DNA from: Clostridia bacterium
Lineage (GTDB): Bacteria; Bacillota; Clostridia; Christensenellales; Aristaeellaceae
DNA length: 64,000 nt
Direction of reading: 5' to 3'
Assembly: GCA_017521565.1 (NCBI GenBank)
Contig: JAFXCE010000126.1
Coordinates: 1 to 64,000, forward strand
In this document: positions 1 to 64,000 of the stretch, one piece after another
Numbering within the stretch: the stretch's first letter is position 1
Layout: each line of letters starts with the position of its first letter
Position numbers and translations under genes: made by a program
Notes under the pieces: generated by a model
Told to the model about the DNA's origin: nothing
Database searches by the model: none
Seen by the model: the letters and a program-made list of their open reading frames with translations, nothing else

Positions 1-210
1 GAGAAGTTTTATCGGGGAAGCCGTAAGAACAATGCAGCGGATAATAGACGGAGTTTGGGACTTGGATTGTATCTTTGCGATGCCATTGTCGCTGCACATG
101 GCGGAAGTATTTCCATAAAGGATAATGAACCGCAAGGCACAGTATTTTCCTTTTCCTTACCCATTGAGGAGGTTGCAATAGATGAATCCTTATCTTGTTT
201 TGATCGTTGA
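1..210 (+). CDS. KdpD-like sensor histidine kinase, C-terminal end only
   Basis: Reading frame 1 is open from the window edge to a TGA at 208-210. It encodes the end of a histidine kinase ATPase domain: EKFYRG, then LGLGLYLCDAIVAAHGG (the G2 box region), then GTVFSFSLP. This is the usual ending of membrane sensor kinases. The frame overlaps the start of the next gene by 29 bases, so the two are coupled. The KdpD identity rests on the KdpE-like response regulator that follows, because the sensor part lies outside the window. The DNA is more AT-rich than the region after 10 kb. Confidence 0.8.
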   Translation, partial: EKFYRGSRKNNAADNRRSLGLGLYLCDAIVAAHGGSISIKDNEPQGTVFSFSLPIEEVAIDESLSCFDR

Positions 211-901
211 AGACGATCAGCCTGTCCGTAATCTGATTACGACGACACTGAAAGCACATGATTACCGCTACATCACTGCTGCCAATGGCGAAACGGCAGT
301 GATAGAAGCGGCTTCGCATAATCCGGATATGATATTATTGGATTTAGGGCTTCCGGATATTGACGGCATAGAGGTTATTCAGAGAATCCGAAGCTGGTCG
401 AATGTGCCGATTATCGTGATCAGTGCAAGAAGTGAAGATGAAGATAAGATAGAAGCCCTGGATATGGGTGCAGATGATTATATCACCAAGCCTTTTTCGG
501 TTGGAGAGCTGCTTGCGCGTCTGCGGGTAGCGCAAAGACGGTTATCATTGATCAGCAGTGCAGGAATGCAGGAGTCTGTGTTTCTCAATGGGCAGCTGAT
601 GATTGATTATGCTGCGGGTTGTGCATATCTGAATCAGAATGAATTACACCTGACGCCGATCGAGTATAAAATTCTGTGTTTGCTGGCACAGAATGTTGGA
701 AAAGTGCTGACACATAAGTACATCACAAAGAATGTTTGGGGCAGCAGTTGGGAGAACAATGTTGGCACATTGCGCGTGTTTATGGCTGCATTAAGAAAAA
801 AGCTTCAAACATCAGCACAGATGCCGCAGTATATACAAACACATGTGGGGATCGGTTACAGAATGCAAAAGGTGGAAAACGAACATGTCTCCAATGGGTG
901 A
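182..901 (+). CDS. kdpE: KdpE-type response regulator (OmpR family)
   Basis: The 239-residue protein has a receiver domain (about residues 4-118) and an OmpR/PhoB winged-helix DNA-binding domain (about 135-232). Visible receiver residues are the acidic pair EDD at 10-12, the phosphoacceptor Asp in LLDLGLPDIDGIEV, the Thr/Ser in VISARSEDEDKIEALD, and Lys in YITKPF. The stretch around SARSEDEDKIEALDMGADDY is typical of KdpE, which controls the potassium-uptake ATPase KdpFABC. The start lies inside the end of the kinase gene and is preceded by GAGGAGGTT. A hairpin terminator follows the stop. The kdpFABC genes are not in the window, so the potassium role is inferred from family resemblance. Confidence 0.85.
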   Translation: MNPYLVLIVEDDQPVRNLITTTLKAHDYRYITAANGETAVIEAASHNPDMILLDLGLPDIDGIEVIQRIRSWSNVPIIVISARSEDEDKIEALDMGADDYITKPFSVGELLARLRVAQRRLSLISSAGMQESVFLNGQLMIDYAAGCAYLNQNELHLTPIEYKILCLLAQNVGKVLTHKYITKNVWGSSWENNVGTLRVFMAALRKKLQTSAQMPQYIQTHVGIGYRMQKVENEHVSNG

Positions 902-993
902 ATAAAAGATTTTGTTGTATGTTCTTGTTTTATTTATACAGAATCTGGAATGGTTGATCTTTTGATTCTGAAATTAGCAAAGAATTATTTGAC

Positions 994-1035
994 AAAAAAG
1001 CCAGACGCTGTGAAACGTCTGGTTTTTGCTTTATT
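994..1035. terminator. Hairpin terminator after kdpE
   Basis: CCAGACG (1001-1007) pairs with CGTCTGG (1016-1022) across an 8-base loop. A run of A lies before it and TTTTTGCTTTATTTT after it, so it can work in both directions. It lies between kdpE and the oppositely oriented small genes of the mobile element. Confidence 0.8.
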
Positions 1036-1213
1036 TTCGTACTGTATCCGGGAACGCATCCCGAACAACCTTTGGTGCATTCTTCATCATAATGTTATAG
1101 CGAACGCACGAAGCAGATCGGCCAATCTCCCGTGCGACTCTCGCATAGCTGTGATACTTGTTGTAAAGCTGGTGCATCAAGACCAGTTCTTCTGGTGTAA
1201 CTCTTGCTGCCAT
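1031..1213 (-). CDS. Small helix-turn-helix-like protein of the element
   Basis: A 60-residue protein. Residues about 24-45 (YARVAREIGRSASCVRYNIM) look like a helix-turn-helix of the type that tests for repeats of a small wing-less fold, as in resolvase C-terminal tails. The rest is basic. The ATG at 1213 lies three bases after the TAA of the gene upstream on the same strand, so the two are probably translated together. It is too short to name. It could be a DNA-binding accessory factor of the element; this is inference from the motif only. Confidence 0.6.
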   Translation of the reverse strand: MAARVTPEELVLMHQLYNKYHSYARVAREIGRSASCVRYNIMMKNAPKVVRDAFPDTVRK

Positions 1214-1216
1214 GGC

Positions 1217-1465
1217 TTATCTCACCGGGGTCTTCTGCACAGGCTTGGCAGCAGGCGCTTTCGCCGGACGCGGTGCGGTCTTCAGCTGCGTATCGGAATG
1301 AGACATCGCCTCGCGCCAACATTCGTCGATGTATCCGCTGAACGTCTTGATCTTCGCTTCAGGGCCGCCGAATTCCCTGACCATGCGATTGATTTCTTCC
1401 AGTTTTGCGGTGTAGTTCCACGGGACAGTGATGGTCTTCTTGTCGGTATCCAGAATGATTTTCAT
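1217..1465 (-). CDS. Small hypothetical protein with basic Ala/Pro-rich tail
   Basis: An 82-residue protein starting MKIILDTDKKTITVPWNY. I chose the ATG at 1465 because AGAGAGGAC lies just upstream and the open frame beyond it is low quality. The first 55 residues are an ordinary mixed alpha/beta sequence. The tail is rich in Ala, Pro and Lys (TAPRPAKAPAAKPVQK) and is probably disordered. The gene ends three bases before the next gene starts. I do not recognise the family. Confidence 0.6.
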   Translation of the reverse strand: MKIILDTDKKTITVPWNYTAKLEEINRMVREFGGPEAKIKTFSGYIDECWREAMSHSDTQLKTAPRPAKAPAAKPVQKTPVR

Positions 1466-1532
1466 GCGAATCGTCCTCTCTTTCGTGCGTTTTGTGAAAA
1501 CGCTTGTTGCTAATACCATTGTAGGAGGATGT

Positions 1533-1613
1533 ATGCATGAAGTCACGCGCAGATCTATGACATTAACCCTGAATGATGCGCAGATTCCTGACATTCGGAG
1601 GATGAATCCATGA
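1533..1613 (+). CDS. Possible 26-residue leader peptide coupled to the XRE gene
   Basis: An ATG at 1533 follows a very strong ribosome site (GTAGGAGG, 1521-1528) at good spacing. The frame runs 26 codons and ends in a TGA that overlaps the ATG of the following regulator as ATGA (1610-1613). Strong initiation plus exact stop-start overlap suggests a translated small peptide that couples translation to the regulator. No function is known and no homologue is recognised. Confidence 0.45.
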   Translation: MHEVTRRSMTLTLNDAQIPDIRRMNP

Positions 1614-2008
1614 AAACACTTGGTAAAATGCTGTGTGAAGCAAGAGAAGCACAGGGAATGACGCAAGAAATGCTCGCAAATCACATCAACATGTCGCGAT
1701 CAGCGATCTCTAACTGGGAAAGAGACGAAGCACAGCCTGATTTTTACACACTTCGCCGCATTTCAGATCTGCTTCACTATGATTTCTTTGCTGTTGATCG
1801 CAATACAGCAGCAAATCAAGAGCAAAAAGCAAGGAAATTGCGGCTGAACATGCCTGAAAAGCCGTTGATTGAGGTGATTTCAGACGAAAATACGGGCGAA
1901 TTACGCGAAGGTACGCTTGATTTCCGCATTTCAGGTAGTGATCAACGCGGAAATGCTGTTGAATTCCACATTTCTGCTCCTTTTTCCGTCAAATCAGACG
2001 ATGATTAG
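1610..2008 (+). CDS. XRE-family transcriptional regulator
   Basis: A 132-residue protein. Residues 1-60 form an XRE/Cro-type helix-turn-helix: LGKMLCEAREAQGMTQEMLA, then SRSAISNWERDEAQPD, then LRRISDLLHYDF. The remaining 70 residues are an uncharacterised acidic C-terminal part. The ATG overlaps the stop of a small upstream reading frame, and GGAGG lies nine bases ahead. The stop is TAG, directly followed by ATG and 20 further open codons. It is divergent from the two small genes at 1031-1465 and probably controls one side of the element's left end. Confidence 0.85.
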   Translation: MKTLGKMLCEAREAQGMTQEMLANHINMSRSAISNWERDEAQPDFYTLRRISDLLHYDFFAVDRNTAANQEQKARKLRLNMPEKPLIEVISDENTGELREGTLDFRISGSDQRGNAVEFHISAPFSVKSDDD

Positions 2009-2102
2009 ATGAATTCGCACGATGAATTGCAGCGTTTGCTGCAAATTGCATGTTATTCGATGCTGTTCTGACGGTAAATGGACTCGCTCAATCCCCGCTT
2101 CT

Positions 2103-2131
2103 TTGAAAAACATAAAAATATTTGTTATAAT
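2103..2131 (+). promoter_or_regulatory. Sigma-A promoter of the winged-helix gene
   Basis: TTGAAA (2103-2108), a 17-base AT-rich spacer, and TATAAT (2126-2131). It lies about 85 bases before the proposed start of the winged-helix gene and after the XRE gene, so that gene has its own promoter. Confidence 0.7.
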
Positions 2132-2216
2132 ATATATAAAGATAAGGAAATCTTAAAGAAAAAACAGCGAAAAACGCTGATTCCTTATACATTTTCAAAG
2201 AAAGAAGGAGATTATT

Positions 2217-2627
2217 ATTTCTACTGTTAAGAATCAAAAGTGGATTCAAGTCCACAAGCCGGAGCTTACGAGGGACTTCCTGTCCGTTTCCAATAAAGAA
2301 TGGATGGCTGCTAATAAAGACCTGACGCCGTATGGCTTACAGCTGTACCTTTACCTTGCCGCCAACATGGATGGTTACGAATTTGGTCTTTCGCCGGAAC
2401 ATGCGAAGGAAGCTGCCGGAATATCCCGCACAACATTCTATGAATACTTAAAGATTCTGGAAATCAAGGGCTATCTGGTCTGGCGTCGCGGCAACGTGTT
2501 TGATTTTTACACGTCGCCCCGTCCAAAGAACGAGCGTACACACCCCGAACAGCGCAATGCAAAGATCGAGTTCGTTGATGCGAGTTCGTCTGGCGGACGT
2601 CCGGCTCAAGGACAATTTGCTTTCTAA
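2217..2627 (+). CDS. Winged-helix protein, possible replication initiator; probable ATT start
   Basis: The protein has a winged-helix-like core: LTPYGLQLYLYLAANMDGYE, then AKEAAGISRTTFYEYLKILE, then GYLVWRRGNVFDFY. It resembles the N-terminal DNA-binding part of element or phage replication proteins; this link is inference. The first in-frame ATG is at 2304, but no ribosome site precedes it. Sensible codons continue upstream (VKNQKWIQVHKPEL) to an ATT at 2217, six bases after AAGAAGGAG. I therefore propose an ATT start giving 136 residues; the conservative start is 2304. No ATG, GTG or TTG lies in that upstream part. Confidence 0.65.
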   Translation: MSTVKNQKWIQVHKPELTRDFLSVSNKEWMAANKDLTPYGLQLYLYLAANMDGYEFGLSPEHAKEAAGISRTTFYEYLKILEIKGYLVWRRGNVFDFYTSPRPKNERTHPEQRNAKIEFVDASSSGGRPAQGQFAF

Positions 2628-2762
2628 TCGTTCACAAGACGGATTGAGCGTCCGCACACAGGACACTCAATCCGCACAGCGGTCAAAACTGTTCGCGCAA
2701 GAATATAGAAATATATAACATATAGAGCGACAGATACGGGGCTACAAATAATAACAAATAAT

Positions 2763-2809
2763 GCGGGGAGACCCCGCACCCCCGCGCACCCCGATGCCAA
2801 GGCATCGGG
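2763..2809. repeat. Two tandem GC-rich hairpins
   Basis: GCGGGG-AGA-CCCCGC (2763-2777) is followed by a perfect inverted repeat CCCGATGCC-AA-GGCATCGGG (2790-2809). They lie in about 450 bases without a gene (2628-3084) downstream of the winged-helix gene. No T-run follows, so they are not ordinary terminators. A replication origin or transfer origin is possible but unproven. Confidence 0.6.
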
Positions 2810-2970
2810 CCTCGCATCAAAAGAAGAAAGAAAAGAATAACGTGTTTGCGCAGATGACGCATTCCTCAATTCTTCTTCTCTTGATTGCTCTTGGTTTGCT
2901 TAACTGGTGAGAGCAAATCGGAGGAAAAAACAGCATCCCTGAACGAGTGAAGGGACACAGATAAAAAACC

Positions 2971-3015
2971 GGGGCGTTTGCGCAGCGGAAAACTATCCGC
3001 GCAGCAAACGTCCCC
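2971..3015. repeat. Long imperfect inverted repeat upstream of the ribbon-helix-helix gene
   Basis: The arms GGGGCGTTTGCGCAGCGGA (2971-2989) and TCCGCGCAGCAAACGTCCCC (2996-3015) pair with small bulges around a 6-base loop. ATTTTCTTGG follows, so it could be a weak terminator. It could also be a protein-binding or origin structure, as it sits just before a ribbon-helix-helix gene. Confidence 0.55.
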
Positions 3016-3084
3016 ATTTTCTTGGACAACGATATTCACTTGTCTTACGCTCTTTTCCATAAAACTATGAAAGGAGTGAACACT

Positions 3085-3240
3085 ATGCAAGACATCACTA
3101 CAATAACTGTCCGCCTTCCAAGAGAAGACAAAGAAACTCTGATGAAGTATGCGGAAGACCACGATCTTTCCGCATCGCAGATTGTGCGGCAGTTGATCCG
3201 CCACTATCTTTTCCGTTGCAATATACTTGAAAACTATTAA
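3085..3240 (+). CDS. Ribbon-helix-helix DNA-binding protein
   Basis: A 51-residue protein starting at the ATG after GAAAGGAGTG. ITTITVRLPREDKETLMKYA supplies the beta strand and first helix, and LSASQIVRQLIRHYLF the second helix, of a CopG/Arc/MetJ-type fold. Such proteins act as dimers, often as copy-control repressors or relaxosome accessory factors in mobile elements. Three small genes follow closely on the same strand. Confidence 0.75.
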   Translation: MQDITTITVRLPREDKETLMKYAEDHDLSASQIVRQLIRHYLFRCNILENY

Positions 3241-3253
3241 AGGAGATAGAACT

Positions 3254-3553
3254 ATGAATTACAATAAAGCACGCGCCTCTGCAATCAAACACGGCATGCA
3301 GATGAGCGCCGCAATGAGCAGTGAAAACCCATACCACGGCATGCACATCCAATAGTTTTGTGAATACGCTGATGCTGTTGCCGAGGGCGCAGCTGACGAT
3401 ATCAAGAAAGAGATTCCGGCTGCCGTGAAGGATGAAGTCCACAAGCAGCTAACCAGCCGCAAGGTGGAAATCGAGATCGACAAGCAGAGCATGAAGAAGG
3501 CGCAAAAGGCAATCGAAGATGTATTTGCTCCGCTGAAGAAGTGGTTCAAATGA
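3254..3553 (+). pseudogene. Small element protein interrupted by an in-frame TAG
   Basis: From the ATG at 3254 (ribosome site AAAGGAGATAG) the frame codes 33 residues ending MHIQ, meets TAG at 3353-3355, and continues in the same frame for 65 more codons (FCEYADAVAEGAADD to FAPLKKWFK) to a TGA. The part after the TAG is rich in Lys and Glu and looks helical and protein-like throughout. The final TGA overlaps the next ATG as ATGA. The coupling and intact frame suggest a single recent CAG or CAA to TAG change, or read-through of the TAG. I do not recognise the family. Confidence 0.6.
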
Positions 3554-3675
3554 ATATGACACGACTCAAGCAGAGGCATATTGACAACGCTTGCCTTGCC
3601 GATCTGATTGAGGAAGGCCTGATCACGCCAGAGCAGGAAGAAGCTCTGATGGAAGAGTTTGAAAAGAACTTATAG
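3550..3675 (+). CDS. 41-residue acidic hypothetical protein
   Basis: The ATG overlaps the TGA of the preceding frame as ATGA (3550-3553). The peptide starts MNMTRLKQRHIDNACLADLI and ends in an acidic helix (EALMEEFEKNL). It stops at TAG (3673-3675), and the frame stays open for 39 further codons. The coupling and codon use suggest a real gene, but I cannot name it. Confidence 0.5.
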   Translation: MNMTRLKQRHIDNACLADLIEEGLITPEQEEALMEEFEKNL

Positions 3676-3697
3676 ATTGCGATGGAGACAAAAGGCT

Positions 3698-3811
3698 ATG
3701 CAACTGCCCAAGACATCCATCCATGCCCGAGATCTGAAATTCTCAGACGACTTAGCGAGAGTAAAGGCCACGCCGGGGCCGCTTTCCACTTTTGATCTGG
3801 AAAAGTCCTGA
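3698..3811 (+). CDS. Possible 37-residue peptide
   Basis: A short frame from an ATG at 3698 to a TGA at 3809-3811 starts MQLPKTSIHARDLKF. The ribosome site is weak. An overlapping frame that continues the previous gene past its TAG is equally open, so the choice of frame is uncertain. A terminator follows 26 bases later. Confidence 0.3.
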   Translation: MQLPKTSIHARDLKFSDDLARVKATPGPLSTFDLEKS

Positions 3812-3836
3812 AATACCTAGCCCCCTATACACCACA

Positions 3837-3892
3837 GGGACAGCCCCTTACGCAGATAATGCGCGGGAACTGTCCCCGATTTTTATTTTTCG
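3837..3892. terminator. Terminator between converging genes
   Basis: GGGACAG (3837-3843) pairs with CTGTCCC (3870-3876), with a partly paired interior, followed by GATTTTTATTTTT. It ends the small-gene operon and overlaps the end of the minus-strand XRE gene. Confidence 0.75.
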
Positions 3893-4092
3893 TCAGGAAT
3901 GTATTCCATGATATCTCCCGGCTGGCAGTTGAGCACGGTGCAAATCTTATCCAGCACGGCAACAGGTACTTCTTTGATGCTTCCGGTACAGATCGCGGAA
4001 ACGGTTGACGGACGGATTCCGGTTTGCTCTGCTAACTGCTTTTGATTCATGTCTTTCATGGTCAATTGTACTTTAAGACGAAACTTAATCAT
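3883..4092 (-). CDS. Short XRE-family repressor (Cro/C1 type)
   Basis: A 69-residue protein that is little more than one helix-turn-helix: NQKQLAEQTGIRPSTVSAIC, then VAVLDKICTVLNCQPGDIMEY. This is the common single-domain YozG/Cro type of regulator. I chose the ATG at 4092 because AAGAAGG lies eight bases ahead; a GTG at 4101 is the alternative. It is transcribed away from the ArdC operon, and the space between holds two good promoters sharing an identical 12-base element, so it probably represses both directions. Confidence 0.85.
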   Translation of the reverse strand: MIKFRLKVQLTMKDMNQKQLAEQTGIRPSTVSAICTGSIKEVPVAVLDKICTVLNCQPGDIMEYIPDEK

Positions 4093-4117
4093 CAGAATCA
4101 CCTTCTTTCAATTGCAG

Positions 4118-4146
4118 ATTATATCACGTTTCCCGTTCTCTTGCAA
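4118..4146 (-). promoter_or_regulatory. Sigma-A promoter of the short XRE gene
   Basis: On the minus strand TTGCAA (4141-4146), a 17-base spacer and TATAAT (4118-4123). The distance to the ATG is about 26 bases. The spacer end and the -10 contain AAACGTGATATA, also present in the opposite promoter. Confidence 0.8.
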
Positions 4147-4224
4147 CGCATTAAGGAAAATATTTTCGTAAAACGACATGAAATTAACGCAAAACGATTG
4201 ACAAATAACGTTAAACGTGATATA
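4120..4224. promoter_or_regulatory. Candidate operators of the divergent XRE switch
   Basis: The same 12 bases, AAACGTGATATA, occur on the minus strand at 4120-4131 and on the plus strand at 4213-4224, each over a -10 region. AAAACGA also occurs at 4170-4176 and 4191-4197, in 21-base register with the plus-strand element at 4212. Binding sites for the short XRE protein are the simplest reading. Confidence 0.6.
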
Positions 4225-4226
4225 CT
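4198..4226 (+). promoter_or_regulatory. Consensus sigma-A promoter of the ArdC operon
   Basis: TTGACA (4198-4203), a 17-base spacer and TATACT (4221-4226). It drives the genes from 4279 onward. The -10 lies inside AAACGTGATATA (4213-4224), identical to the element in the divergent promoter. Confidence 0.85.
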
Positions 4227-4278
4227 TATTCATGTAAGGAACAAACAACAAAAACAAACCGCAAGGAGGAACACAAAG

Positions 4279-4548
4279 ATGTCTAACCCGAACATGGAAG
4301 CCAAGGTCAAGGAACTGATGGAGCTCAAGCGTATGAAGGAAGAAATCGAAGCTGAGATCGCCGCCGCTGAAGACGAGATCAAGAGCGTGATGGGCGAAGA
4401 AGAAACGCTTCTCGCTGGTGCATTCAAGGTTGATTGGAAGACGGTCATCACCAGCCGCATCGACACCGCTGCACTCAAGAAGGCACTGCCGGAAATCGCG
4501 GAACGGTTTATGAAGCAGACTACGACCCGCCGCTTCTGTGTGAGGTGA
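4279..4548 (+). CDS. Coiled-coil hypothetical protein of mobile elements
   Basis: An 89-residue protein starting MSNPNMEAKVKELMELKRMK after a strong AAGGAGG site. Residues 5-45 are a charged heptad-like helix (LKRMKEEIEAEIAAAEDEI). The second half (AFKVDWKTVITSRIDTAALK, then ALPEIAERF, then TRRFCVR) resembles the C-terminal part of small phage and element proteins of the Gp157/host-nuclease-inhibitor kind, which is suggestive only. It is the first gene after the consensus promoter and runs into the next gene with four bases between. Confidence 0.65.
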   Translation: MSNPNMEAKVKELMELKRMKEEIEAEIAAAEDEIKSVMGEEETLLAGAFKVDWKTVITSRIDTAALKKALPEIAERFMKQTTTRRFCVR

Positions 4549-4552
4549 GAAG

Positions 4553-4756
4553 ATGAACAAAGAGATCAATCTTCACCGCTTGCGGCTTGTGATTCGCGGT
4601 GCTCTGGACTATCTCAACCGTGACGGCGGCGATATCAATGAAGCCCTGACCGCACAAGGCAAGGTACATCTCAACACTACGATGGAAACCATCGAAACCG
4701 CTCTTCTCTGGCTGAGAAGGATGGTCGAAGACGCTCTCTCAGAAGAGGAAAAATAA
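4553..4756 (+). CDS. Small helical hypothetical protein
   Basis: A 67-residue, mostly helical acidic protein beginning MNKEINLHRLRLVIRGALDY and ending in WLRRMVEDALSEEEK. It lies four bases after the previous gene with GAGGTGAG ahead of the ATG. I do not recognise the family; its place in the ArdC operon suggests an accessory element function. Confidence 0.55.
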   Translation: MNKEINLHRLRLVIRGALDYLNRDGGDINEALTAQGKVHLNTTMETIETALLWLRRMVEDALSEEEK

Positions 4757-4816
4757 AAGACCGAACACCTACCACAGCATTCGGTCAGAAGCTACACCCC
4801 GAACCTACCAAGAACA

Positions 4817-4854
4817 GGGGAGCAAGGACATTCTACCACAAGTCTTTGCTCCCC
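4817..4854 (+). other. Stable hairpin in the leader of the ArdC gene
   Basis: GGGGAGCAA (4817-4825) pairs with TTGCTCCCC (4846-4854), extended by GGAC/GTC. A smaller hairpin GACCGAA/TTCGGTC (about 4759-4788) precedes it. There is no T-run. The pair could modulate read-through or messenger stability before the gene at 4877. Confidence 0.5.
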
Positions 4855-4876
4855 GCAATCAAAAGGAGCAAAGCAT

Positions 4877-5704
4877 ATGGACATTTACGCGGAAGTCACG
4901 AATCGAATCATCAACCAGATGGAACAGGGCATCATCCCTTGGCAGAAGCCGTGGATCGCAAGCGGTAACGCCATCAGCAGGGCAACCGGCAAGCCCTATT
5001 CTCTCTTGAACCAAATGATCCTTGGACGCGGCGGCGAATATCTGACCTTCGCCCAGTGTCAGAAGGAAGGCGGCAAGGTTCGAAAGGGCGAGAAATCGCA
5101 GATGGTCGTGTTCTGGAAGTTCATCGAACAAGAGGACGAAGAGACGCACGAAAAGAAGCAAGTGCCGTTCCTGCGTTACTACAATGTGTTCCACATCGAC
5201 CAGTGCGAAGGGCTGACCGCCAAGCATATGCCCGAACTTCCGGCGACTGCAAAGCCTGATGAAACCGCAGAGAACATGATTGCCGCATATGCACAGCGAA
5301 GCGGCGTCGCGATCCGGCATCAGGAGGGCGACAGGGCGTTTTACTCCCCAGCCAGCGACAGCATCACGCTTCCTCTCTTGGCACAGTTTGCGGAAACAGC
5401 AGAGTATTACAGCACAGCGTTTCACGAACTGACGCACAGCACAGGACACGTAAGCCGCTTGGATCGTCTGAGCAAGACCGCATACTTCGGTTCTGAGGCG
5501 TATAGCAAGGAAGAACTGATTGCAGAGATCGGCGCGGCGGCGCTGGTCAATCATGCTGGACTTGAGACGGTGAACAGCTTCCGAAACAGCGCGGCGTATG
5601 TGCAGAACTGGCTCAAGGTTCTGCGCGATGACAAGCGATTCATCGTGAGCGCAGCAGGTAAGGCTGAGAAGGCTGTGAGCATGATCTTGGGAACGGCGGG
5701 TTGA
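4877..5704 (+). CDS. ArdC-type antirestriction protein (ssDNA-binding plus metallopeptidase domain)
   Basis: A 275-residue protein with the two parts of ArdC. The N-terminal domain (DIYAEVTNRIINQMEQGIIP, then WQKPW, then GKPYSLLNQMIL) belongs to the ssDNA-binding ArdC-N family. The C-terminal part is a zinc metallopeptidase-like domain with FHELTHSTGH (HExxH near residue 180) and ELIAEIGAA as the downstream glutamate region. ArdC proteins protect incoming single-stranded DNA against host restriction during conjugation. The length is typical of Firmicutes forms. It lies in an operon with small unknown genes, behind a hairpin leader. It supports a conjugative or mobilizable past for the element even though no relaxase is seen. 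Confidence 0.85.
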   Translation: MDIYAEVTNRIINQMEQGIIPWQKPWIASGNAISRATGKPYSLLNQMILGRGGEYLTFAQCQKEGGKVRKGEKSQMVVFWKFIEQEDEETHEKKQVPFLRYYNVFHIDQCEGLTAKHMPELPATAKPDETAENMIAAYAQRSGVAIRHQEGDRAFYSPASDSITLPLLAQFAETAEYYSTAFHELTHSTGHVSRLDRLSKTAYFGSEAYSKEELIAEIGAAALVNHAGLETVNSFRNSAAYVQNWLKVLRDDKRFIVSAAGKAEKAVSMILGTAG

Positions 5705-5734
5705 TCCCGCCTTCCCCATATGGGAGAAAATACG

Positions 5735-5992
5735 ATGGAAGAAAGCTATCTCTGGAAGTCTGGTATTGCACAGTATGAAATGCGGCTTTTGATTGAAGGT
5801 GCTATTGCTCTATATGAGGATGAAGCATCATCTCTGCTGTCTCTTGCGATGAAGGCTCAAAGGTATGAAGCGGCAGACGCATTTGAAGCTATTGGATCAG
5901 CTCTGTATTCTTTGAGAAATCATGTGCGAGAATTGCAAAAAGCACACAGAACGGAAGTGCTTCGCGAAGTGGATGCCGTGGAACAGGCGTAA
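5735..5992 (+). CDS. Small helical hypothetical protein
   Basis: An 85-residue protein from the ATG at 5735, with GGGAG nine bases ahead; an ATG at 5720 would add five residues. The sequence is helical and acidic (SYLWKSGIAQYEMRLLIEG, then SLLSLAMKAQRYEAADAFEA). It lies 30 bases after the ArdC gene and has the same general character as the 67-residue protein before it. I do not recognise it. Confidence 0.5.
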   Translation: MEESYLWKSGIAQYEMRLLIEGAIALYEDEASSLLSLAMKAQRYEAADAFEAIGSALYSLRNHVRELQKAHRTEVLREVDAVEQA

Positions 5993-6030
5993 AAACAAAC
6001 ATTTGGAAGCTTTTACATGCACAACAGGGA

Positions 6031-6099
6031 TGGATCGTCGCAGAAAACGCGGCAAAAGCGTAAAAGAAATCGGTAAACGAAACGATTTGCGGCGATCCA
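6031..6099. repeat. 12-bp inverted repeat upstream of the serine recombinase
   Basis: TGGATCGTCGCA (6031-6042) and TGCGGCGATCCA (6088-6099) are complementary with one G-T wobble, 45 bases apart. CCTTTTCTTTT follows, so it may be a terminator with a large loop. The place just before a recombinase gene also fits a recombination (res) or operator site. Confidence 0.5.
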
Positions 6100-6128
6100 C
6101 CTTTTCTTTTACAACGGAGGTCAGGACG

Positions 6129-6716
6129 ATGAAGAATTGGGGCTATGCGCGTTGCTCGACGAACGAGGACAAGCAGGACATCAACAGGCAAATCCGCGAA
6201 CTGAAAGCCGCAGGAGCAGACGAAGTGGTCTTTGAGTATGAGCATGGAGACGCCAAGGTCAAAAAGAATCTCCATATGCTCTTGGATACGGCGACTGAGG
6301 GCGACACGATCATCACTCTTGAGGTCAGTCGTTTGAGCAGAAGCACACAGCAGCTGTGCGAGATCATCGACGTCATCAAAGATAAGAAGCTGCGCTTAGT
6401 CATTGTGGGAAGCATCACGATTGACTGCCGGAACGGAGAGATTGATCCCATGTCGGCGGCGTTCATGAAGATGGCTGGCGTATTCTCGGAGCTTGAGCTT
6501 CAGATGATCCGCGCGCGGGTTCGCTCTGGCGTCAGGAACGCGCAGAGCAAGGGTGTCAAGGTCGGTAGAAAGCCTACGACGAAAGATGATATTCCTGCGA
6601 TCTTCTACAAGCATTATCCTGCTTTTGCTGCAAAGCAGATGAATGTCAGTGAGCTTGCGAGGATATGTGGGCTGAGTAGGCCGACAGTGTATAAGTACTT
6701 AAAACTCGTTTCATAA
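6129..6716 (+). CDS. Serine recombinase (resolvase/invertase family)
   Basis: A 195-residue protein starting MKNWGYARCSTNEDKQDINR. Ser10 in YARCSTNEDKQ is the expected nucleophile. SRLSRSTQQL carries the conserved arginines, and ELQMIRARVRSGVRNAQSKG is the long E helix with the AR(V)RSG pattern. A short C-terminal helix-turn-helix follows (NVSELARICGLSRPTVYKYL). The length is normal for a small resolvase or invertase. The ATG follows CGGAGGTCAGGACG. A strong terminator directly follows. It may resolve dimers or invert a segment, and no flanking crossover site could be proven. Confidence 0.9.
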   Translation: MKNWGYARCSTNEDKQDINRQIRELKAAGADEVVFEYEHGDAKVKKNLHMLLDTATEGDTIITLEVSRLSRSTQQLCEIIDVIKDKKLRLVIVGSITIDCRNGEIDPMSAAFMKMAGVFSELELQMIRARVRSGVRNAQSKGVKVGRKPTTKDDIPAIFYKHYPAFAAKQMNVSELARICGLSRPTVYKYLKLVS

Positions 6717-6753
6717 AAGTATCCCTTGCACCGAAAGTGCAAGGGATACTTTT
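6715..6753. terminator. Strong bidirectional terminator
   Basis: AAAAGTATCCCTTGCAC (6715-6731) pairs perfectly with GTGCAAGGGATACTTTT (6737-6753) around CGAAA. It serves both the recombinase and the oppositely oriented DUF4411 gene, whose stop it overlaps. Confidence 0.9.
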
Positions 6754-7226
6754 CAAAACACCCATCCTTCTTGATCGCAAAGCTCAAGAATATTTACACA
6801 TTGCACGCCCATTCTGGCGCAAACATAAGGGATCTTTTTGTTTGAGGTCTTATTCTCTTCGGTAATCACCGTCAATCCATATCTCATGGCAGTGGCAATT
6901 AAGAAGGCATCTCCCGATGATTTACAAGACTTGAAGTCAATAAGTTGAGGATTCTGTGTTACGACCCGCGTAACACATGCTTGTACCTCATCGTCAATGG
7001 GAAGAATGGTACAGTGCTCGTTTTCAAGCCAGCTTTTTATGGAATCGTCATTAACCTCAGAAGCGGTTTCTGAACAGGTTACGATGATTTGCTGCCTAAC
7101 AAGCTCATCAATCTTTTCCCACTGGCTTCGAAAGACTTTTCTGCGATGTGTCTCGTTGTCCTTTTGCGACAGCATCGAGGAGGTGTCGATAATGTATTTA
7201 TATGGGAATGTCATCTCATGTACCAT
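6753..7226 (-). CDS. DUF4411 family PIN-like protein, probable toxin partner of ImmA/IrrE
   Basis: A 157-residue protein beginning MVHEMTFPYKYIIDTSSML. The Asp in YIIDTSSM, SSGDAFLIATAM and VITEENKTSNKKIPYVC follow the pattern of DUF4411, a PIN-fold-like nuclease family found beside ImmA/IrrE genes. The ATG at 7226 has GGAGGTG six bases ahead and overlaps the end of the upstream gene by 16 bases; an internal ATG at 7214 would give an ATGA overlap. The pair behaves like a two-gene toxin-antitoxin or stress module and is probably element cargo. The RNase role is inferred from the fold. Confidence 0.75.
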   Translation of the reverse strand: MVHEMTFPYKYIIDTSSMLSQKDNETHRRKVFRSQWEKIDELVRQQIIVTCSETASEVNDDSIKSWLENEHCTILPIDDEVQACVTRVVTQNPQLIDFKSCKSSGDAFLIATAMRYGLTVITEENKTSNKKIPYVCARMGVQCVNILELCDQEGWVF

Positions 7227-8398
7227 TTAAACACCTCCATGATAAATTTATCGATGTGTTTTTGGCCGATATCCAGATGATTGGATAAATCCTTCTTATC
7301 GAAATAACCATCTGAGTATCCACGCAAAAGAACACGGCACAATTCAGAACTGGTACGATCAATTGCTTCTCGTGACATATTTCTCGGGATCCCACTTCCT
7401 GACGCTCTTCGTTGTTCTTTCAACGCTTCTTTCTCTGCTAAGAATCTTGTATCAAGAGCGCGAGAAAGCGTACTATAGCGGGGAAAAGAAAGCCTACCGA
7501 GATCGTATAGTCTACGATTTATTACTTCTGAGCTTACAGAGAATTTTTTGGCAATTCTATCGAGGGTGTCCAAAGTAAATTCATCCGGAGTATAGCTTCC
7601 ACACTCGCGAAGAATCGCTTGACGTGGAGCTAAAACCTCTCCTGCAACTGCATTGCAGAACACTTCTTCTTGCTGCGATGAAAATGTGCCATACATATCG
7701 TTACACACAGAAGAAGTACGCTTAATTACGTGAACAAGCTCATGGAGTATCGAAAAGGACTTGGCAGGATACCTATCATTTGCATTGATTCCTATGATAG
7801 GCATAGTGCCTTCAGCAATAGCAATTCCTCGACAAATCGAAGTATCAACTCCACTGAAGCTCTGAACAAAAACACCCTTTCTTTCCACTTGTTCGCGCAA
7901 ATACAAATAGAACTGCCGAGGAGATGCAGAAGCATACTGTTTTGCCAAATCAAGGTCGAAGTACGTACGGATAGTACGTGCCCAGTCTAAGACATCATCG
8001 TTTTCGATTCCGAGAGAAAAAGCAGGAATGAATTCATCAAACTCAGCTTTTGTTTCTACGAAGAAATCACGGGTGCGAACAAGATCCCACACTGCAAGAT
8101 TGACAGCGCTTTCATCGGCGATGGCATCTACAATAGTGCGCATATTCCGAAGCCGTGGCAAATGCCGCACATTGATGTCTGTTTGATTCATGTACAGTCC
8201 AGCAAACGGAATGTGGTAGCATTTTGCCATAGCTTTTGCCTGATTAATTGTCGGAAGCTTTGCTGAAGAAGGATCTTCCCAGCTTAATACTTTTTGCTGA
8301 TCATAGTGCGTATTGCGCTCAACATATTCGAAGGATACTTGTAATTGATTGCGGATGAATTCAAGGGTTGATTTATTAATTCTGGCGTATACGCGCAT
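7211..8398 (-). CDS. ImmA/IrrE family metallopeptidase with XRE-like N-terminus
   Basis: A 395-residue protein starting MRVYARINKSTLEFIRN at the ATG behind AAAGGAGG. The N-terminal 80 residues resemble a degenerate helix-turn-helix region (KLPTINQAKAMAKCYHIPFA). The central part holds the zinc motif HELVH in SFSILHELVHVIKRT and EEVFCNAVAGEVLAP, typical of ImmA/IrrE. Such proteases cleave repressors, as ImmA of ICEBs1 and IrrE/DdrO show. It is followed by the overlapping DUF4411 gene, a frequent pairing. No cognate repressor gene lies next to it, though two XRE genes are elsewhere in the element. Confidence 0.85.
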   Translation of the reverse strand: MRVYARINKSTLEFIRNQLQVSFEYVERNTHYDQQKVLSWEDPSSAKLPTINQAKAMAKCYHIPFAGLYMNQTDINVRHLPRLRNMRTIVDAIADESAVNLAVWDLVRTRDFFVETKAEFDEFIPAFSLGIENDDVLDWARTIRTYFDLDLAKQYASASPRQFYLYLREQVERKGVFVQSFSGVDTSICRGIAIAEGTMPIIGINANDRYPAKSFSILHELVHVIKRTSSVCNDMYGTFSSQQEEVFCNAVAGEVLAPRQAILRECGSYTPDEFTLDTLDRIAKKFSVSSEVINRRLYDLGRLSFPRYSTLSRALDTRFLAEKEALKEQRRASGSGIPRNMSREAIDRTSSELCRVLLRGYSDGYFDKKDLSNHLDIGQKHIDKFIMEVFKWYMR

Positions 8399-8481
8399 TC
8401 TTCCGACCTCCTTTCCAATAGCAACCATATTATATCATCTTGTTTTTTCTCAATCAACCATTAACCAATATGTGAATCGGA

Positions 8482-9723
8482 TCATAAATCAAACGCCTCC
8501 GCATACCTCTGCGTTGCAACCTTCATCTGTCGCAGATCCGCCTTGACATAGAAGTTCAGCGTCGTGGACGCATCCGAATGCCCAAGGATCTCCTGCACGC
8601 TCTTGATGTCCGCGCCATTCTCAAGGAGCAGCGTCGCGCATGTGTGTCGCAGATCGTGTGGCGAAATGCCCTGCAAGCCGATTCTCCGCATGAAATGCGT
8701 GATCTTGCGCGTCGCCGTGTTCGGATCGCGAGGCTGGTAGGGACTTTCAAGCCCTTCAAAGAGGTACATGTTCTTGATGATCTGGTTGGGATGGCGCTGA
8801 ATTGCGGATCGTCTGAGCAAAAGCAGTTCGTGTTTGACGCCTTCCATGATCGGAATGGTGCGGATGCTGCATGGCGTCTTCGGTTCCGCGACAAGAATGC
8901 CGCTCTGCTTGGTGTACGTCACGTTTCTGGAAATGTGCAGCGTATTCTCTTCAAAGTTGAAGTCCTGCCACTGCAAACCGAGGCATTCTCCGCGCCGGAT
9001 TCCCGTCGTTGCCATGAGCAGCATCATGCATCGGTATTCGGGCTTGCATTCGCGGATCGCGCTAAAGAAGATTCGCGCCTGATCCTGCGTGAGCGCATCC
9101 ACTGGGCGTTTGACCGTTCGCGGTGCGTCCACCTTCTTGATCGGATTCTTTTCGATGAACTCCTGCTTCTCCGCATAGTTGAAGATGATCCGCAGAATGT
9201 CGTAATGATGCTTGATGCTCTTCTCCGAAAGCGTCCTTCCGTCAGGAGCGTGGTACTCGTCACGGAGATATTGCAGGTATCTCATGATGTCGATGGACGT
9301 TATGTCCCTGAGTCTTTTGTCTCCAAGCTGGGGCAGGGCTACGCGCATCATGAATCCGTACATGGCGACAGTAGATGGCCTCAGACCGCCTGCAATGACC
9401 TTCAGAGGCAGCCAGACCTTCTCTGCGAAATATCGGAAGGTTTCCTCTTCGGGCACGATCTCAGGCTCTTCAGGAGCTTCGCAGGGGACAGACGTCGGCG
9501 TCGCGAATTCGCCGTGTTCTGGCTGATTTCCTTTGAACTCTTGCTCCCAGCGGTAGGCTTCGGCTTCTGCCAGCTTGCGGGCTTTGGCATAGCTCAGACC
9601 ATTTGGCGGTTTCCATGTCGTCGTTTTGTACTTTTGTTTACCCTGATCGTCCTTGCCAACGTAGGTCGTAAACTTGAACGCCACGACCTTTCCATCCTTC
9701 TTTTTTTCAGTGATGGTTGACAT
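8482..9723 (-). CDS. Tyrosine site-specific integrase
   Basis: A 413-residue phage/ICE-type integrase. It has an N-terminal arm-binding region (VVAFKFTTYVGKDDQGKQKY), a SAM-like core-binding domain (TFRYFAEKVWLPL onward), and a catalytic domain with Arg in TTGIRRGE, HDLRHTCATLLLENG, HSDASTTLNFY and the terminal Tyr region. All catalytic boxes look intact. I chose the ATG at 9723 after GAGGTGTGAAA; a GTG at 9729 is possible. It lies beside tRNA-Pro at the right end of the element and reads into it, the usual layout for integration into a tRNA 3' end. Confidence 0.95.
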   Translation of the reverse strand: MSTITEKKKDGKVVAFKFTTYVGKDDQGKQKYKTTTWKPPNGLSYAKARKLAEAEAYRWEQEFKGNQPEHGEFATPTSVPCEAPEEPEIVPEEETFRYFAEKVWLPLKVIAGGLRPSTVAMYGFMMRVALPQLGDKRLRDITSIDIMRYLQYLRDEYHAPDGRTLSEKSIKHHYDILRIIFNYAEKQEFIEKNPIKKVDAPRTVKRPVDALTQDQARIFFSAIRECKPEYRCMMLLMATTGIRRGECLGLQWQDFNFEENTLHISRNVTYTKQSGILVAEPKTPCSIRTIPIMEGVKHELLLLRRSAIQRHPNQIIKNMYLFEGLESPYQPRDPNTATRKITHFMRRIGLQGISPHDLRHTCATLLLENGADIKSVQEILGHSDASTTLNFYVKADLRQMKVATQRYAEAFDL

Positions 9724-9757
9724 TTTCACACCTCATTTTCGTGTGCAAAACGAGGCG

Positions 9758-9823
9758 ACTTTACCCGCTATTTTGAAAAACTTTACCCTGCCGTACAGTA
9801 TTCCTAAACTTTCAGAATAGGAA
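9758..9823. promoter_or_regulatory. Candidate integrase-binding (att) region
   Basis: ACTTTACCC occurs twice in direct orientation (9758-9766 and 9780-9788), 22 bases or two helical turns apart. The inverted repeat TTCCTA (9801-9806) / TAGGAA (9818-9823) follows. These lie between the integrase start and tRNA-Pro, where arm-type and accessory sites are expected. Confidence 0.5.
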
Positions 9824-9830
9824 ATAAAAG

Positions 9831-9869
9831 AAAAAGTGCTTGATTTCGTAGTGAAATCAAGCACTTTTT
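9831..9869 (-). terminator. Terminator of tRNA-Pro
   Basis: AAAAAGTGCTTGATTTC pairs with GAAATCAAGCACTTTTT around GTAGT. On the minus strand it lies just downstream of the tRNA and ends in a T-run. Confidence 0.9.
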
Positions 9870-9871
9870 AC

Positions 9872-9948
9872 TGGTCGGAGTGGCGAGATTCGAACTCGCG
9901 GCCTCTTGAACCCCATTCAAGCACGCTACCAAACTGCGCTACACCCCG
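9872..9948 (-). tRNA. tRNA-Pro (anticodon GGG)
   Basis: Read on the minus strand, the gene has the acceptor stem CGGGGTG/CACTCCG, D-arm GCGCAGTTTGGTAGCG, anticodon stem CTTGA/TCAAG with loop ATGGGGT (anticodon GGG, proline), and T-arm GCGAG-TTCGAAT-CTCGC. The discriminator A and CCA are encoded. The acceptor has one G-T pair. It is the probable integration target of the adjacent element. Confidence 0.95.
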
Positions 9949-10071
9949 AATGACGGCACATACCATCAACAGAGTTATTATACCATAGCCGTTCCATTTG
10001 TCAAGCACTTTTTCGTTTTTTCATGTGATCTGGTAACCCTATCCCGCTCCTCCTCGCCGCAGCAATGCAAA

Positions 10072-10099
10072 CAAAAACTGCGTATCCTTCGACACGCAG
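10072..10099 (-). terminator. Terminator of the NSS transporter gene
   Basis: On the minus strand CTGCGT and ACGCAG form a stem around GTCGAAGGAT, followed by TTTTTGTTT. It lies just after the transporter stop. Confidence 0.7.
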
Positions 10100-10110
10100 C
10101 CTTTCTCAGA

Positions 10111-11511
10111 TCAGAGCGTAACGATACCCAGTGACTGCAGCAGCAGGAACAGCAGCAGCACCGGGGCAACAATCTTAACCATCGCAATATAGAGCTTCTC
10201 GCGGCCAAAGCGTTCGCCGTTGCGTGTGATCTCTTCAATCACGGTCTTCGGCCCAAGCACCCAACCAATCAGCACACAGGTCGTGAATGCAACCACCGGC
10301 ATAAGCACAAAGTTGCTGATGTAATCCATCACATCAAGTACCTGACCCACAGAATCATTGGGCAGACGGAGCTCGAAGTAGAATACATTATAGCCCAGAC
10401 AGACAGCCACGCCCATCAGCAGCGTGAGCAGGGATATACCCATGGTCGCTTTCCGGCGGCTGACATGCATCTTATCCTGCACACCAGAGACCAGCGCCTC
10501 CATGATGGAAACCGAGGATGTCAGTGCGGCAAATACCACCATCACGAAAAAGACTATACCAATAAACGACCCAACACCGCCCATTGCCGCAAAGATCTTC
10601 GGCAGGGAGATGAACATCAGGCTCGGCCCCGCACTCATACCCTCTGTGCCCATAAAAGTATACACCGCAGGAACGATCATCATGCCGGCGAGGAACGCCA
10701 CCAACGTATCAAATATCTCAATCTGATTGACAGACTTGACGATATTGGTGTCCTTTTTGACATAGGAACCATATGTGATCATGATGCCCATCGCTACGCT
10801 GATTGAGTAGAACAGCTGACCAAGCGCATCCATCAAAATCACGAAAAAGCGGCCCAATGTCATCCCCGAGAAATCAGGGATCATGTAAATCTTCAGACCT
10901 TCCATGCCCGTGCGCACAGCGCCAGAATCATCCGTATGGCTGAGCGTCAGAGAGAAGCAGGCGATGCCGACGATCATCACCAATAGAACAGGCATCAGTA
11001 CTCTTGAAAGCTTTTCAATGCCATTATCTACACCCTTATACACCACAAACATCGTCGCGCCAAGGAAGACGAGGAACCAGAAAATCGGGTTCCACTGCGC
11101 CGTAATGAATCCTGTAAAATATCCGTCCGCAGATGCCGCTATGCCGCCGCCAGACAAAAATGTCGCCAGATACTTGAGCACCCACCCGCCAATCACGCAG
11201 TAATACGGCAGAATCAGCAGCGGGATTACACTCGCAACGCCGCCCAGCCAGCCAAACCGCTTGTCCAGTTCGCCATATGCAACCAGCGGGCTCTTTCCGG
11301 TCTTTCTGCCAATGGTGATTTCCGTCGTCAACAGCGCAAAACCGAAGGTCAGCGCCAGTATCAGATAACACAGCAGGAATACGCCGCCGCCATCCTTTGC
11401 TGCAAGATACGGGAAGCGCCAGATATTGCCAAGACCCACCGCGCTGCCCGCCGCAGTGAGCACAAAACCAATAGAGCCGGAAAAGCTTCCGCGCTTTTGC
11501 TTGTTTTCCAT
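10111..11511 (-). CDS. Sodium-dependent transporter of the NSS (SNF) family
   Basis: A 466-residue membrane protein with about 11 or 12 hydrophobic helices. The N-terminus SIGFVLTAAGSAVGLGNIWR is the hallmark sodium- and substrate-binding first helix of the neurotransmitter:sodium symporter family (LeuT, MhsT, TnaT). The unwound helix-1 motif GSAVGLGNIWRFP is intact. Bacterial members import amino acids with sodium; the substrate cannot be told from sequence. The ATG has GGAGGAAAACAG ahead. The gene stands alone with its own terminator. Confidence 0.92.
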   Translation of the reverse strand: MENKQKRGSFSGSIGFVLTAAGSAVGLGNIWRFPYLAAKDGGGVFLLCYLILALTFGFALLTTEITIGRKTGKSPLVAYGELDKRFGWLGGVASVIPLLILPYYCVIGGWVLKYLATFLSGGGIAASADGYFTGFITAQWNPIFWFLVFLGATMFVVYKGVDNGIEKLSRVLMPVLLVMIVGIACFSLTLSHTDDSGAVRTGMEGLKIYMIPDFSGMTLGRFFVILMDALGQLFYSISVAMGIMITYGSYVKKDTNIVKSVNQIEIFDTLVAFLAGMMIVPAVYTFMGTEGMSAGPSLMFISLPKIFAAMGGVGSFIGIVFFVMVVFAALTSSVSIMEALVSGVQDKMHVSRRKATMGISLLTLLMGVAVCLGYNVFYFELRLPNDSVGQVLDVMDYISNFVLMPVVAFTTCVLIGWVLGPKTVIEEITRNGERFGREKLYIAMVKIVAPVLLLFLLLQSLGIVTL

Positions 11512-11663
11512 CTGTTTTCCTCCATCCAGAACTACAGGTTTCTGCTATTCTTTTGAATTTAAGACACTCCGTCTACTATAACCCTTTTATCTCTGTTAAA
11601 TCAAGGACAATTTACAATTTTTCCATGAACGATATTCACCTGTCCAGCCCACAACTTGCAGCA

Positions 11664-11692
11664 AAAGAACCGAAGCCGCCGCTCCGGTTCTC
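11664..11692 (-). terminator. Terminator of the deformylase-like gene
   Basis: On the minus strand GAACCGGAGC pairs with GCTTCGGTTC around a GC-rich loop, followed by TTTTGC. It lies 25 bases after the stop of the deformylase-like gene. Confidence 0.7.
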
Positions 11693-11715
11693 ATTTTATG
11701 TTTCTCTTTACAGCG

Positions 11716-12126
11716 TCAGATCAGGATGCCATCGCAGTGATCCACCTCATGCTGGATGATCTGGGCAACATACCCGTTATACGTCTGCCTGTGGGTCTTA
11801 AAATTCATATCCTGATAGCTGACCTCGATCGTCTCATAGCGCACCGTTTTGCGCACCCCCGCCAAGGACAGGCATCCTTCCTCAGCCTCATAGGGGCCGC
11901 TCTTTTTTGTGATCGTCGGATTGATCATCACAATCTGCGCAAAACCGGTATGCACCGCAATGATCCGCTTATGAATACCGATCATATTGGCCGCCATGCC
12001 AACGCAATGATTAAGATGCGCCTGAAGTGTCTCCAGCAGGTCAATCGCCGTCTGCTTATCCTCCGGCGCAGCCTGAGCCGACGGCACAGCCAGAAACATC
12101 GGATCCCTCATGATGGGTCTGATCAT
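11716..12126 (-). CDS. Peptide deformylase-like protein
   Basis: A 136-residue protein with the three deformylase motifs in order: GMAANMIG (about residues 43-50), EEGCLS (about 81-86) and QHEVDH (about 124-129). The Cys and two His of the metal site and the catalytic Glu are present. In motif 1 the usual Gln of GLAAPQxG is Met here, and Pro is Asn. The protein is also shorter than housekeeping deformylases. Such short forms occur in Clostridia as second deformylases, so activity on formyl-Met peptides is probable but may differ. The ATG follows GAGGAGAATGACAT. It stands alone with a terminator. Confidence 0.85.
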   Translation of the reverse strand: MIRPIMRDPMFLAVPSAQAAPEDKQTAIDLLETLQAHLNHCVGMAANMIGIHKRIIAVHTGFAQIVMINPTITKKSGPYEAEEGCLSLAGVRKTVRYETIEVSYQDMNFKTHRQTYNGYVAQIIQHEVDHCDGILI

Positions 12127-12162
12127 ATGTCATTCTCCTCTTGTCACTCGTACATCAAAGCG

Positions 12163-12816
12163 TTATCGTCCTGTGATGCGATCCCACAGGTCGCCAAAAT
12201 CGTCCGCCAATTCGTCAAGGCCGGTTGCCTTTGCAAGCCGCTCGCCCAGCCCCTTGACCTGTCCGTAGAGCGTGCTGTCGTCCGTGATTTCGATATCCTT
12301 CAGACCGTCGTCAACCTTCTGAACCGCTTCCGTGATCATCTGCTTCATGCGGTCGTCGAGGCCTGCGCTGTATTGATCGTCAAATTCCACGGCGACCAGT
12401 ACGCGGTCATTGCTGATTACGGCCTCCGCATCATCCACTTCGCTCAGTCGCTCAACAGCCTCCTCAACCTGCTCTGCAAGCCGGTCTGCCTGCGCCGGCG
12501 TCATGGAAGACGCCATGTTTGTTGCTCCGTTTATCGCTCCGTTCGCCGTGCCGGACGTTGCTCCGTTCATTGCTCCGGTCGTTGCGTTCGCGGCGTTCAC
12601 ACCGCTATTCATCCCCAGATCTTCGCTCGCTGGAGAGGTTTCCGGCGCCATTGCGGTGTTCATCGGCGCCTGCGTCGTATTCACCGGCATCGGACTGTTG
12701 GTTACAATCGGCGCTGCGGTTGCTGTTGTACCGCTCTGTTTCATGCTGCAGCCCGTCAGCGCAATGGTTGTCGCGGCAACGCCCAGCAGAAGTAGCATAC
12801 TCTTTTTCAAGTTCAT
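12163..12816 (-). CDS. YhcN/YlaJ family sporulation lipoprotein
   Basis: A 217-residue protein with a lipoprotein signal peptide and lipobox (ATTIALTGCSM; Cys about residue 23). A low-complexity Thr/Asn/Ala/Met linker follows (about 25-105). The C-terminal domain (MTPAQADRLAEQVEEAVERL, then DDAEAVISNDRVLVAVEFD, then ITDDSTLYGQVK) matches the YhcN/YlaJ spore lipoprotein family. Members sit in the forespore inner membrane and affect spore germination or outgrowth. It supports a spore-forming host. The linker contains several ANGA/SGT-type near-repeats. Confidence 0.85.
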   Translation of the reverse strand: MNLKKSMLLLLGVAATTIALTGCSMKQSGTTATAAPIVTNSPMPVNTTQAPMNTAMAPETSPASEDLGMNSGVNAANATTGAMNGATSGTANGAINGATNMASSMTPAQADRLAEQVEEAVERLSEVDDAEAVISNDRVLVAVEFDDQYSAGLDDRMKQMITEAVQKVDDGLKDIEITDDSTLYGQVKGLGERLAKATGLDELADDFGDLWDRITGR

Positions 12817-12901
12817 TCGCCTCCTCGCCGCTATTGTGCGCCGTCAGAGACAAAAGCATCCGCATTTTCAAAAGCAAATTCTGGCATATACCATAGCGTT
12901 T

Positions 12902-14377
12902 TTACGCCTCATCGTAAAACGTACAGCCGCCCACAAACTCGCGCAGGATGCTCGTCGGCGGAATCTCGCTCTCTTTGTCACAATCCACAAAGTAATTCAG
13001 GAACTTGACCAGACGGCGCGCGCGGACATAATACGGGCTCTTTTCGTCAATTTTGAGCAGCATCGGATAAGCGTATTTTTTGAGAATCGCGATTTCATAC
13101 AGCAGCGACGAATTGAACATCACATCCGCCTTTTCCTGGAAGGGAAAAATGTACTTCTCCTCCCCTTCGCGCACCTTATCCCACATCTCCATCGTCTCCA
13201 TCGCGCTGGTTGCGCGCGTCCTGTGATCGCGAACCATGCGGCGCATCAGGCGCACATCCGTCGTGCGGATGCGGTTATGTCCATCCAGATTCAGCTGCGT
13301 CAGCGCGCTGACGTATATACGGAATTTGAGGTCGCTGGGAATATCGCTGCACAGCCTGTCATTGAGTCCGTGGATGCCCTCGACAATCAGGATCTGATCC
13401 TGCGTCACAGAAAGCCTCACACCCGTTTTCTCGCGCTTTTTGGTATAGAAGGAGTACTTCGGCAATTCAACCTCGCGTCCGGCGAGCAGCTCGACCAGCT
13501 GTTCATTAAACAGCGGCACATCAATCGCTTCCAGACACTCCAGATCCGGCGTGCCATCCGACCCCAGCGGAATATCCTCGCGATTCAGATAGTAATTATC
13601 CAGCGAAATGGCCACCGGCTGTTTCCCGCTCACGCGCAGCTGAATGGAAAGCCGGTTGGCAAACGTCGTTTTTCCGCTTGAGGATGGTCCGGCAATAAAC
13701 ACCACACGCGCTCCCCGTGCAACAATCCGCTCTGCAATCTGCGCAATCGCGCGATCCTGCATCGCCTCGCTGACGCGGATAAACGTGCGTGCTTCTCCAC
13801 GGGCAATGATGTCATTGAGATCCGCGGCACTCTCGCATTGCAGGATGCGGGAGCATTCGTTGGCCTGCGCATAGGTACGCATCAGCTGCGGCCGCTCAGC
13901 AAACGGCGCAGGCGGTCCGTCAAGCTGCTCGCCCGGCAGCAGAAGAACCATGCCCGGATAATAAAATCGCAGCGCAAAGCGATTCACTGCGCCGGTCGAC
14001 GACACCATATCGCCGTAAAAATACTCGCTCAGCCCATCGCAGGTATAGACGTTGAAATAATCAAACGGTCTGTACGCAAGCAGCCGCACTGTATCCAGCT
14101 GCCCCTGCCTGTCAAAATACGCGATCGCCTCCTCGCGCGACCAGCGATCCTTTGTGATCGGGAGATCCTGCCGTGCAATCTCACGCATAGCCTCTTCAAT
14201 GCTGCGCACAAGCGCTGCCGTCAGGCTCACACCCTCTACGTTCATGTATACGCCGTAACCGATGCTGTGCTCCACACGCAGCTTCGCACCGGGACATACC
14301 TTTCTCAGCGCCAGCAGCAGAATCAGCCTGACACTGCGTTCATAGATGCGGCGTTCCTCTTCATGTCGTCCATTCAT
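12902..14377 (-). CDS. Nucleoside kinase of the uridine kinase / phosphoribulokinase family
   Basis: A 491-residue protein. The central part carries a P-loop (IAGPSSSGKTTFANRL, about residues 235-250), then ISLDNYYLNREDIP, FNEQL and LIVEGIHGLND, the typical layout of the uridine kinase/PRK family. The N-terminal 200 residues resemble the TGS and ThrRS-type editing-domain region found in this fused bacterial family. It probably phosphorylates a nucleoside, but the exact substrate is unknown. I chose the ATG at 14377, which has GAAGGAGGAATCCGA ahead. A terminator for the upstream HI0933 gene sits between, so it is a separate unit. Confidence 0.85.
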   Translation of the reverse strand: MNGRHEEERRIYERSVRLILLLALRKVCPGAKLRVEHSIGYGVYMNVEGVSLTAALVRSIEEAMREIARQDLPITKDRWSREEAIAYFDRQGQLDTVRLLAYRPFDYFNVYTCDGLSEYFYGDMVSSTGAVNRFALRFYYPGMVLLLPGEQLDGPPAPFAERPQLMRTYAQANECSRILQCESAADLNDIIARGEARTFIRVSEAMQDRAIAQIAERIVARGARVVFIAGPSSSGKTTFANRLSIQLRVSGKQPVAISLDNYYLNREDIPLGSDGTPDLECLEAIDVPLFNEQLVELLAGREVELPKYSFYTKKREKTGVRLSVTQDQILIVEGIHGLNDRLCSDIPSDLKFRIYVSALTQLNLDGHNRIRTTDVRLMRRMVRDHRTRATSAMETMEMWDKVREGEEKYIFPFQEKADVMFNSSLLYEIAILKKYAYPMLLKIDEKSPYYVRARRLVKFLNYFVDCDKESEIPPTSILREFVGGCTFYDEA

Positions 14378-14414
14378 TCGGATTCCTCCTTCTCCCCGGG
14401 CTTCGAAAACGCAA

Positions 14415-14434
14415 AATCCCCCTGCCGGGGGATT
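14415..14434 (-). terminator. Terminator of the HI0933-type gene
   Basis: AATCCCCC-TGCC-GGGGGATT, ending in TTTTGC on the minus strand, lies five bases after the stop of the flavoprotein gene. Confidence 0.8.
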
Positions 14435-14438
14435 CTGA

Positions 14439-15707
14439 TTATGCTTCTTCAGTATATGCAGCAGCGCTTCTGCCTGCCAGCGCACCGGTTGAAAACGCAA
14501 TCTGCAGATTGAATCCGCCGGTGTGCGCATCCACATCCAGCACTTCACCCGCAAAGAACAGGCCTTCCGTCATTTTGCTCATCATCGTGCCCGGCGCGAC
14601 CTCCAGAACATTCACGCCGCCTCGGGTCACAATCGCCTCCTCAATCGGGCGCGTACCCGTAACATGAAGCGGAAGCGCCTTGAGCATTCTGCCGATCGTC
14701 ATGCGCTGCTCGCGCGTAATCTGGTTGATCGGCTGCTCCGGCGAAAGGCCGCACAGCTGCGCAAACACGGGGCCCATCCGCGAAGGCATGAGCGTCACCA
14801 AAACAGAGGACAGCTGCTTGCGTACATTCTCAGAAAACTCACGCTGCAGGCGCAGATCGACCTGTTCGCTGGTCAGCGCCGGCTTCATGTCAAGCGTCAC
14901 ATTCACCGATGCAAAATCATCCGGCATGTGGCTGCTCAGTTCGATAATCAGCGGGCCGCTTACGCCAAAGTGCGTAAAGAGCATCTCGCCCTGCTCGTCA
15001 TAGATCTTCTTTTTGCCCTGCACAGCGCTCACGCGCACATTCTTGAGGCTCAGACCCATCAGGAGCTTGGGCCACTTTTCATCAATCGTCAGTCCCACCA
15101 GCGAACCGCACAGCGGGGTGATCGTATGCCCGTTCTCCCTGGCAAAGGCATAGCCATCGCCGGTACAGCCGGTGGAGGGATACGAGAGGCCGCCGGTTGC
15201 AACGATCACGGATTTCGCATAAAGCATTCCGCCCTGAGCGAGCGCAACAGCAAACACGCCGTTCTCCTTTACAACGGATTTAACGGCGGTATTCAGTTCC
15301 ACCTGCACGCCGGCATCCTTCATCCCCCGGGCAAGCGCCCGCGTTACGTCGCTTGCCTTATCGCTGACGGGAAAAACACGGTTGCCCCGTTCAACCTTGG
15401 TTTCCGTGCCGAGCATAGAAAGCAGCGAGGTCACATCCTCGTAACCAAACTGCCGTACAGCCGCGTTTAGGAACTTGCTGTTGCGCGGCACCTGCCTGAA
15501 GAAGTCCTCCGTGTCACAGGCGTTGGTCACGTTGCAGCGGCCCTTGCCCGTGATGTAGATCTTCTTGCCCAGCTTTTCGTTTTTTTCCAGCAAAGCCACC
15601 CGTGCGCCTGCCCATGCGGCCTGCAGCGCAGCCATCATGCCCGCCGCGCCGCCGCCGATGACGATCACATCAAGCTCTGTCTTTGCCCACATAGACCCTG
15701 TACTCAT
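14439..15707 (-). CDS. FAD-dependent oxidoreductase of the HI0933/YhiN (BaiN-like) family
   Basis: A 422-residue flavoprotein. The N-terminal VIVIGGGAAGMMAALQAA is the FAD-binding Rossmann motif; GKKIYITGKGRCNVTN is the signature of the HI0933 family. The C-terminus repeats a GG(V)NV...FAGEVLDVDAHTGGFNLQIAFSTG pattern that binds FAD. Members are widespread; one is involved in bile acid dehydroxylation (BaiN), but most are unassigned. The start overlaps the end of the RpiR-type regulator by 38 bases, so the two are co-transcribed. An ATG at 15692 is an alternative start. Confidence 0.88.
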   Translation of the reverse strand: MSTGSMWAKTELDVIVIGGGAAGMMAALQAAWAGARVALLEKNEKLGKKIYITGKGRCNVTNACDTEDFFRQVPRNSKFLNAAVRQFGYEDVTSLLSMLGTETKVERGNRVFPVSDKASDVTRALARGMKDAGVQVELNTAVKSVVKENGVFAVALAQGGMLYAKSVIVATGGLSYPSTGCTGDGYAFARENGHTITPLCGSLVGLTIDEKWPKLLMGLSLKNVRVSAVQGKKKIYDEQGEMLFTHFGVSGPLIIELSSHMPDDFASVNVTLDMKPALTSEQVDLRLQREFSENVRKQLSSVLVTLMPSRMGPVFAQLCGLSPEQPINQITREQRMTIGRMLKALPLHVTGTRPIEEAIVTRGGVNVLEVAPGTMMSKMTEGLFFAGEVLDVDAHTGGFNLQIAFSTGALAGRSAAAYTEEA

Positions 15708-16536
15708 CCCAGATTCCTTCCATCAAACGGAAATGCTCGCTCAGTTCCTCCTTGCGGCGCAGGCCCAGCGCGACGATCAGCGCATTGATCACCGACAGCG
15801 GCGCAGCCATCGAGTCGACGAAGGAAGCCATATCCGTTCGCGCCGTGAGGCACACCGTACTCGCTGCGCAGATCGGCGACATCGGGCCATCGGTCAGGCC
15901 AACCACATGCGCGCCGCGCGCCTTGGCAAAATTCATGGCCTCCAGCGTGCGCGTGGAATAGCGCGGGAAGCTGATGCCAAAGAGCAGGTCGTCCTCGCTG
16001 ATGCGGCTGATCTGCTCAAACACATCGCCGCTCGCCTCGGAAACGATGCGGACATTATCAAAGATAAAGTTGAGATAATAGGTCAGGAACTGCGCAATCG
16101 GCGCCGCAGAACGCAGACCCATCACATAGATATGACGCGCATGGTCGATCTTATCCACCGCATCGTCAAACGCGGTCGCATCAATTTCCTCAGTCGTCGT
16201 GCGGATGTTCTGCATATCCGCATGCAGCACCGTACGCAGCACCTCGCTCTGATCGATATCTGTCGCCATCTCAAAGCGCTGCACAGCGGTCAGCCAATGA
16301 CGCACAAGCTCCTGCAGCGCGCGCTGAAGCTGCGGATAGCCCTCATAGCCCATCGCAGATGCAAAGCGAACGACGGTCGATTCGCTCACGCCAACCTTCT
16401 CGCCCAGCTTGGAGGCCGTCATAAACACAGCCTTGTCATAGTGCTCCACAATATATTCGGCAATCCTGCGGTGGCCTTTGCTCAGGCGCTTGCCCGACTG
16501 ATTCAGCCTGCGCATCATGTCCTGCATGTCCTGCAT
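15670..16536 (-). CDS. MurR/RpiR family transcriptional regulator (HTH plus SIS domain)
   Basis: A 288-residue protein. Residues 10-80 are an HTH_6 domain (SKGHRRIAEYIVEHYDKAVF, then SKLGEKVGVSESTVVRFASA). Residues about 125-265 are a SIS sugar-phosphate-binding domain (HIYVMGLRSAAPIAQFL, then SFPRYSTRTLEAMNFAK). These regulators respond to phosphosugars. It overlaps the HI0933 gene downstream. No sugar gene lies next to it, so the effector is unknown. Confidence 0.9.
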   Translation of the reverse strand: MQDMQDMMRRLNQSGKRLSKGHRRIAEYIVEHYDKAVFMTASKLGEKVGVSESTVVRFASAMGYEGYPQLQRALQELVRHWLTAVQRFEMATDIDQSEVLRTVLHADMQNIRTTTEEIDATAFDDAVDKIDHARHIYVMGLRSAAPIAQFLTYYLNFIFDNVRIVSEASGDVFEQISRISEDDLLFGISFPRYSTRTLEAMNFAKARGAHVVGLTDGPMSPICAASTVCLTARTDMASFVDSMAAPLSVINALIVALGLRRKEELSEHFRLMEGIWDEYRVYVGKDRA

Positions 16537-16625
16537 GATCCATTCACCCCTCTAAAAGAATTCGAAAAAAAACAACGAATCCGATGCATTATCGCTTCAT
16601 ATATTGTATCAGAGCTCCATAAAAA

Positions 16626-16652
16626 ATGCAAGAAGTTTTCCGCTTCTTGCAT
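16626..16652 (-). terminator. Terminator of the surE operon
   Basis: ATGCAAGAAG (16626-16635) pairs perfectly with CTTCTTGCAT (16643-16652). On the minus strand it is followed by TTTTTTATGG, downstream of surE. Confidence 0.85.
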
Positions 16653-16669
16653 CATTTCTTTTTTTCTTA

Positions 16670-17404
16670 TTATTCTTGTGCTGCGAAGGCATTTGTCGAC
16701 ATACGATCCGTCATATTATAGTGCAGCACGGTCACCGTCGCGAATCCCTCGCACAGCATGCGGTAATCCTCGCTCAGCGTCTTTTCCGCCTCGATGACGC
16801 CGCCGAGCGCATACGCCGGTTCACCGTTTGATACCACCGGCGTATAGGTTTCGCTATATACCAGCGTACCCATCTGCGCCGCAGCAACGCCCCGGATCCC
16901 ATCGCACGGCGGATAATTGAGATTCAGCACGGAAAATGGAGGCAGGGGCCGTCTCATCATCCGCTCAAACATCTCAACCGCCAGCAAAGCCGCTGCCTGA
17001 TAATCCCCGCGCTCCTGCGCCTGAGAAACCGCCAGCGCCGGCCGACCGCAGAACGCGCCCTCCATCGCCGCGGCAACTGTGCCGGAATAGAGAATATCTG
17101 TGCCGACATTGTATCCCTTGTTGATCCCGGAAACGACCGCCTCTGCCTCCGGGCAAAGCACCGTCAGACCCAGCTTCACGCAGTCTGCAGGCGTTCCGCC
17201 GATGGCATACGCCTTTTTTGCGCCGTCAAATTCTACTTCCTTCACCGTAACCGGACGGGAAATGGTCAGGCTGTGGCTTGCAGCAGAGCGCTGGCTGTCC
17301 GGCGCACAGACGACCACCTCATACCCCGCAGCAGAAAAGGCACTCACCAGCACCGCTATGCCCGGCGCAAAAATGCCATCATCGTTGGAAATCAGAATCT
17401 TCAT
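16670..17404 (-). CDS. surE: 5'/3'-nucleotidase SurE
   Basis: A 244-residue protein starting MKILISNDDGIFAPGI, the SurE hallmark with the metal-binding NDD. Further conserved parts are VVVCAPDSQRSAASHSLT and AIGGTPADCVKLGL, and GINKGYNVGTDILYSGTVAA (the metal-binding Asn). SurE is a cytosolic metal-dependent nucleoside-monophosphate phosphatase linked to stress survival. Length is normal. It follows the VanW gene by six bases and shares its transcript, ending at a good terminator. Confidence 0.95.
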   Translation of the reverse strand: MKILISNDDGIFAPGIAVLVSAFSAAGYEVVVCAPDSQRSAASHSLTISRPVTVKEVEFDGAKKAYAIGGTPADCVKLGLTVLCPEAEAVVSGINKGYNVGTDILYSGTVAAAMEGAFCGRPALAVSQAQERGDYQAAALLAVEMFERMMRRPLPPFSVLNLNYPPCDGIRGVAAAQMGTLVYSETYTPVVSNGEPAYALGGVIEAEKTLSEDYRMLCEGFATVTVLHYNMTDRMSTNAFAAQE

Positions 17405-17410
17405 GGGTAC

Positions 17411-18412
17411 TTAATCCTCATAATCCCTGAACAAAAACGCCGTCATCACACCGTCGAGCACTTCAAACTCAATGCGCAGCGCATATGGCAGCACATTGCG
17501 CACAATCAGATCGTGCTGCGAGCCCACTGTCGCATCAAACCCCGCAGGTAAGTAGCTCACGCCGCCCTGCGAATGCCAGTGCATCTCTTCGATCACCATC
17601 GGCACGCGCAGAACAATGTTGTAAAACGTGCTGCAAACCTGACAGACGCCTCCGCCATAGCCCATCTCGCTCTCGCCGGAAAGAATCGGCGCGGAGCGAT
17701 AGCCGTTTTCTTTCGTATACGGGCCGCAGGTTTCATTGAAGGAGAATGTACCGCCCTCCTCCACGCGAACGCCCGCCAGACGCTCCGCCGCAAGGGCGAT
17801 ATTGTACAGCCGTCCTGCGTTTCCCTCCTTCTTGAGGCTCGTCGTATAAAACGACGAGAACGCATAAAGCAGATCGCCCGGCTGTGCCTCCTGCCACGGC
17901 ACAAAGTCATACACCTTAAGCCGCTCTACGTTTACGCTCACATTCTCCGGCTCTCGCTTATAGGGAAAATATGCGCGCCCATTCTTGATTCTTTCAATCG
18001 AAATCCACGAACCGGCCTTCACCTTGATGGGATATTGATAGCCTTCCGGCGTAAACACAAAATCCTCAAGCACATATCCCACCGCCGCATGGCTGCTGAC
18101 GCCGGGCATCAAACCGGCAAACGGATCCTTGCGCTGGATACGCTCCATGTACTTCGTCTTTACATAGCCCTGTTCGCCCTGATAGTCGATCCGCGTCCAT
18201 ACGCGCCCCTTTGCGTATACATCCACGACCGTACCGGCCTCGACTCTGCCCAGCGCAGCTGCTTCTTCATCCGCGCCCTTGCGCACGGTCATCCGCGTAC
18301 TGATTACACCGTAATACTGCGCCGTTTCCTGTTCCTCCGCCTTTGCCGTGATACCTCCTGCCAGCATAAGCAGCACAAGCAGCGCAGCTGCAATCCGAAT
18401 TCCGTATCGCAT
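17411..18412 (-). CDS. Secreted SH3b-VanW protein
   Basis: A 333-residue protein with an N-terminal signal sequence (IAAALLVLLMLAGGITAKA). One bacterial SH3 domain follows (about residues 35-95: RMTVRKGADEEAAALGRV). The C-terminal half is a VanW domain (GGTFSFNETCGPYTKENGYR, then GGGVCQVCSTFYN, then HSQGGVSYLPAGFDATV). VanW proteins are cell-envelope proteins of unknown biochemical role, common in spore formers. The ATG overlaps the stop of a longer paralogue as TGATG, so they form a two-gene unit followed by surE. The Cys in QVC replaces the Ser/Thr of the paralogue's QVS. Confidence 0.88.
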   Translation of the reverse strand: MRYGIRIAAALLVLLMLAGGITAKAEEQETAQYYGVISTRMTVRKGADEEAAALGRVEAGTVVDVYAKGRVWTRIDYQGEQGYVKTKYMERIQRKDPFAGLMPGVSSHAAVGYVLEDFVFTPEGYQYPIKVKAGSWISIERIKNGRAYFPYKREPENVSVNVERLKVYDFVPWQEAQPGDLLYAFSSFYTTSLKKEGNAGRLYNIALAAERLAGVRVEEGGTFSFNETCGPYTKENGYRSAPILSGESEMGYGGGVCQVCSTFYNIVLRVPMVIEEMHWHSQGGVSYLPAGFDATVGSQHDLIVRNVLPYALRIEFEVLDGVMTAFLFRDYED

Positions 18413-19866
18413 CAGCTTGCCCTGTACACGCGCACCGTCAGCACGCCGCCTTCCGCCTGCATGACAAACCTGACGTCATACGGCAGCGAATTGATCAGGC
18501 GCAGATCGATGTTGCCTGCACCGACCGCCGAATCAAAATCCAGCGGAGCATACGAAATGCCGTAAGAGGAATGCACCTGCCATTTGATGATGTTGATGGG
18601 AATCTGCAGAATCGCGTTGTACAGCGTCGTGGAGACCTGACAGATTCCGCCGCCCGGGCCCATCTTATCGCGGGAGGTATAGTTGATGATCGGGCCCTCC
18701 ATATAGCCGTTGGCAATCGTATACGGCGCGCAGAAATCATTGAAATAGAACTTCTCGCCCTTGCCCACGATCACGCCGTTGAGCCTTTCAATGCCCTGCA
18801 TGATGTTGTGCAGTCTGCCCTTTTGGGACGCCGTCTCCTGCACAGGATCGTAATAGGTGGAATACACGGCAATCAGGTCGCCCTCCTGCGCTTCATCCCA
18901 CTTGGAAACCGTCTCAAATTCGAGGTTACCCGTTGCTGCAATCCTTCCTGTGATGCGATCATACAGCAGCGTAACCGCCATATGCTCATCAAGCGCGCTC
19001 ACGGCCATGATCGTGCCGCGCGGAACCACGCGCAGGAGTTCGCCGCTTGTATTGTCGTAAACCTCGGTATTCTCCAGCGCATGCGCAGCATACGGATACC
19101 AAACCGTACCCGGCACATACGGTCCATAGGGGTCATAGCGCGTGAAGTAGCGAAGATGGTCCGCACGGACATAGCCCTCTGCGTCACCCTTCTTGACATA
19201 TGCCCACTCGCCGTCCGTGTTCATCACGTCGACCCATTCCTTTTCATAGACCGTACCCAGCAGCCGCGAATCCGTGTTCTTCTCGCGGCGGATGGAGAGA
19301 TTGACATCCGCCATCGCGGTATACACCGCCTCAAACTCAGGCGCAGGCAGGAATTGAGCAGGAATCTCCACACCGTCGCGCGCAGGCTCCAGCGTGCGAA
19401 TCGGGTTCGCGAGGACATAACCGTACACGCCCTGCTTAACCACACGGTGCCACTGCTCACCCAGCTCCAGAATGTAAATCGGCTCTCCCTCGGCCAGGGT
19501 CTGCATCTTCAGCGCGGATGTGTTCTTTTTTTCGCGAATCGTCAGCGGCTTTTCCGAAGTGCCGATGTACAGCGCCTCTGCGCTGTCGTTATAGCCCGCA
19601 GCGGCGGCAAGATCCTCGACGTTCTTGGTCAGCAGATAGCCCACCACGCCGTTTTTTTCCACCTTGGTCCATTGATCGTCATATTCGATGATGTTGATGA
19701 ACTCGCCCGCTTCCACGCTCTCCAGCTTTCTGGCTGACGTGGATTTCTTCTCTCGTACAGTCATGGCCTTGGTCACCGCGCCGGTATAGAGGATCTCTTC
19801 GGCGAGCGCCATGGCAGACGACGCCAGCAGCGCCGCTAAAATCAGAAAAGAAACAATCTTCCTCAT
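18412..19866 (-). CDS. Secreted VanW protein with three SH3b repeats
   Basis: A 484-residue protein with a signal peptide (SFLILAALLASSAMALA). There are three SH3b repeats, each with the MTVREKKSTSARKL / LTIREKKNTSALKM / LSIRREKNTDSRLL pattern (starting at about residues 30, 110 and 190). The C-terminal VanW domain has GEKFYFNDFCAPYTIANGYM and GGGICQVSTTLYN. The repeats probably bind cell wall. I chose the ATG at 19866, which follows AAGGATGGACAT; the longer frame upstream has no signal peptide. It is the first gene of the VanW-VanW-surE unit, and the two VanW proteins are paralogues. Confidence 0.88.
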   Translation of the reverse strand: MRKIVSFLILAALLASSAMALAEEILYTGAVTKAMTVREKKSTSARKLESVEAGEFINIIEYDDQWTKVEKNGVVGYLLTKNVEDLAAAAGYNDSAEALYIGTSEKPLTIREKKNTSALKMQTLAEGEPIYILELGEQWHRVVKQGVYGYVLANPIRTLEPARDGVEIPAQFLPAPEFEAVYTAMADVNLSIRREKNTDSRLLGTVYEKEWVDVMNTDGEWAYVKKGDAEGYVRADHLRYFTRYDPYGPYVPGTVWYPYAAHALENTEVYDNTSGELLRVVPRGTIMAVSALDEHMAVTLLYDRITGRIAATGNLEFETVSKWDEAQEGDLIAVYSTYYDPVQETASQKGRLHNIMQGIERLNGVIVGKGEKFYFNDFCAPYTIANGYMEGPIINYTSRDKMGPGGGICQVSTTLYNAILQIPINIIKWQVHSSYGISYAPLDFDSAVGAGNIDLRLINSLPYDVRFVMQAEGGVLTVRVYRAS

Positions 19867-20011
19867 ATGTCCATCCTTAGTCATAATCAACGGTTCATCA
19901 ATGATTTTCCATTGCACAAACAGACGGCCCGCCGCCGTCCATGGCCGAATTCTCAGCAATTCCGACGCGTTCCATGCCCATAGCACGTCTTGACCAGAAT
20001 TGCCATCAAAC

Positions 20012-20062
20012 AAAAAGGGACTGTGCGGATGATGCGCAGCGCGCTTCGTCCACATCAGTCCC
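20012..20062 (-). terminator. Terminator of the CD1247-like gene
   Basis: GGGACTG and CAGTCCC (20017-20023 / 20056-20062) close a long hairpin; the minus-strand transcript ends in TTTTTGTTTG. Confidence 0.75.
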
Positions 20063-20084
20063 CCTCAATTCAGTTCAATCCGGC

Positions 20085-20519
20085 TTATTCCTCGTCCTCG
20101 CCGTCCAGCTCGTCGTCCTCCTCGAAGACCTTGTGCTGACAGTTCGGGCAAAGATGCTCCTCTTCCATGTCAAAGGCTTCCTCGTCAAAGAAGATCACCG
20201 TGCCGCAATGCGGGCACTCGTACTCGATCAGGCCTTCGCCATCCTCGTCGTCGTCATCTTCCTCATCGTATTCGTCATCCTCATCGTCGTCATCTTCAGA
20301 GAAGAGCGCTTCTTCCATGTCGCTGAGATCGTTGTCGATATCCTCGACATACTCTTCCAGCTCCTCGAGCTTATCTTCATTCTCCTTGATTTCAGCAGCG
20401 AATGCGTCCAGCGTATCGATGATCGCCAGCATCAGCTTGCCCTGTTCGGTCTCCGCATTGACGCCGAGGCCTTCTGCGAGTCCCTTGAGGTATGCCACTT
20501 TTTCGCCCATCTTGCTCAT
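20085..20519 (-). CDS. CD1247-type acidic zinc-ribbon protein
   Basis: A 144-residue protein. The N-terminus MSKMGEKVAYLKGLAEGLGV is characteristic of the CD1247 N-terminal domain family of Clostridia. A long stretch of Asp and Glu follows (about residues 70-95). The C-terminal part is a zinc ribbon (ECPHCG and LCPNCQ). The function is unknown. It lies directly downstream of efp with 46 bases between and may share its transcript. The acidic repeat produces a spurious Ser-rich antisense frame that is not real. Confidence 0.85.
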   Translation of the reverse strand: MSKMGEKVAYLKGLAEGLGVNAETEQGKLMLAIIDTLDAFAAEIKENEDKLEELEEYVEDIDNDLSDMEEALFSEDDDDEDDEYDEEDDDDEDGEGLIEYECPHCGTVIFFDEEAFDMEEEHLCPNCQHKVFEEDDELDGEDEE

Positions 20520-20564
20520 GGTCAGGCCGCCTTTCTGTCTGGATTTATTCCCAGCCGTTCCGCA

Positions 20565-21122
20565 TTACGCGCGGGACATGTAGGAACCGTCGCGGGTATC
20601 CACGCGGATCTTGTCGCCGATGTTGATAAACAGCGGCACAGAGATCTGATAACCGGTCTCCAGAGTCGCCGGCTTGGTGGTGTTGCTGGTGGTGTCGCCC
20701 TTGAAGCCCGGCTCGGTGTCAGTCACCTCGAGCACGACGAAGTTCGGCGCGTCGACGGAGAAGGCCTTGCCCTTGAAGAAACGGATGGTCGCCATGGTTT
20801 CTTCCTTCATGAACTGGATCGCTTCCTCAACCTGATCCAGGGTCAGCGGGATCTGCTCAAAGCTCTCCGGATCCATGAAGTAGTAGAACTCGCCATCGGT
20901 ATAGACGTACTGCATTTCCTTGGTCTCGATGGTCGCGCGCGGCTGCTTATCAGTCGGGTTAAAAGAACGCTCGACGACCGCACCGGTCATGACGTTCTTG
21001 AGCTTGGTACGAACGAACGCAGCACCCTTGCCCGGCTTCACGTGCTGGAAATCAACGATGGACCAGACGCCGCCTTCCCACTCGATGGTCACGCCCTTAC
21101 GGAAATCGCCTGCATTAATCAT
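20565..21122 (-). CDS. efp: Translation elongation factor P
   Basis: A 185-residue protein of normal length, beginning [20 protein letters not shown]. The KOW-like domain I contains [15 protein letters not shown] with Lys34 as the usual modification position. The C-terminal domains include [20 protein letters not shown] and [23 protein letters not shown] rescues ribosomes at polyproline stretches. The ATG at 21122 has GGAGGG ahead. A good promoter lies about 100 bases upstream. Confidence 0.97.
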
Positions 21123-21218
21123 GTGGAATCCCTCCAAAAATCTGTCTGTAATATTGATGTATACCAGAAGCTCTGCGCGCTGCGCGGCAGAATCCGGCAA
21201 ATTACATTCGTGCTTAGT

Positions 21219-21247
21219 ATTGTATCACGACTTGCTTAAAAGATCAA
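21219..21247 (-). promoter_or_regulatory. Sigma-A promoter of efp
   Basis: On the minus strand TTGATC (21242-21247), a 17-base spacer and TACAAT (21219-21224), about 97 bases before the efp start. Confidence 0.7.
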
Positions 21248-21308
21248 GCATTTTCATTCGTTTGCATACGCTTCCAAGCAAAACCATCCTGAATTCCAGC
21301 AAAAGCTG

Positions 21309-22052
21309 TCAGATCTGAGCGGCAATCAGCGCCAATCCGGAGATGATCAGCATGATGATCACCAGCTTCCTGACGCTCCGCTCATCAAGCAGGGCACGGC
21401 TCTTTATGCCAAGATACAGGCCCAGCGCCATAAAAGGCATCAGCCTCAATGCATGCAGAAGCATTCCCGTGGTCAATATACCTGCCGCGGTGTACAGCAC
21501 GATGCGCAGCGTATTCTCCACAAAGAATACGACGCAGATGTTCGCCCTGAATGCGCCGGAATCCTGGGTCACCCGGCCGATATAAGCCCCCAGCAGCGCG
21601 CCGATACCGTACAAGCCGCATAGCACACCCGAAAGCAGGCCAATCAGCGCAAGCATCCGCCTGGATTCTTTGGTCTTTTTCTCACTCTGCCTGCGCAGCA
21701 GCATCTCAAGGCCGATCCCTGCAATCACGATGCCAAAGAGCAGCTTAATGATGCCCGTATCCGCATTTTTGAGCAAAAGCATGCCGGGAATGCTGCCCAG
21801 CACAACAAGTGCGGCGAGCGGGAGGCAGAGTTTTAAGTCAATTCTTCTTCGCTCCTGCCACGCAAGCAGCATATTGGTCGGATAACCCAGAAGCAGCTCA
21901 ACCGGCGAGATATTCAGATTGCTCAGCCCGAAACTCATGATGGTCGAAAAGACCAGCGTATTGGCAAAGCCACAAAGCCCTTTCACAAAAAACGCGCAAA
22001 GCGACGCAGCAATCCACCAGATCACGCTCTTTCCCTTCCCTTTCGTACGCAT
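21309..22052 (-). CDS. TauE/SafE family membrane exporter
   Basis: A 247-residue membrane protein with about eight hydrophobic helices. AASLCAFFVKGLCGFANTLV and the second-half repeat GLLSGVLCGLYGIGALLGAY match the repeated motif of the TauE/SafE/YfcA family, which exports sulfite, sulfonates or other organic anions. The substrate is not predictable. No sulfur gene is next to it. The ribosome site ahead of the ATG is weak. Confidence 0.88.
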   Translation of the reverse strand: MRTKGKGKSVIWWIAASLCAFFVKGLCGFANTLVFSTIMSFGLSNLNISPVELLLGYPTNMLLAWQERRRIDLKLCLPLAALVVLGSIPGMLLLKNADTGIIKLLFGIVIAGIGLEMLLRRQSEKKTKESRRMLALIGLLSGVLCGLYGIGALLGAYIGRVTQDSGAFRANICVVFFVENTLRIVLYTAAGILTTGMLLHALRLMPFMALGLYLGIKSRALLDERSVRKLVIIMLIISGLALIAAQI

Positions 22053-22108
22053 TCAAATAGGCCTGCACATTATAACACGCTTATGCCGGAAATCAAGCCC
22101 GTTTGGGC

Positions 22109-22816
22109 TTATCGCCCGGCATTTCCTCCGGTTTCAAAGGCCTCTCTGAGCTGCTGCATGGCCTTTTTTTCGATTCTGGATATATACGACCGGCTGATTC
22201 CCAGCCGATCCGCCACCTCCTGCTGGGCATATACGCGTCCGTCAAGCAGCCCATAACGCATCTCAATTACCGTGCGTTCCCGGCCGCGCAGACAGGTATC
22301 GACCAGCCTGCGCACACTCTGCAGACTTACGCGCCGCTCCACCTGACCATGCACCTCATCCTCATCCGTGCCCAAAACATCGATCAGCGTAATCTCGTTG
22401 CCCTCGCTGTCCGTGCCGATGGGATCCTGTAAAGATACCTCTCCCTTTCGTTTCTGGCTTGCGCGCAGGCACATGAGGATTTCATTTTCAATGCACCGGG
22501 CGCAGTATGTGCTCAGCTGCGTACCACTCCCTGATTTGAATGTATTCACGCCCTTAATCAGCCCCACTGTACCGATGGAAATCAGATCATCCTGGTCACA
22601 GCCCGGTACGGTGTATTTTCGGGCGATGTGCGCACACAGACGAAGATTGTGCTCAATCAGCGTTTCCCTCGCTTGCGTGTCGCCCTGTGTCATCTGCTCA
22701 ATCAGCCGTGCCTCCTCTTCCCGGGCAAGCGGTTTGGGAAATGCATTTCCCCGTGAAAGATAGCCCAGAAGAAACAGCGCATCCTGCAGGAAAAACAAAA
22801 CCAGCTGCTCAATCAT
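22109..22816 (-). CDS. sigK: RNA polymerase sporulation sigma factor SigK
   Basis: A 235-residue sigma-70 protein. The N-terminus LVLFFLQDALFLLGYLSRGN is the hydrophobic pro-sequence region typical of SigK, and FPKPLAREEEARLIEQM is the start of the mature factor. Region 2 (NLRLCAHIARKYTVPGCDQD, then DLISIGTVGLIKGVNTF) and region 4 (RTVIEMRYGLLDGRVYAQQE, then VADRLGISRSYISRIEKKA) are intact. SigK directs late mother-cell gene expression in sporulation. The gene is not interrupted by a skin element. A broken second copy of the first 86 codons lies at 34036-34344. Confidence 0.95.
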   Translation of the reverse strand: MIEQLVLFFLQDALFLLGYLSRGNAFPKPLAREEEARLIEQMTQGDTQARETLIEHNLRLCAHIARKYTVPGCDQDDLISIGTVGLIKGVNTFKSGSGTQLSTYCARCIENEILMCLRASQKRKGEVSLQDPIGTDSEGNEITLIDVLGTDEDEVHGQVERRVSLQSVRRLVDTCLRGRERTVIEMRYGLLDGRVYAQQEVADRLGISRSYISRIEKKAMQQLREAFETGGNAGR

Positions 22817-23021
22817 CAAAATCACCCCGGCAAGCCTATGCGGCGCAGACTCGGATCATCAATCTATCTCAAAAGAAAACATCATATCCGAAGCACAGTG
22901 CTCACATCGTTATTCCGCCGATCATATGCTGAAAATGTACCACAAGCATCCGGCAGCGCTGCACCTGCTTCTGCCGCATCCATCTATCAGGAAATGAATC
23001 GTGAAGGCGGGCTTTTAATGA

Positions 23022-23289
23022 ATGACTGTTATTTCCCCGGCAGCAGGCGCTGCGATTCTCAAGACGGCCCATGCAAGCGCCATCCTGTCAGAAAACACAG
23101 TTCCTGCTAAAAAACAGCGCAACCGGCACCTCTCAGATCGTCGGCATGGCGATCGTGGAAACAACGGCCATCAACGCCATCCTGACCGTTCGCAATCCGG
23201 CCGGAAACGCTGCCGCGCTGACGATCACGCCGCTTGCAGGCGGAACACGGCCCGTCTCCGCGCATCTGGTCATTACGCAGCTTCAATAG
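23022..23289 (+). pseudogene. Small beta-rich protein gene broken by a slip in a run of six A
   Basis: From the ATG at 23022 the frame codes a sensible peptide (MTVISPAAGAAILKTAHASA, then ILSENTVPAK) up to AAAAAA at 23109-23114. Removing one A lets it continue into the overlapping frame as NSATGTSQIVGMAIVETTAI, then NAILTVRNPAGNAAALTITP and GGTRPVSAHLVITQLQ, to a TAG at 23287-23289. The restored protein is 88 residues, Ala/Thr-rich, with beta-strand character and no Cys. The spacer between sigK and the ferredoxin gene holds nothing else. The ending resembles C-terminal domains of spore-surface collagen-like proteins, which is only a suggestion. A sequencing error or phase-variable slippage could also explain the break. 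Confidence 0.55.
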
Positions 23290-23319
23290 GAATGAAGCTC
23301 TGCGTGCAGCAAAATGAAC

Positions 23320-23358
23320 CGTGTCCGCCCCGGCTGGGACGGACACGATTTGTTTATG
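23320..23358 (+). terminator. Terminator after the frameshifted gene
   Basis: CGTGTCCG (23320-23327) pairs with CGGACACG (23340-23347), followed by ATTTGTTTATG. Confidence 0.75.
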
Positions 23359-23389
23359 CACTTTGATTTATACCAGGCCATTGTACATA

Positions 23390-24085
23390 TCAGCCGAGGA
23401 TCTGCCCATCCGGGCTGATGGTCACGATCCTCACAGGGATCTCCTTGCCGCTGAGCTCCACCGCCGTCTTCACCGCAAAGCTGAGCCCGCCGCAGCAGGG
23501 CACCGTCATGCGCGCTACAGTGACGCTGCGGATATCGCAGGTCCTGAAGATTTCCGCGAGCTTCATGGCGTAATTCACATTGTCCAGCTTCGGGCAGCCG
23601 ATCAGCGTCACCCGTCCCCGGATGAAATCCTGATGGAAACTGCCGTAGGCATAGGCCGCGCAGTCCGCCGCGATCAGCAGATGCGCCCCGTCAAAGAACG
23701 GGCTGTTCACCGGGGCCAGCTTGATCTGCACCGGGAAATTCGTCAGGCAGCCGGGAACGCTTTCCACCGTTTCAGACGGCTTTTGCTCCATGCTCCGGCA
23801 GGCCGAGCCCGGGCAGCCGCAGGGCAGCGCGTCTTCCTTCGCTTCTTTGCTCTTCTTGGCCGCCAGCACCGCCGCCTCATCATAGGCGGGCGCTTCGCGC
23901 TCCTCAAAGGAAATCGCGTTCATCGGGCATGCCGGAAGGCAGTCGCCCAATCCGTCGCAGTAGTCCTCGCGCATCAGCTTCGCCTTGCCGTTCACCATGC
24001 CGATCGCGCCCTCATGGCAGGCCTTTGCACACAGGCCGCATCCATTGCACTTTTCTTCATCAATCTTAATGATTCTGCGGATCAT
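23390..24085 (-). CDS. 4Fe-4S ferredoxin-domain protein
   Basis: A 231-residue protein. The N-terminal ferredoxin domain has two cluster motifs: CNGCGLCAKACHEGAIG and YCDGLGDCLPACPMNAIS. A Cys-rich linker (CGCPGSACRSM) and a C-terminal domain with DCAAYAYGSFHQDF, IGCPKLDN and VPCCGGLSFAVKTAVE follow. The architecture is common in anaerobes next to Crp/Fnr regulators, where it is probably a redox or nitrosative-stress electron carrier; the exact role is unknown. The ATG at 24085 follows GGAGGTTTGAAT. It is divergent from the Crp/Fnr gene. A decayed copy of its last 36 codons lies at 50648-50790. Confidence 0.88.
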   Translation of the reverse strand: MIRRIIKIDEEKCNGCGLCAKACHEGAIGMVNGKAKLMREDYCDGLGDCLPACPMNAISFEEREAPAYDEAAVLAAKKSKEAKEDALPCGCPGSACRSMEQKPSETVESVPGCLTNFPVQIKLAPVNSPFFDGAHLLIAADCAAYAYGSFHQDFIRGRVTLIGCPKLDNVNYAMKLAEIFRTCDIRSVTVARMTVPCCGGLSFAVKTAVELSGKEIPVRIVTISPDGQILG

Positions 24086-24113
24086 ATTCAAACCTCCATA
24101 TCCGGAATTGTTC

Positions 24114-24142
24114 TTGACCTTGTAGAATCATTATAGTATACT
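24114..24142 (+). promoter_or_regulatory. Sigma-A promoter of the Crp/Fnr gene
   Basis: TTGACC (24114-24119), a 17-base spacer and TATACT (24137-24142), about 48 bases before the start codon. Confidence 0.8.
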
Positions 24143-24156
24143 TCTCGCAGAACTTC

Positions 24157-24172
24157 CGTTGAATTTTCAACG
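24157..24172. promoter_or_regulatory. Fnr-like palindrome, probable autoregulatory operator
   Basis: CGTTGAATTTTCAACG is a perfect 16-base palindrome with the TTGA-N4-TCAA core of Crp/Fnr-family sites. It lies just downstream of the -10, where a bound regulator would block its own gene. It could also serve the divergent ferredoxin gene. Confidence 0.65.
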
Positions 24173-24189
24173 CAGGAGGAGGTTTTTTC

Positions 24190-24876
24190 ATGACATTTTC
24201 TGCTGAACAGCTGACACGATGCCCGCTCTTTGACGGCATTTCCCCCGAGGATCTGCCGGGCATGCTCTCTTGTCTAGGCGCGCGCAGCATGCGTGCAGAC
24301 AGGGGATGCGTCATCCTGCGCGAGGGCTCGCCTGCCAAGGACGTCGGAATTCTGCTTTCCGGCTGTGTGCAGCTGATCCGCACGGACTTTGCCGGCAATC
24401 GCACGATCATGATGAACATCGCGCCAGGGCAGCTCTTTGCCGAGTCCTTTTCCTGCGCCAAAGCCAAGCTGCTGCCCGTGGACATCTTCGCCAGCGAGGA
24501 CAGCGAATACCTGCTCATCGACTGCCGGCGGATCATGACCTCCTGCACGCACGCCTGCGCCTTTCACAGCCGGGTCATCTTCAATCTGCTGCAGATCGTC
24601 GCCGACAAGAACCTCGCCCTGCACCAGCGCGCGCTCATCACCGCGGGGCGCAGCACGCGAGAAAAGCTGATGACCTATCTGCTCATGCAGGCCAAGGAAG
24701 CAAACAGCGCTAGATTTTCCATTCCCTTTGACCGGCAGGGGCTGGCGGATTATCTGGAGGTGGACCGCAGCGGCCTGTCTGCCGAGATGAGCAAATTGAA
24801 AAAGGAAGGCGTTCTGGATTACTACAAGAGCGACTTCCGGCTGCTGAGCATTCCCACGAAAGATACAATCGAATAA
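24190..24876 (+). CDS. Crp/Fnr family transcriptional regulator
   Basis: A 228-residue protein. The N-terminal part is a cyclic-nucleotide-binding-type beta barrel (ADRGCVILREGSPAKDVGIL, then LSGCVQLIRTDFAGNRTIMM, then IAPGQLFAESFSC). A dimerisation helix follows, then a winged helix with FSIPFDRQGLADYLEVDRSG and LSAEMSKLKKEGVLDYYKSD. Several Cys are present, but the Fnr N-terminal cluster motif is not evident. It is divergent from the ferredoxin protein gene, the frequent arrangement for redox- or NO-sensing regulators in Clostridia. GCAGGAGGAGG precedes the ATG. Confidence 0.92.
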   Translation: MTFSAEQLTRCPLFDGISPEDLPGMLSCLGARSMRADRGCVILREGSPAKDVGILLSGCVQLIRTDFAGNRTIMMNIAPGQLFAESFSCAKAKLLPVDIFASEDSEYLLIDCRRIMTSCTHACAFHSRVIFNLLQIVADKNLALHQRALITAGRSTREKLMTYLLMQAKEANSARFSIPFDRQGLADYLEVDRSGLSAEMSKLKKEGVLDYYKSDFRLLSIPTKDTIE

Positions 24877-24880
24877 ACGA

Positions 24881-24920
24881 ATCCGGCGCGCAAAGCCAAG
24901 CTCTGCGCGCCGAATTTTAT
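24881..24920. terminator. Bidirectional terminator after the Crp/Fnr gene
   Basis: CGGCGCGCA (24884-24892) pairs with TGCGCGCCG (24904-24912), followed by AATTTTATTCTTT; the lipase gene converges from the other side. Confidence 0.8.
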
Positions 24921-25837
24921 TCTTTCAACCAGTCTCCAATCATCCGAACCGCCTCATCCGCCGCGCCGCTTCTGCGCTCATCCAGCACAACGTGCCGCGC
25001 GCCGGGAATCAGATGCAGCGAGACAGTCTTCATCCCCGCCGCGTCCAGCTGTTTCTTCACGGCCTGCACGCCCCTGCCGCCGTCACCAACCTGATCATCC
25101 TGCCCGGAGAGCAGCAGCACAGGCATGTTCTGATTCCATGTGCCGCACGCCGCCCTGCTGCCGGTGCGCTTCATCGCGCTCAGCAGCTGCCAGAACAGAC
25201 CGGAGGAAATATCCCTGCGGCAAAGCGGATCGGCGAGGTATGCATCCAGCTGCGCCATATCCGCGCAGAGCCAGTCCGACTGCGTGCGGTTGGGCTTAAA
25301 CTTCCGATTGTATGTCCCGAAGGACAGCTTGCGGACGAGATCGGTCGTGTTGTCAAAGCCGCCCTTTTTGATCTGTCCCTTGACGATTGCCATCATGACA
25401 GACAGCACCGGAGCCGGCTGATAGCCCGTGCCCATGATGATCGCGCGGCTCACGCCCTCGCTCCACCTGCCCAGGTATTCCCGCAGCAGGAACGAACCCA
25501 GTGAAAAGCCCAGCATATCATGCGGCACGCCGGGAAAGCGCGCAGACAAATGCGCAAAGAACAGATGCATATCCTCCAGCGACGCTTCCCAGCCGTCCTC
25601 GCTAAAGGACGCCACGTCGGGATTGCCGGGGTTCTGCCCATGCCCGCGCAGATCGTAACCCGCGACGGCGATTCCCTGCGCGGTCAGGTTTTCGGCAAGC
25701 GCCTCATAGCGCCCGATATGCTCCGTCATGCCGTGCGTGATCTGCAGAATCCGCCTCGGCTCACCGTCCGGCAGCCAGAGAATCGCAGGAAGCTTCACAC
25801 CGCCAAATCCGTTAAACACAAATGTTTCCGTATGCAT
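24917..25837 (-). CDS. Alpha/beta hydrolase of the monoacylglycerol lipase type
   Basis: A 306-residue protein. THGMTEHIGRYEALAENLTA and YDLRGHG form the oxyanion region and the lid preface. The nucleophile is Ser in GFSLGSFLL. The Asp lies in VLLLSGQDDQVGDGGRGVQA, and the His in GARHVVLDE. This matches Hydrolase_4 (monoglyceride lipase/lysophospholipase). No signal peptide is seen, so it is cytosolic. I chose the ATG at 25837 over a GTG at 25852. It ends the series of small-metabolism genes that runs leftward from 29.1 kb. Confidence 0.85.
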   Translation of the reverse strand: MHTETFVFNGFGGVKLPAILWLPDGEPRRILQITHGMTEHIGRYEALAENLTAQGIAVAGYDLRGHGQNPGNPDVASFSEDGWEASLEDMHLFFAHLSARFPGVPHDMLGFSLGSFLLREYLGRWSEGVSRAIIMGTGYQPAPVLSVMMAIVKGQIKKGGFDNTTDLVRKLSFGTYNRKFKPNRTQSDWLCADMAQLDAYLADPLCRRDISSGLFWQLLSAMKRTGSRAACGTWNQNMPVLLLSGQDDQVGDGGRGVQAVKKQLDAAGMKTVSLHLIPGARHVVLDERRSGAADEAVRMIGDWLKE

Positions 25838-25865
25838 GGGTGCATCTCTCACTTTCCAAACATCT

Positions 25866-26570
25866 TCACTGACGCTTCGCGCGGTAATTCATCCACACCA
25901 CGCCGCCGTCATATCGCTTCACGTCGACCAGCTCAAACGCCCCAGCCGCCGCATCCATCAGCAGCGGCTTATCCTCTGCGTCCGCTGTCACCGGCGCGAT
26001 GACAAGGCTCAATTCGTCGATCACGCCTGCGCGGGCAAACGCACCGTTGATGATGCTTCCGCCCTCCAGCAGAAGCGTCTCGATGCCAAACAGACTTCTG
26101 AGCTTTTCAAGCGCAAGCGAAAGATCCATCTCTTCCCTGCCCGCAAAGATATACGAAACGCCGACCTCGCGCAGATACGCAAGGTACGCATCGCTCACGC
26201 CTTCGAGCACGACCTCGATGATATGCGCGCCGCCGTAGCCGGGATCGTCGTCCACGATGCACGGCGTTTTCCAGCCAAGCCTGCCTTTCCTGTCAAACGA
26301 AACGGCAAAGAACTTCGCATCCTTATCCGCGACATAATCCTCTCGCGGAATGCTCACGCCCTGATACGCGGTCAGGTCCGGATACCAGCCGCCTGTGAAG
26401 CTGCTCTCCATCGTCACGCGACCGCAGGCAAATGCGTCCGCATGATCATCGCGGTTGATCTCGTAATAGATCTCCGTCGCGCGCTCGCACTGCGGCATGC
26501 CAAGGAATTCTCCCGTCACCTTGCCGTCAATCGAGGTGGTCATATGACAGATGACCTTCGGTCGGTTCAT
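25866..26570 (-). CDS. RibD C-terminal / dihydrofolate reductase-like reductase
   Basis: A 234-residue protein beginning MNRPKVICHMTTSIDGKVTG. The Rossmann-like fold of the RibD C-terminal/DHFR-like family is shown by SIDGKVTG, CGRVTMESS, YIFAGREEMDLSLALEKLRS and LLEGGSIINGAFARAGVIDE. Substrates could be pyrimidine intermediates of riboflavin synthesis or other compounds, since it stands away from rib genes. The upstream extension to 26687 is not protein-like; AGAGGGAACACC precedes the ATG. It is 19 bases from yaaA and probably co-transcribed. Confidence 0.85.
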   Translation of the reverse strand: MNRPKVICHMTTSIDGKVTGEFLGMPQCERATEIYYEINRDDHADAFACGRVTMESSFTGGWYPDLTAYQGVSIPREDYVADKDAKFFAVSFDRKGRLGWKTPCIVDDDPGYGGAHIIEVVLEGVSDAYLAYLREVGVSYIFAGREEMDLSLALEKLRSLFGIETLLLEGGSIINGAFARAGVIDELSLVIAPVTADAEDKPLLMDAAAGAFELVDVKRYDGGVVWMNYRAKRQ

Positions 26571-26589
26571 TGGTGTTCCCTCTTTCGTC

Positions 26590-27360
26590 TTATTCAAACT
26601 CCGGCAGTTTCTCTTCTTTTTGCCGCACAAACACATAGGTATCATCGCCCGAATGCTCCGGCGAGTAGCGATAATCCAGCCCCTCAAACGCCTTGATGTC
26701 CTCTGGATTCTCTATTCCATTCACTGCCATGAAGCGCACCATCTCACCGCGCGCCATCTTGCACATCGTGCCCTTCTCGATGATCTTCCCGTCCTTCTCC
26801 TCGCCGAAGACGCAGGTGATCATTCGCTTGTCCCTGGGCAGATATTTCGAAATACAGACGCTGTATTCCTTGGAGGCCAGATTGATCACGCAGTCTGTTC
26901 CATCCATCACGCTGCGCGCCAACGCCTCTCCCCAGAACGCATAGAGGTCTTTGGCGTCGCCCATGCGCAGCTTGGCCTGCATCTCCAATCGATACGGCGT
27001 CACGCCGTCCAGCGGGCGCAGCGCGCCATAAAAGCCCGACAGGATGCGCAGATGCTCCTGCACGTAATCATATTCCTTCTGCGTGAATACGTCCGGCGCC
27101 ATGTACTGATACTGAATGCCCTCGTAGGCGATGATGGCCGGCGTGAGGTTTCTGTGCAGATCCATGCCGCGCAGGCGCTGAGCGTTGAGCGCCGCAATCT
27201 GATCGTTGCACTTCCAGAGGCGCTTGAGTTCGTCTTCGTTCATCGCGCGAAGCCGGTCAAGTAACTGCTCCGTCTTAGGCAAAAACACCGGCAAATCGCG
27301 ATACGGCAGCGTATCCGTATCCGCGTTCATCTTCTTCGCCGGGGATATGATGATGCGCAT
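26590..27360 (-). CDS. yaaA: Peroxide stress protein YaaA
   Basis: A 256-residue protein starting MRIIISPAKKMNADTDTLPY, the YaaA/DUF328 signature. Other conserved parts are GALRPLDGVTPYRLEMQAKL and FINLAS-type DCVINLASKEYS, and VCKMARGEM-like MCKMARGEMVRFMAVNGIE. YaaA limits DNA damage during peroxide stress by lowering free iron. It is followed at one base by bcp upstream on the same strand, so peroxide defence genes are grouped. Confidence 0.93.
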   Translation of the reverse strand: MRIIISPAKKMNADTDTLPYRDLPVFLPKTEQLLDRLRAMNEDELKRLWKCNDQIAALNAQRLRGMDLHRNLTPAIIAYEGIQYQYMAPDVFTQKEYDYVQEHLRILSGFYGALRPLDGVTPYRLEMQAKLRMGDAKDLYAFWGEALARSVMDGTDCVINLASKEYSVCISKYLPRDKRMITCVFGEEKDGKIIEKGTMCKMARGEMVRFMAVNGIENPEDIKAFEGLDYRYSPEHSGDDTYVFVRQKEEKLPEFE

Positions 27361-27361
27361 T

Positions 27362-27826
27362 TTATTTATCTCCCGTCAGGTACGCAAGGATTTCTGCCGC
27401 GTTGGTATCCGGCTTGACCTTGGGCATCGCCTTTTCGATCACGCCGTTTTCGTCAATCACATACGTCGTGCGCACAACGCCCATGCTCACCTTGCCGTAG
27501 AGCTTCTTCTCCTGCCAGACGTCGTATGCCTTGATCGCCTCAAGCTCCGGATCGGCCAGCAGGATGAACGGCAGATCGTGCTTCGCGGCAAACTTCGCAT
27601 GCGAAACGACGGAGTCCTTGCTCACACCGATGACGACAGCATCGAGGGATTTGAACGCTTCAAAGCTTGCTGCAAACGCGCAGGCCTGCCGCGTGCAGCC
27701 GGGCGTGTTGTCCTTCGGATAGAAATACAGAACGACTTTCTTTCCCGCAAAATCGGACAGGGAAACAGCGTTTCCGTCCTTGTCAAAAAGAGTAAAGTCA
27801 GGTGCCTTTGCGCCAATTTCAAGCAT
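27362..27826 (-). CDS. bcp: Peroxiredoxin Bcp (thioredoxin-dependent thiol peroxidase)
   Basis: A 154-residue protein. The peroxidatic Cys is in PKDNTPGCTRQACAF (about residue 45); the second Cys of the CxxxxC motif is also present. LYFYPKDNTPGCT is the family hallmark. The C-terminal part has VRTTYVIDENGVIEKAMPKV. It reduces peroxides using thioredoxin. It lies one base ahead of yaaA on the same strand, and the two are probably one transcript. Confidence 0.95.
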   Translation of the reverse strand: MLEIGAKAPDFTLFDKDGNAVSLSDFAGKKVVLYFYPKDNTPGCTRQACAFAASFEAFKSLDAVVIGVSKDSVVSHAKFAAKHDLPFILLADPELEAIKAYDVWQEKKLYGKVSMGVVRTTYVIDENGVIEKAMPKVKPDTNAAEILAYLTGDK

Positions 27827-27877
27827 GGTGATTTCTCCTTCAGCAAATTCTTTGTATATATGTTTCTTTCCGGAAAG

Positions 27878-28351
27878 TCAGTTTTCCTCTGACGGTTGAT
27901 TCTCCGCTGCGATCTGCATCAGCAGCTTTCGAAACACCGTTTCAAAGGCATCGTCTTCTTCCTTCGTCCTTTTCTTCGGCCCTTTGAGATGATGCTTGCC
28001 CTTGCCCATTCTCGCCTTGCGCGCCAGATGACGCTCCATGAGCATCTGGTCGATGTTGTCCTGCGTATACAGCCCGCCGCTCTGATGAATCGCATATGCG
28101 CCCTTGCCAAGCGCCAGCGCCGCCACGCCGTAGTCCTGCGTCACGACGACGTCGCCGCGCCTGCACAGATTGATCAGCGCAAAATCCACAGCGTCCGCGC
28201 CCGCGCCGATCACCTTCACGTCGGAATAATCCGATGTCAGCACATGATTCGTATCGCACAGCAGCGTCACAGGCACGCCGCATGCTTTTGCAACGCGCTC
28301 CACAATTCTAACCACCGGACACGCGTCCGCATCCACAAGTACTCGACTCAT
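27878..28351 (-). CDS. YaiI/YqxD family protein (DUF188)
   Basis: A 157-residue protein beginning MSRVLVDADACPVVRIVERV, the DUF188 signature with conserved Asp residues. VVTQDYGVAALALGKGAYAI and GLYTQDNIDQMLMERHLARK complete the pattern. The fold is PIN-like, and a nuclease role is suspected but not shown. I chose the ATG at 28351, with AAGGTGAG ahead. It lies 51 bases before bcp. Confidence 0.88.
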   Translation of the reverse strand: MSRVLVDADACPVVRIVERVAKACGVPVTLLCDTNHVLTSDYSDVKVIGAGADAVDFALINLCRRGDVVVTQDYGVAALALGKGAYAIHQSGGLYTQDNIDQMLMERHLARKARMGKGKHHLKGPKKRTKEEDDAFETVFRKLLMQIAAENQPSEEN

Positions 28352-28422
28352 ATTCTCACCTTGTTTCAATCTCCGCTTTGATCACGCCGTCACGTCGATT
28401 CTCAAACAGCTCAAAGGCCGCC

Positions 28423-29121
28423 TCAATCTCTCGTGTGCCCGATCAGCCAAATGAATCCCTGCGCGATGCGGTGATCCACATCTGCAAAGTGTCCGCCGTT
28501 ATGCCAGATCAGTTCGCACGCATGCACATTCATATCCCGCTGCGCCTGTTCATATTGCCAGCGCGTCATGTCGCCGACGATGGCCATCTTCCTGCTGCGC
28601 GTCTTCTCCTCTTTCCGCCCAAGGCTCAGATACATGCAGCTGCCTTCCGGCGCTTTCTGGCCCGCTGCGTATTCCTTCCACCCCGGATACCACAGCGAGG
28701 CGCTGCAGCTGGCCACGCCGTCAAACATGCGGCTCTCATAAAATGCAAAGAGGCTGAACAGACCCGAGAGTGAATACCCGCCGATCATACGGGTCGATGC
28801 ACTGCACGGCAAATTGTTTTCGATATACGGAATACACATATCCTCAAGCCAGACAAGCGTCTCCTTTGCGCCGCCCGTGAATTCATCCTTTCCCATCACA
28901 GACGGCAATGCCCACGGCGAATAGTCCCGATTCCAGTTTTTCATCTCGTATGCAACGAGCACCCACGGCTTATCGGCCAGCTTATTAGCCATGATATTGA
29001 CAACATGCTCTGCCAATTCCTCGCCATCATGCGCAGTACCCCAGTAGATCACCGGTCCCCCTTGACCCTGTATCCACATCCTGCAGCGAACTCCGCCAAT
29101 CTGCTCTACTCTGTATTCCAT
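28423..29121 (-). CDS. Esterase-like alpha/beta hydrolase (enterochelin-esterase-like fold)
   Basis: A 232-residue protein. The nucleophile is Ser in MIGGYSLSGLFSLFAFYES, and the His is in WHNGGHFADVDHRIA. The tryptophan-rich strands WVLVAYEMKNWNRDY fit the D-type esterases. There is no signal peptide. The substrate is unknown. The gene stands alone at the head of the leftward group. Confidence 0.78.
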   Translation of the reverse strand: MEYRVEQIGGVRCRMWIQGQGGPVIYWGTAHDGEELAEHVVNIMANKLADKPWVLVAYEMKNWNRDYSPWALPSVMGKDEFTGGAKETLVWLEDMCIPYIENNLPCSASTRMIGGYSLSGLFSLFAFYESRMFDGVASCSASLWYPGWKEYAAGQKAPEGSCMYLSLGRKEEKTRSRKMAIVGDMTRWQYEQAQRDMNVHACELIWHNGGHFADVDHRIAQGFIWLIGHTRD

Positions 29122-29738
29122 CTATCTGACTCCATCTCTTGTAAATACCGATTGCATCCAGAAGATATAGTTCTCCCTTTTCGTTCATCGACCAAAAAGG
29201 GGAATCTCCCGATCATCATCTCATTATATCATGGCCATGCGCTTCATCACAGCGGTAAATCCGTCACACCGCTGGTTTTGAATTTGATTCTTTCTCAATA
29301 TGCGATGCTTGCGTTTTTTCTTGCGACTGTGCTGCCGTCGCTTCATCGAATCCCGCTCCGCGCAAAGCTTTGATTCCGGGTATGCCACCATACAAGCATG
29401 CGATTATCAACACCTCTTTTCAAAACTCTTCCACTTTTACATTTTGGGGTTTATTTAAAGATATTGCAGGCCGATTGACCGCTTCCTTATACGATTCTGC
29501 TCTGTTTCCTTGTATAGTGCACGCTCAAGACAAAAACAAGAAAAGCCGCTTCAAACATCGCAGCAAAATACGATTCTATTGAAACCGAACATAATAAGAA
29601 CTCACCAAGCATCAAATCTCAGTGAGTTCTATTCGCTAATGGGGGTAAATCGTGACATGAGCGAGGACGCAGGTTTGGGCAGGTACATTTCACTGGTCAT
29701 TCTTGATGGCATCTCTGCTTGAGATCAGCAGGTCATCT
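29122..29738. other. Gene-free 617-base stretch
   Basis: No convincing gene is seen; open frames here are short and unlike proteins. A hairpin AGAACTCAC (29597-29605) / GTGAGTTCT (29622-29630) lies at the end and could terminate the minus-strand AraM-type gene. AT content is higher than in the neighbours, so the stretch may hold decayed sequence. Confidence 0.5.
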
Positions 29739-31052
29739 TCACAGCTTTTTTGCCAGTTCCTCCAGAATGCCCAGATCCCAGGCCAAACGAGATAACACAT
29801 ACTTATCCCGGATATCCTTCGTTGCCTTGAAAGAAATCCTCTGCAAATCCCGATCAATATCCAGTGCCTTTGGATCACCGCAAATGCCGATGGTATCCAG
29901 AATCCCAGCAATCTTATTGGCAGAAGGAAGTTCCTCTTCCAGAATCTTTTGAATCTCTTCCCAGTTCTGCACAATCACATCATAGCGCGCCGCATGTGTC
30001 TCCGGATTATATTTGCCCTCTTTTTCCTCCAGCGCAATCATTGCTTCAGCGCCCTTGCCAAGCAGAGCGCGCAATTCCTTCTTCCATTCCTCATAGGAAA
30101 AAGCGCTTACATACGCTTTTGCCTTTTCTTCATCCGGCTGATATGTGCGAATCTGATCATAGAGCCGCGCCGCAAGCAGCGTGCCTACAGCGCACTGGAT
30201 ACCATGCAGATCCACCTTCGTACCAAACTCAAGGCCACGCATGTCCCATACATGGGAGAAATAATGCTCCACGCCAGACGCAGGGCGGGACACACCGGTA
30301 TACGCCATCGCCACGCCGCCAATGACGAGACCTTCAAATACGGCCTCAATCGCTGCGTCATCCCTGCGCAGCAAGCCCTCAGCGTTGTCCACACACTTTT
30401 TCAGCGCTGTGCGCACCAGATCTGCAACCGTCTCGCAGTAATATTCGCCCGTAATCAGATGGGCAATGCGCCACTCCGCGATGCTGACATATTTGGCCAG
30501 CATATCGCCAAGGCCTGCCTTAAGCATATGCTCCGGAGCATTCTTGAGAATATCGATATCGCCGATAATCACATCCGCACAGCGAGAATTCAGCGAAGTC
30601 TTGAGGCCATCCATCGACATGGAGGACGTTGCAGAGGCATAACCATCCATCGAAGGCGCAGTTGCCACGATGATATATTTCCTGCCGGAAATACGGCTGA
30701 GAATCTTTCCGATATCATTGATTACGCCGGAACCCACGCCGATGATCAGATCGCAGCTGTGATCAAAATGCATAACGGCAGAACCCACCGCCGCCTCGTC
30801 CGGCTCTAGCGCAGCCTGCGCAAATACATAGCTGCTGTATGCAAAGCCATGATCTGCAAGCAAATGACAAACACGCTTTCCTGCCGCTTCATAGGTATTC
30901 CGATCAGCAAGGATAAACGGCTTTTTGCTCTTGTATTTTTCAAGCAGATCCGGAATACCGCTGATTATGCCATGGCCAACAAAGACTTCTTCAACCGTTG
31001 CCACATGCGCCTTGCCGCATTCACAAACCTTTTTATCCAGTTCCAGCTTCAT
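29739..31052 (-). CDS. sn-glycerol-1-phosphate dehydrogenase (AraM/EgsA type)
   Basis: A 437-residue protein of full length. IIGVGSGVINDIGKIL and IIVATAPSMDGYASATSSMS are the NAD- and metal-site signatures of glycerol-1-phosphate dehydrogenases. Metal ligands are Asp in the middle, and His in GVEHYFSH and DLHGIQC. AraM of Bacillus makes sn-glycerol-1-phosphate, the archaeal stereoisomer, which ends in heptaprenylglyceryl phosphate. It is followed, in the direction of transcription from right to left, after a ribulokinase-like gene, in keeping with araM-araB neighbours in ara operons. GGAGGACCTGCAG precedes the ATG. A truncated second copy lies at 32360-33844. Confidence 0.9.
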   Translation of the reverse strand: MKLELDKKVCECGKAHVATVEEVFVGHGIISGIPDLLEKYKSKKPFILADRNTYEAAGKRVCHLLADHGFAYSSYVFAQAALEPDEAAVGSAVMHFDHSCDLIIGVGSGVINDIGKILSRISGRKYIIVATAPSMDGYASATSSMSMDGLKTSLNSRCADVIIGDIDILKNAPEHMLKAGLGDMLAKYVSIAEWRIAHLITGEYYCETVADLVRTALKKCVDNAEGLLRRDDAAIEAVFEGLVIGGVAMAYTGVSRPASGVEHYFSHVWDMRGLEFGTKVDLHGIQCAVGTLLAARLYDQIRTYQPDEEKAKAYVSAFSYEEWKKELRALLGKGAEAMIALEEKEGKYNPETHAARYDVIVQNWEEIQKILEEELPSANKIAGILDTIGICGDPKALDIDRDLQRISFKATKDIRDKYVLSRLAWDLGILEELAKKL

Positions 31053-31103
31053 CTGCAGGTCCTCCCTATCCTAAAAAACGCTCCTTTATCGCAACGCTCC
31101 ACG

Positions 31104-32675
31104 TCAGTTCTCCATCTCATGCATCAACCGCGCCATGTCAGCGCGCACCTTCGCCGCACGATGATATCGCCGCTCGTAGTCTTTGCGATGCGCCTCATCC
31201 GGCATGTAACGCACAAATTGCTTTGCGCTCATCGCCGCACACGCAGCCTTCACCGTCGGATGAACACCCGCCGCAACAGCCGCCAGAATCGCCGCACCCT
31301 GTGCGCCGCCCTGCTCGATATCCGCCACCGCAATGGGCAATCCCAGTATGTCCGCGTATTGCTGCATCAGCAGCGGATTCTTCTTTGCGACACCGCCCGT
31401 CGCCCGAATCGCGGTAAACGTCGCTCCATTTCGGCGGCATTGCTCGATGATTTCACGCGTTCCCACCGCCATGCCCTGCAGCATCGCCAGATAAATATCC
31501 TCCGGGCGCGACGAAAGCGTCATGCCCATCAGAAATCCGCTCAGCTGCAAATCACACGGCGCGCTGCGGCTGCCATTCCACCAGTCAATCGCAATCAGCC
31601 GGTTTTCCCACGGACGCACCACGCGCTGCGACAGAAGCGTATGCGCGGAGACGCCTTTTTCTCTTGCTTCCTGCGCGCAGCTTTCCGGCAGCATATTCGT
31701 CATGTACCAGCCGAGCATGTCGCCCGTGCAGTTCTGGCCGCCCTCAATGCTGTAAAGCTCAGGTACTGCGCCGCTGCGCACCACGCCGCAAAGCCCCTCC
31801 ACCGTGCAGGGCGTGCGTGACTGCAGCATCAGCACTGTCGACGTCCCCAACACCAGCGACGCATCGCCATCACCAACTGCACCCAACGCCACCGGCGGCG
31901 TAAAGCCATCCTGCTGACCGGCAGCCACGGTCACACCTTGCGTAAGATGCAGTCGCTGCTTCCATTCGTCCGTCAGCTCACCCGCCGCTTCGCCGGGCCT
32001 GAGCACGTCACCACGCATCAGATATGGATAACGTGCCGCAAAACCAGGATGCAGCGCATCGAGATAGTCCGCGCTCGGAAAACCGTATCCCTGCAGCCAT
32101 TGCGATTTGAAACTCATCGAAGAAATCGCACGCGTCACGCGTCCGGTCAGCCGATATGTCAGATAATCGCAAAGATCCAGCGTCAAATCAGTCTTTGCAA
32201 ACGCTTCTGTATCTTCTTCGCACGTTTCCAGCACCTTGGGCAGCATCCATTCGCTCGACACCGTTTCGCCCGTCTGCGAAAGGAACGGCTCGTTCATCTC
32301 CCGCGCCAGCGCAAGCGCCTTATCCGCCTGCCTCTGTGCGCTGTGCCGTTTCCACAGCTTCACCAGCGCCATCGGATGCACCTCAGCGTCCATATGTGCA
32401 GAGAGCAGCTGCCCATCCGCCGCGACAGGCACGACGGTCGGCGACGTCGCATCCACGCAAATGCCGACGATTTCGCCGCTGCGCGGATGTGAGCACAGCG
32501 CCGTGAGCAATTCGCAAAGCGCCTTGTCGTAATCCTCGCCGTAAACCAACGCGCTTTCGGTGAGCGGATGCGCATACTCCGCCTGCGCCTGCGCAAGAAT
32601 CTCGCCCGTATCTGTGCACACCAGTACCGCACGTCCGGACTGTGTACCAAAGTCAATGCCAATCGTACAGGCCAT
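31104..32675 (-). CDS. Ribulokinase-like FGGY carbohydrate kinase
   Basis: A 523-residue protein. The N-terminus TIGIDFGTQSGRAVLVCTDT is the ribulokinase phosphate-1 motif (DFGTxSGR). AAGQQDGFTPP, VLGTSTVLML and RATGGVAKKNPLLMQQYADI are typical FGGY parts. L-ribulokinase is the most likely activity, given AraM-type neighbours, but other ketose kinases share these motifs. It has its own promoter inside the end of the truncated AraM-type copy. It ends 51 bases before the intact AraM-type gene, so kinase and dehydrogenase are probably one operon. Confidence 0.85.
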   Translation of the reverse strand: MACTIGIDFGTQSGRAVLVCTDTGEILAQAQAEYAHPLTESALVYGEDYDKALCELLTALCSHPRSGEIVGICVDATSPTVVPVAADGQLLSAHMDAEVHPMALVKLWKRHSAQRQADKALALAREMNEPFLSQTGETVSSEWMLPKVLETCEEDTEAFAKTDLTLDLCDYLTYRLTGRVTRAISSMSFKSQWLQGYGFPSADYLDALHPGFAARYPYLMRGDVLRPGEAAGELTDEWKQRLHLTQGVTVAAGQQDGFTPPVALGAVGDGDASLVLGTSTVLMLQSRTPCTVEGLCGVVRSGAVPELYSIEGGQNCTGDMLGWYMTNMLPESCAQEAREKGVSAHTLLSQRVVRPWENRLIAIDWWNGSRSAPCDLQLSGFLMGMTLSSRPEDIYLAMLQGMAVGTREIIEQCRRNGATFTAIRATGGVAKKNPLLMQQYADILGLPIAVADIEQGGAQGAAILAAVAAGVHPTVKAACAAMSAKQFVRYMPDEAHRKDYERRYHRAAKVRADMARLMHEMEN

Positions 32676-33844
32676 GTCAGCCCCTCCATTTCAGCAAGCT
32701 GCATTCTCAAAAAACTACACTCATTATAGCGTTTGGGTACGATGCACGCAAGTGCGTTATGCTGTGTCACTATATAGCGCGCAGCATGTTTGGCGGAATC
32801 GTACTTGCCCTCTTTGGCTTCCAGCGCGATCATCGCCTCCGCGCCCTTGCCGAGGAACGCACGCAGTTCTTCCTTCCATGTATCATAGGAGAAAGCCTGT
32901 ACAAATGCTTTCGCCTTCTCTTCATCCGGCTTATATATACGGATGTGCTCATACAGCCGCGCGGCAAGCAGCGTGCCCACGGCACACTGGATACCGTGCA
33001 AATCAACCAGCATGCCAAACTCCAGTCCGCGCATATCCCAGACATGGGAGAAGTAATGCTCCACGCCAGAAGCCGGACGCGAAACGCCAGCATAGGCCAT
33101 CGCCACGCCGCCGATGACAAGCCCTTCAAAGACAGCCTCAATCGCCGCATCGTCGCGGCGCAGCAGGCCTTCGGCGTTATCCACGCACTTTTTCAGCGCT
33201 GTACGTACCAGATCCGCTACCGTCTCGCAGTAGTATTCGCCCGTGATCAGATGGGCAATGCGCCATTCGGCAATGCTCACATACTTGGCCAGCATGTCAC
33301 CAAGGCCCGCCTTAAGCATGTGCTCCGGCGCATGCCGCAGAATATCGATGTCGCCGATGATTACATCCGCACAGCGGGAATTCAGCGACGTCTTGAGACC
33401 ATCCATCGACATGGACGACGTCGCCGAGGCATAGCCATCCATCGAAGGCGCCGTCGCAACGATGATATACTTCCTGCCGGACGTACGGCTGAGGATCTTG
33501 CCGATATCGTTGATGACGCCGGAACCTACGCCAATGACCAGATCGCAGCTATGATCAAAATGCATGATGGCCGAGCCGACAGCCGCCTCATCCGGCTCAA
33601 GCGCCGTCTGCGGAAAGATGTAGCTGCCATAGGCAATGCCGTGATCTGCAAGCAGCTGACATACGCGTTTGCCCGCCGCTTGATACGTATTGCAGTCCAT
33701 CAGGATAAACGGCTTTTTGCTTCCATATTTCTCAAGCAGCCGCGGAATCTTATTGATCACGCCATGACCAACGATCACTTCATCCACAGTCGTCACATGT
33801 GCTCTGCCGCACGCACATACATTCTTGTCCAGTTCCAGCTTCAT
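32360..33844 (-). pseudogene. Second AraM-type glycerol-1-phosphate dehydrogenase, truncated at the C-terminus
   Basis: Residues 1-357 match the intact gene at 29739-31052 closely, with all metal and NAD motifs. Homology stops near 32774 after EGKYDSAKHAARY. The last 80 residues are missing. The frame then runs on for about 137 codons through the kinase promoter and, out of frame, through the start of the kinase gene, making a foreign Arg-rich tail. Codon-level differences from the intact copy are mostly silent, so both were functional until recently. The ATG follows GGGGGATTTTTG. A fused product is possible but unlikely to be native. Confidence 0.8.
32723..32751 (-). promoter_or_regulatory. 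Sigma-A promoter of the ribulokinase-like gene
   Basis: On the minus strand TTGCGT (32746-32751), a 17-base spacer and TATAAT (32723-32728), about 48 bases before the kinase ATG. It sits just past the point where homology of the upstream AraM-type copy ends. Confidence 0.75.
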
Positions 33845-34035
33845 CAAAAATCCCCCTTTGCGCGTGACTCTTCTTAGCCGGAAGCTATCATGCACAAAGG
33901 GGGATGTCAACAGATGAAAGAGAACGTGTCACAAAGCGATAAGAAAGGGGACAGGATCTGAGCAAAGGAGCACCTGTCCAACATTGAGCAAGCGTAACCC
34001 AAGCATGGACAGAGCATTGCTTTATCCGCTTTTTC

Positions 34036-34344
34036 TCAAAGGGTCCCCCACCTGCCGAGGCTTTGAATGCTTAATAGCCGCCTAATCAGCCTCACCGTAT
34101 CAATGGAAATCAGATCGTCCTGATCGCAGCCCGGCATCGTATATTTCCGGGCAATATGCGCGCAAAGCCGCAGGTTATGGGCAATCAGCTGCTCTCTCGC
34201 ATAGGTATCTCCCTGGCCCATTTTCTCGATGAGCCGCGCCTCTTCTTCCCTTGCAAGCGGCTTTGGAAACGCATTCCCCTGAGAAATGTAACCCAGGAGA
34301 AACAGCGCATCCTGCAAAAAGAATAACACCAACTGCTCAATCAT
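34036..34344 (-). pseudogene. Truncated second copy of sigK
   Basis: The first 86 codons match the sigK gene at 22109-22816 (LVLFFLQDALFLLGYISQGN, then AFPKPLAREEEARLIEKM, then NLRLCAHIARKYTMPGCDQD). Homology ends at DLISIDTVRLI, where the intact gene has DLISIGTVGLI, and a short unrelated tail leads to a stop. Regions 2.3 to 4 are lost, so it cannot be a working sigma factor. About 40 upstream bases are also conserved (CATAG(G/A)CTTGCC(G/A)GGGTGATTTT). Differences are mostly silent, so this was a functional paralogue before truncation. Confidence 0.85.
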
Positions 34345-34467
34345 CAAAAATCACCCTGGCAAGTCTATGCCGGAGCAAGGCTCTATGTACAATCCATTTT
34401 AAACCGACCCTCTGTTTCTCTGCGTCCATACCATCCACCCCTTTTTTTACAGAATCCCTGCTTTCCC

Positions 34468-34496
34468 TTGTTTTTCTCTTCATCAGGCGTTACAAT
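34468..34496 (+). promoter_or_regulatory. Promoter of the glycosidase operon
   Basis: TTGTTT (34468-34473), a 17-base spacer and TACAAT (34491-34496), 42 bases before the start codon at 34538. Confidence 0.6.
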
Positions 34497-34537
34497 ATAA
34501 ATATAAACCCCTTTTATTAATTACAGGAGGATCGCAT

Positions 34538-35743
34538 ATGTCCATTTTCGGCGTATGGATGTGGCCTCACAGCGTTGCTGTCAGCGGCGCTGAAAAAGCT
34601 GCGGCGCTCTGTGCAGACATCGGCATATCGGATATCTATTTTCTGACAAAGGGTCTGTCGGGCATAGCCTCCTGCCGGAGCGCGTTTGCCCCGCAGGATG
34701 ATGACCGCGATCTCCTTGCCGAACTGCTCCAAGCTGCGCACGCGCGCGGTATCCGCGTACACGCATGGCTGACCTCCACCAGCGATGAGCATTACAAGCA
34801 TCTTTTTCCTGATAGCGGACGCTGCCACTATACCCGGGGAAAGGACAAGGGATTGATCGCCCTGACCGACTGCGGATACCTTTCCTACATGGAGCAATTC
34901 GTGCGCGAACTGTGCCGGAATTATGCCATCGACGGGCTGCATCTTGATTATATCCGCTACAACCATCTGCTTTACGGCTGGTCCAAGGATGATCAGGCTC
35001 GCTACGCAGCATCCGGTGCGGATATTGCACATCTGCGCCGCCTCATGGATAAAACCTTTATCAGCAATCAGGATCCCAATGCGATCTTTGATGCATACCG
35101 TTCGGGAGATGAAAGTGTTCTCGCCCTCGCCCAGGTCCGGCGTCTCGATGTTCTGCGCTTTGCGCAGGCGCTGACCGCATGCGCACGTGCAGAACGAAAG
35201 GAGCTGATTCTCAGCGCCGCGCTGATGCCGGAAGGCGCATATGACGACTTGGCATTTTCGGATCTGCACTACGGCCAAAGCTATCAGGATGCTGCCGGTT
35301 TATATGATTACGTCCTTCCGATGGCCTATTCGCATGCCTATCGGAAAGACAGCCGGTGGGTTCGTTCTGTCGCGGAAGGTACGCTGAAAAAAGGCCTGCG
35401 GGCCGTCATGGGGCTGCACGCCTACGACGGCGGAACCGCCGCTTCCCTGCACGCCGATATGCATGCGCTCGGGCAGATCCCCGTCTGCGGCGTATGCCTG
35501 TTCCGCTTTGGCGCCTTTGCCGTCGCTATCCCGGACGGCGCCTCCCTGCGCATCATCAATCCGCTTGATCAGCCCATCACTTCCGTAACATCAGCCGGCG
35601 GCGATGCTCTCCTTGGCGGCGCGCTTGCCCCCGGCTGCGAGACAAGGATTCCCCTGCCCCCGACCTGTTCCCTCCTGCGCGCATTCTGTGGAGACAGCGA
35701 AATCTGTCTTTATACCGCAGACCAGATCACGACAAAGAAATAA
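34538..35743 (+). CDS. Glycoside-hydrolase-like protein (GHL10-type TIM barrel)
   Basis: A 401-residue protein. IGISDIYFLTKGLSG, HARGIRVHAWLTS and DGLHLDYIRYNHLLYG follow the pattern of GHL10/DUF187-like barrels, which are related to glycosidases; the DGLHLDYIRY strand is the hallmark. YDYVLPMAYSHAYRKDS is a later barrel strand. There is no signal peptide, so it acts inside the cell. The last 80 residues look like a small beta domain. It is the first gene of an operon with the LOR/SDH and GH20 genes, and GGAGGATCGCAT precedes the ATG. Confidence 0.75.
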   Translation: MSIFGVWMWPHSVAVSGAEKAAALCADIGISDIYFLTKGLSGIASCRSAFAPQDDDRDLLAELLQAAHARGIRVHAWLTSTSDEHYKHLFPDSGRCHYTRGKDKGLIALTDCGYLSYMEQFVRELCRNYAIDGLHLDYIRYNHLLYGWSKDDQARYAASGADIAHLRRLMDKTFISNQDPNAIFDAYRSGDESVLALAQVRRLDVLRFAQALTACARAERKELILSAALMPEGAYDDLAFSDLHYGQSYQDAAGLYDYVLPMAYSHAYRKDSRWVRSVAEGTLKKGLRAVMGLHAYDGGTAASLHADMHALGQIPVCGVCLFRFGAFAVAIPDGASLRIINPLDQPITSVTSAGGDALLGGALAPGCETRIPLPPTCSLLRAFCGDSEICLYTADQITTKK

Positions 35744-35757
35744 AGAGGTGTATCGCC

Positions 35758-36846
35758 ATGTTTTCGCTTCGCCGCTATACCGCGCCAGACTTCACGCAGC
35801 CGCTCTTTACCCATGCGCCAGATGCCGTGTTCCTTCCCGCGCCGAAAGACGGCGTTGCGCCGGAAAACTTCCACGCCATGAGCATCTATCCGGAATACGT
35901 CAAGGTCGGCGGGCAATGGCTGCTTGCCGAGGAAAGCCGCATGGACTGTGCCGCCGTTTTGGAACAAGGCCGCATCGCCGTCCGCGAATTTCGCCTTCTG
36001 AAGGAGGGGGACATGGTGCTCATCGGGCGGACGGAGCGCTGCGAGGAGGGAATTTATCTGCATGCCACTGGCTTCTCCCGGCAGGAAACGGAGCAGGAGG
36101 CCTTCTCCTTCCGGCGCAGCCGCAGCCGAGAAACCGCCTATTCACAGGATTACACGGAGCTGTACGATCTGCTGCGCCATGAGCGTGAGCACGGCCGCAT
36201 TGTGTGGGTTCTTGGGCCGGCGTTCTCCTTTGACAAGGACGCACGCGATGCAATGAGCTGGCTGATTGAAGCCGGATATGTACATGCCATCCTCGCCGGC
36301 AACGCGCTGGCGACGCATGATCTGGAGGGCGCGTATCTCGGCACAGCGCTGGGCCAGGACATCTATACCCATATCTCCCAGCCCAACGGACACTACAACC
36401 ATCTGGAAACCATCAACCGCGTCCGTCTGCACGGAAGCATTGACGCATTCATCCGTGAGGAAGGCATGGACAACGGTATCATCTACAGCTGCGAAAAATG
36501 CGGCGTGCCCTATGTGCTGGGCGGTTCCATCCGCGATGACGGCCCGCTGCCGCCGGTGTATGGCAATGTATATGAAGCGCAGGACGCTATGCGCAGCCAT
36601 CTGCGCACGGCCACAACCGTCATCTGCATGGCCACTATGCTGCACACCATCGCCTCCGGCAACATGACGCCCTCCTATCGCGTGACCGCTGACGGAACCA
36701 TCCGCGAGGTATACTTCTATTGCGTGGACGTCAGCGAATTCGCCATCAACAAGCTGGGCGACCGCGGAAGCCTGAGCGCCCGCGGCATCGTCACCAATGT
36801 TCAGGACTTTGTGGTTCTCCTTCAGAAAAACCTGAGTTCAACCTGA
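35758..36846 (+). CDS. LOR/SDH-type protein (TIGR00300, archaeal ornithine cyclodeaminase-like)
   Basis: A 362-residue protein. The N-terminal 100 residues and the C-terminal part resemble the LOR/SDH conserved region of TIGR00300: VWVLGPAFSFDKDARDAMSW, then EAGYVHAILAGNALATHDLE, then GHYNHLETINRVRLHGSIDA. In archaea and cyanobacteria this domain catalyses ornithine cyclodeamination or forms part of the arginine dihydrolase ArgZ/AgrE. A CEKCGVPYVLGGSIRDDGPL segment follows. The surrounding genes are glycosidases, so amino-acid specificity here is uncertain. It starts 14 bases after the previous gene with AAAGAGGTG. Confidence 0.7.
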   Translation: MFSLRRYTAPDFTQPLFTHAPDAVFLPAPKDGVAPENFHAMSIYPEYVKVGGQWLLAEESRMDCAAVLEQGRIAVREFRLLKEGDMVLIGRTERCEEGIYLHATGFSRQETEQEAFSFRRSRSRETAYSQDYTELYDLLRHEREHGRIVWVLGPAFSFDKDARDAMSWLIEAGYVHAILAGNALATHDLEGAYLGTALGQDIYTHISQPNGHYNHLETINRVRLHGSIDAFIREEGMDNGIIYSCEKCGVPYVLGGSIRDDGPLPPVYGNVYEAQDAMRSHLRTATTVICMATMLHTIASGNMTPSYRVTADGTIREVYFYCVDVSEFAINKLGDRGSLSARGIVTNVQDFVVLLQKNLSST

Positions 36847-36875
36847 TTCACATCTGTATAAAGGAGGAATACCGG

Positions 36876-38648
36876 ATGATTCTGTTTCCCCAGCCGCGCA
36901 GCCTTCAGCTTCTTGGCGGCACGTATTCCCTGCCGTTTGGCGCACAGCACCGTGAACTCACAGCGTTTTTCAAAGCTATCCGCAGCGGTATGCCGGGCGT
37001 CTGCGTTACGTTTTCCCCGCTGCTTGACCGGGAGGAATACCATCTTTCCATCGACGCACAGGGCGTAAGCATCCTCGTCTCTTGCGAGGAGGGACTTTTC
37101 CGCGCCATCACTTCCCTGCATCAGATGCTCCTGCGCGGCAAGGGCGTTCTCCCCTGCGTTTGCATCGAGGACAAACCCGAGCTGCCCCGCCGCGGCTACA
37201 TGCTTGATATCAGCCGCGGCCGAAAGCCGAAGATGGAAACGATCAAGACCATGATCGACTTCCTTGCCGCACTCAAATACAACGAGTTCCAGCTGTATAT
37301 GGAGGGCGACTGCTTCAAGTACGCGGCTTATCCCAAGGAGACCGCACATTTTGACTGCCTCACGCCCGAAGATATTCAGGAGCTTGACCGCTACTGCCGA
37401 GAGAGATTCATTGACCTCGTGCCCAATCAGAACTCGTTTGGCCATATGTATACCTGGCTGAAAAAACCGGACTTCCATCACCTCGGTCTGTTCGAGCGCG
37501 AAGACGAGGTCCCCTCCACGCTCAATCCGCTCCTGCCGGAGAGCTTTGAATTCGTCTGCAACCTCTATGCCTCCCTCCTGCCGCATTTCACCTCGGATTA
37601 CGTGAACATCGGTCTTGATGAGGCCTACGGCCTTGGCCGCTATCAGATCGAGGCATACTGCCGCGAGAAAGGCAAGGACGTCGTCTTTATGGAATGGCTG
37701 AATAAGCTGAGCGACCACATTAAGGCGACCTACGGCAAGAAGGTCATGTTCTGGGCAGACATGATTTACAACTATCCTCAGAGCTATCACATGGTCCCCA
37801 AGGACGCCATCGCGCTGGAATGGGGCTATGAACTGATCCAGTCCCAGCGGATGACCGATCACTGCATTGCTTACCGCAATGCCGGTGTGCGCTACTACGT
37901 CTGTCCCTCCGTGAACACGCACGGCAGCCTGACCAGCCGTATGGATGTAACCACGTTCAACATCCGCACAAGCGCGGAGCTTGCCGTTGAGTACGGCGCG
38001 GAAGGCCTGCTGCTCACCGACTGGGGCGACGGCGGCCATCCGCAAAGCTGGGTATGGAGCATGACGCCCATCGCCCTCGCCGGTCAATACGGCTGGAACA
38101 CCGGCAAGCCGCAGGACGGCGAATCCTTCAAGGCGGATTTCATCCGGAATTCCGAAGCGTTTGTCGATGAGGTCTTCTTTGGCGGTGCAAGCGTCTCGCG
38201 CCTGATGTACCGCATGGCCAACTACTATCTGCTTGAGCCTGAGCGCGTACACGTATGCACGATGAGCGCCAAGCATCTGGGCATCCCGCTGCATGAGACG
38301 CGCTACGCGCACCTGTTTGACATGAAGGACAGCGGCGATGATTTCTACTTTGACAACGTGACGGATTACGTCCGCCGCGTGATGGCGGACATCGAAAAGC
38401 TCTCCTTTGACGAACTGCTCAAGCGCGAAATCCGCCTGACTGCGCGGCTGATTGAGCTGGGCAGCGAACTGTGCAAGGTCAAGCTGCACCCGCAGCAGTC
38501 CATCGCCAAGGCGCAGGAGCTGGCCGATATGATCGACTGCATTCTGCCCGAATACACGGAAATCTGGAACATCCGCAACTATGAGATGGGCATCGAGCGC
38601 TTTGTGAATCACCTCAAATCCAGAAGGGACGAGCTTCTCGCACTATAA
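36876..38648 (+). CDS. Glycoside hydrolase family 20 (beta-N-acetylhexosaminidase-like)
   Basis: A 590-residue protein. The N-terminal domain is followed by a barrel with GYMLDISRGRKPKMETIKTM, then KYNEFQLYMEGDCFKYAAYP, LVPNQNSFGHMYTWL and VNIGLDEAYGLGRYQIEAYC. The Asp-Glu in IGLDEA lies where the GH20 catalytic pair is expected. There is no signal peptide, so substrates are probably imported oligosaccharides or glycopeptide fragments. The ATG at 36876 follows AAAGGAGG. A near-perfect 30-base hairpin follows the gene as a terminator. It is the last gene of the three-gene operon. Confidence 0.82.
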   Translation: MILFPQPRSLQLLGGTYSLPFGAQHRELTAFFKAIRSGMPGVCVTFSPLLDREEYHLSIDAQGVSILVSCEEGLFRAITSLHQMLLRGKGVLPCVCIEDKPELPRRGYMLDISRGRKPKMETIKTMIDFLAALKYNEFQLYMEGDCFKYAAYPKETAHFDCLTPEDIQELDRYCRERFIDLVPNQNSFGHMYTWLKKPDFHHLGLFEREDEVPSTLNPLLPESFEFVCNLYASLLPHFTSDYVNIGLDEAYGLGRYQIEAYCREKGKDVVFMEWLNKLSDHIKATYGKKVMFWADMIYNYPQSYHMVPKDAIALEWGYELIQSQRMTDHCIAYRNAGVRYYVCPSVNTHGSLTSRMDVTTFNIRTSAELAVEYGAEGLLLTDWGDGGHPQSWVWSMTPIALAGQYGWNTGKPQDGESFKADFIRNSEAFVDEVFFGGASVSRLMYRMANYYLLEPERVHVCTMSAKHLGIPLHETRYAHLFDMKDSGDDFYFDNVTDYVRRVMADIEKLSFDELLKREIRLTARLIELGSELCKVKLHPQQSIAKAQELADMIDCILPEYTEIWNIRNYEMGIERFVNHLKSRRDELLAL

Positions 38649-38705
38649 CCCCTCTACCCCATACACGAAAAAACGTCAATCTGTCGTGTATCCGTAAAAC
38701 CGTTT

Positions 38706-38735
38706 GTGGAGCGCATCGGTATCGATGCGCTCCAC
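38706..38735 (+). terminator. Terminator of the GH20 operon
   Basis: GTGGAGCGCATCG (38706-38718) pairs with CGATGCGCTCCAC (38723-38735) around GTAT, followed by TTCTTATAT. Confidence 0.75.
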
Positions 38736-38772
38736 TTCTTATATCAGCATATGTGACAGCGTTGCTCGAAAC

Positions 38773-38883
38773 CCGGCTCTCCCTCTGGGAGAGCTGTCAC
38801 CGCAGGTGACTGAGAGGGCCTTGCAATCTTACCCTCTCCGTCCTCGCTGCGCCCAGCCACCTCTCCCAAGGGGAGAGGCAAGG
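38773..38883. repeat. Interspersed intergenic repeat with nested inverted repeats
   Basis: The stretch reads GGCTCTCCCTCTGGGAGAGC, then GTCACC-GCA-GGTGAC, then TGAGAGGGC, and later CCACCTCTCCCAAGGGGAGAGG. These form nested hairpins and complementary ends (CTCTC/GAGAG). The sequence is of a kind seen in many copies between genes in gut Clostridia genomes. There is no coding frame. The surrounding 38649-38998 holds no gene apart from this and the terminator. Confidence 0.75.
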
Positions 38884-38998
38884 GATGCTCTTTTGGTACA
38901 CCAAAGGGTATATGGACGCGCCAACTTATCTGTCAGGCAAATTGGAATTTGTCGAATAGACAGAAACTGAAAGTTTCGTTATTTAAAGCTGGAATATG

Positions 38999-39499
38999 TC
39001 ACTTTATATATCCCATTTTTACAAAATAATCATGATAACGTTTTCTTTGTATATCAATCATTTCATTTGAATTTACAAATGCAATGAAGTCCTTTTCAGA
39101 AATCCATTTGTATGACATTGTTTCGCCTTTTTGAAGGGTGATTGATGTCTTGTCGCAATCAGTTACACATAGAAAACAGTGGTATATAGTGTCGCATGAA
39201 GTATAACAACTAATTTCCTGTAAATCATTAGAAGAAATCCCTGTTTCTTCTAACAATTCTCTCATAGCACACGAAACCTTATCCTCGCCTTTTAATGCCG
39301 AACCGCCTGCCGTTGCCTCATAATAACCTCCATAGTTAGACTTTTGTGTGTCTCTTCTCATAAGCAAATAATCCCCATCAATGTGTCTAACCAAAATATC
39401 ACTCACAAGATGATACAATCCCTTTGGTATTGGTTCCCCTCGTACCAAATCGTGGTTAGCCAGAGTTCCATCTATCATGTATCCGTCCCAAATCTCCAT
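38999..39499 (-). CDS. NUDIX hydrolase
   Basis: A 166-residue protein. The Nudix box GGSALKGEDKVSCAMRELLEETGI matches Gx5Ex7REUxEExGU. The N-terminus MEIWDGYMIDGTLANHDLVR resembles Nudix proteins of the YfcD/ IDI-like group. The substrate is unknown; nucleoside-diphosphate derivatives are usual. I chose the ATG at 39499, with GGAAGTG ahead. The gene is clearly more AT-rich than its neighbours and sits beside an interspersed repeat, which suggests recent acquisition. Confidence 0.9.
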   Translation of the reverse strand: MEIWDGYMIDGTLANHDLVRGEPIPKGLYHLVSDILVRHIDGDYLLMRRDTQKSNYGGYYEATAGGSALKGEDKVSCAMRELLEETGISSNDLQEISCYTSCDTIYHCFLCVTDCDKTSITLQKGETMSYKWISEKDFIAFVNSNEMIDIQRKRYHDYFVKMGYIK

Positions 39500-39567
39500 G
39501 ATATTCACTTCCAAATTCAAGTTTGATTAGCTGATTTTACAATAGCATAATTTGCCCGGATATACAA

Positions 39568-39603
39568 GAACAGGCACAGCAATACGATTTGCTGTGCCTG
39601 TTC
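39568..39603 (-). terminator. Terminator of the small membrane protein gene
   Basis: GAACAGGCACAGCA pairs perfectly with TGCTGTGCCTGTTC around ATACGATT; the minus-strand transcript then reads TTGTATAT. Confidence 0.8.
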
Positions 39604-39639
39604 ACCGTTTTATGAAACTCCCGTTTTGCACCGGTGTTT

Positions 39640-39936
39640 TCAATTGCTGTTTTGCTTCTTGTTTGCCTGATCCAACCGGTAATTGCGCGCATACATCGCC
39701 ACATCCAGCAGCACCATGCACAGGTTGAGCACATAGAAGAACATGACGTACCACTTATATGAACCGCCGATGCTCTTCGACGCGATGCCGCAGACATAGC
39801 CGACGCAGATCATGATCAGAAAGCCAAGGCTTTTGCCCTTCGTCGTTCGCGCCTTATAGGACTTCATCACGTTCATCGGCCACGAGCAGCCAAAGCACAC
39901 AACCATCAGAATCTCAAGAATCTCCGCTGCGTTCAT
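39640..39936 (-). CDS. Small SemiSWEET/PQ-loop-like membrane protein
   Basis: A 98-residue protein with three hydrophobic helices. FGCSWPMNVMKSYKARTTKG KSLGF-type sequence (a Pro in helix 1 and the KARTTKGKS loop) is characteristic of SWEET/PQ-loop half-transporters. SemiSWEETs transport sugars as dimers. The sequence is short and the substrate unknown. GAGGTTTTTCC precedes the ATG. It lies 35 bases after the C39-like peptidase gene on the same strand. Confidence 0.75.
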   Translation of the reverse strand: MNAAEILEILMVVCFGCSWPMNVMKSYKARTTKGKSLGFLIMICVGYVCGIASKSIGGSYKWYVMFFYVLNLCMVLLDVAMYARNYRLDQANKKQNSN

Positions 39937-39971
39937 TGGAAAAACCTCCTCATTTGAATGCTTCCATCCCC

Positions 39972-40553
39972 TTATTCCTTCCAGAACAGGAAATATGGGC
40001 GCTCAAAGCAATCCTTTTCAATCTCGGAAAAATCCGCGTAAGCGTCCGTCCCGTCAAGACGGACCTTTTCCTTTCGGCCCTGCTTTTCAAAGCGGTCGCT
40101 GCCTTCCTTGTACATCGGATCCCAGACCTTGATCTCGGTTCCGTTCGCTCCGGCGAGGACGATATAGTGTCCCGAATCGGAAAACACGCCGATATGCCCT
40201 TCCCTGTCACCGCGGACGTTGGCAATGATCATGCCGCGCCCTTCCTGCAGAAAGCGCAGCGCTTCCTGCCCATCTTCGGTATCGCGCACCTGCAGGCCAA
40301 CATGCCTTGCAAACGCAGGCGCATAGATATACAGATCTGTGCCGTAGCCTTCGCGCGCGCCGCAGGCCTTGGCGAGCTTTGCGCTCTCCTCCGGCGGGAA
40401 CGCAATCCCCAGCATGTTTTCCGCCACCATCGAAGCCGCGCAGACGCCGCAGCCATTGTTGGCGATATTGCCGTTCTTCGCGCCAACCGGAGACGGATAC
40501 GGCACATGCTCATAATCCAGCTGGCAATAAAACGCCGTCTTCTTTTCAGCCAT
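39972..40553 (-). CDS. C39-like (papain-fold) peptidase domain protein
   Basis: A 193-residue protein. NNGCGVCAASMVAENMLGIA carries the Cys nucleophile; GHIGVFSDSGHYIVLAGANG holds the His, and IKVWDPMYKEGSDRFEKQG the Asp of a Peptidase_C39_2 domain. No signal peptide is seen, so it works in the cytosol or leaves by another route. Its ATG overlaps the end of the M20 amidohydrolase gene by eight bases; a coupled pair that could both cut peptide or amide bonds. Confidence 0.8.
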   Translation of the reverse strand: MAEKKTAFYCQLDYEHVPYPSPVGAKNGNIANNGCGVCAASMVAENMLGIAFPPEESAKLAKACGAREGYGTDLYIYAPAFARHVGLQVRDTEDGQEALRFLQEGRGMIIANVRGDREGHIGVFSDSGHYIVLAGANGTEIKVWDPMYKEGSDRFEKQGRKEKVRLDGTDAYADFSEIEKDCFERPYFLFWKE

Positions 40554-41763
40554 TGTCCTTCGCCTCCTCCGGCATGGTCATCCCTTCAATGCCATGCATG
40601 TTGTCCAGCACGAACTGCACAAAGACCTTCACGCCCGTCTCAAGCGCATCCTCGTCAATGTCCCAGTCCCTGTTATGCGCCGGATGGCAGCAGCCCTTTG
40701 CCTCATTGCGCATGCCAAGGCCAAAGAGCAGACCCGGCTTTTCCTTCTCGTAATAGGCAAAGTCCTCCGCGCCCGGGGAAGGCGCCAGCACAATCACCTT
40801 TTTGCTGCCGACGACCTTGCGCGCAGAAGCGGTAAACGCCTCGTACATCGCAGGATCGTTGTGCGCGCCGGGCAGCGGCTCGCCGGACCACTCAAGCGAC
40901 CAGGTGGTTCTCGACTGCTCCGCCGTCAGGCGGATAAGCTCTTCCAATCTCTTCTGCGCCCACGCCATCGTCCTGTCATGCAGGCAGCGAATGGAACCCC
41001 TCAGGACGCACTTGTCCGCGTTGGCGGCGACGGTCTCGCCCGCCTGCATGCAGGTTACGCTCATCACGCAGGTATCAAACGGGTCCACCTCGCGGGAGAC
41101 GAGCATCTGGATGCCGTTATAGATCTTCACGCCTGCCGCCAGCGCATCGATGCCCGCATGCGGGGACGCAACATGCACCGCCTTGCCCCCGAGCGTAATC
41201 GTAAACGCCACGGAAGAGGAATTGGTCACCCCGGGGTTGGATGAAATCACGTGCGTCTCATCCACGCAGTTCACATGGCACATGATGATACAGTCGATGT
41301 CCTTCATCACGCCATGCTCGCACATGGTCTTCGCGCCGCTGGGCCGGCTCTCCTCGCAGGGCTGGAACAGCAGCTTCACGCGGCAGGAAAGACGGTCTCG
41401 AATCGCATGCAGCGCTTTCGCCGTTCCAAGGAGCATGGCCGTATGCGCATCATGCCCGCAGGCATGCATCACGCCGTCATTTTGGGAGCGATACGGCTTG
41501 TCATGGTTGTTTTCCAGAATCGGCAGCGCGTCCATATCCGCCCGGATGCCGATGGTGAAGTCCGTCTTTTCCGGGTTGATCGTCGCCACGATCGTATTGC
41601 GTCCATACCTGTCCGCTTCGTATTCGACGCCGATGCCGTCCAGTTCGCGGCGCACAAGCGCAGCCGTCCGGTCCAGATCCCAGCGAAGCTCCGGATGCAT
41701 ATGCAGCTCACGGCGGATCGCCACAAGCTCATCCTGGCAGACAGGGGCGATGGTATAATCCAT
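40546..41763 (-). CDS. M20 family amidohydrolase
   Basis: A 405-residue protein. RRELHMHPELRWDLDRTAAL, GIRADMDALPI, MHACGHDAHTAMLLGTAKAL and PCEESRPSGAKTM show the M20D metal site (Cys, His, Glu, His). SPGAEDFAYYEKEKPGLLFG gives the last His/Asp-type ligand zone. Such enzymes hydrolyse N-acyl amino acids or related amides (hippurate, N-acetyl amino acids, indole-acetyl conjugates). GGGAAGGCAT precedes the ATG. It overlaps the C39-like gene and lies beside an ABC transporter for a sugar-like substrate. Confidence 0.9.
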   Translation of the reverse strand: MDYTIAPVCQDELVAIRRELHMHPELRWDLDRTAALVRRELDGIGVEYEADRYGRNTIVATINPEKTDFTIGIRADMDALPILENNHDKPYRSQNDGVMHACGHDAHTAMLLGTAKALHAIRDRLSCRVKLLFQPCEESRPSGAKTMCEHGVMKDIDCIIMCHVNCVDETHVISSNPGVTNSSSVAFTITLGGKAVHVASPHAGIDALAAGVKIYNGIQMLVSREVDPFDTCVMSVTCMQAGETVAANADKCVLRGSIRCLHDRTMAWAQKRLEELIRLTAEQSRTTWSLEWSGEPLPGAHNDPAMYEAFTASARKVVGSKKVIVLAPSPGAEDFAYYEKEKPGLLFGLGMRNEAKGCCHPAHNRDWDIDEDALETGVKVFVQFVLDNMHGIEGMTMPEEAKDNG

Positions 41764-41833
41764 ATGCCTTCCCTCTTTTCAAAGCAGTTAAGGGGTTATT
41801 CTGCATGCACAGATCAAACCCCTTTCCGGAAGG

Positions 41834-41859
41834 AAAAAGGCGGAGGCTAAGCCTCCGCC
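41834..41859 (-). terminator. Terminator of the ABC transporter operon
   Basis: GGCGGAGGC pairs perfectly with GCCTCCGCC around TAA; the minus-strand transcript ends in TTTTTCC, just after the binding protein gene. Confidence 0.9.
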
Positions 41860-41895
41860 CCATGGGGTTTGATTGTGTCGATTTCGGAAAATCGA

Positions 41896-43332
41896 TTACT
41901 GCGCGAGGTACGCGTCCAGCTGCGCCTGAGCCTCAGCCTGAACAGCCTCGATGCCGGCGGCCTTCAGTTCTTCCTTGATGGTCTCAAGCTTCGCATCGAT
42001 GTCCAGCGTGCCGGTCAGCATCTCAGCAGTGTACTTCTCCATGACCGCGGAGCAGGCCGCACATTCGGCTTCCACGTTGGTCTTGTCGAAGGTGAAGGTG
42101 CCCAGGGTGGAGACGATCGCATTCTCATAATCAGCGAAGATCTCTTCCCAGTCATAGTAGGAATCGGTGGTGCAGGAAGCATTCACGACAGAACCGGTCA
42201 CGAAGCCGTCCATGGACCAGTTGTTGTTGCCCTGCTCGGTGCGCTCGACAACCTTATTGCCGTTGACTTCGGTATAGTTGAAGTGCGTGCCCTCAACGCC
42301 GTAGCGGAGGATGTCGCGGAAGGTGCGGTCGGTGTTCAGCAGCTCGAGGTACTTCAGGCAAGCGATGGCCTGCTCCTCAGAAGCAGCGGCGTTGATCGCG
42401 TTCATCGCGCCGCGCATGGTCGCGGTGGACATGAACGGGCCGGCGTAGCTCGCGCCATGGACAACGATGCCCGCCCAGCTGGAGTAGCCCGCATAGTAGC
42501 CCTTCCAGGCAGAGCCGGAACGGACGGCCGCGCGGATGTCAGAACCGATGGACTCGATGGTCGCGGCGTCGGGGTTGATGTAGCCCAGATCATACCACTT
42601 GTGCAGCAGCTGGTAGCGCTCCATCAGAACCTCATCCTCCCAGAACGGGATGATCTTGTTCTCACGGTCGGTACCGGCGAGATGATACGGAGAGCACAGG
42701 TAGTTGCCCGCGATCCACTGCGCGCTGTTGGTCATACCGGTCAGGCCGCCCTTGCCCATCATCAGCGGGTAGAGGTCGTCATAGTTCTCCTTGTACGCCT
42801 TGAGCAGCGGCTCAAGCTCAGCAAAGGTCATTTCGTCCGGAAGCTCGCAGCCGATGGCTTCGAAGCGTTCCTTATCCAGACGGAAGAACTGCTGGCTGGC
42901 CATGTCCTTCAGGGTCGGCACAGCGTAGATCTTGCCGTTCAGGGAGCCGGCGACGTCCCAGTACTTCTGATCGATGGTCTCATAGAGCGCCGGCGTGGCG
43001 GTCTTGACCAGATCAGTGATGTCATAGAACATCTCGTTGATCGCGTTGTCAGCGAAGTTGTTCGCCCAGTCGCAGGTGAACGTCATGTCGTAGGGTTCGC
43101 CGGTCTGCATGCCCAGACCAAACTGCTCTTCATTCTTGAAGATGAGTTCGACTTCGACGCCGATCTTCTCAGCAGAGTAAGCGTTGGCAGCATCAACGAC
43201 CATCTGGGTATCGATCGGGGCGTCGCCGCTGGCGTAGACCCACCAGACGATCTTCTGGGTTTCGGCGGAAGCGGTGCAGGCAACGGCGAGCACCAGCATC
43301 AGCGCGAGCGCGAGAGACAGGAACTTCTTCAT
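41896..43332 (-). CDS. Extracellular solute-binding protein (YtcQ/LplA type, DUF3502)
   Basis: A 478-residue protein with a signal peptide (KKFLSLALALMLVLAVACTA) and a Cys at about residue 20 as the lipid anchor. QKIVWWVYASGDAPIDTQMV starts the mature part. The middle and the C-terminal domain (ending LKAAGIEAVQAEAQAQLDAY) fit family-1 sugar-binding proteins with the DUF3502 ending. The substrate may be a complex glycan fragment. AAAGGAGGTTTTCGC precedes the ATG. It follows two permease genes, and no ATP-binding subunit is present, as is common with LplBC-type systems that share MsmK. Confidence 0.92.
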   Translation of the reverse strand: MKKFLSLALALMLVLAVACTASAETQKIVWWVYASGDAPIDTQMVVDAANAYSAEKIGVEVELIFKNEEQFGLGMQTGEPYDMTFTCDWANNFADNAINEMFYDITDLVKTATPALYETIDQKYWDVAGSLNGKIYAVPTLKDMASQQFFRLDKERFEAIGCELPDEMTFAELEPLLKAYKENYDDLYPLMMGKGGLTGMTNSAQWIAGNYLCSPYHLAGTDRENKIIPFWEDEVLMERYQLLHKWYDLGYINPDAATIESIGSDIRAAVRSGSAWKGYYAGYSSWAGIVVHGASYAGPFMSTATMRGAMNAINAAASEEQAIACLKYLELLNTDRTFRDILRYGVEGTHFNYTEVNGNKVVERTEQGNNNWSMDGFVTGSVVNASCTTDSYYDWEEIFADYENAIVSTLGTFTFDKTNVEAECAACSAVMEKYTAEMLTGTLDIDAKLETIKEELKAAGIEAVQAEAQAQLDAYLAQ

Positions 43333-43391
43333 GCGAAAACCTCCTTTAAGTTCAACTAAAGCGGCGCTTGGCCGTTTGTTGCAAAAATGGA

Positions 43392-44324
43392 TCATCCCTT
43401 GACGGCGCCAATGGTCAGGCCGCCGACAAAGTAGCGCTGGAAGAACGGATACGAGCAGGCAATGGGCAGAACGACAACCATGACGATGGCCATGCGCATC
43501 GTTTCCGAAGGAAGATTCTTCATGGACTCTTCCCTGAAATAGTCCTCATTGCGCGCCATAAAGGAAATGTTCTTTTCGATGGAGATCAGAACGTACTGCA
43601 GCGGATACAACTCGCGATGGTTGCTGTCGATGTAGAGCATCGCGCCGTACCACATGTTCCAGTAGTTGAAGGTGAGGAACAGGCCGATCGTCGCGATAAC
43701 CGGCAGGGAAATCGGCAGCACCAGCTGGGTGAAGATGCGGAGCTGGCTCGCACCGTCGATCTTTCCGGATTCGATGATGCCGTCCGGCAGCGTCGTCTGG
43801 AAGAACGTACGCATGACGATGACGTAGAACGTCGAGCACGCGCCGGGCAGGATCATCGCCCAGTAGGTATTCTTGAGATGGTAGATCTGGGTATTGACCA
43901 TATAGCGCGCCACAAGGCCGCCCGAAAACAGCATCGGGATGATCAGCAGCCACGTATACAGGCCCTTCATGTAGTAATTCGGGCGGGACAGCACATAGCC
44001 CAGCGTCGAGGTGAGCACCAGACCAATCAGCGTACCCACAAGGGTGATGCCGACCGAATTGACAAACGACCGGCCGATATAGTCCTTGGACTGCCAGAGA
44101 TATTTGTAGGATTCCAGCGAAAGCTCCGCCGGGAAAAAGCTGTAGCCGTTCTGGGCGATGGACGCCTCGGAAGAAATCGAAATGATGAACACGAACACCA
44201 CCGGCAGGAACGTGATGATCGCCAGCAGAACGAAGATCAGCGTAAAGAGCGCATTGGTCGTCGGTTTGATGCAGTTAAAGCGGTTAAAACCATCCTGCGG
44301 AATCCGCTTTGCCTTCTTTTCCAT
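43392..44324 (-). CDS. Sugar ABC transporter permease (YtcP/LplC type)
   Basis: A 310-residue membrane protein with six predicted helices. SFVNSVGITLVGTLIGLVLT and the EAA loop ESGKIDGASQLRIFTQLVLP identify the inner-membrane permease. FQRYFVGGLTIGAVKG is the typical C-terminus of the LplC/YtcP type. It is 59 bases ahead of the binding protein gene and 25 after the partner permease. Confidence 0.92.
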   Translation of the reverse strand: MEKKAKRIPQDGFNRFNCIKPTTNALFTLIFVLLAIITFLPVVFVFIISISSEASIAQNGYSFFPAELSLESYKYLWQSKDYIGRSFVNSVGITLVGTLIGLVLTSTLGYVLSRPNYYMKGLYTWLLIIPMLFSGGLVARYMVNTQIYHLKNTYWAMILPGACSTFYVIVMRTFFQTTLPDGIIESGKIDGASQLRIFTQLVLPISLPVIATIGLFLTFNYWNMWYGAMLYIDSNHRELYPLQYVLISIEKNISFMARNEDYFREESMKNLPSETMRMAIVMVVVLPIACSYPFFQRYFVGGLTIGAVKG

Positions 44325-44349
44325 GGCTTATACCTCCCTCCTGCCGGAA

Positions 44350-45330
44350 TCAGAACAGACCGCTTTCCGGATCAATCTTCTTGACAACGATGTTGGCGAT
44401 GATCAGCAGGATGCAGCCCAGCACGCTCTGCAGCAGCGCCACAGCAGAAGAATAGTTATAGTTGTTGCTCTGGATCAGCGCCTTGTGCACGTAGACATCA
44501 AGCGTCTGCGTGACGTTGATGAGGGAGTTGGAGTCGCGCGTGACCTGAAAGAAAAGGCCAAAGTCCGTGGAGAAGATGCTGCCCACGTTCATGATGAACA
44601 TGATAGAAATCACCGGACGCAGCAGCGGAACGGTAATCCCCCACGTTTGCTGCCACTTGTTCGCGCCGTCGATGACCGCGCTCTCATAAAGGCTCTGGTC
44701 GATGCCGGTGATGGTCGCCATATACACGACCATCGAGTAGCCAAAGGTCTTCCATGTATTGATGAATACCAGCAGATACGGCCAGTATTTGGGATCCTGA
44801 TACCAGAGAATCGCCTCGCCGCCCATGGAGACGATCAGCGAATTGACGAGGCCCTTGTCCGTGGAGAGGAAAGCAAAGACGAAATAGCTGATGACCACCC
44901 ACGACAGGAAATGCGGCAGGAATACCGCAGTCTGGCAGACCTTGGCCACCTTTCGCGAATACAGCTGGGTGATCATGATCGCCAGCGCAACCGGCAGCGT
45001 AATGCCAATGATGATGAATATGATATTATATCCGACGGTATTGCGGAAAATATTGGCGATATCCGGCGAACGGAACAGAAACTCGAAGTTCTTAAGGCCC
45101 ACCCATTTGCTGGAGACAAACAGGCTGTAGAGGAAGCCCTTGCCGGGCTTATACTTATAGTTCTTAAAGGCGAAGACGATGCCGAACATCGGCACATAGC
45201 AAAAGGCGATCAGCCATGCGATCGTCGGCAGAGAGAGCAGCGTAAGCTCCAGATCGTCCCATGTGAACTTTCTGCGCTTTTTCCTGATCGGCGCAGCCTC
45301 ACCCTTGACGGCCAGATTGTCCTTGCGCAT
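44350..45330 (-). CDS. Sugar ABC transporter permease (LplB type)
   Basis: A 326-residue membrane protein. The N-terminal cytosolic part is basic (IRKKRRKFTWDDLELTLLS). PTIAWLIAFCYVPMFGIVFA is the first helix, and YESAVIDGANKWQQTWGITV the EAA loop. It pairs with the LplC-type permease. I chose the ATG at 45330, preceded by GGAGGTGCGGAGG; the longer open frame upstream lies over the promoter. It is the first gene of the leftward ABC operon. Confidence 0.9.
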   Translation of the reverse strand: MRKDNLAVKGEAAPIRKKRRKFTWDDLELTLLSLPTIAWLIAFCYVPMFGIVFAFKNYKYKPGKGFLYSLFVSSKWVGLKNFEFLFRSPDIANIFRNTVGYNIIFIIIGITLPVALAIMITQLYSRKVAKVCQTAVFLPHFLSWVVISYFVFAFLSTDKGLVNSLIVSMGGEAILWYQDPKYWPYLLVFINTWKTFGYSMVVYMATITGIDQSLYESAVIDGANKWQQTWGITVPLLRPVISIMFIMNVGSIFSTDFGLFFQVTRDSNSLINVTQTLDVYVHKALIQSNNYNYSSAVALLQSVLGCILLIIANIVVKKIDPESGLF

Positions 45331-45387
45331 CCTCCGCACCTCCGTTTCTGGATACAGGAAAGAACACGGCTCTCCCGCAGCAGATTC

Positions 45388-45416
45388 AGTATAGCACAGT
45401 CCACATGCGATAGCAA
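45388..45416 (-). promoter_or_regulatory. Promoter of the sugar ABC operon
   Basis: On the minus strand TTGCTA (45411-45416), a 17-base spacer and TATACT (45388-45393), about 58 bases before the permease ATG. It faces away from the divergent kinase operon at 45538. Confidence 0.75.
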
Positions 45417-45537
45417 GCATTTTTCAACCCTTTTTATAAATACATTATTCATTAAAGGGAATTGTACATTCGCGTCGAATAGATAAGTAATTGGTATGCC
45501 CATCGGGCGTCAAAGCGCAAAGAAGGAGGCGAAGCGC

Positions 45538-46503
45538 ATGCAGCAAGGTCTGCTGATCGGCATCGACGGAGGCGGCACACATTCCACCGCTGTAGCCGCA
45601 TGGCCGGATGGACGGATTGCCGCCGTCGCCCATGGCGGAGGATTGAATTACCACAACATCGGCGTGGATACCGTGCGCCGCCGCCTTCAGGATATGGTAC
45701 AGGAGCTGTGCGAAAAGGCCGGCGCGCCGCTGCATCGTGTTTGCGTGGGCATGTCCGCGCTGGACGGCCCTGCCGACGAACAGACGCACGCGCTGTTCAC
45801 TTCCGATCTCATCACCCGCGAGCAGCTGGATCTTCAGTCGGATGCATACATCGCGCTGATGGGTTTTACGCGCGGCGAGCCCGGCATGATCGTCATCTGC
45901 GGCACGGGTTCCATGCTCCTGCTGCGCGACGAAGCGGGCGCTCAGCATGTCAGCGGCGGCTGGGGCTATCTCCTCGGGGATACCGGCAGCGGTTATACCC
46001 TCGCGCGCGAGGGACTGATTGCTGCCATCGACGCAACCGAGGGCCTTGGCTGTCCCACAGTGCTTGAATCCCTCGCCTGCCGGTATTTCGGCACATCCAC
46101 CCTGCGCCAGACGATCGACTGCATCTACGCGCCGGATTTTACGCCCGACCGGATGGCAGGCTTTGCGCGGCATGTGATTCAAGCGGCAGACGACGGGGAT
46201 ACGGCGGCAAGCGACGTCCTCCAGAGCAACATGAACCGCCTCGCGCGGCAGACCGTATGTCTGCTTGAAAAGGCGCCCGCTGCCAGACGCGTAGGCCTGT
46301 ACGGCGGCATATTTGCCCACAGCGAAAAGGCGCAAGCCTGCTTCACCCATACGCTGCGCGCGCTCGCGCCCCGGGCGAAAATCTGCGCGCTTGAATACAC
46401 GCCCGAGTTAGGCGCAATCATCCACCTGATGCAAAAAGAAGGTCTGCTCAGCCAGGAGCGGCTCAGCCTTTTAAAACAAAGCTATGAGGAACATTTGCGA
46501 TGA
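45538..46503 (+). CDS. BadF/BadG/BcrA/BcrD-type sugar kinase (N-acetylglucosamine kinase-like)
   Basis: A 321-residue protein. LIGIDGGGTHSTAVAAWPDG is the phosphate-1 motif of the BadF/N-acetylglucosamine kinase group. VICGTGSMLLLR, GGWGYLLGDTGSGYTLAREG and VGLYGGIFAHSEKA complete the ASKHA fold. Members phosphorylate N-acetylglucosamine or N-acetylmuramic acid. The ATG at 45538 has AAGGAGGCGAAGCGC ahead. The stop overlaps the SIS gene as ATGA. It is divergent from the sugar ABC operon, so it probably acts on the imported sugar. Confidence 0.88.
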   Translation: MQQGLLIGIDGGGTHSTAVAAWPDGRIAAVAHGGGLNYHNIGVDTVRRRLQDMVQELCEKAGAPLHRVCVGMSALDGPADEQTHALFTSDLITREQLDLQSDAYIALMGFTRGEPGMIVICGTGSMLLLRDEAGAQHVSGGWGYLLGDTGSGYTLAREGLIAAIDATEGLGCPTVLESLACRYFGTSTLRQTIDCIYAPDFTPDRMAGFARHVIQAADDGDTAASDVLQSNMNRLARQTVCLLEKAPAARRVGLYGGIFAHSEKAQACFTHTLRALAPRAKICALEYTPELGAIIHLMQKEGLLSQERLSLLKQSYEEHLR

Positions 46504-47237
46504 GTACAATCAATACCTATTTTGATAACCTGCAGGCGCTGCTTGCCCGTACGCTTGAAACCCAGCAGTCTTCTATGGAAACCGCCGCCCGCAGGATTGC
46601 GGACTGCATGAAGGGCGGCGGCATGATCTATACCTTCGGCACAGGACACGGTCATCTGCTCGCGCTGGAAATCTTCTATCGCGCAGGCGGCATGGCGCGC
46701 GTCTGTCCGATCATGGACGACAAGCTGATGCTGCACGTCAGCGCAGCGGGCAGCACGCTGGAAGAACGCAAGGAAGAATGGGTTCCCCTTCTCCTTGAGC
46801 GCTATCCCATTAAGGAAAACGACATCCTGATTTCCATCTCCAATTCCGGCAGAAACGCTGTGCCGGTTTTGCTGGCCAGGGAAGCGCGGGCGCGCGGCGC
46901 ATATGTCATCGCGCTCACCAGCATGAACCACACAACCGCCGTCACCTCCCGCAACAGCCTGAACCTGCGTCTGTTTGAAACCGCCGATCTGATTCTTGAC
47001 AACGGCGGCGTGCTGGGCGACGCGGCGATCTCCTTTGCAGACGGCTCCATGGTCGGCCCCACCTCCACCGCAGTGGGCGCAGCGATGCTGCAGGCGATCG
47101 TCTGCCGTGTCAAGGAGCTCTCCCTTGATGAGGGCTTTGAGGCCGACTTCTTTAAGTCCAGCAACGTAGACGGCGGCGATGCATGGAATGACCGCCTGAT
47201 TGAACGCTATAAAGATATGATCCCCGGTCTTCTTTAA
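46500..47237 (+). CDS. SIS domain protein (UPF0309 type)
   Basis: A 245-residue protein. GMIYTFGTGHGHLLALEIFY and ISISNSGRNAVPVLLAREAR hold the SIS sugar-phosphate-binding loops. LDNGGVLGDAAISF and GPTSTAVGAAMLQAIVCRV fit UPF0309. SIS proteins isomerise or cleave phosphosugars, for example as MurQ-like etherases or deaminases. The ATG overlaps the kinase stop, so kinase product to SIS protein is a likely metabolic step. Confidence 0.85.
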   Translation: MSTINTYFDNLQALLARTLETQQSSMETAARRIADCMKGGGMIYTFGTGHGHLLALEIFYRAGGMARVCPIMDDKLMLHVSAAGSTLEERKEEWVPLLLERYPIKENDILISISNSGRNAVPVLLAREARARGAYVIALTSMNHTTAVTSRNSLNLRLFETADLILDNGGVLGDAAISFADGSMVGPTSTAVGAAMLQAIVCRVKELSLDEGFEADFFKSSNVDGGDAWNDRLIERYKDMIPGLL

Positions 47238-47251
47238 GAAGGAGGAACGTT

Positions 47252-48475
47252 ATGCGCGCAGGCTTTGGCAAATCGGAACTGACGCCGCCCATGGGCGTCG
47301 AGCTTGCAGGCTACGGCTATTATCTCGGCCGGTGCGCACAGTCCGTGCGCGATCCGCTCTATGCGCGCGCCCTGCTGCTTGAAGATCATGGCGAACGAGC
47401 GCTGATCATCAGCTGTGATCTGCTCGGCCTCAGCCGCGGCGTTTGTGCGCAGGTCTTTGATCACGCCGCTGCGCTTGGCATTGCGCAGGAGCGCGTAATG
47501 ATCGTCAGCATCCACACGCATACAGGCCCCACGATCAAGTATCATGAGGGCTGCGGCTTCGTCAGCGACGAATATGTGAATACCGTCGCCCCGATCATCT
47601 GCCGGGCAATCGATGCGGCTGCAGATGACCTTGATGAGGTCACTGCGCTCGATTTTGTCTCTGCGCCGTTTGACGGCGAGCACATCTACAACCGCACCAT
47701 CAAAGACGGCCCGGTCGATCGTACTGTGCGCGGCTTCACCTTCCGCCGCAGGAAGCATTCCCCCATCGCCGCCGTCAGTGCAGCCTGCCATGGCGTATTC
47801 CGCGGGCGTGTCACAGCGGTCTCTGCCGACTTTGCCGGTGAGATCTGCCGCATTCTGGATACTCAGGGGATGCAGACGATCTACCTCAACGGACTTTGCG
47901 GCGACATCGATCCAACCAAGCAGGACGATGCGCTGCTTGATTCCTTCGCCGCGCTGGTTGCACGTCATTTCACGCAGGATAGCCGCACGCTTTCTCCGTC
48001 TCTGCGCGGCGAGACGCTCCCCTTTACCCTTCAGCTGCTCCCCGTCACCATCGATGACATTCATGCCGCTGCCGAGCAGGCAGAGCGCCGAGCTGGCGGC
48101 GAGGACATGCCTGCCGCGCGTGTCGCCCGGACATGGGAGCGGGAAATGCTTCAGAAATTCTCCGCACTTGAAACAAAGGAGCATATCACCGCCAAGCTCC
48201 TGATTCTGGGCGGCGTGCCCGTTCTTGCGCTCCCCTTTGAGGGCTTTACGCAGATCGGCATGGATATCCGCCGCCTGTGCGGCCGGGAGGACGCGCTGAT
48301 TCTGGGCTGCGCAGAGGAACTGCTCGGCTATCTTCCCACCAAAGACGATATTTCGCGCGGCACCTATGCGGCGCTTGAATCCACATTTCTTTACAAGCGT
48401 CTGCCCGTTGTTCCCGGGGAAGCGGAACGCCTCGGTCAGGAAATGGGCGCTGCACTCGAAAGGATTCTTACATGA
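47252..48475 (+). CDS. Neutral/alkaline ceramidase N-terminal domain-like protein
   Basis: A 407-residue protein. RAGFGKSELTPPMGVELAGY is the opening of the neutral ceramidase-like domain, and VMIVSIHTHTGPTI holds its zinc-binding His pair. CHGVFRGRVTAVSADFAGE and YLNGLCGDIDPT are later conserved parts. Members in Firmicutes are poorly studied, lack the C-terminal domain of true ceramidases, and occur in glycan operons. There is no signal peptide, so the substrate is inside the cell. It is 14 bases after the SIS gene, and its stop overlaps the ROK gene as ATGA. Confidence 0.8.
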   Translation: MRAGFGKSELTPPMGVELAGYGYYLGRCAQSVRDPLYARALLLEDHGERALIISCDLLGLSRGVCAQVFDHAAALGIAQERVMIVSIHTHTGPTIKYHEGCGFVSDEYVNTVAPIICRAIDAAADDLDEVTALDFVSAPFDGEHIYNRTIKDGPVDRTVRGFTFRRRKHSPIAAVSAACHGVFRGRVTAVSADFAGEICRILDTQGMQTIYLNGLCGDIDPTKQDDALLDSFAALVARHFTQDSRTLSPSLRGETLPFTLQLLPVTIDDIHAAAEQAERRAGGEDMPAARVARTWEREMLQKFSALETKEHITAKLLILGGVPVLALPFEGFTQIGMDIRRLCGREDALILGCAEELLGYLPTKDDISRGTYAALESTFLYKRLPVVPGEAERLGQEMGAALERILT

Positions 48476-49623
48476 AATCACTTGATCAATCCGCCATCCG
48501 AAAGCAAAACATCCGCAGGATCCTCGATCTGCTGACCGTTCAGGCTCCCCGCACACGCCAGTCTCTTGCGGAGGCGACGGGTCTGAGTTTAATGACGGTC
48601 ACCAATCTCGTCGATCAGCTCAAAGAGCAGCAGGTGCTGGAGCTTGCGCCTGTTCCGCGCTGCGGCGGGGATCGTCACAGTTCCGGACGCAAGGCGGAAA
48701 ACATCTCCCTTCGCGGCAGCGGTCACGCCTGGCTGATCGTCGATCTCTCCGGAAAGCATTTCCGCTATACCCTGCTCGGCTTTGATCTCGCCGTCCTGCA
48801 TGAACACAACTGCGCTGCGGAAGGTGAATATCTCTCCCGGCTGACCGCATTTCTCAGTGCGATCCGCGAGGAAATCTCCGCGCCGCTGGCGGGTCGTTCT
48901 CTGCTGGGTGTCGCCGTCGTTACACCGGGCCCCTATGAAATCAGCTGCGATACGGTGTACAATCAGCGTCTGCCCGAACTCAATGATGTAAGAATCAAGG
49001 CTCTGATGCAGCGCTGCCTCGGCAATTTTGATTACTACGTAGATGAGGACGTCAAATTCGCCGTGCGGGCGTTTGCGCCCATGAGCAATCAGGATTCCTG
49101 CGAGCTGCTGTATTATCTGTTTATCGGCGAGGGCGTCGGGGGATCCGCCGTGCATAACGGCAACATGCTCCGCGGCCTGAATGCCACGGCGGGCGACGCA
49201 GGCCAGCTGACCACGCCGGAGGGCGTCACCTATGAAAGCCTGATTTCCCTCTCCTCTTTTGCCGCGTTGCTCGGCTGCGGCGCGCAGGATAACGAGCGGC
49301 TCCTGCAGCAGCTTGAGGCGTATGCCGCCGAACATCCTAAAGCCTATCTTTCCGCGCTGCAAAAAGCCGCGGCAACGGTTGGCGATATGCTCTACAATGT
49401 GCTCTGGGTGCTTGATCCTGGACATATCATCATCGATTGTCGCTATGTGTTTTCATTCCGGGAGGAATTCATCGGATTCATTGCCGAATACATCGCACGT
49501 CGCCTCGCCGCCGCCGGGAAAAGAATGCCCACCATTGCCGCTGCCCCACAGGGAATGAGCAGCGTCGTGCGCGGCGCTGTTCAGGTGCTGCAGCGCGAAT
49601 GGATCGAGCGAATTCTCTCCTGA
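48472..49623 (+). CDS. ROK family transcriptional regulator
   Basis: A 383-residue protein. Residues 5-65 are a winged helix (SAIRKQNIRRILDLLTVQAP, then LAEATGLSLMTVTNLVDQL). The rest is a ROK domain: VAVVTPGPYEI, YYVDEDVKFAVRAFAP, YYLFIGEGVGGSAVHNG and NATAGDAGQL. The CxCGxxGCxE zinc motif of ROK kinases is not evident, so it is probably a regulator that senses a sugar. It is the last gene of the kinase-SIS-ceramidase operon and the likely regulator of it and of the divergent ABC transporter. Confidence 0.88.
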   Translation: MKSLDQSAIRKQNIRRILDLLTVQAPRTRQSLAEATGLSLMTVTNLVDQLKEQQVLELAPVPRCGGDRHSSGRKAENISLRGSGHAWLIVDLSGKHFRYTLLGFDLAVLHEHNCAAEGEYLSRLTAFLSAIREEISAPLAGRSLLGVAVVTPGPYEISCDTVYNQRLPELNDVRIKALMQRCLGNFDYYVDEDVKFAVRAFAPMSNQDSCELLYYLFIGEGVGGSAVHNGNMLRGLNATAGDAGQLTTPEGVTYESLISLSSFAALLGCGAQDNERLLQQLEAYAAEHPKAYLSALQKAAATVGDMLYNVLWVLDPGHIIIDCRYVFSFREEFIGFIAEYIARRLAAAGKRMPTIAAAPQGMSSVVRGAVQVLQREWIERILS

Positions 49624-49642
49624 TGCACCCAGTATTATCCTG

Positions 49643-49676
49643 CCTGTGTCCTGCACAGAGGAACACAGGCTTTTTC
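49643..49676 (+). terminator. Terminator of the kinase-ROK operon
   Basis: CCTGTGT (49643-49649) pairs with ACACAGG (49663-49669), followed by CTTTTTC. Confidence 0.8.
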
Positions 49677-49697
49677 ATTTGCAAAGGAGTGTACCGT

Positions 49698-50507
49698 ATG
49701 TTTCTGCATGCTAAAAACGGCACCATCTCCCTCGCAGGCGATTCCATGCATTACATCCGCTTCGGCAGCGGCAGCAAAACCCTCGTCATGCTCCCCGGTC
49801 TCGGCGACGGCCTGACCACCGTCAAGGGCACCGCGCTGCCCATGGCGTTCATGTATCGCGCTTATGCCGGGGACTACACGGTTTATATGTTCAGCCGCAG
49901 GAATCATCTGCCTGCGGGCTGCAGCACGCGCGACATGGCCCGCGATGTAAAGGACGCGATGGAGGCGCTGGATATCCAAAAAGCCGATCTCATCGGCGTG
50001 TCCATGGGCGGCATGATCGCGCAGCACTTCGCAGCAGATTACCCCAAGTGCGTCAGAAAACTCATCCTTGTTGTGACCTCTGCGGAGCCCAACCCCATTT
50101 TGTCCGAGTCCATCCACGAATGGACAGCGCTTGCCCGACGCGGCGATCATACGGCCCTCATGGACAGCAATGTGCGGCGCATGTACTCTGATGCCTACTA
50201 CCGCAAAAACCGATACCTGATCCCCATCATGGGCAGGCTTACCAAACCCAAATCCTATGACCGCTTCTTCATTCAGGCTGACGCCTGCCTGACCCACAAC
50301 GCTGCAGACCGCCTTGAAACAATCGAAGCGCCCACGCTGGTTATCGGCGGCGCGCAGGACCGCGCGCTCGGCGGCGACGCCTCACGGAGAATCGCTGCGT
50401 CCATCCCCGGCGCCAAACTTAGCATCTATGCGCAATGGGGACACGGGCTATATGAGGAAGCCAAAGACTTTAACCAGCTCGTGCTCGGATTCCTGCGAAA
50501 CGGATAA
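49698..50507 (+). CDS. Alpha/beta hydrolase
   Basis: A 269-residue protein. HYIRFGSGSKTLVMLPGLGD gives the oxyanion region; the nucleophile is Ser in LIGVSMGGMIAQHFAADYPK. VIGGAQDRALGGDASRRIAA holds the Asp and YAQWGHGLYEEAKDF the His. The substrate is unknown. AAAGGAGTGTACCGT precedes the ATG. It has its own transcription unit after the kinase-ROK terminator. Confidence 0.85.
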   Translation: MFLHAKNGTISLAGDSMHYIRFGSGSKTLVMLPGLGDGLTTVKGTALPMAFMYRAYAGDYTVYMFSRRNHLPAGCSTRDMARDVKDAMEALDIQKADLIGVSMGGMIAQHFAADYPKCVRKLILVVTSAEPNPILSESIHEWTALARRGDHTALMDSNVRRMYSDAYYRKNRYLIPIMGRLTKPKSYDRFFIQADACLTHNAADRLETIEAPTLVIGGAQDRALGGDASRRIAASIPGAKLSIYAQWGHGLYEEAKDFNQLVLGFLRNG

Positions 50508-50580
50508 TCCCCGCCAGAGCCGGACGATCTGCAAATCCTGCGCGTGGGTCGATCGCCCAATTCCGCATTTCATCTGTCAA

Positions 50581-50613
50581 AAAGCCGCTTTGCATGCTAT
50601 GCAGAGCGGCTTT
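50581..50613 (-). terminator. Hairpin before the ferredoxin-gene remnant
   Basis: AAAGCCGCTTTGCAT pairs with ATGCAGAGCGGCTTT around GCT; on the minus strand TTTTTGAC follows. Confidence 0.6.
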
Positions 50614-50647
50614 CGGATTTAAAATATAAAGTCAATCGCGCTTTCTA

Positions 50648-50790
50648 TCATTCCCCGATGATCTGTCCATCCGGGCTGATGGCCACAATGCGAACCGGGA
50701 TCTCTTTTCTGCCGAGCTGCATCGTCATTTGAACCGCGCAGCTCAAAGCGCCGCAGCACGCCGCGCGCTGATGCGTCGCCTCGCCTGTCT
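50648..50790 (-). pseudogene. Remnant of a second ferredoxin-domain protein gene (last ~36 codons)
   Basis: On the minus strand the sequence codes CCGALSCAVQMTMQLGRKEI, then PVRIVAISPDGQIIGE, and TGA at 50648-50650. It matches the C-terminus of the protein at 23390-24085 (CCGGLSFAVKTAVELSGKEI, then PVRIVTISPDGQILG). Upstream the similarity is lost and no start is present. It is a decayed paralogue and lies next to the FprA gene. Confidence 0.8.
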
Positions 50791-50840
50791 GATTGGGCAC
50801 GCTTTACATTGACAGCCTGCGTCAGTCAGCGTACAATAAG

Positions 50841-50886
50841 AAAAAGCACCCCTTCGATTGTTTTCATGCAATCGAAGGCGCGCTTT
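50841..50886 (-). terminator. Terminator of the FprA gene
   Basis: CCTTCGATTG (50851-50860) pairs with CAATCGAAGG (50869-50878), flanked by AAAGC/GCTTT pairs; the minus strand ends in CTTTTTCTT. Confidence 0.8.
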
Positions 50887-50894
50887 GCTGATGA

Positions 50895-52043
50895 TCAATC
50901 GCGGCTGAGCTCGTCCGCCAGCGCTTTGAGCTGCGCCCGGCTGTCCTCGCTCAGAGCGGAGAGAATCTTCACCTGCGTATCGGCAAAAGTCAGATTCTTG
51001 CAGCCCTCCAGCATGCCGCGCATGACCTTGGCCGCCGTAGGCGCCCAGGATCCGTTCTCCATCAGCGCGACCGTGCGGTTTTGATAATTCCGCTCTGTCA
51101 GATGGCTGATAAACGCACGCATGACAGGGAATACGCCCGCATTGTACGTCGGTGCCGCCAGAACAAGACGGTCATAACGGAAGGCATCCTCAACTGCTTC
51201 CGCCATATCATCGCGCGCGAGGTCGAACAGGGAAACCTTTTCATTCTTCCCGCGCAGCGTTTCAGCAAGAAGCTCCGCAGCCGCCTTTGTATTTCCATAC
51301 ATGGATGCATAGGCGATCACGACCCCCCGATCCTCCGGGCGATACGCAGACCACAGATCATACAGGCGGATGCATTCCGCTGCATTCTCGCCAAGCACCG
51401 GACCGTGGAGCGGATAAATCGCTGCGATCTCCAGTGCAGCCGCTTTTTTGAGAAGCGCCTGCACCTGCGCGCCATACTTGCCGACGATACCAAAGTAGTA
51501 TCTGCGTGCTTCACAGGCCCATTCTTCCTCCACGTCCAGCGCGCCGAATTTGCCAAAGGCGTCCGCAGAAAACAGCACCTTCGCAGAAGCGTCGTAGGTC
51601 ATCATCACTTCCGGCCAGTGGATCATCGGCGCAGCAATGAAGGCCAGCTCATGTCTGCCCAGAGAGAGCCTGCTCCCCTCGGCAATAACGATCCTCTGCT
51701 CAGCATAATCGCAGCCAAAGAAATTCTTCATCATGGCAAACGCCTTCGCAGACGCCACCACAACCGCGGCAGGATAGCGATCAAGGAAAGCTGCGATGCT
51801 CGCGGAATGATCAGGTTCCATGTGGTGAACCACCAGATAATCCGGCTCGCGCCCGTCAAGCGCTGCGCTCAGATTGTTCAGCCATTCCCCCGTAAAGCGG
51901 CAATCCACGGAATCCATGACGGCAATCTTATCGTCGAGGATGATATATGAATTGTAGGACATGCCATGAGGCACGACATACTGTCCTTCAAACAGGTCAA
52001 TGTGATGGTCGTTTACGCCCACATATTTGATATCGTTTAACAC
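50895..52043 (-). CDS. FprA-type flavodiiron protein (A-type flavoprotein)
   Basis: A 382-residue protein. The N-terminal beta-lactamase-like domain holds the diiron motif HHMEPDHSASIAAF (HxExDH) and further His in MIHWPEVMMTYD and PLHGPVL. The C-terminal flavodoxin domain has VIAYASMYGNTKAAAELLAE and APTYNAGVFPVM for FMN. Flavodiiron proteins reduce oxygen to water or NO to N2O in anaerobes. The start is a GTG at 52043 after AAAGGAGCTGTATATT. It is near the CcdA/TlpA pair and a ferredoxin remnant, all redox genes. Confidence 0.93.
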   Translation of the reverse strand: MLNDIKYVGVNDHHIDLFEGQYVVPHGMSYNSYIILDDKIAVMDSVDCRFTGEWLNNLSAALDGREPDYLVVHHMEPDHSASIAAFLDRYPAAVVVASAKAFAMMKNFFGCDYAEQRIVIAEGSRLSLGRHELAFIAAPMIHWPEVMMTYDASAKVLFSADAFGKFGALDVEEEWACEARRYYFGIVGKYGAQVQALLKKAAALEIAAIYPLHGPVLGENAAECIRLYDLWSAYRPEDRGVVIAYASMYGNTKAAAELLAETLRGKNEKVSLFDLARDDMAEAVEDAFRYDRLVLAAPTYNAGVFPVMRAFISHLTERNYQNRTVALMENGSWAPTAAKVMRGMLEGCKNLTFADTQVKILSALSEDSRAQLKALADELSRD

Positions 52044-52267
52044 AATATACAGCTCCTTTATCCAATCAGTTAATTTGCGCGTCAGGTCTAAGTATAATCG
52101 CCCGGGCTGGAAAAGTCAATTTCCGGAGGCGCTATACAGTGTGATCTTGTCACGGAAAAAAACGGAAACCTGCCGTATACTGCTGCTAAAAAAGATGCAA
52201 TGATAGAGCCATCCCCATGAAATGCCGGGCAGACTTCTGTCCGATATCCGCTGAAAGGAGAACCTGA

Positions 52268-52930
52268 ATGCAGTACTTTATCGCTTTCCTTGAAGGCATC
52301 ATCACCTTCATCTCCCCCTGTCTGCTGCCCATGCTGCCGATTTATATTTCCTACTTTGCCGGCGGCGGAGAGCGCACAACCGGTAAAACGCTCAAAGGCG
52401 CGCTGGGCTTTGTCACGGGCTTCACCGTCGTGTTCATCGCGCTCGGCGCGCTGGCCGGAACTGTCGGCAGCTTTTTGCGAGAATACCAGACAGCCGTCAA
52501 TCTTGTCTCCGGCCTGATCGTCATCCTCTTCGGTCTGAACTTCCTCGGCGTGCTCAAGCTGAATCTGTTCAAGGGCAGCCAGAGAAGCATCGATACGCAG
52601 AACATGAATTTCTTTTCGGCGCTGGTCTTTGGCGTGATCTTCTCCGTGGGCTGGACGCCCTGCGTCGGCGCCTTCCTGGGCTCTGCGCTGATGCTGGCCT
52701 CCCAGCAGGGACACGTTCTGGAAGGCATGCTGATGCTGCTTTCCTACTCGCTGGGTCTGGGCATTCCCTTCATCCTCAGCGCTGTACTGATTGACTATCT
52801 GAAAAACGCATTCAACTGGATCAAACGAAACTACGCGGTAATCAACACCATCAGCGGCGCGCTGCTCATTCTGATCGGCATCCTGATGGCAACCGGAACG
52901 CTCGGGCGGCTGCTGAGCCTGCTCAGTTAG
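52268..52930 (+). CDS. CcdA-type cytochrome c biogenesis / thiol reductant transmembrane protein
   Basis: A 220-residue protein with six helices. The first helix has ITFISPCLLPMLPIYISYFA with Cys at residue 18, and the fourth VGWTPCVGAFLGSALML with its partner Cys, the two CcdA cysteines. CcdA moves electrons from cytosolic thioredoxin to outside proteins. It lies eight bases before the TlpA-like gene, its probable partner. Confidence 0.92.
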   Translation: MQYFIAFLEGIITFISPCLLPMLPIYISYFAGGGERTTGKTLKGALGFVTGFTVVFIALGALAGTVGSFLREYQTAVNLVSGLIVILFGLNFLGVLKLNLFKGSQRSIDTQNMNFFSALVFGVIFSVGWTPCVGAFLGSALMLASQQGHVLEGMLMLLSYSLGLGIPFILSAVLIDYLKNAFNWIKRNYAVINTISGALLILIGILMATGTLGRLLSLLS

Positions 52931-52938
52931 GAGGCATT

Positions 52939-53655
52939 ATGAACAACAAGAAAACTCTGTTGATCCTCTCCCTCGTCTTTGTTTTGCTGATTGGCGGCGC
53001 ATCCGCGCTATATGCCAAGCTCGGCCAGTCCCTTGCGCCGGATCAGCTCGCCGTGCAGGCAACGCAGCCGAAAACAGAAGCCGCCGCGACCAGTACGCCC
53101 GAGGCTCCTCAAACCGAAAGCGAACAAGCAACGCCCACGCCTGCCAGTCCCCAGCAGCCTGAAAGCGCACAGGCGACCCCGGAAGTCGCCGGGCCCCCGC
53201 AGCCCAAGGACGAGCAATCCGACACAACCGCAGAAGAACCCATGCTCGCTCCGGATTTCACCGTCTATGACGCCGAAGGAAACGAAGTACACCTCTCCGA
53301 TTTCTTCGGGAAGCCCATCGTACTCAACTTCTGGGCAAGCTGGTGCGGCCCATGCAAGATGGAGATGCCGGACTTCCACGAGAAATATCTGGAGCTTGGT
53401 GAAGAGATTCACTTCCTGATGGTCAACATGACCGACGGGGCCAGAGAAACCGTAGAAGTTGCATCCGCATTCATCGAAAAGAATGCGTTCACCTTCCCCG
53501 TCTTTTATGATACGGCGGTCGATGCAGCGATGACCTACGGCGTATACTCCCTCCCGACCACATACTTCATCAACGCCGAGGGCCACCCCATCGCGCAGGC
53601 CACCGGAGCCATCAGCGCAGACACGCTGCAGCGCGGCATCGATATGATCAAGTAA
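52939..53655 (+). CDS. TlpA/ResA-type membrane-anchored thioredoxin
   Basis: A 238-residue protein. An N-terminal helix (TLLILSLVFVLLIGGASALY) anchors it. A long disordered linker of Pro, Thr, Glu, Ser and Gln (about residues 40-95) follows. The thioredoxin fold has NFWASWCGPCKMEMPDFHEK with the CGPC active site and VYSLPTTYFINAEG with the cis-Pro loop. It acts outside the membrane on thiols. The neighbour CcdA would keep it reduced. The linker is longer than in most ResA proteins. Confidence 0.93.
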   Translation: MNNKKTLLILSLVFVLLIGGASALYAKLGQSLAPDQLAVQATQPKTEAAATSTPEAPQTESEQATPTPASPQQPESAQATPEVAGPPQPKDEQSDTTAEEPMLAPDFTVYDAEGNEVHLSDFFGKPIVLNFWASWCGPCKMEMPDFHEKYLELGEEIHFLMVNMTDGARETVEVASAFIEKNAFTFPVFYDTAVDAAMTYGVYSLPTTYFINAEGHPIAQATGAISADTLQRGIDMIK

Positions 53656-53681
53656 ATCTCAAGCAGCCGAAAAGCATAAAC

Positions 53682-53751
53682 GGGGCTGTCAGAATCAAAC
53701 CGGGTACTCTGAATTCTCTCCAGAATACCGGTTTCTGATTCTGACAGCCCC
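53682..53751. terminator. Long bidirectional terminator
   Basis: GGGGCTGTCAGAATCA pairs with TGATTCTGACAGCCCC, with a further partly paired interior. It separates the converging TlpA and esterase genes. Confidence 0.8.
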
Positions 53752-53779
53752 ATTATCATCTCTATAGCGGATGAGCTGC

Positions 53780-54646
53780 TCAGAGCGCCTTTAAAAAGCG
53801 GGCCGCCATTGCAGGCCATGCGGCGCACTCCGTTCTCTGCAGCGATGCATCCGTGCTGGTTATTTCATTGGCAAGGCTGAGTCCATGCCTGCCCGTGGGG
53901 AAGATATGCATCTCTGTCGTCACGCCCGCCTGCGAAAGCGCGAGCGCCATGCGCAGGCTGTTGCGCACGGGAACCGTCTCATCATCAAACGTGTGCCACA
54001 AAAACGTCGGCGGAAAGTGCTCGCCTACGGCATGAAGCACATCATATTGTCCATGTATCCGCCTGTCCTCCGTGCCCGAAAGATGCACAAACGATCCCCT
54101 GTGCGCGTCGTCGTCGCTGACAATCACAGGATAGCACAGCACGGCTGCATTGGGCCGAACGTCCTCAGGCGAAAGACCGATTTCCTCCCAGATTTCGCGC
54201 CTGTGCCAAAGGGCGCTAACGCTCGCCGCCAGATGGCCGCCCGCCGAAAAGCCCATGATCGCAATCCTGTCAGGATCCGTGTGAAGCGCCTGCGCGTTTG
54301 CGCGGACATAGGCGACTGCCGCCGCCGCGTCGTGCTGGGGCAGCGGAAAGACATGCTCCGCCGCTTTTTTATACCACTGCGCCGCCTCGTGGTCACGTTT
54401 CTTATCCTCTGGCGCATATCCTACACGATACCAGACCACAAACGCATTGAAGCCCTCCGCAAGAAAGCGCAGCGCAATCGGCTCTGCTTCCCGTTCGCTG
54501 CAAAACTCATAACCGCCGCCTGGGCAGATCACAACCGCAGGACGGCGAATCTGTTCATTGATCTCCCTTGAAACATGCGGCACATAAACGTCCACGGCGA
54601 TTTCCGCGCCGCGGGACGAGGGCACATAAATCCGATGTCCAATCAT
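53780..54646 (-). CDS. BD-FAE / acetylxylan-esterase-like alpha/beta hydrolase
   Basis: A 288-residue protein. VVICPGGGYEFCSEREAEPI is the HGGxx oxyanion-type motif as PGGGY, and IAIMGFSAGGHLAASVSALW the nucleophile elbow. WHTFDDETVPVRNSLRMALA holds the Asp and FPTGRHGLSLAN the His. This is the carbohydrate-esterase-like group found in glycan-using bacteria. There is no signal peptide. The ATG at 54646 has GGAGGATGCGT ahead. Confidence 0.88.
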   Translation of the reverse strand: MIGHRIYVPSSRGAEIAVDVYVPHVSREINEQIRRPAVVICPGGGYEFCSEREAEPIALRFLAEGFNAFVVWYRVGYAPEDKKRDHEAAQWYKKAAEHVFPLPQHDAAAAVAYVRANAQALHTDPDRIAIMGFSAGGHLAASVSALWHRREIWEEIGLSPEDVRPNAAVLCYPVIVSDDDAHRGSFVHLSGTEDRRIHGQYDVLHAVGEHFPPTFLWHTFDDETVPVRNSLRMALALSQAGVTTEMHIFPTGRHGLSLANEITSTDASLQRTECAAWPAMAARFLKAL

Positions 54647-54773
54647 ACGCATCCTCCTGCTGATTCATCTGTATGGATTATACCAGAAAACCACACAATA
54701 GCAAATAGCTGCGGAAAATCCGAATGTCTCTATTCTCTCTGCGTCCTGAATCCCGCCGCATTTCACATCCGCC

Positions 54774-54802
54774 TTGACAGCCTATTCTCCCGGTTTTATA
54801 AT
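54774..54802 (+). promoter_or_regulatory. Perfect consensus sigma-A promoter
   Basis: TTGACA (54774-54779), a 17-base spacer and TATAAT (54797-54802), about 62 bases before the esterase ATG at 54865. Confidence 0.9.
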
Positions 54803-54864
54803 CAAATCAACAACGATATTTACTCCCTCTGCTTTCAGCAGTAACCGACGATGAGGAAGAGCTT

Positions 54865-55638
54865 ATGGCATTTTTACAAACGCAATTCTACTCCAAAGCG
54901 CTCAACGTCTGCGTGACGGCCAATGTCATCCTGCCCGAGCCCGATCTGGGTATCGGCGTGGATGCGAGCCTTGTCGGCGCGCCGCCCAAGGTTCTGTATC
55001 TGCTGCATGGATACAGCGACGATCATTCCATCTGGATGCGCCGAACCAGCGTGGAGCGCTATGCTTCCCGCTATAATCTGGCTGTGATCATGCCCGCGGT
55101 CAACCACAGCTACTACACCAATGAGGTACACGGGGAACGCTACTGGGACTACGTCGCCCATGAGCTTCCCGAAACCATGCAGCGCTTTTTCCGCCTGTCC
55201 GCCAAGCCCGAGGATACCTTTGTCGCCGGTCTCTCCATGGGCGGATACGGCGCCATGAAGCTCGCGCTGACCCATCCCGAGCGCTTCGGCGCAGCCGCCA
55301 GCTTCTCCGGTGTGGTCGATATCGCGAAGATGCGCGGACGCGATGCCGCTCGCGTGATCACCGCAGACAATGTCTTTGGCGAAAACGCGGTGATTGCCGG
55401 CACCGACGCCGACCTGTTCCATCTGCTTGACAAGAACGCCGGCGCCGCGCACAAGCCCAGACTCTATGTCTCCTGCGGAACGGAGGATTCCCTCTATCCG
55501 CAGCATGTCAGGTTTATCCCCGCGCTCGAAGAAAAAGGCTGGGACGTCACCCGATACGACAAGCCCGCCACCACGCATTCCTGGGTTTTCTGGGATGAAG
55601 AGATCGCCAAGTTCATTCCGTGGATGCTCGGCGTGTGA
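54865..55638 (+). CDS. Esterase D/tributyrin esterase-like protein
   Basis: A 257-residue protein. VLYLLHGYSDDHSIWMRRTS forms the oxyanion region, and FVAGLSMGGYGAMKLALTHP holds the nucleophile Ser. YVSCGTEDSLYPQHVRF has the Asp, and PATTHSWVFWDEE the His. This is the EstA/FrmB-like esterase family acting on short acyl esters. It has a perfect consensus promoter, so it is probably well expressed. A strong terminator follows. Confidence 0.88.
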   Translation: MAFLQTQFYSKALNVCVTANVILPEPDLGIGVDASLVGAPPKVLYLLHGYSDDHSIWMRRTSVERYASRYNLAVIMPAVNHSYYTNEVHGERYWDYVAHELPETMQRFFRLSAKPEDTFVAGLSMGGYGAMKLALTHPERFGAAASFSGVVDIAKMRGRDAARVITADNVFGENAVIAGTDADLFHLLDKNAGAAHKPRLYVSCGTEDSLYPQHVRFIPALEEKGWDVTRYDKPATTHSWVFWDEEIAKFIPWMLGV

Positions 55639-55646
55639 CGCCATGT

Positions 55647-55676
55647 AAAAAGACTGCTCCGACAGGCAGTCTTTTT
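55647..55676. terminator. Bidirectional terminator
   Basis: AAAAAGACTGC pairs with GCAGTCTTTTT around TCCGACAG; it lies between converging genes. Confidence 0.9.
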
Positions 55677-55680
55677 GCAT

Positions 55681-57039
55681 TTATTTGCCTTCCTTTTCGG
55701 CGCTGTCCAGCACCTTCTTATACGGCGCAAGCATCCCTTCATTCATCGCATTGCCCATCTTCGCCTTGATCTTCGGCGAGGACAGCAGCGCACCCACCAG
55801 ATACATCTTAAGCATGGTCGGCCATTGCTTCTGCGGAAAATCATACTGACCATGCGCCTTGTAAAACCGGTGATCCGCCTTCATCATACCCTGCATAATC
55901 CAGATGAGATCGCGGAACACCTTCATGCCGCCCACGCCAAAGAAATTCTGCGGCGGCACATAGCGGTTTTTCAGCGCATAATCAAGCGCCGCGGCCAGCT
56001 GGTCAATCTCCATGTCCGGATTCTGTTCATCCGTCGCCACGCCGGCAAGGAAATTGCCGCCCACCTGCGCCCGGGCCTCAACGATCATCTGCAGATTCTG
56101 TTCCCTGCTGTAATCGCCGCTGATCAAATACGCAAACGGCATGCCCATCGTAACTGTCCTGTGACCGTTGCAGAACTGCCTGTCGTCGTAAAGCTTGAAT
56201 GCCGCGCCCATGGAATGATCTCGAATCGTAAAGGCATAGACAATGGCCTGCGCCGTCTGGATGCTGCCACGCAAAAATTCATCAAAGCCATCCTTATAGA
56301 CGCATTTTCCCGAAACTGCGCAGTGAAAGCAACCCAGACATCCGCCGATAAACGGATACTCTCTGATGTTGACGACGCGCGTCTGATACGGCAGCGCGGC
56401 GCGGAATCGCGCAATCATCGCGTCAAGCTGCGCATTCTCCGCCTCGCAGTCCGTGACGATCACCACATCGCCCTGCTTCTGCGCACCCCCTTGCGGCAAT
56501 ACCGTCACAGGGCGATGCGCCGGCACATATGCACTCTGCCTTGCAGGTTCATAGACGCCGCTGTTCACACACCAGCAGACGTATTCAAAGAACGCCTGAG
56601 CATCCTTGCGCCCCTTTTCCTGCAGAAGATCGTCCATATCCGCAGACAGACCGCGGACATAGCGCAAGCCCATGTCCTGACAATTGTCCTGAATATAGCG
56701 ATGCGCCGTCACATCGTAAAAGTGCTTCGACGTTGTGATCTGCGTCGCATACTTCCCCTCAAGCGACACACCGGACGCCTTGAGCAGCTCGATCCAACGA
56801 TGCAGCTGAGAGGGCGCGATAAACGTATACACCGGATACGCAAAGAGCAGCACATCCGCCCTCTCAACGGCCTCCAGCGCCGGCGAAAAATCCCGCTCCA
56901 TCGCCTTAATCCGCTGCCCGACATGCAGCACCTCGAACTGATGCGCCGGATTGCACTTTTCCAGATACCGGACCGTCTGGAGCGTGATGCTGTATTCACC
57001 CTTCGGGCTTCCGTTGAGAACCAGAATGTTCACATGCAT
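55681..57039 (-). CDS. Tandem flavodoxin-like NAD(P)H-dependent oxidoreductase
   Basis: A 452-residue protein with two flavodoxin-like parts. The first starts ILVLNGSPKGEYSITLQTVR and has LLFAYPVYTFIAPSQLHRWI. The second (about residues 205-350) has VVNIREYPFIGGCLGCFHCA, then GKCVYKDGFDEF and IVYAFTIRDHSMGAAFKLYD, like Cys-containing FMN reductases. The Cys pair CLGCFHC could be a redox site. The function is unknown; such fused proteins occur in gut Clostridia. GGGAGGAGA precedes the ATG. It follows the CapD-type gene by 27 bases. Confidence 0.82.
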   Translation of the reverse strand: MHVNILVLNGSPKGEYSITLQTVRYLEKCNPAHQFEVLHVGQRIKAMERDFSPALEAVERADVLLFAYPVYTFIAPSQLHRWIELLKASGVSLEGKYATQITTSKHFYDVTAHRYIQDNCQDMGLRYVRGLSADMDDLLQEKGRKDAQAFFEYVCWCVNSGVYEPARQSAYVPAHRPVTVLPQGGAQKQGDVVIVTDCEAENAQLDAMIARFRAALPYQTRVVNIREYPFIGGCLGCFHCAVSGKCVYKDGFDEFLRGSIQTAQAIVYAFTIRDHSMGAAFKLYDDRQFCNGHRTVTMGMPFAYLISGDYSREQNLQMIVEARAQVGGNFLAGVATDEQNPDMEIDQLAAALDYALKNRYVPPQNFFGVGGMKVFRDLIWIMQGMMKADHRFYKAHGQYDFPQKQWPTMLKMYLVGALLSSPKIKAKMGNAMNEGMLAPYKKVLDSAEKEGK

Positions 57040-57066
57040 TCTCCTCCCTGCGTTTTTCCTGATTGA

Positions 57067-59064
57067 TCAGCTTACCCGATCTTCCCGCTCGTCCACCATG
57101 CGCATTTCGTTCGCGTCCTTTGCTCCGCAGTTGATTTCCTCCGGCGCATGGTATGTCGGGACAACCTGCTTCATCGCGCAGCGAACGATTTCGTTATCCT
57201 CCGTCTTCACTGCGCTGCGCAGAATCTCGAGCTTCTTTTCAATCTCGCCGCGGCTGAGCGGCTTATCCCGTTCTACAAAGATCAGGCGATTCTCTGTTTT
57301 ATCCAGTTCTTCCGTCTTGATGAGCAGCTCTTCATACAGCTTCTCACCCGGGCGCAGGCCCGTCTCAATGATGTTGATGTCCTTATACGGCTCATAGCCG
57401 GAAAGGCGAATCATGTTCTCCGCCAGTTCCAGAATTTTGACCGGCTTGCCCATATCCAGCACATACAATTCGCCGTTCTTCGCCATCGCGCCCGATTCAA
57501 GCACCAGCTGGCTGGCCTCCGGAATCGTCATGAAGTAGCGGATAATCCGCCTGTCCGTCAGCGTCACCGGGCCGCCGTTCATGATCTGCCGCTTAAACAG
57601 CGGAATCACCGAACCGTTGCTGCCCAGCACGTTGCCAAAGCGCGTCGCGCTGAAATTTGTCTTGCTCTGCGCGCGGCTCAGCACAATCATCTCGCACATG
57701 CGCTTGGTCGCGCCCATCACGTTCGTCGGATTGACCGCCTTATCGGTGGAGATCATTGTGAATTTCTTTACGCCGTGCTTTTCAGCCGCCTCCACAATGT
57801 TGAGCGTACCAAAGACATTGTTCTTTACCGCTTCGCAGCAGTTATGCTCCATCAGCGGCACATGCTTGTGCGCAGCGGCATGCAGCACGATATCCGGGTG
57901 ATACTTGGCAAACACGCAGTCAAGCGCCTTCGCATCGCAGACCGAAACGATCTCCACCTGCACGTTCAGCGTAACGCCATAAGCGATTTTCAGTTCCTGC
58001 TGGATATCGTACGCGCCGTTTTCATACACATCAAGAATGATCAGCTGGCGGGGCTGCATTTTTGCAATCTGCCGGCAAAGCTCGCCGCCGATCGAGCCGC
58101 CGCCGCCGGAAATCAACACCGACTTGCCGCGATAATACGCGCGCGTCCTGCCCCCGGTAAAGTCCATCGGCTGGCGGAAGAGCAGTTCCTCAATATCAAA
58201 TTCGCGCAGGCTGCGCTTGCCGTTTTCTACGGTCTGCGTCAGCGGATAATCGTAAACCTTGATCTTACAGCCTGTCATCTTATACAGGTCATAAAGCTCC
58301 TTTTTGCGCTCTGCAGCCATCTGCGGCAGCGCAAATACGATTTCCTGCACCGGGTAGCTCATCAGCCTCTCCTGCGTTGCCTCCATCTCGGAAAGCACCG
58401 GGATGCCATTGATGCTGCGCCCGATTTTTTCTTTATCGATATCGATGAAGCAACAGGGCCTGTATGCGGAGCGCGGGTTATTCGCCAGCTCCTCCGCGAG
58501 CATCACGCCAACGCGTCCCGCGCCGACCACGGCAATGTTGATCTTCGGCGTGATGTTCTTTCGCTCGCTTTCGCGCTGAGCCGGACTGTCGTGGATATCT
58601 GTCAGCCCCGCCGTCATCCTGCGCAGAAACTGCGCAAAGCGATTCCCCTCGTACTCATACAGATACTGATAGACAAAGCGGATCGTCATCCCGCACAGCA
58701 GATTGAGCGCGATGATGCACAGCGTACGCACAAACGAAATCTTGTAATCTCCGGGCATGCTCACGCTCTGAATCACATAAAAGCTGATACCGGCAAAGAA
58801 ATCTGAAATGATCATCTGCATGTACGCCATCGTACCGCCGTAACGCCAGATCTGCCTGTATACGCCGCTCACCATGCGCCAGCCATATACCGTACCGATG
58901 CTCACAGCCGTCTGCAGCATGACGGCCATGACCGCCAGATGTTCATCCTCGCTGGGATAAATCACCAGCATCAGCCAGTCTACCATGAGCAGCAGAAGCA
59001 GATCGCATAACATGAGCTTGAGCTTATGATGGTTGCTCTGCTCCAGCCGATTATCTCGTAACAT
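57067..59064 (-). CDS. Membrane-bound nucleotide-sugar epimerase/dehydratase (CapD/WbpM type)
   Basis: A 665-residue protein. Four helices lead (CDLLLLLMVDWLMLVIYP onward), then a CoA-binding-like Rossmann domain (INIAVVGAGRVGVMLAEELA), then an extended SDR domain with KSVLISGGGGSIGGELCRQI, FTMISTDKAVNPTNVMGATK and RFGNVLGSNGSVIPLF. In WbpM-type enzymes the catalytic Tyr is replaced by Met as in VMGATKR here, so this is the 4,6-dehydratase type for UDP-N-acetyl sugars. It serves capsule or O-glycan sugar synthesis. No other capsule genes are near. Confidence 0.92.
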   Translation of the reverse strand: MLRDNRLEQSNHHKLKLMLCDLLLLLMVDWLMLVIYPSEDEHLAVMAVMLQTAVSIGTVYGWRMVSGVYRQIWRYGGTMAYMQMIISDFFAGISFYVIQSVSMPGDYKISFVRTLCIIALNLLCGMTIRFVYQYLYEYEGNRFAQFLRRMTAGLTDIHDSPAQRESERKNITPKINIAVVGAGRVGVMLAEELANNPRSAYRPCCFIDIDKEKIGRSINGIPVLSEMEATQERLMSYPVQEIVFALPQMAAERKKELYDLYKMTGCKIKVYDYPLTQTVENGKRSLREFDIEELLFRQPMDFTGGRTRAYYRGKSVLISGGGGSIGGELCRQIAKMQPRQLIILDVYENGAYDIQQELKIAYGVTLNVQVEIVSVCDAKALDCVFAKYHPDIVLHAAAHKHVPLMEHNCCEAVKNNVFGTLNIVEAAEKHGVKKFTMISTDKAVNPTNVMGATKRMCEMIVLSRAQSKTNFSATRFGNVLGSNGSVIPLFKRQIMNGGPVTLTDRRIIRYFMTIPEASQLVLESGAMAKNGELYVLDMGKPVKILELAENMIRLSGYEPYKDINIIETGLRPGEKLYEELLIKTEELDKTENRLIFVERDKPLSRGEIEKKLEILRSAVKTEDNEIVRCAMKQVVPTYHAPEEINCGAKDANEMRMVDEREDRVS

Positions 59065-59224
59065 CGCTCTGTTTTCCCCTTATATTTCCATGAAGGCCGG
59101 TTCCTTCGGTCCTTCTTCCCAAGAAACCTATCCATGACAATAGTTTTACACTTTATTATACCTCACCGATATTCTTTTTTCAACCGATATTTAGATGCGC
59201 CGCCCGTTCCATACAAGCGCAAAA

Positions 59225-59244
59225 GCAGAGCCCAAAGGCTCTGC
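59225..59244 (-). terminator. Terminator of the unknown secreted protein gene
   Basis: GCAGAGCC-CAAA-GGCTCTGC, with TTTTGC following on the minus strand, ten bases after the stop. Confidence 0.8.
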
Positions 59245-59254
59245 ATATATTGGT

Positions 59255-60610
59255 TTATCCGTTCACCGGCATGTCATCCGCGGGCAGCGCACCCACCGTA
59301 TCGCCGCGCTGGATTTCAAATCCATGTACCTTGCCGTCGTCTCCGCCGACAAAGACCGTCAGCCAGATATCTTCTTCCACCTGCGTTCGCGCCATGCGGC
59401 ACGCGCCCCAATCATTGTGAATCACTTCATCCTGAAGATGCCATGTCGGATTGGTCAGAGCGATCATCTGCTCAGCGTCCTTCGCCGCAGAGAGCACATC
59501 CTCATCGCTGATATTCATCACCGACGGACCGGGATTCGCGTCCCAATCGCGCTGATTCGCCCAATGTGCCGAAACCAGTTCCTTGGTCTCCCAATCATAC
59601 ATCACCTGTGCATAGGTTTTATATCCTTCTGCCGTGATCCACGAAAACATGGCGCCATAGCTTCTTCGCCCTTCGCTGTCCCATGCCTGTCTGCCCTGCA
59701 CATCGAATACAACAGGCACATATCCGCCATCGTTAAACACATGCTCAAGGCCCATTGAAAGCGGTGCATCCAGCGCATTGAGCACGCGGCGAGCCTGCTT
59801 CTCAACAGCATCATGATCAATCTCGCCGGTCATATCGTGATAACCCATATCCACCAGCATCGCCACGAATTCCTCGTCCGTCGCCGCGCGGTACGGGCGG
59901 ATGGTAAAATCCGGCAGGCCGCAGAAGTAGCGGCTGTCCAGCTTCGGCTGGATCGCCCGGATTTCGCCCGCAGCAGTCACATCCAACAAGCCGTGCTCAA
60001 TGAGCCGCGCCAGCGTGGAGTATCGATCGCGCTCTTCCTCGCCGAGGAAGCGGTTGGTTTCGATTCCGCCGCCGCGGGCGCAATTGCGTGCGCTGAGCGC
60101 ATAGGGATCAAACGTAAGTCCCAGCTGATTGTATGCGTCAATCACGGCGAGGATCTGCTCATCCGTCATGCACGGGCCGGGCAGAATCACAAATGCCTTT
60201 TCGCCCGCGTAGTCCGCCGGATCCAGCGCGTATACGCCCACGATAACGTCTTCCATCTTGTTCAGGATGCTCTCGCCCGTGTAGGCAATCCTGCCCGCCT
60301 TGTAATCCGAGAGCAGCTTTTCGGCACGCAGGCTTTCGCCCGCCGTCATGCGCGGGCGCTGCTCTACGTCATGGTAGCATTCGCCGTCGAATTTGCTCTC
60401 CACCCAGCCTTCGGCGTTTTCCCAAACCGGGAACCAGTCACCATAGCCTGCGTAGTAGCTCTCATCCGGCAGATAGGAAACCTCCTGCGAAGCGATCTCT
60501 GCCATCTCCACATCCGGCGCAGCCTCCACCACGCCCTCGGTCACCCCAAGCGTCGCCGCAGGCAGCAGGCACAGCAGCAGTAAAGTTGTCCACAGAGTCT
60601 TGTTTTTCAT
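59255..60610 (-). CDS. Secreted protein of unknown function
   Basis: A 451-residue protein with a signal peptide (TLWTTLLLLCLLPAATLGVT). The rest is soluble and acidic, with few Cys. Three loosely similar parts can be seen around DEQILAVIDAYNQLG, DEEFVAMLVDMGYHDMTGEI and DEDVLSAAKDAEQMI. No known catalytic motif is evident. The ending fits a globular beta domain (DIWLTVFVGGDDGKVHGFEI). It lies 45 bases after the histidine kinase gene on the same strand, so it may belong to that regulon or sensing unit. I do not recognise the family. Confidence 0.75.
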   Translation of the reverse strand: MKNKTLWTTLLLLCLLPAATLGVTEGVVEAAPDVEMAEIASQEVSYLPDESYYAGYGDWFPVWENAEGWVESKFDGECYHDVEQRPRMTAGESLRAEKLLSDYKAGRIAYTGESILNKMEDVIVGVYALDPADYAGEKAFVILPGPCMTDEQILAVIDAYNQLGLTFDPYALSARNCARGGGIETNRFLGEEERDRYSTLARLIEHGLLDVTAAGEIRAIQPKLDSRYFCGLPDFTIRPYRAATDEEFVAMLVDMGYHDMTGEIDHDAVEKQARRVLNALDAPLSMGLEHVFNDGGYVPVVFDVQGRQAWDSEGRRSYGAMFSWITAEGYKTYAQVMYDWETKELVSAHWANQRDWDANPGPSVMNISDEDVLSAAKDAEQMIALTNPTWHLQDEVIHNDWGACRMARTQVEEDIWLTVFVGGDDGKVHGFEIQRGDTVGALPADDMPVNG

Positions 60611-60655
60611 GTTGATTCAGCTCCTTTCTGTGGATATATTAACGCTAAAAACGTT

Positions 60656-61843
60656 TCAGAGTCCTCGAGAAGTTGTATCAAAGTGGTAAACAACCGTCGT
60701 ACCTTCGCCCGGTACAGAATCGATCATCAAGCTGCCGCGATGCAACTGCGCAATCCTTTTACAGAGCGTCAGCCCCAGCCCTGCGCCGCCTTGCGCCCGC
60801 GCACGGGACTTGTCCGCCTTATAATACGGTTCAAACGCACGCGCCGCCTGTTCTCTCGTCATGCCGCAGCCGCGGTCAATTACGTCAAAGCCGTCCTGCC
60901 GCATGTGCACACATACAGGCGCCTCTCCGCCCGCACGCTGCGCATTGACAATGAGGTTGCGCAGAAGCTGAATCGTTAGCTCCCGCTCGGCGAAAAACAG
61001 CGCATCCTCGCCAGAAAGGCTCACGTTCTCAAAGACCGAAACCGCTTCCCTCGCCATCTCCATAGAAGAAAAACGAACAAATTCCGGCGCAGCATGCTCA
61101 AGCCGCGTCAGCTGCAAGAGCCGCTCGTCCATATCAGACAGGCGCTGCGCTTCACACGCCATGGTTTCCAGCAGCGCGTCACGCTCATTCTGGGGCAGTC
61201 TTGCCCGCTGCATCAGGCGGCAGCCTGCGACAATCGCGGTCAGCGGCGTACGCATTTCGTGTGCCAAGGCATCGATGAATTCCTGCCTCTGCTGCGCCAG
61301 CAGCCTAAACGGCCGAGCCAGCCAACCGGAGAGTAAAGCCGACAGTGCACCGCACAGCAGCACACCCAAAAGACTTAGGCCACCCGCCCAGCCTGCCAGA
61401 TCCCGCCGCAGTGCATAGACCGCAGAAACATCCGACACCAACAGCAGCGTCAGGTCTTCGTTAAGCCTATGCGCAATGTACAGCGTCTCGTTCGGCCGAT
61501 TCAGCAGCGTTGCGCGCCCACTCGTACCGATCAGCTCGTCAAGCGCATCCGCATCGCCAATCTCTGCGCCAGCCATCACAGCGCTGCGATACAGCAGCGC
61601 AACAGTCAGTGTATCCGAACCGTAACGCCCCTGCAGACCGGAAGCCACGGCATAAACCTCTTCGCGTGACTTGTCTGTAATCTCCATTGCCACGGCGCGG
61701 GCAATGGCCGCCTCCTCGGACAGCGCCCTCGTGCGCTCGCGTTCCATGGTCAGGTCAAAGCAGTGCCTCACAATCAGCATAGCGCCCAGCGGAAAGAGCA
61801 GAAGCGCCAAGGCAGTCATCGCAGCCGCAATCTTTGTTCTCAT
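60656..61843 (-). CDS. Sensor histidine kinase
   Basis: A 395-residue protein. An N-terminal helix (MTALALLLFPLGAMLIV), an outside domain of about 120 residues and a second helix (LAGWAGGLSLLGVLLCGALS) form the sensor. The kinase core has the phosphoacceptor His in FIDALAHEMRTPLTAIVAGC, the N box LLRNLIVNAQRAGG, and G boxes DVIDRGCGMTRE and GGAGLGLTLCKRIAQLH. Its ATG overlaps the regulator stop as ATGA, so the two are coupled. The signal is unknown. Confidence 0.92.
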   Translation of the reverse strand: MRTKIAAAMTALALLLFPLGAMLIVRHCFDLTMERERTRALSEEAAIARAVAMEITDKSREEVYAVASGLQGRYGSDTLTVALLYRSAVMAGAEIGDADALDELIGTSGRATLLNRPNETLYIAHRLNEDLTLLLVSDVSAVYALRRDLAGWAGGLSLLGVLLCGALSALLSGWLARPFRLLAQQRQEFIDALAHEMRTPLTAIVAGCRLMQRARLPQNERDALLETMACEAQRLSDMDERLLQLTRLEHAAPEFVRFSSMEMAREAVSVFENVSLSGEDALFFAERELTIQLLRNLIVNAQRAGGEAPVCVHMRQDGFDVIDRGCGMTREQAARAFEPYYKADKSRARAQGGAGLGLTLCKRIAQLHRGSLMIDSVPGEGTTVVYHFDTTSRGL

Positions 61844-62508
61844 CTGCTCGCCTCCAGAGTGCCATTAAAGCGATAGCCATATTTATAGACCGTCTCGATG
61901 TACTGCGCACCGATCTTGCTGCGCAGGCGCTGAACATGCACATCCACCGTACGCGTCTCGCCCGCATAATCGTAGCCCCATACACCAAGGAGGAGTTCCT
62001 CGCGCGTGACGGCGACATTGCGTCGGCGCACCAGCATGACCAGCAAATCAAATTCCAGCGCAGTCATAGCAATTTCCCTGCCCGAAAGCAGCACACGACG
62101 CGCGGAGATATCGATTTCAAGCGAACCAAATGAAAACGCTTTATCCTCCCGTTTTGTTCGCCGCAGGATGTTTTCCACCCGCGCCAGCAGTTCCGCCGGT
62201 TCAAATGGCTTCAGGATATAGTCCTGCGCGCCCATCGACAGCCCGCGTACGCGATCCGCCACGGCAGTCTTTGCTGTCAAAAACAGCACGGGCACATCCT
62301 GCCTGATCAGAAATTCACCGAGTGAAAAACCATCCTCTCCCGGCAGCATGATATCCAGAAGTACTAGATCCGGCGTCTTTTCCTCATATTGTCGGCGCGC
62401 CTTTACTCCATCTTCTGCCTCGCGGACACTGTGCCCGACAAGGCGCAAATGTATGGAAACCACCTGCCGGATTGCGGTCTCATCCTCTACAAGCATAATA
62501 TCAGCCAT
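61840..62508 (-). CDS. OmpR-family response regulator
   Basis: A 222-residue protein. The receiver domain has MLVEDETAIRQVV, the phosphoacceptor Asp in LVLLDIMLPGEDGFSL, and LFLTAKTAVADRVRG and YILKPFEPAELL. The winged helix ends VDVHVQRLRSKIGAQYIETV YKYGYRF-type. I chose the ATG at 62508, after GGAGGGATGGTT. It overlaps the kinase gene. Just upstream lie three 11-base-phased repeats typical of OmpR/PhoB-class sites, so it probably controls itself and the divergent ABC transporter. Confidence 0.93.
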   Translation of the reverse strand: MADIMLVEDETAIRQVVSIHLRLVGHSVREAEDGVKARRQYEEKTPDLVLLDIMLPGEDGFSLGEFLIRQDVPVLFLTAKTAVADRVRGLSMGAQDYILKPFEPAELLARVENILRRTKREDKAFSFGSLEIDISARRVLLSGREIAMTALEFDLLVMLVRRRNVAVTREELLLGVWGYDYAGETRTVDVHVQRLRSKIGAQYIETVYKYGYRFNGTLEASR

Positions 62509-62546
62509 AACCATCCCTCCGTGTGGCTTCATTATAACATAATGTC

Positions 62547-62574
62547 TGTGACCTGCCTGTAACAAAGTTGTAAA
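62547..62574. promoter_or_regulatory. Three 11-bp-phased direct repeats, candidate response-regulator operator
   Basis: TGTGAC (62547), TGTAAC (62558) and TGTAAA (62569) recur every 11 bases between the two-component system and the ABC transporter. The spacing is that of PhoB/OmpR-class dimers. The last repeat overlaps the -35 of the ABC promoter. Confidence 0.6.
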
Positions 62575-62596
62575 TCCATCTCAGTTGTGCTATACT
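62568..62596 (+). promoter_or_regulatory. Promoter of the SsuA-type ABC operon
   Basis: TTGTAA (62568-62573), a 17-base spacer and TATACT (62591-62596), about 38 bases before the ATG at 62635. Confidence 0.75.
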
Positions 62597-62634
62597 ATCT
62601 GCGTTTCTATTATGCATACAGGAGGTATACTGTA

Positions 62635-63588
62635 ATGAAAAAATGGCTTGCTTTTGCGCTGGCTCTGGCGCTTTCCTTTTCTCTCGCCGCCTGCTCCATG
62701 GCGGACGACAAGGTGAACGTCTTTGCGCTCAAGGGCCCGACCGGTATCGGTATGGTCGGCGTGATGGAGAATCACCCCGATGCGTATAACTTCACCCTCG
62801 CCGGCGCCGCGGACGAGATCGTCGCCGCGATCGCCAGCGGCAGCGCGGACATCGCCGCCTGCCCGACGAACCTCGCCGCGACCCTTTACCAGAAGACCAA
62901 GGGCAACGTGCAGCTGATGGCGCTCAACACGCTGGGCGTTCTGCATGTCGTCTCTTCCGATCACAGCATCGACTCCTTTGACGACCTCGCGGGCCGCAAG
63001 GTCTACGCGACCGGTCAGGCGAGCGTGCCGGAGTATGTGATCAGCTACATCCTCGAGGCCAACGGCCTGAAGGACAAGGTTGAGGTCGAATATGTCGCCG
63101 AGCACAGCGAGCTGGCCACCATGATGGCCGCCGGTCAGGCGGAAATCGGCATCATGCCGGAGCCGCACGTCACCAGCGCGCTCATGCAGAACGACTCGCT
63201 CAAGGCGGTCATCGATGTCACCAGCGCATTCGAGGCTGCAGCAAAGGCCAGCGGCTCTGATATGGTGCTTTCCATGGGCTGCGTGATCGTCCGCCGTGAT
63301 TTCGCCGAGGCGAATCCGGAGAAGGTTCAGCAGTTCCTTGATGCATACAGCGAGTCCGTTGCGCTGGTTAATGCGGACGCCGCCGCTGCGGGCGAGCTCG
63401 TACAGAAGCACGGCGTACTGCCCAAGGCTGCTGTCGCCACCCGCGCGATCCCGAACTGCCACATCGTGTTCATCGAGGGCGCGCAGATGCGCACCCAGAT
63501 TGAGCCGCTGTACACCCTGCTCTACACCGCGAATCCCAAGTCCGTCGGCGGCGCGCTGCCGGGCGATGATTTCTACTATGTTCACTAA
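62635..63588 (+). CDS. ABC transporter substrate-binding lipoprotein (NitT/TauT/SsuA type)
   Basis: A 317-residue protein with a lipoprotein signal (ALALALSFSLAACSM; Cys about residue 20). The mature part follows the NMT1/SsuA fold: LKGPTGIGMVGVMENHPDAY, then AADEIVAAIASGSADIAACP, then SFDDLAGRKVYATGQASVPE. PTGIG at the first loop contacts the ligand. Substrates of this family include sulfonates, nitrate and thiamine precursors; the ligand here is not clear. ACAGGAGGTATACTGTA precedes the ATG. The permease gene overlaps its end by 11 bases. Confidence 0.9.
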   Translation: MKKWLAFALALALSFSLAACSMADDKVNVFALKGPTGIGMVGVMENHPDAYNFTLAGAADEIVAAIASGSADIAACPTNLAATLYQKTKGNVQLMALNTLGVLHVVSSDHSIDSFDDLAGRKVYATGQASVPEYVISYILEANGLKDKVEVEYVAEHSELATMMAAGQAEIGIMPEPHVTSALMQNDSLKAVIDVTSAFEAAAKASGSDMVLSMGCVIVRRDFAEANPEKVQQFLDAYSESVALVNADAAAAGELVQKHGVLPKAAVATRAIPNCHIVFIEGAQMRTQIEPLYTLLYTANPKSVGGALPGDDFYYVH

Positions 63589-64000
63589 ATCCTTCGGCCC
63601 GCGCGCAAAAGTCCTGCTTTCGCGCGCGGGCGTTTTGGTTTTCTATCTGCTGCTGTGGAGCATCGCTGCCCGGGTGATCGATCAGCCGCTGCTGCTGCCC
63701 GCTCCCCATGCGGTGCTGAAAAAGCTGCTGGAGCTTTTGCCGCAGGCAGCTTTTTATCAGACTGTGCTGGGAACGCTCACGCGTACGCTGCTTTCCTATC
63801 TGCTGGGGATTGCGGCTGCGGTGCTTCTTGGCGCGCTCAGCTGCCGCTTCGCCGCGGCTGAGCTGCTGATCTCCCCGCTGCTCTCTACGATCCGCGCTAC
63901 GCCGGTTACGTCGTTCATCGTCATCGCGCTGGTATGGCTTTCCAGTCCGCGCGTCCCGGTGCTTACGGGCTTCCTGATGACGCTGCCGGTTGTCTATGCC
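63578..64000 (+). CDS. ABC transporter permease (SsuC/TauC type), partial
   Basis: The frame is open from an ATG at 63578 (overlapping the binding protein stop by 11 bases) to the window edge, 141 codons. LLLPAPHAVLKKLLELLPQA and LGTLTRTLLSYLLGIAAAVL are typical of the SsuC/TauC/NitT permeases (LPxPxxV start), and ISPLLSTIRATPVTSFIVIA follows. The EAA loop and an ATP-binding subunit would lie beyond the edge. Confidence 0.88.
   Translation, partial: MFTKSFGPRAKVLLSRAGVLVFYLLLWSIAARVIDQPLLLPAPHAVLKKLLELLPQAAFYQTVLGTLTRTLLSYLLGIAAAVLLGALSCRFAAAELLISPLLSTIRATPVTSFIVIALVWLSSPRVPVLTGFLMTLPVVYA

Follow-up and report, generated by a model that had tools for sequence, protein, structure and literature searches.

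A set of putative uptake and breakdown genes with a divergent importer was found in a gut Clostridia bacterium (GCA_017521565.1, contig JAFXCE010000126.1), within the 64,000-nucleotide stretch of DNA analysed here as a whole (the window). We regard this locus as a candidate module for taking up and degrading a beta-linked N-acylhexosamine glycoside or conjugate, and give the whole stepwise route proposed below an even chance. Gene order, protein families, co-occurrence, fold and conserved catalytic residues were established by computation. The amino-sugar context is strong: it comprises a NagK/MurK-type kinase, a SIS protein on the NagS/MurQ side, GH20 or GH20C enzymes and, in distant relatives, NagA, NagB-like, GH3 and GH84 genes.

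In the proposed pathway the LplBC permeases and the DUF3502 binding protein would bring in the glycoside or conjugate, from which an intracellular GH20 enzyme would release the N-acylhexosamine. The BadF kinase would phosphorylate the freed sugar. On this phosphorylated N-acyl sugar, the NagS-family SIS protein would take the C2 proton and eliminate at C3 (or rearrange). The ceramidase-fold enzyme would then cut the amide, as a dedicated version of the promiscuous action of NagA on the Streptomyces NagS product, and the product would pass into central metabolism. The M20 and C39 proteins would be pathway-linked auxiliary hydrolases trimming peptidyl or acyl parts, and the ROK protein would act as regulator. 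The identity of the sugar, the order of the SIS and amide-cutting steps and every single reaction are what we infer.

The operon lies entirely on the forward strand. It encodes a BadF/BcrA-type sugar kinase (badF, 45538..46503), a SIS-domain protein of the PRK02947/UPF0309 (NagS) family (46500..47237), which is a predicted phospho-amino-sugar lyase or isomerase, a neutral-ceramidase-fold metal hydrolase without export signal (cer, 47252..48475), the predicted amide hydrolase of the pathway, and a ROK-family transcriptional regulator with a winged helix-turn-helix (48472..49623; PF00480 42.1 bits, PF13412 23.9 bits). The ATG of badF at 45538 is downstream of AAGGAGG; a longer reading frame starts at 45496. 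As an earlier note on this DNA had claimed, the four genes are coupled, by a 4-base ATGA overlap (badF/SIS), a 14-base gap (SIS/hydrolase) and a second 4-base ATGA overlap (hydrolase/ROK), and they face an LplBC-type importer. The importer genes are divergent from the operon on the reverse strand and encode an LplB-type sugar ABC permease (44350..45330; PF00528 38.8 bits), an LplC-type permease (43392..44324; PF00528 28.1 bits) and a solute-binding protein with DUF3502 (41896..43332; PF12010 85 bits; 5SWA 1.1e-32, 5MLT 2.2e-32), whose N-terminus resembles a lipoprotein signal (LAVAC) by eye. Beyond them on the same strand follow an M20 amidohydrolase gene (40546..41763) and a gene for a C39/papain-like cysteine hydrolase without export signal (39972..40553), which overlap by 8 bases, and a small membrane protein (39640..39936) that matched no Pfam family and is presumably SemiSWEET-like. 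Thus, all genes and families named in the note are present according to profile matches and, for the ceramidase fold, a predicted structure.

Three further genes are located on the forward strand. They encode a GH20 beta-N-acetylhexosaminidase (36876..38648; PF00728 65.5 bits, PF02838 31.2 bits; export signal absent by eye), a protein resembling the C-terminal (Rossmann) part of ArgZ (35758..36846; PF21570 207.1 bits) and a GHL10-like glycoside hydrolase-like protein (34538..35743). The links of the latter two to the pathway are uncertain, and the GHL10-like assignment is weak (PF02638 31.0 bits, cut-off 27.9, with no single stretch above the cut-off by itself). The extent originally proposed for the system, 40546..49623, covers the operon, the importer and the M20 gene; it omits the C39 gene and the GH20, ArgZ-like and GHL10-like genes (34538-38648), which are still linked in near relatives.

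The divergent control region (45331..45537) contains blocks that the window shares, letter for letter, with five relatives (six-sequence alignment). A promoter-like site for the importer (TTGCTA-17-TATACT with TG) is found at 45416-45388 on the reverse strand; such sites are about equally frequent in 39800-49800 and in shuffled sequences (6 versus 4.3, sd 2.1). An inverted repeat of at least 8 bases, sought as a regulator site, was not found in 45325-45545. The M20 and C39 genes may form a separate transcript in the window's genome, because a terminator-like stem (41837-41861, reverse strand, 11 pairs, 8 G-C) separates them from the binding-protein gene; it was taken from a consensus scan with 14 sites versus 8.3 in shuffles.

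For comparison, the window and 46 of 66 related loci were combined into a set of 47, in which L022, L025, L026 and L063 were counted at the same places as L013, L012, L015 and L014, respectively. Twenty distant or fragmentary loci (L067, L069-L087) were excluded; these had no badF, SIS or M20 matches (E 1e-4), and L078 had a GH20 match. Since contig ends cut several loci, neighbour counts are lower bounds, and those for LplB, LplC and binding proteins take in low-identity sugar importers. The expectation that the families occur together elsewhere, M20 and C39 included, was borne out: badF, sis and cer are contiguous on the same strand in 39/47 loci, with M20 nearby in at least 38 and C39 in at least 27. 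GH20 of the window type is near at least 9 loci and the GH20C type near at least 11 (either in at least 20), a ROK regulator near at least 17, a SemiSWEET-like gene near at least 10, a GHL10-like gene near at least 9 and an ArgZ-like gene near at least 4 as well as on the G004 and G006 contigs.

Co-occurrence was also counted in samples of 398 genomes (phylum), 200 genomes (family) and 60 genomes. The ceramidase-fold family is present in 34 of the 398 phylum genomes and the SIS family in 68; both are found together in 28, where 5.8 are expected, with Fisher values that take no account of common ancestry. The SIS-hydrolase pair lies within 5 kb in 24 of 27 genomes (the window's own left out) and within 600 bases in 16. 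In the family sample C39 and hydrolase co-occur in 29/200 genomes (6.6 expected), and 5 of the 34 C39 genomes are without the hydrolase. Four of these five belong to one genus (G520, G563, G596, G608; two on short contigs); their C39 has neither M20 nor any other close relative of a window gene next to it, and in two of them LplBC-like permeases of 31-34% identity are about 6 kb away. The fifth, G618, has M20-C39 at a contig end. In the 60-genome sample, the C39 gene of G014 has an in-frame stop and no other relative of a window gene within 12.8 kb, and G034 gave a weak C39 match (7.8e-22). According to these counts, the parts of the locus belong together beyond chance. Against the proposed pathway, SIS is missing within reach in 5/47 loci and in 6/34 phylum carriers of the hydrolase.

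The kinase belongs to the general BadF family (PF01869 113.3 bits) and is below the NagK equivalog cut-off (NF046058 77.3 bits, cut-off 370). Its nearest solved relatives are the hexokinase 2E2N (1.8e-31), the MurNAc/GlcNAc kinase 8ZO3 (6e-25) and the NAGK 2CH5 (1.9e-21).

The SIS protein is a member of the PRK02947/UPF0309 family (NF002805 263.6 bits, cut-off 135) with 3CVJ (2.9e-53) and NagS (9EOL, 9e-39) as solved relatives. A literature search, with most subscription papers outside its reach, found one paper naming SCO4393 and no paper naming UPF0309. According to a 2025 publication (PMC12680351), NagS (SCO4393) is a GlcNAc-6P dehydratase of Streptomyces, related to MurQ, whose product (ion of m/z 282.0387) is deacetylated by NagA. 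In the alignment to 9EOL the essential residues His53, Arg64, Glu94 and Asp179 of NagS correspond to His50, Arg61, Glu89 and Asp167, and Ser91 and Asn228 to Ser85 and Asn222. The four essential residues are kept in 39/39 clade relatives and in 31, 31, 31 and 29 of 31 phylum relatives, respectively; His50, Glu57, Arg61 and Glu89 are identical in 70/70 relatives. At the position of NagS Ser54 all 39 clade members have Gly or Ala, and the S54A mutant of NagS is still active (PMC12680351). Between Ser and the essential Glu the window protein, like all 18 proteins of alignment A5, has one residue more than NagS. It shares 83 of 232 aligned residues with NagS (35.8%), which is below the 58.7% mark for NagS proper, and its immediate neighbours in the window and in 39/47 loci are badF and cer, not dmdR1. 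Homologues outside Streptomycetaceae with 25.7–35.7% identity showed nil or negligible GlcNAc-6P dehydratase activity (PMC12680351). Since the window protein is as distant from NagS as these, its substrate is probably not GlcNAc-6P, a point that counts against the proposed pathway.

The amino-sugar class suggested in the earlier note is consistent with the kinase, the SIS protein and the GH20 context; its example, N-acetylmuramic acid, fared less well. In a salvage route for muropeptides or MurNAc, BadF would be MurK and SIS a MurQ-type etherase, the hydrolase would split the amide that joins the lactyl group to the peptide, M20 and C39 would trim the peptide and GH20 would take off GlcNAc. 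A profile alignment (probability 72%) does align Glu57 of SIS with the glutamate in the SEC motif of MurQ, which we take to be the first catalytic glutamate. An initial argument against etherase chemistry, with the MurQ catalytic glutamate on Arg61 of SIS, was therefore dropped. Among the solved relatives of BadF the MurNAc/GlcNAc kinase 8ZO3 ranks second, a GHL10-like gene is close by, and the kinship of NagS and MurQ (PMC12680351) points the same way. However, SIS falls well short of the score required by the model for MurNAc-6P etherase (NF003915 22.6 bits, cut-off 168), and MurQ accompanies the hydrolase in 29/39 carriers versus 48/161 non-carriers of the 200-genome sample (28/37 carriers once the distant G033 and G584 are removed). 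One genome, G029, has badF-sis-cer plus a separate MurQ. SIS is therefore no general substitute for MurQ, and we consider salvage of MurNAc decidedly unlikely. At E 1e-20 the genome of the window gave no match to MurQ (TIGR00274), and the five in-genus carriers (77-85% complete), all without it at this threshold, fit such salvage; 9/24 in-genus non-carriers have it. This in-genus anti-correlation is small and is reversed in the 200-genome sample.

The hydrolase is just below the gathering score of PF04734 (30.7 versus 32.1 bits); its distant relative in L018 reaches 35.3 bits. Its predicted structure matches the neutral ceramidases 2ZWS and 4WGK over 373-376 residues, nearly its full length, which settles the assignment to the neutral-ceramidase catalytic fold. 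The 407 residues align to residues 5-488 of 2ZWS, and the C-terminal domain is absent. His88, His90, Arg148, His180, Glu330, Tyr360 and Tyr372 are invariant in all 22 rows of alignment A3. They correspond to His97, His99, Arg160, His204, Glu411, Tyr448 and Tyr460, which we take to be the metal-site residues of neutral ceramidases by role; the equivalences of His97/His99 and Glu411 come from the alignment, the other four from order and spacing. By eye the N-terminus has no signal-like sequence and the enzyme looks cytosolic, in keeping with the intracellular ceramidase-like metal hydrolase postulated earlier. The same limited literature search found no paper joining ceramidase with amino sugars or SIS, and among papers mentioning PF04734 none was on this subject by title.

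Two copies of NagA above cut-off are encoded elsewhere in the window's genome. In phylum loci all four NagA proteins tested (three loci) are above the TIGR00221 cut-off, and in G033 and G046 the NagA-like genes next to distant hydrolases are below it (132-190 bits). For this reason a hydrolase that merely stands in for a missing NagA was rejected as the sole explanation. The same genes are a point against our proposal, since they leave no evident need for a further deacetylase.

Neutral ceramidases cleave long N-acyl amides. The hydrolase could act first, on the imported conjugate, and strip a long acyl or peptidyl group (or another amide) before kinase and SIS act conventionally. The M20 and C39 genes are linked, and fused in L041, a hint that the substrate contains several amide bonds; the tracking of the hydrolase by C39 in the family sample fits this order. 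Against it, the importer is of the sugar-importer type and SIS accompanies the hydrolase phylum-wide, also where the sugar seems to enter by a PTS (read by eye) and would therefore be already phosphorylated and small. On balance such an order appears unlikely.

A non-amino sugar was also considered, with a hydrolase that cuts an ester, a lactone or a C-N bond other than N-acyl and with SIS as a plain aldose-ketose isomerase. Likeness to a family leaves the reaction itself undecided, any HexNAc branch might be handled by the NagA copies outside the locus and a DeoC aldolase is present in three related loci. The conserved NagS residues of SIS and the neighbouring genes speak against this reading, which we hold to be quite improbable: besides GH20, there are NagA, NagB-like, GlcNAc 2-epimerase, GH84 and GH3 N-acetylhexosaminidase genes in phylum loci. 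These loci also carry a mannose-type PTS (by eye). The labels were taken from single representatives of a cluster or from a few of them.

The M20 protein exceeds the cut-off of the M20 amidohydrolase subfamily (TIGR01891 309.3 bits, cut-off 153.75), and the C39 protein exceeds the gathering score of PF13529 (28.3 bits, cut-off 24). The columns of Cys34, His128 and Asp144 are invariant in 15/15 rows of alignment A4 and are read as a putative catalytic Cys/His/Asp set. Pseudomurein consists of GlcNAc linked to a talosaminuronic acid and carries isopeptide-bound peptides; C39 and M20 might open such peptides in fragments imported from herbivore-gut methanogens. A PCAT1 peptidase domain has the same Z, a common fold proves no function, the C39 protein is without export signal by eye and no enzyme for uronic acids was noticed; we judge this origin highly improbable.

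Returning to the N-acylhexosamine module, a more specific version would be a phylum-wide, undescribed route in which the NagS-family enzyme forms a 2,3-unsaturated (chromogen-I-type) enamide and the dedicated ceramidase-fold enzyme hydrolyses it to the acyl group, ammonia and a 3-deoxy sugar phosphate for an aldolase. We put this forward tentatively, as possible but doubtful. If it holds, what is a toxic side path in Streptomyces would serve nutrition in these bacteria, and central carbohydrate metabolism would include an enzyme of the ceramidase fold. If the module itself is real, the ceramidase-fold family would gain a role outside sphingolipids, substrates would be provided for the NagS homologues found to have little or no activity on GlcNAc-6P (PMC12680351), and elimination chemistry that is a toxicity checkpoint in Streptomyces would feed gut Clostridia on amino sugars.

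Compared with Streptomyces NagS, the SIS protein is of the same family with the essential residues kept, and the proposed route, in which a 6-phospho N-acylhexosamine is converted before its amide is hydrolysed, resembles that of NagS and NagA. It differs in identity, in Gly/Ala at Ser54 and in the one-residue insertion. Moreover, NagS is a toxicity checkpoint beside dmdR1 with NagA as deacetylase (PMC12680351), whereas the gene for the window protein is grouped with those for a kinase, an importer and a ceramidase-fold enzyme in a catabolic operon. The hydrolase shares the catalytic-domain fold and the metal-site residue set with neutral ceramidases (2ZWS, 4WGK; PF04734); in contrast to the solved chains of 630-670 residues it has about 18% identity to them, lacks C-terminal domain and secretion signal and is linked to sugar genes. 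MurNAc salvage genes comprise MurK-MurQ-NamZ/AmiE. A BadF-family kinase, a MurQ-side SIS protein and surrounding hexosaminidase and amidases are similar, but SIS is not MurQ by score, MurQ coexists in most carriers and no MurNAc-specific gene was recognised at the window locus. With the NagK-NagA-NagB catabolism of GlcNAc the system has in common a kinase, the proposed deacylation, a phosphosugar enzyme and a ROK-type regulator; neither NagA nor NagB was seen at the window locus, and SIS and ceramidase-fold enzymes are found there instead.

Between 34538 and 49623 the gene order begins on the plus strand with a GHL10-like gene, a gene for an ArgZ-like C-terminal protein and a GH20 gene. On the minus strand follow a Nudix gene (labelled by eye), a gene for a small membrane protein which we take to be SemiSWEET-like, C39, M20, the binding protein, LplC and LplB, and on the plus strand badF (45538-46503), sis (46500-47237), the ceramidase-like hydrolase gene (cer, 47252-48475) and ROK (48472-49623). 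The ATGA overlaps and 14-base gaps by which an earlier note had coupled these last four genes were the same on re-examination. The starts of badF and of the binding-protein gene were set at 45538 and 43332, each with a GGAGG-type site ahead. The divergent region contains blocks that are identical in an alignment of the window and five relatives, and also a promoter-like site for the importer; a terminator-like stem lies between the importer and M20-C39. The window is located on contig C6 of a draft genome that is 85% complete. The ArgZ-like gene (35758-36846), flanked by the GHL10-like and GH20 genes, encodes a free-standing Rossmann protein (207 bits); it is kept in near relatives and adjoins M20-C39 at locus L248.

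One scan of genome contigs yielded 66 loci with ceramidase-like relatives, and neighbours were counted in a set of 47 loci, window included. SIS lies near the hydrolase in 42 of the 47 and BadF in 41, followed by M20 (38), C39 and LplB (27 each), the binding protein (23), GH20 or GH20C (20) and ROK (17). The genes badF, sis and cer are contiguous on one strand in 39/47 loci. Thus, the families grouped in the earlier note, M20 and C39 included, do occur together elsewhere. At L053, L059, L060 and L066 the hydrolase gene is followed by M20 and C39 on the same strand, and at L041 (4609-6363, minus strand) C39 and M20 are fused in a single open frame of 584 residues. L035 contains two ceramidase-like matches (4853-5572 and 10001-11224), one just 27% identical to the window protein. 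An Amidohydro_3-type gene is located directly 3' of the ceramidase-like gene in L035, L039, L042, L043 and L055 (family search with the L043 copy); three of these five loci are without SIS in reach.

Among 200 genomes of the family (thresholds E 1e-50 for C39 and 1e-60 for the hydrolase), C39 was found in 34, the hydrolase in 39 and both in 29, with 6.6 expected; because of the ancestry that these genomes share, Fisher values cannot be read as probabilities that the two families are independent. By coordinates the two genes are on separate contigs in 13 of the 29 genomes, so linkage alone may not explain their co-occurrence, and some of these cases may be contig breaks. Genomes of genus g328 without the hydrolase contain C39 relatives of 58-61% identity (L244, L245, L246 and L247) with no adjacent M20, so C39 possibly has a separate role.

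The earlier note had proposed an amino-sugar conjugate as substrate, with MurNAc as example. The amino-sugar setting stands, but MurNAc as the sugar is weakened, because the MurNAc-6P etherase MurQ is present in 29/39 hydrolase carriers vs 48/161 non-carriers (28/37 carriers without the distant G033 and G584). In genome G029 MurQ is present in addition to badF-sis-cer. A profile search found no MurQ in the window's genome or the four in-genus carriers, and hence the MurNAc reading is weakened and not more.

A phylum-wide sample of 398 genomes (SIS family at E 1e-30, hydrolase profile at E 1e-15) has the SIS family in 68, the hydrolase in 34 and both in 28, where 5.8 are expected. Excluding the window's genome, the pair is at most 5 kb apart in 24 of 27 two-family genomes and at most 600 bases apart in 16; it is unlinked in G071, G361 and G369. 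Genes were clustered from 37 phylum regions (six came from genomes that have the hydrolase and lack SIS), and by cluster labels resting on one or a few members each, NagA recurs in 12 loci (4/4 tested proteins above the TIGR00221 cut-off), Gfo/Idh in nine, GH3 in eight, predicted mannose-type PTS components (read by eye) in seven, GH84 NAGidase, GlcNAc 2-epimerase and NagB-like proteins in four each (tested NagB-like copy under the nagB cut-off) and DeoC in three. The recurrent NagA, GH3, GH84 and epimerase-type neighbours indicate that the amino-sugar setting is not confined to the window's relatives. Importer, kinase and auxiliary enzymes vary among these distant loci even as the setting persists, which identifies SIS and the ceramidase-like hydrolase as the core pair. 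This pairing is real, conserved and set among amino-sugar genes; no description of it was found in the literature searched. The SIS-ceramidase-like loci L195, L196, L199 and L200 carry NagA copies and putative mannose-type PTS genes, the first three also Gfo/Idh and a DeoC aldolase (L195 DeoC 209.7 bits, cut-off 117.3). Possibly, loci of this type encode a whole pathway ending in aldolase cleavage. More distant ceramidase-like proteins (L231:6081-7454 and L224:6450-7871) have N-termini that look signal-peptide-like by eye, so the family seems to include exported forms.

The window SIS protein belongs to PRK02947/UPF0309 (264 bits), and its best two solved relatives are 3CVJ and Streptomyces NagS (83/232 residues identical). 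According to the NagS report (PMC12680351), NagS dehydrates GlcNAc-6P to 6P-chromogen I, with H53, R64, E94 and D179 essential and S91 and N228 important. In an alignment the window SIS has H50, R61, E89, D167, S85 and N222 at these positions, and H50, E57, R61 and E89 are identical in 39/39 clade and 31/31 phylum relatives. In contrast, SIS position 51 (window numbering), the place of NagS Ser54, is occupied by Gly or Ala in each of the 39 BadF-type clade relatives and by Ser in each of the 31 phylum relatives, as in NagS. From these alignments, the residue is a possible marker of substrate class; an S54A variant of NagS is still active (PMC12680351). A further difference from NagS is one extra residue between Ser and the essential Glu in 3CVJ and all 18 SIS proteins of a second alignment, in one row of which the Ser before the insertion is Asn. 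Of the NagS homologues described, the one from Clostridium had negligible activity on GlcNAc-6P and those from Paenibacillus and Acidothermus had none (PMC12680351). Given the conserved residues and the inactive homologues, the window SIS likely shares the chemistry of NagS, whereas its substrate is likely a different one. Tandem pairs of this SIS family occur at L124 (7789-10230), on contig C130 of G031 and on contig C39 of G051; the L124 tandem comes after a BadF kinase, at a locus in which a ceramidase-like gene was not seen. Genome G009 has four SIS copies above the cut-off.

In the most economical chain, the substrate would be imported, the sugar released by GH20 and phosphorylated, SIS would abstract the C2 hydrogen and eliminate at C3 (or rearrange), and the ceramidase-fold enzyme would finally hydrolyse the amide. 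Against it stand the inactive NagS homologues, the SIS residue differences and the NagA genes adjoining the hydrolase elsewhere, which suggest that plain HexNAc-6P deacylation is already covered there. In view of these points we give the general chain an even chance and consider its enamide version rather unlikely. A precedent for the chain is found in Streptomyces, where the NagS product is deacetylated by NagA (PMC12680351). The locus is read as an amino-sugar operon of a known kind, with one step that is potentially new.

Follow-up and report, generated by a model that had tools for sequence, protein, structure and literature searches.

The window analyzed here is the whole 64,000-nucleotide stretch of DNA from Clostridia bacterium (GCA_017521565.1, contig JAFXCE010000126.1). 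Within it, genes for a BadF-type sugar kinase, a UPF0309 SIS-domain protein (SIS), a ceramidase-like hydrolase (CER) and a ROK-family regulator form a tight operon, which stands opposite the genes for an LplB-LplC-substrate-binding protein (SBP) importer that run on into those for an M20 amidohydrolase and a C39-like hydrolase. The genes lie where an earlier note on this DNA had placed them, and its four-gene operon facing an LplBC-type importer with DUF3502 is confirmed. Two further genes, GHL10 and GH20, sit 7-11 kb from this core and are members of the gene set, making it larger than first noted. The features are as follows:

34538..35743, plus strand: GHL10-type putative glycosidase (Pfam GHL10, 31.0 bits, cut-off 27.9)
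36876..38648, plus strand: GH20 beta-N-acetylhexosaminidase-like protein (Pfam GH20, 9e-18)
39972..40553, minus strand: C39-like predicted cysteine hydrolase (Peptidase_C39_2, 28.3 bits, cut-off 24)
40546..41763, minus strand: M20 amidohydrolase, TIGR01891 subfamily (309 bits, cut-off 154)
41896..43395, minus strand: SBP with DUF3502 (domain match)
43392..44324, minus strand: LplC-type permease (BPD_transp_1, 28.1 bits)
44350..45420, minus strand: LplB-type permease (BPD_transp_1, 38.5 bits)
45419..45441, plus strand: AT-rich element in the divergent promoter region, candidate regulator site
45496..46503, plus strand: BadF-type sugar kinase (family match)
46500..47237, plus strand: UPF0309 SIS-domain protein, NagS relative (NF002805, 263.6 bits, curated cut-off 135)
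47252..48475, plus strand: CER, catalytic domain only (PF04734-type)
48472..49623, plus strand: ROK-family regulator with an N-terminal winged helix (family match)

Translation of three of these genes probably starts at other positions: at 43332 for SBP, where the open reading frame would give a lipoprotein-like beginning; at 45330 for LplB, since relatives' alignments begin at about residue 27-33; and at 45538 for BadF, where GGAGG precedes the ATG. By eye, neither the GHL10 nor the GH20 protein has a signal peptide, and the solved PDB relatives of the latter are hexosaminidases, a lacto-N-biosidase and GH20C. C35 and H129 of the C39-like protein are invariant in 12 relatives, and the best solved relative of the M20 protein is 4ewt (1e-63).

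Two other genes were also observed. Between GHL10 and GH20 (35758-36846) lies a gene for a protein with ArgZ-like C-terminal domains, the role of which is not obvious and relatives of which stand at the cluster edge in three other loci (L003, L006 and L007; we number loci with L and genomes with G). After C39 (39640-39936), a 98-residue protein is encoded that gave no match in a Pfam search and has relatives in L003, L006, L007, L009 and L017. An alpha/beta hydrolase at 49689-50507 was dropped as a member of the set, not having been seen in related loci.

The solved relatives of BadF are a hexokinase, a MurNAc/GlcNAc kinase and NAGK; it scores 79.3 bits on the N-acetylglucosamine kinase equivalog NF046058, for which the cut-off is 370. 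Likewise, the ROK protein fails the NagC equivalog NF047937 (22.3 bits, cut-off 650). The AT-rich element has one match in the window at three or fewer mismatches (0.00 expected), a looser 3-mismatch copy lies at 34505, ahead of GHL10, and its core is present in six of ten LplB/BadF gaps examined. An exact dyad common to these gaps, as a ROK operator, was not found, and the AT-rich element is a possible regulator site.

CER has the fold of the neutral ceramidase catalytic domain, with His, Glu and Tyr invariant. Its PF04734 score is 30.7 bits against a gathering threshold of 32.1, and 32.3 bits in a whole-genome search. It has 407 residues, compared with 630-670 in solved neutral ceramidase chains, and the C-terminal domain is missing. 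Judging from the fold, CER would cut an amide.

The PDB relatives of the SIS protein are 3cvj and SCO4393. The latter is NagS of Streptomyces coelicolor, which dehydrates GlcNAc-6P to 6P-chromogen I, a product that NagA is able to deacetylate; in its report, H53, R64, E94 and D179 are given as essential and S91 and N228 as important (PMC12680351). The window protein retains H53, R64, E94, D179 and N228, with S91 replaced by Thr and S54 by Gly. In an alignment of 100 UPF0309 sequences (98 from our loci, NagS and BH3325), H53 and R64 are invariant, position E94 holds Glu in 92 sequences and Asp in five, D179 is Asp in 97, and N228 is Asn in 94. The essential residues are thus common to nearly all of these sequences and therefore do not single out NagS. 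By this comparison, NagS and the window SIS probably have their C2 chemistry in common. Distant homologs from Clostridium, Paenibacillus and Acidothermus are reported to have negligible or no GlcNAc-6P activity (PMC12680351), and a substrate other than GlcNAc-6P is likely.

UPF0309 genes also occur as pairs within one locus, often with BadF (L030, L033, L037, L130, L157, L164, L171 and L174); in the last five of these loci, DUF6259 and an ABC importer are often present as well. In L126, L128, L132, L149 and L162, a UPF0309 gene adjoins genes for creatininase-family, phosphotriesterase-family and galactitol-type PTS component proteins.

Scanning the CER protein against genome contigs gave 18 CER loci from other genomes, some on contigs that stop inside the cluster. 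BadF and SIS are present in 14 of the 18, LplB, LplC, SBP and M20 in 12 each, and C39 and ROK in 11 each; GH20 is found in seven and the different subfamily GH20C in three others (together ten), and GHL10 relatives in five. Thus the families do co-occur elsewhere, which the earlier note had proposed as a check, and the M20 and C39 enzymes that it placed beside the operon belong to the set. Since L010 and L011 carry M20 divergent to BadF-SIS-CER and no importer in the available stretch, M20 is seemingly closer to the core than the importer is. The note had also put the combination forward as a candidate undescribed system, and a description was not found in open-licence PMC papers. As an amino-sugar salvage cluster, the locus is real and conserved and, within the scope of that search, has not been described before.

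Four CER loci are without BadF and SIS (L013, L014, L018 and L019). A YtcJ-like amidohydrolase comes after CER in L013 (9430-11022) and L014 (1198-2796), the stretches of which lack BadF and SIS, and also in L011 (11279-12883). In L018 (8746-11242) and L019 (2428-4876), from Verrucomicrobiia and Kiritimatiellae, CER relatives that are 31-32% identical come directly after a DegT-family aminotransferase gene. In L010 (3428-4687), a protein that matches DUF362 and the N-terminal domain of lactate racemase (Lar_N) is encoded next to GH20-M20; we rejected it as a link to lactate, its relatives being absent from the other loci compared.

In a set of 398 Bacillota genomes, 69 carry UPF0309, 29 carry PF04734 and 24 carry both, against 5.0 expected (p 7e-16, relatedness ignored). 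Fifteen of the 36 PF04734 genes lie within 2 kb of a UPF0309 gene and 22 within 6 kb, the latter in 21 genomes. The tie is not strict: a linked CER is lacking in 48 of the 69 genomes with UPF0309, and 14 of the 36 PF04734 genes, including the one that matches PF04734 best (G208, 203 bits), are not linked either. CER-linked sequences occupy at least four separate places on the UPF0309 tree, one of which is that of the window type.

The distant clusters, which occupy the other places, take several forms. Six loci have an RpiR-CER-SIS-SBP-LplB/LplC-GH3 layout with GH84 and/or GHL10 (L125, L146, L147, L148, L151 and L153), and L144 has the same layout with weak PF04734 matches. Five are of a mannose-family PTS type (L133, L136, L156, L159 and L163; named by eye, with a Pfam check for L156 only), and in two (L139 and L143) a GlcNAc-2-epimerase-like gene accompanies an SSF symporter; among the annotated classes, no glycosidase was found in the PTS- and SSF-type clusters. 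One distant locus, L135, reads SBP-LplB-LplC-BadF-CER-M20-SIS-GHL10-GH3. Its BadF, CER, SIS and GHL10 proteins have 24-37% BLAST identity to those of the window, and its M20 protein is of the same Pfam family as the window M20 and gives no BLAST match to it. The recurrence of these genes in so distant a locus suggests that they work in a single pathway.

The neighbors of these genes bear on what SIS and CER do. NagB over its cut-off adjoins UPF0309 in L130 and L132, together with a NagA-like-type amidohydrolase, and PF01182 finds the same genes; L139 and L143 combine a PF01182 gene that scores under the NagB cut-off with an amidohydrolase, SIS and CER. Six UPF0309 loci carry SIS proteins that we label AgaS-like (L129, L130, L131, L141, L155 and L160). 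Because NagB or AgaS-like partners would be superfluous were SIS the deaminase, SIS appears to be an extra step, not a NagB substitute. A NagA-like amidohydrolase adjoins CER in L133, L139, L143, L156 and L159, the only NagA_N match above cut-off being in L130; with these weaker neighbor labels, we conclude less firmly that CER, too, is an extra step and not a NagA substitute. Most simply, SIS would act at an earlier step, bringing a modified HexNAc-6P into a form usable by NagA and NagB, and CER would hydrolyze a second bond.

With respect to the imported substrate, the best solved relatives of the SBP are 5swa, 5mlt and 5suo (~1e-32). 5SWA and 5SUO are NgtS, which binds N-glycan fragments (PMC5215778). 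Nine permeases outside CER clusters, in 60 related genomes, are 60-62% identical to the window LplB (58.6-61.4% by BLAST). Four of them (L044, L046, L047 and L048) adjoin MurQ, and four (L082, which belongs to the window's own genome, L083, L085 and L086) adjoin a beta-lactamase-fold gene and a GH3 gene with the motif KHFPG(H/C)G, which we take to be a NagZ-type mark; the ninth (L084) has neither kind of neighbor. MurQ or NagZ-type clusters thus house eight of the nine closest such permeases, which hints at a peptidoglycan-type substrate. Given L084, and permeases of distant CER clusters that share no more than 27-32% identity with those of the window, this argument is limited to the window type. 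The GHL10 family includes Cwp19, a peptidoglycan lytic transglycosylase (PMC6016235), and one GHL10 protein is reported to be active on starch (PMC9967864). The N-glycan-binding NgtS, the divergent permeases, the PTS- and SSF-type clusters in which no annotated glycosidase was found and the many genomes that have MurQ besides the linked pair (counts below) speak against a single cell-wall answer, and we put the chance that the substrate is a peptidoglycan-type fragment at less than even.

Beside LplB and GH3, L082 (9215-10984, contig C86) and L083 (10485-12254) encode a 589-residue protein that matches MurQ in two separate stretches, near residues 133-251 and 502-560, as though a large insertion interrupted MurQ.

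A plain MurQ-type route for N-acetylmuramate, which the earlier note had named as an example of the N-acetyl amino sugars that kinase plus SIS would fit, is not supported. The window SIS scores 22.6 bits on the MurNAc-6P etherase (MurQ) model NF003915, for which the cut-off is 168; of the 20 genomes that carry a linked CER-UPF0309 pair, 13 encode MurQ elsewhere, about as often as do the other UPF0309 genomes (29 of 48); and nagA and nagB are over cut-off elsewhere in the window's genome. MurQ, NamZ and NagZ-type GH3 were not found among the 13 window proteins Pfam-scanned at 34.5-50.5 kb. Across 29 same-genus genomes, UPF0309 is over cut-off in six, MurQ in nine and both in none; the two do occur together in G029, a genome from the same family. 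With G029 and the MurQ counts in hand, SIS was rejected as a plain MurQ substitute. The broader amino-sugar reading of the earlier note is partly supported, by the recurring set and by the addition of GH20 and GHL10.

From the gene content and its conservation, the folds, the catalytic residues kept and the CER-UPF0309 linkage, we infer a route, including its substrate, the order of its steps and each reaction. Somewhat short of even confidence, we propose that the locus, under ROK control, serves the catabolism of an imported compound of the amino-sugar kind, which would contain a beta-linked N-acetylhexosamine plus one or more other hydrolyzable bonds and would most likely be a peptidoglycan-type fragment. 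LplBC-SBP would import the compound, cytosolic GH20, perhaps with GHL10, would cleave the glycosidic part, M20 and C39 would trim peptidyl or acyl parts, and BadF would phosphorylate the sugar. UPF0309 would then deprotonate the open 2-acylamino-hexose-6-phosphate at C2 and expel the C3 substituent, a chemistry like that of NagS and MurQ, CER would hydrolyze an amide in the same compound, and the products would pass to NagA and NagB, encoded elsewhere in the genome. A generalization that we consider doubtful, and quite unlikely, is that UPF0309 and CER are a general two-enzyme module removing an amide-bearing C3 substituent from 2-acylamino-hexose-6-phosphates (e.g. muramyl-peptide-6P or muramic-delta-lactam-6P), which would feed NagA/NagB and salvage cell-wall sugars that are out of reach of MurQ.

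Other explanations make different use of the same genes. SIS-type deaminases exist, AgaS being one, and a single operon holds a kinase, a putative amidase and a SIS protein; BadF could therefore make HexNAc-6P, CER deacetylate it and SIS act as deaminase-isomerase, a non-orthologous replacement of NagA and NagB to which the similarity that we see between GlcNAc and the 2-acylamino-1,3-diol of ceramide would add. This is unlikely, given the nagA and nagB genes elsewhere in the window's genome, the NagB genes that adjoin UPF0309 in two loci and the NagA-like neighbors of CER in five, albeit with NagA_N above cut-off in L130 only. Dehydration of HexNAc-6P by SIS to a chromogen-I-like enamide, with CER as the dedicated deacylase of that product, would suit the retained catalytic residues, the SIS-CER adjacency and the deacetylation of 6P-chromogen I by NagA. 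We know of no gene at the locus for using the 3-deoxy product. The negligible or absent GlcNAc-6P activity reported for homologs from three genera outside Streptomycetaceae (PMC12680351) also counts against this route, and we judge it very unlikely.

The pneumococcal NgtS among the solved relatives of the SBP, the GH20 and GH20C types and the titles of the related metagenome-assembled genomes, which mostly point to animal guts, would all suit host or dietary glycopeptide use, in which N-glycan or mucin fragments with terminal HexNAc would be imported and trimmed by GH20, and M20, C39 and CER would take the glycopeptide part. However, a scan of proteins around the core, which covered a subset of the window's open reading frames, turned up no mannosidase, sialidase or fucosidase, and the closest permeases accompany MurQ or NagZ-type genes. 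We regard such use as rather unlikely.

The transferable finding is the UPF0309-CER pairing, seen repeatedly in Bacillota next to transporters of the ABC, PTS and SSF types. NagS is the sole characterized UPF0309 enzyme, and the gene neighbors narrow the possible substrates of the pair to phosphorylated N-acyl hexosamines that precede NagA/NagB and probably contain a second hydrolyzable bond. If true, the proposed route would mean that a group of bacterial proteins bearing the name ceramidase has a function unrelated to lipids.

Compared with known systems, CER is 17-18% identical to neutral ceramidases (PF04734; 2zws and 4wgk), differing from them in its place in a sugar operon and in having no signal peptide by eye. 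NagS and the window SIS are alike in family and in the five residues kept, whereas the NagS gene lies by dmdR1 and not in a catabolic operon (PMC12680351). NagK-NagA-NagB and aga-type pathways have the same general logic of phosphorylation, acyl removal and sugar-phosphate conversion, but NagA and NagB are absent from the window locus and stand beside UPF0309 as separate genes in other clusters. The NgtS-P1-P2 N-glycan importer of S. pneumoniae has an SBP of the same family (~1e-32 by sequence), although no N-glycan-trimming mannosidase was seen in the window locus. MurNAc salvage clusters (MurQ, BadF, NamZ and NagZ-type GH3; e.g. L046-L048) resemble the window in BadF and LplBC-SBP, with permeases ~59-60% identical, whereas the window has UPF0309 and CER for MurQ, has GH20 and GHL10 for NamZ and GH3, and adds M20, C39 and ROK.
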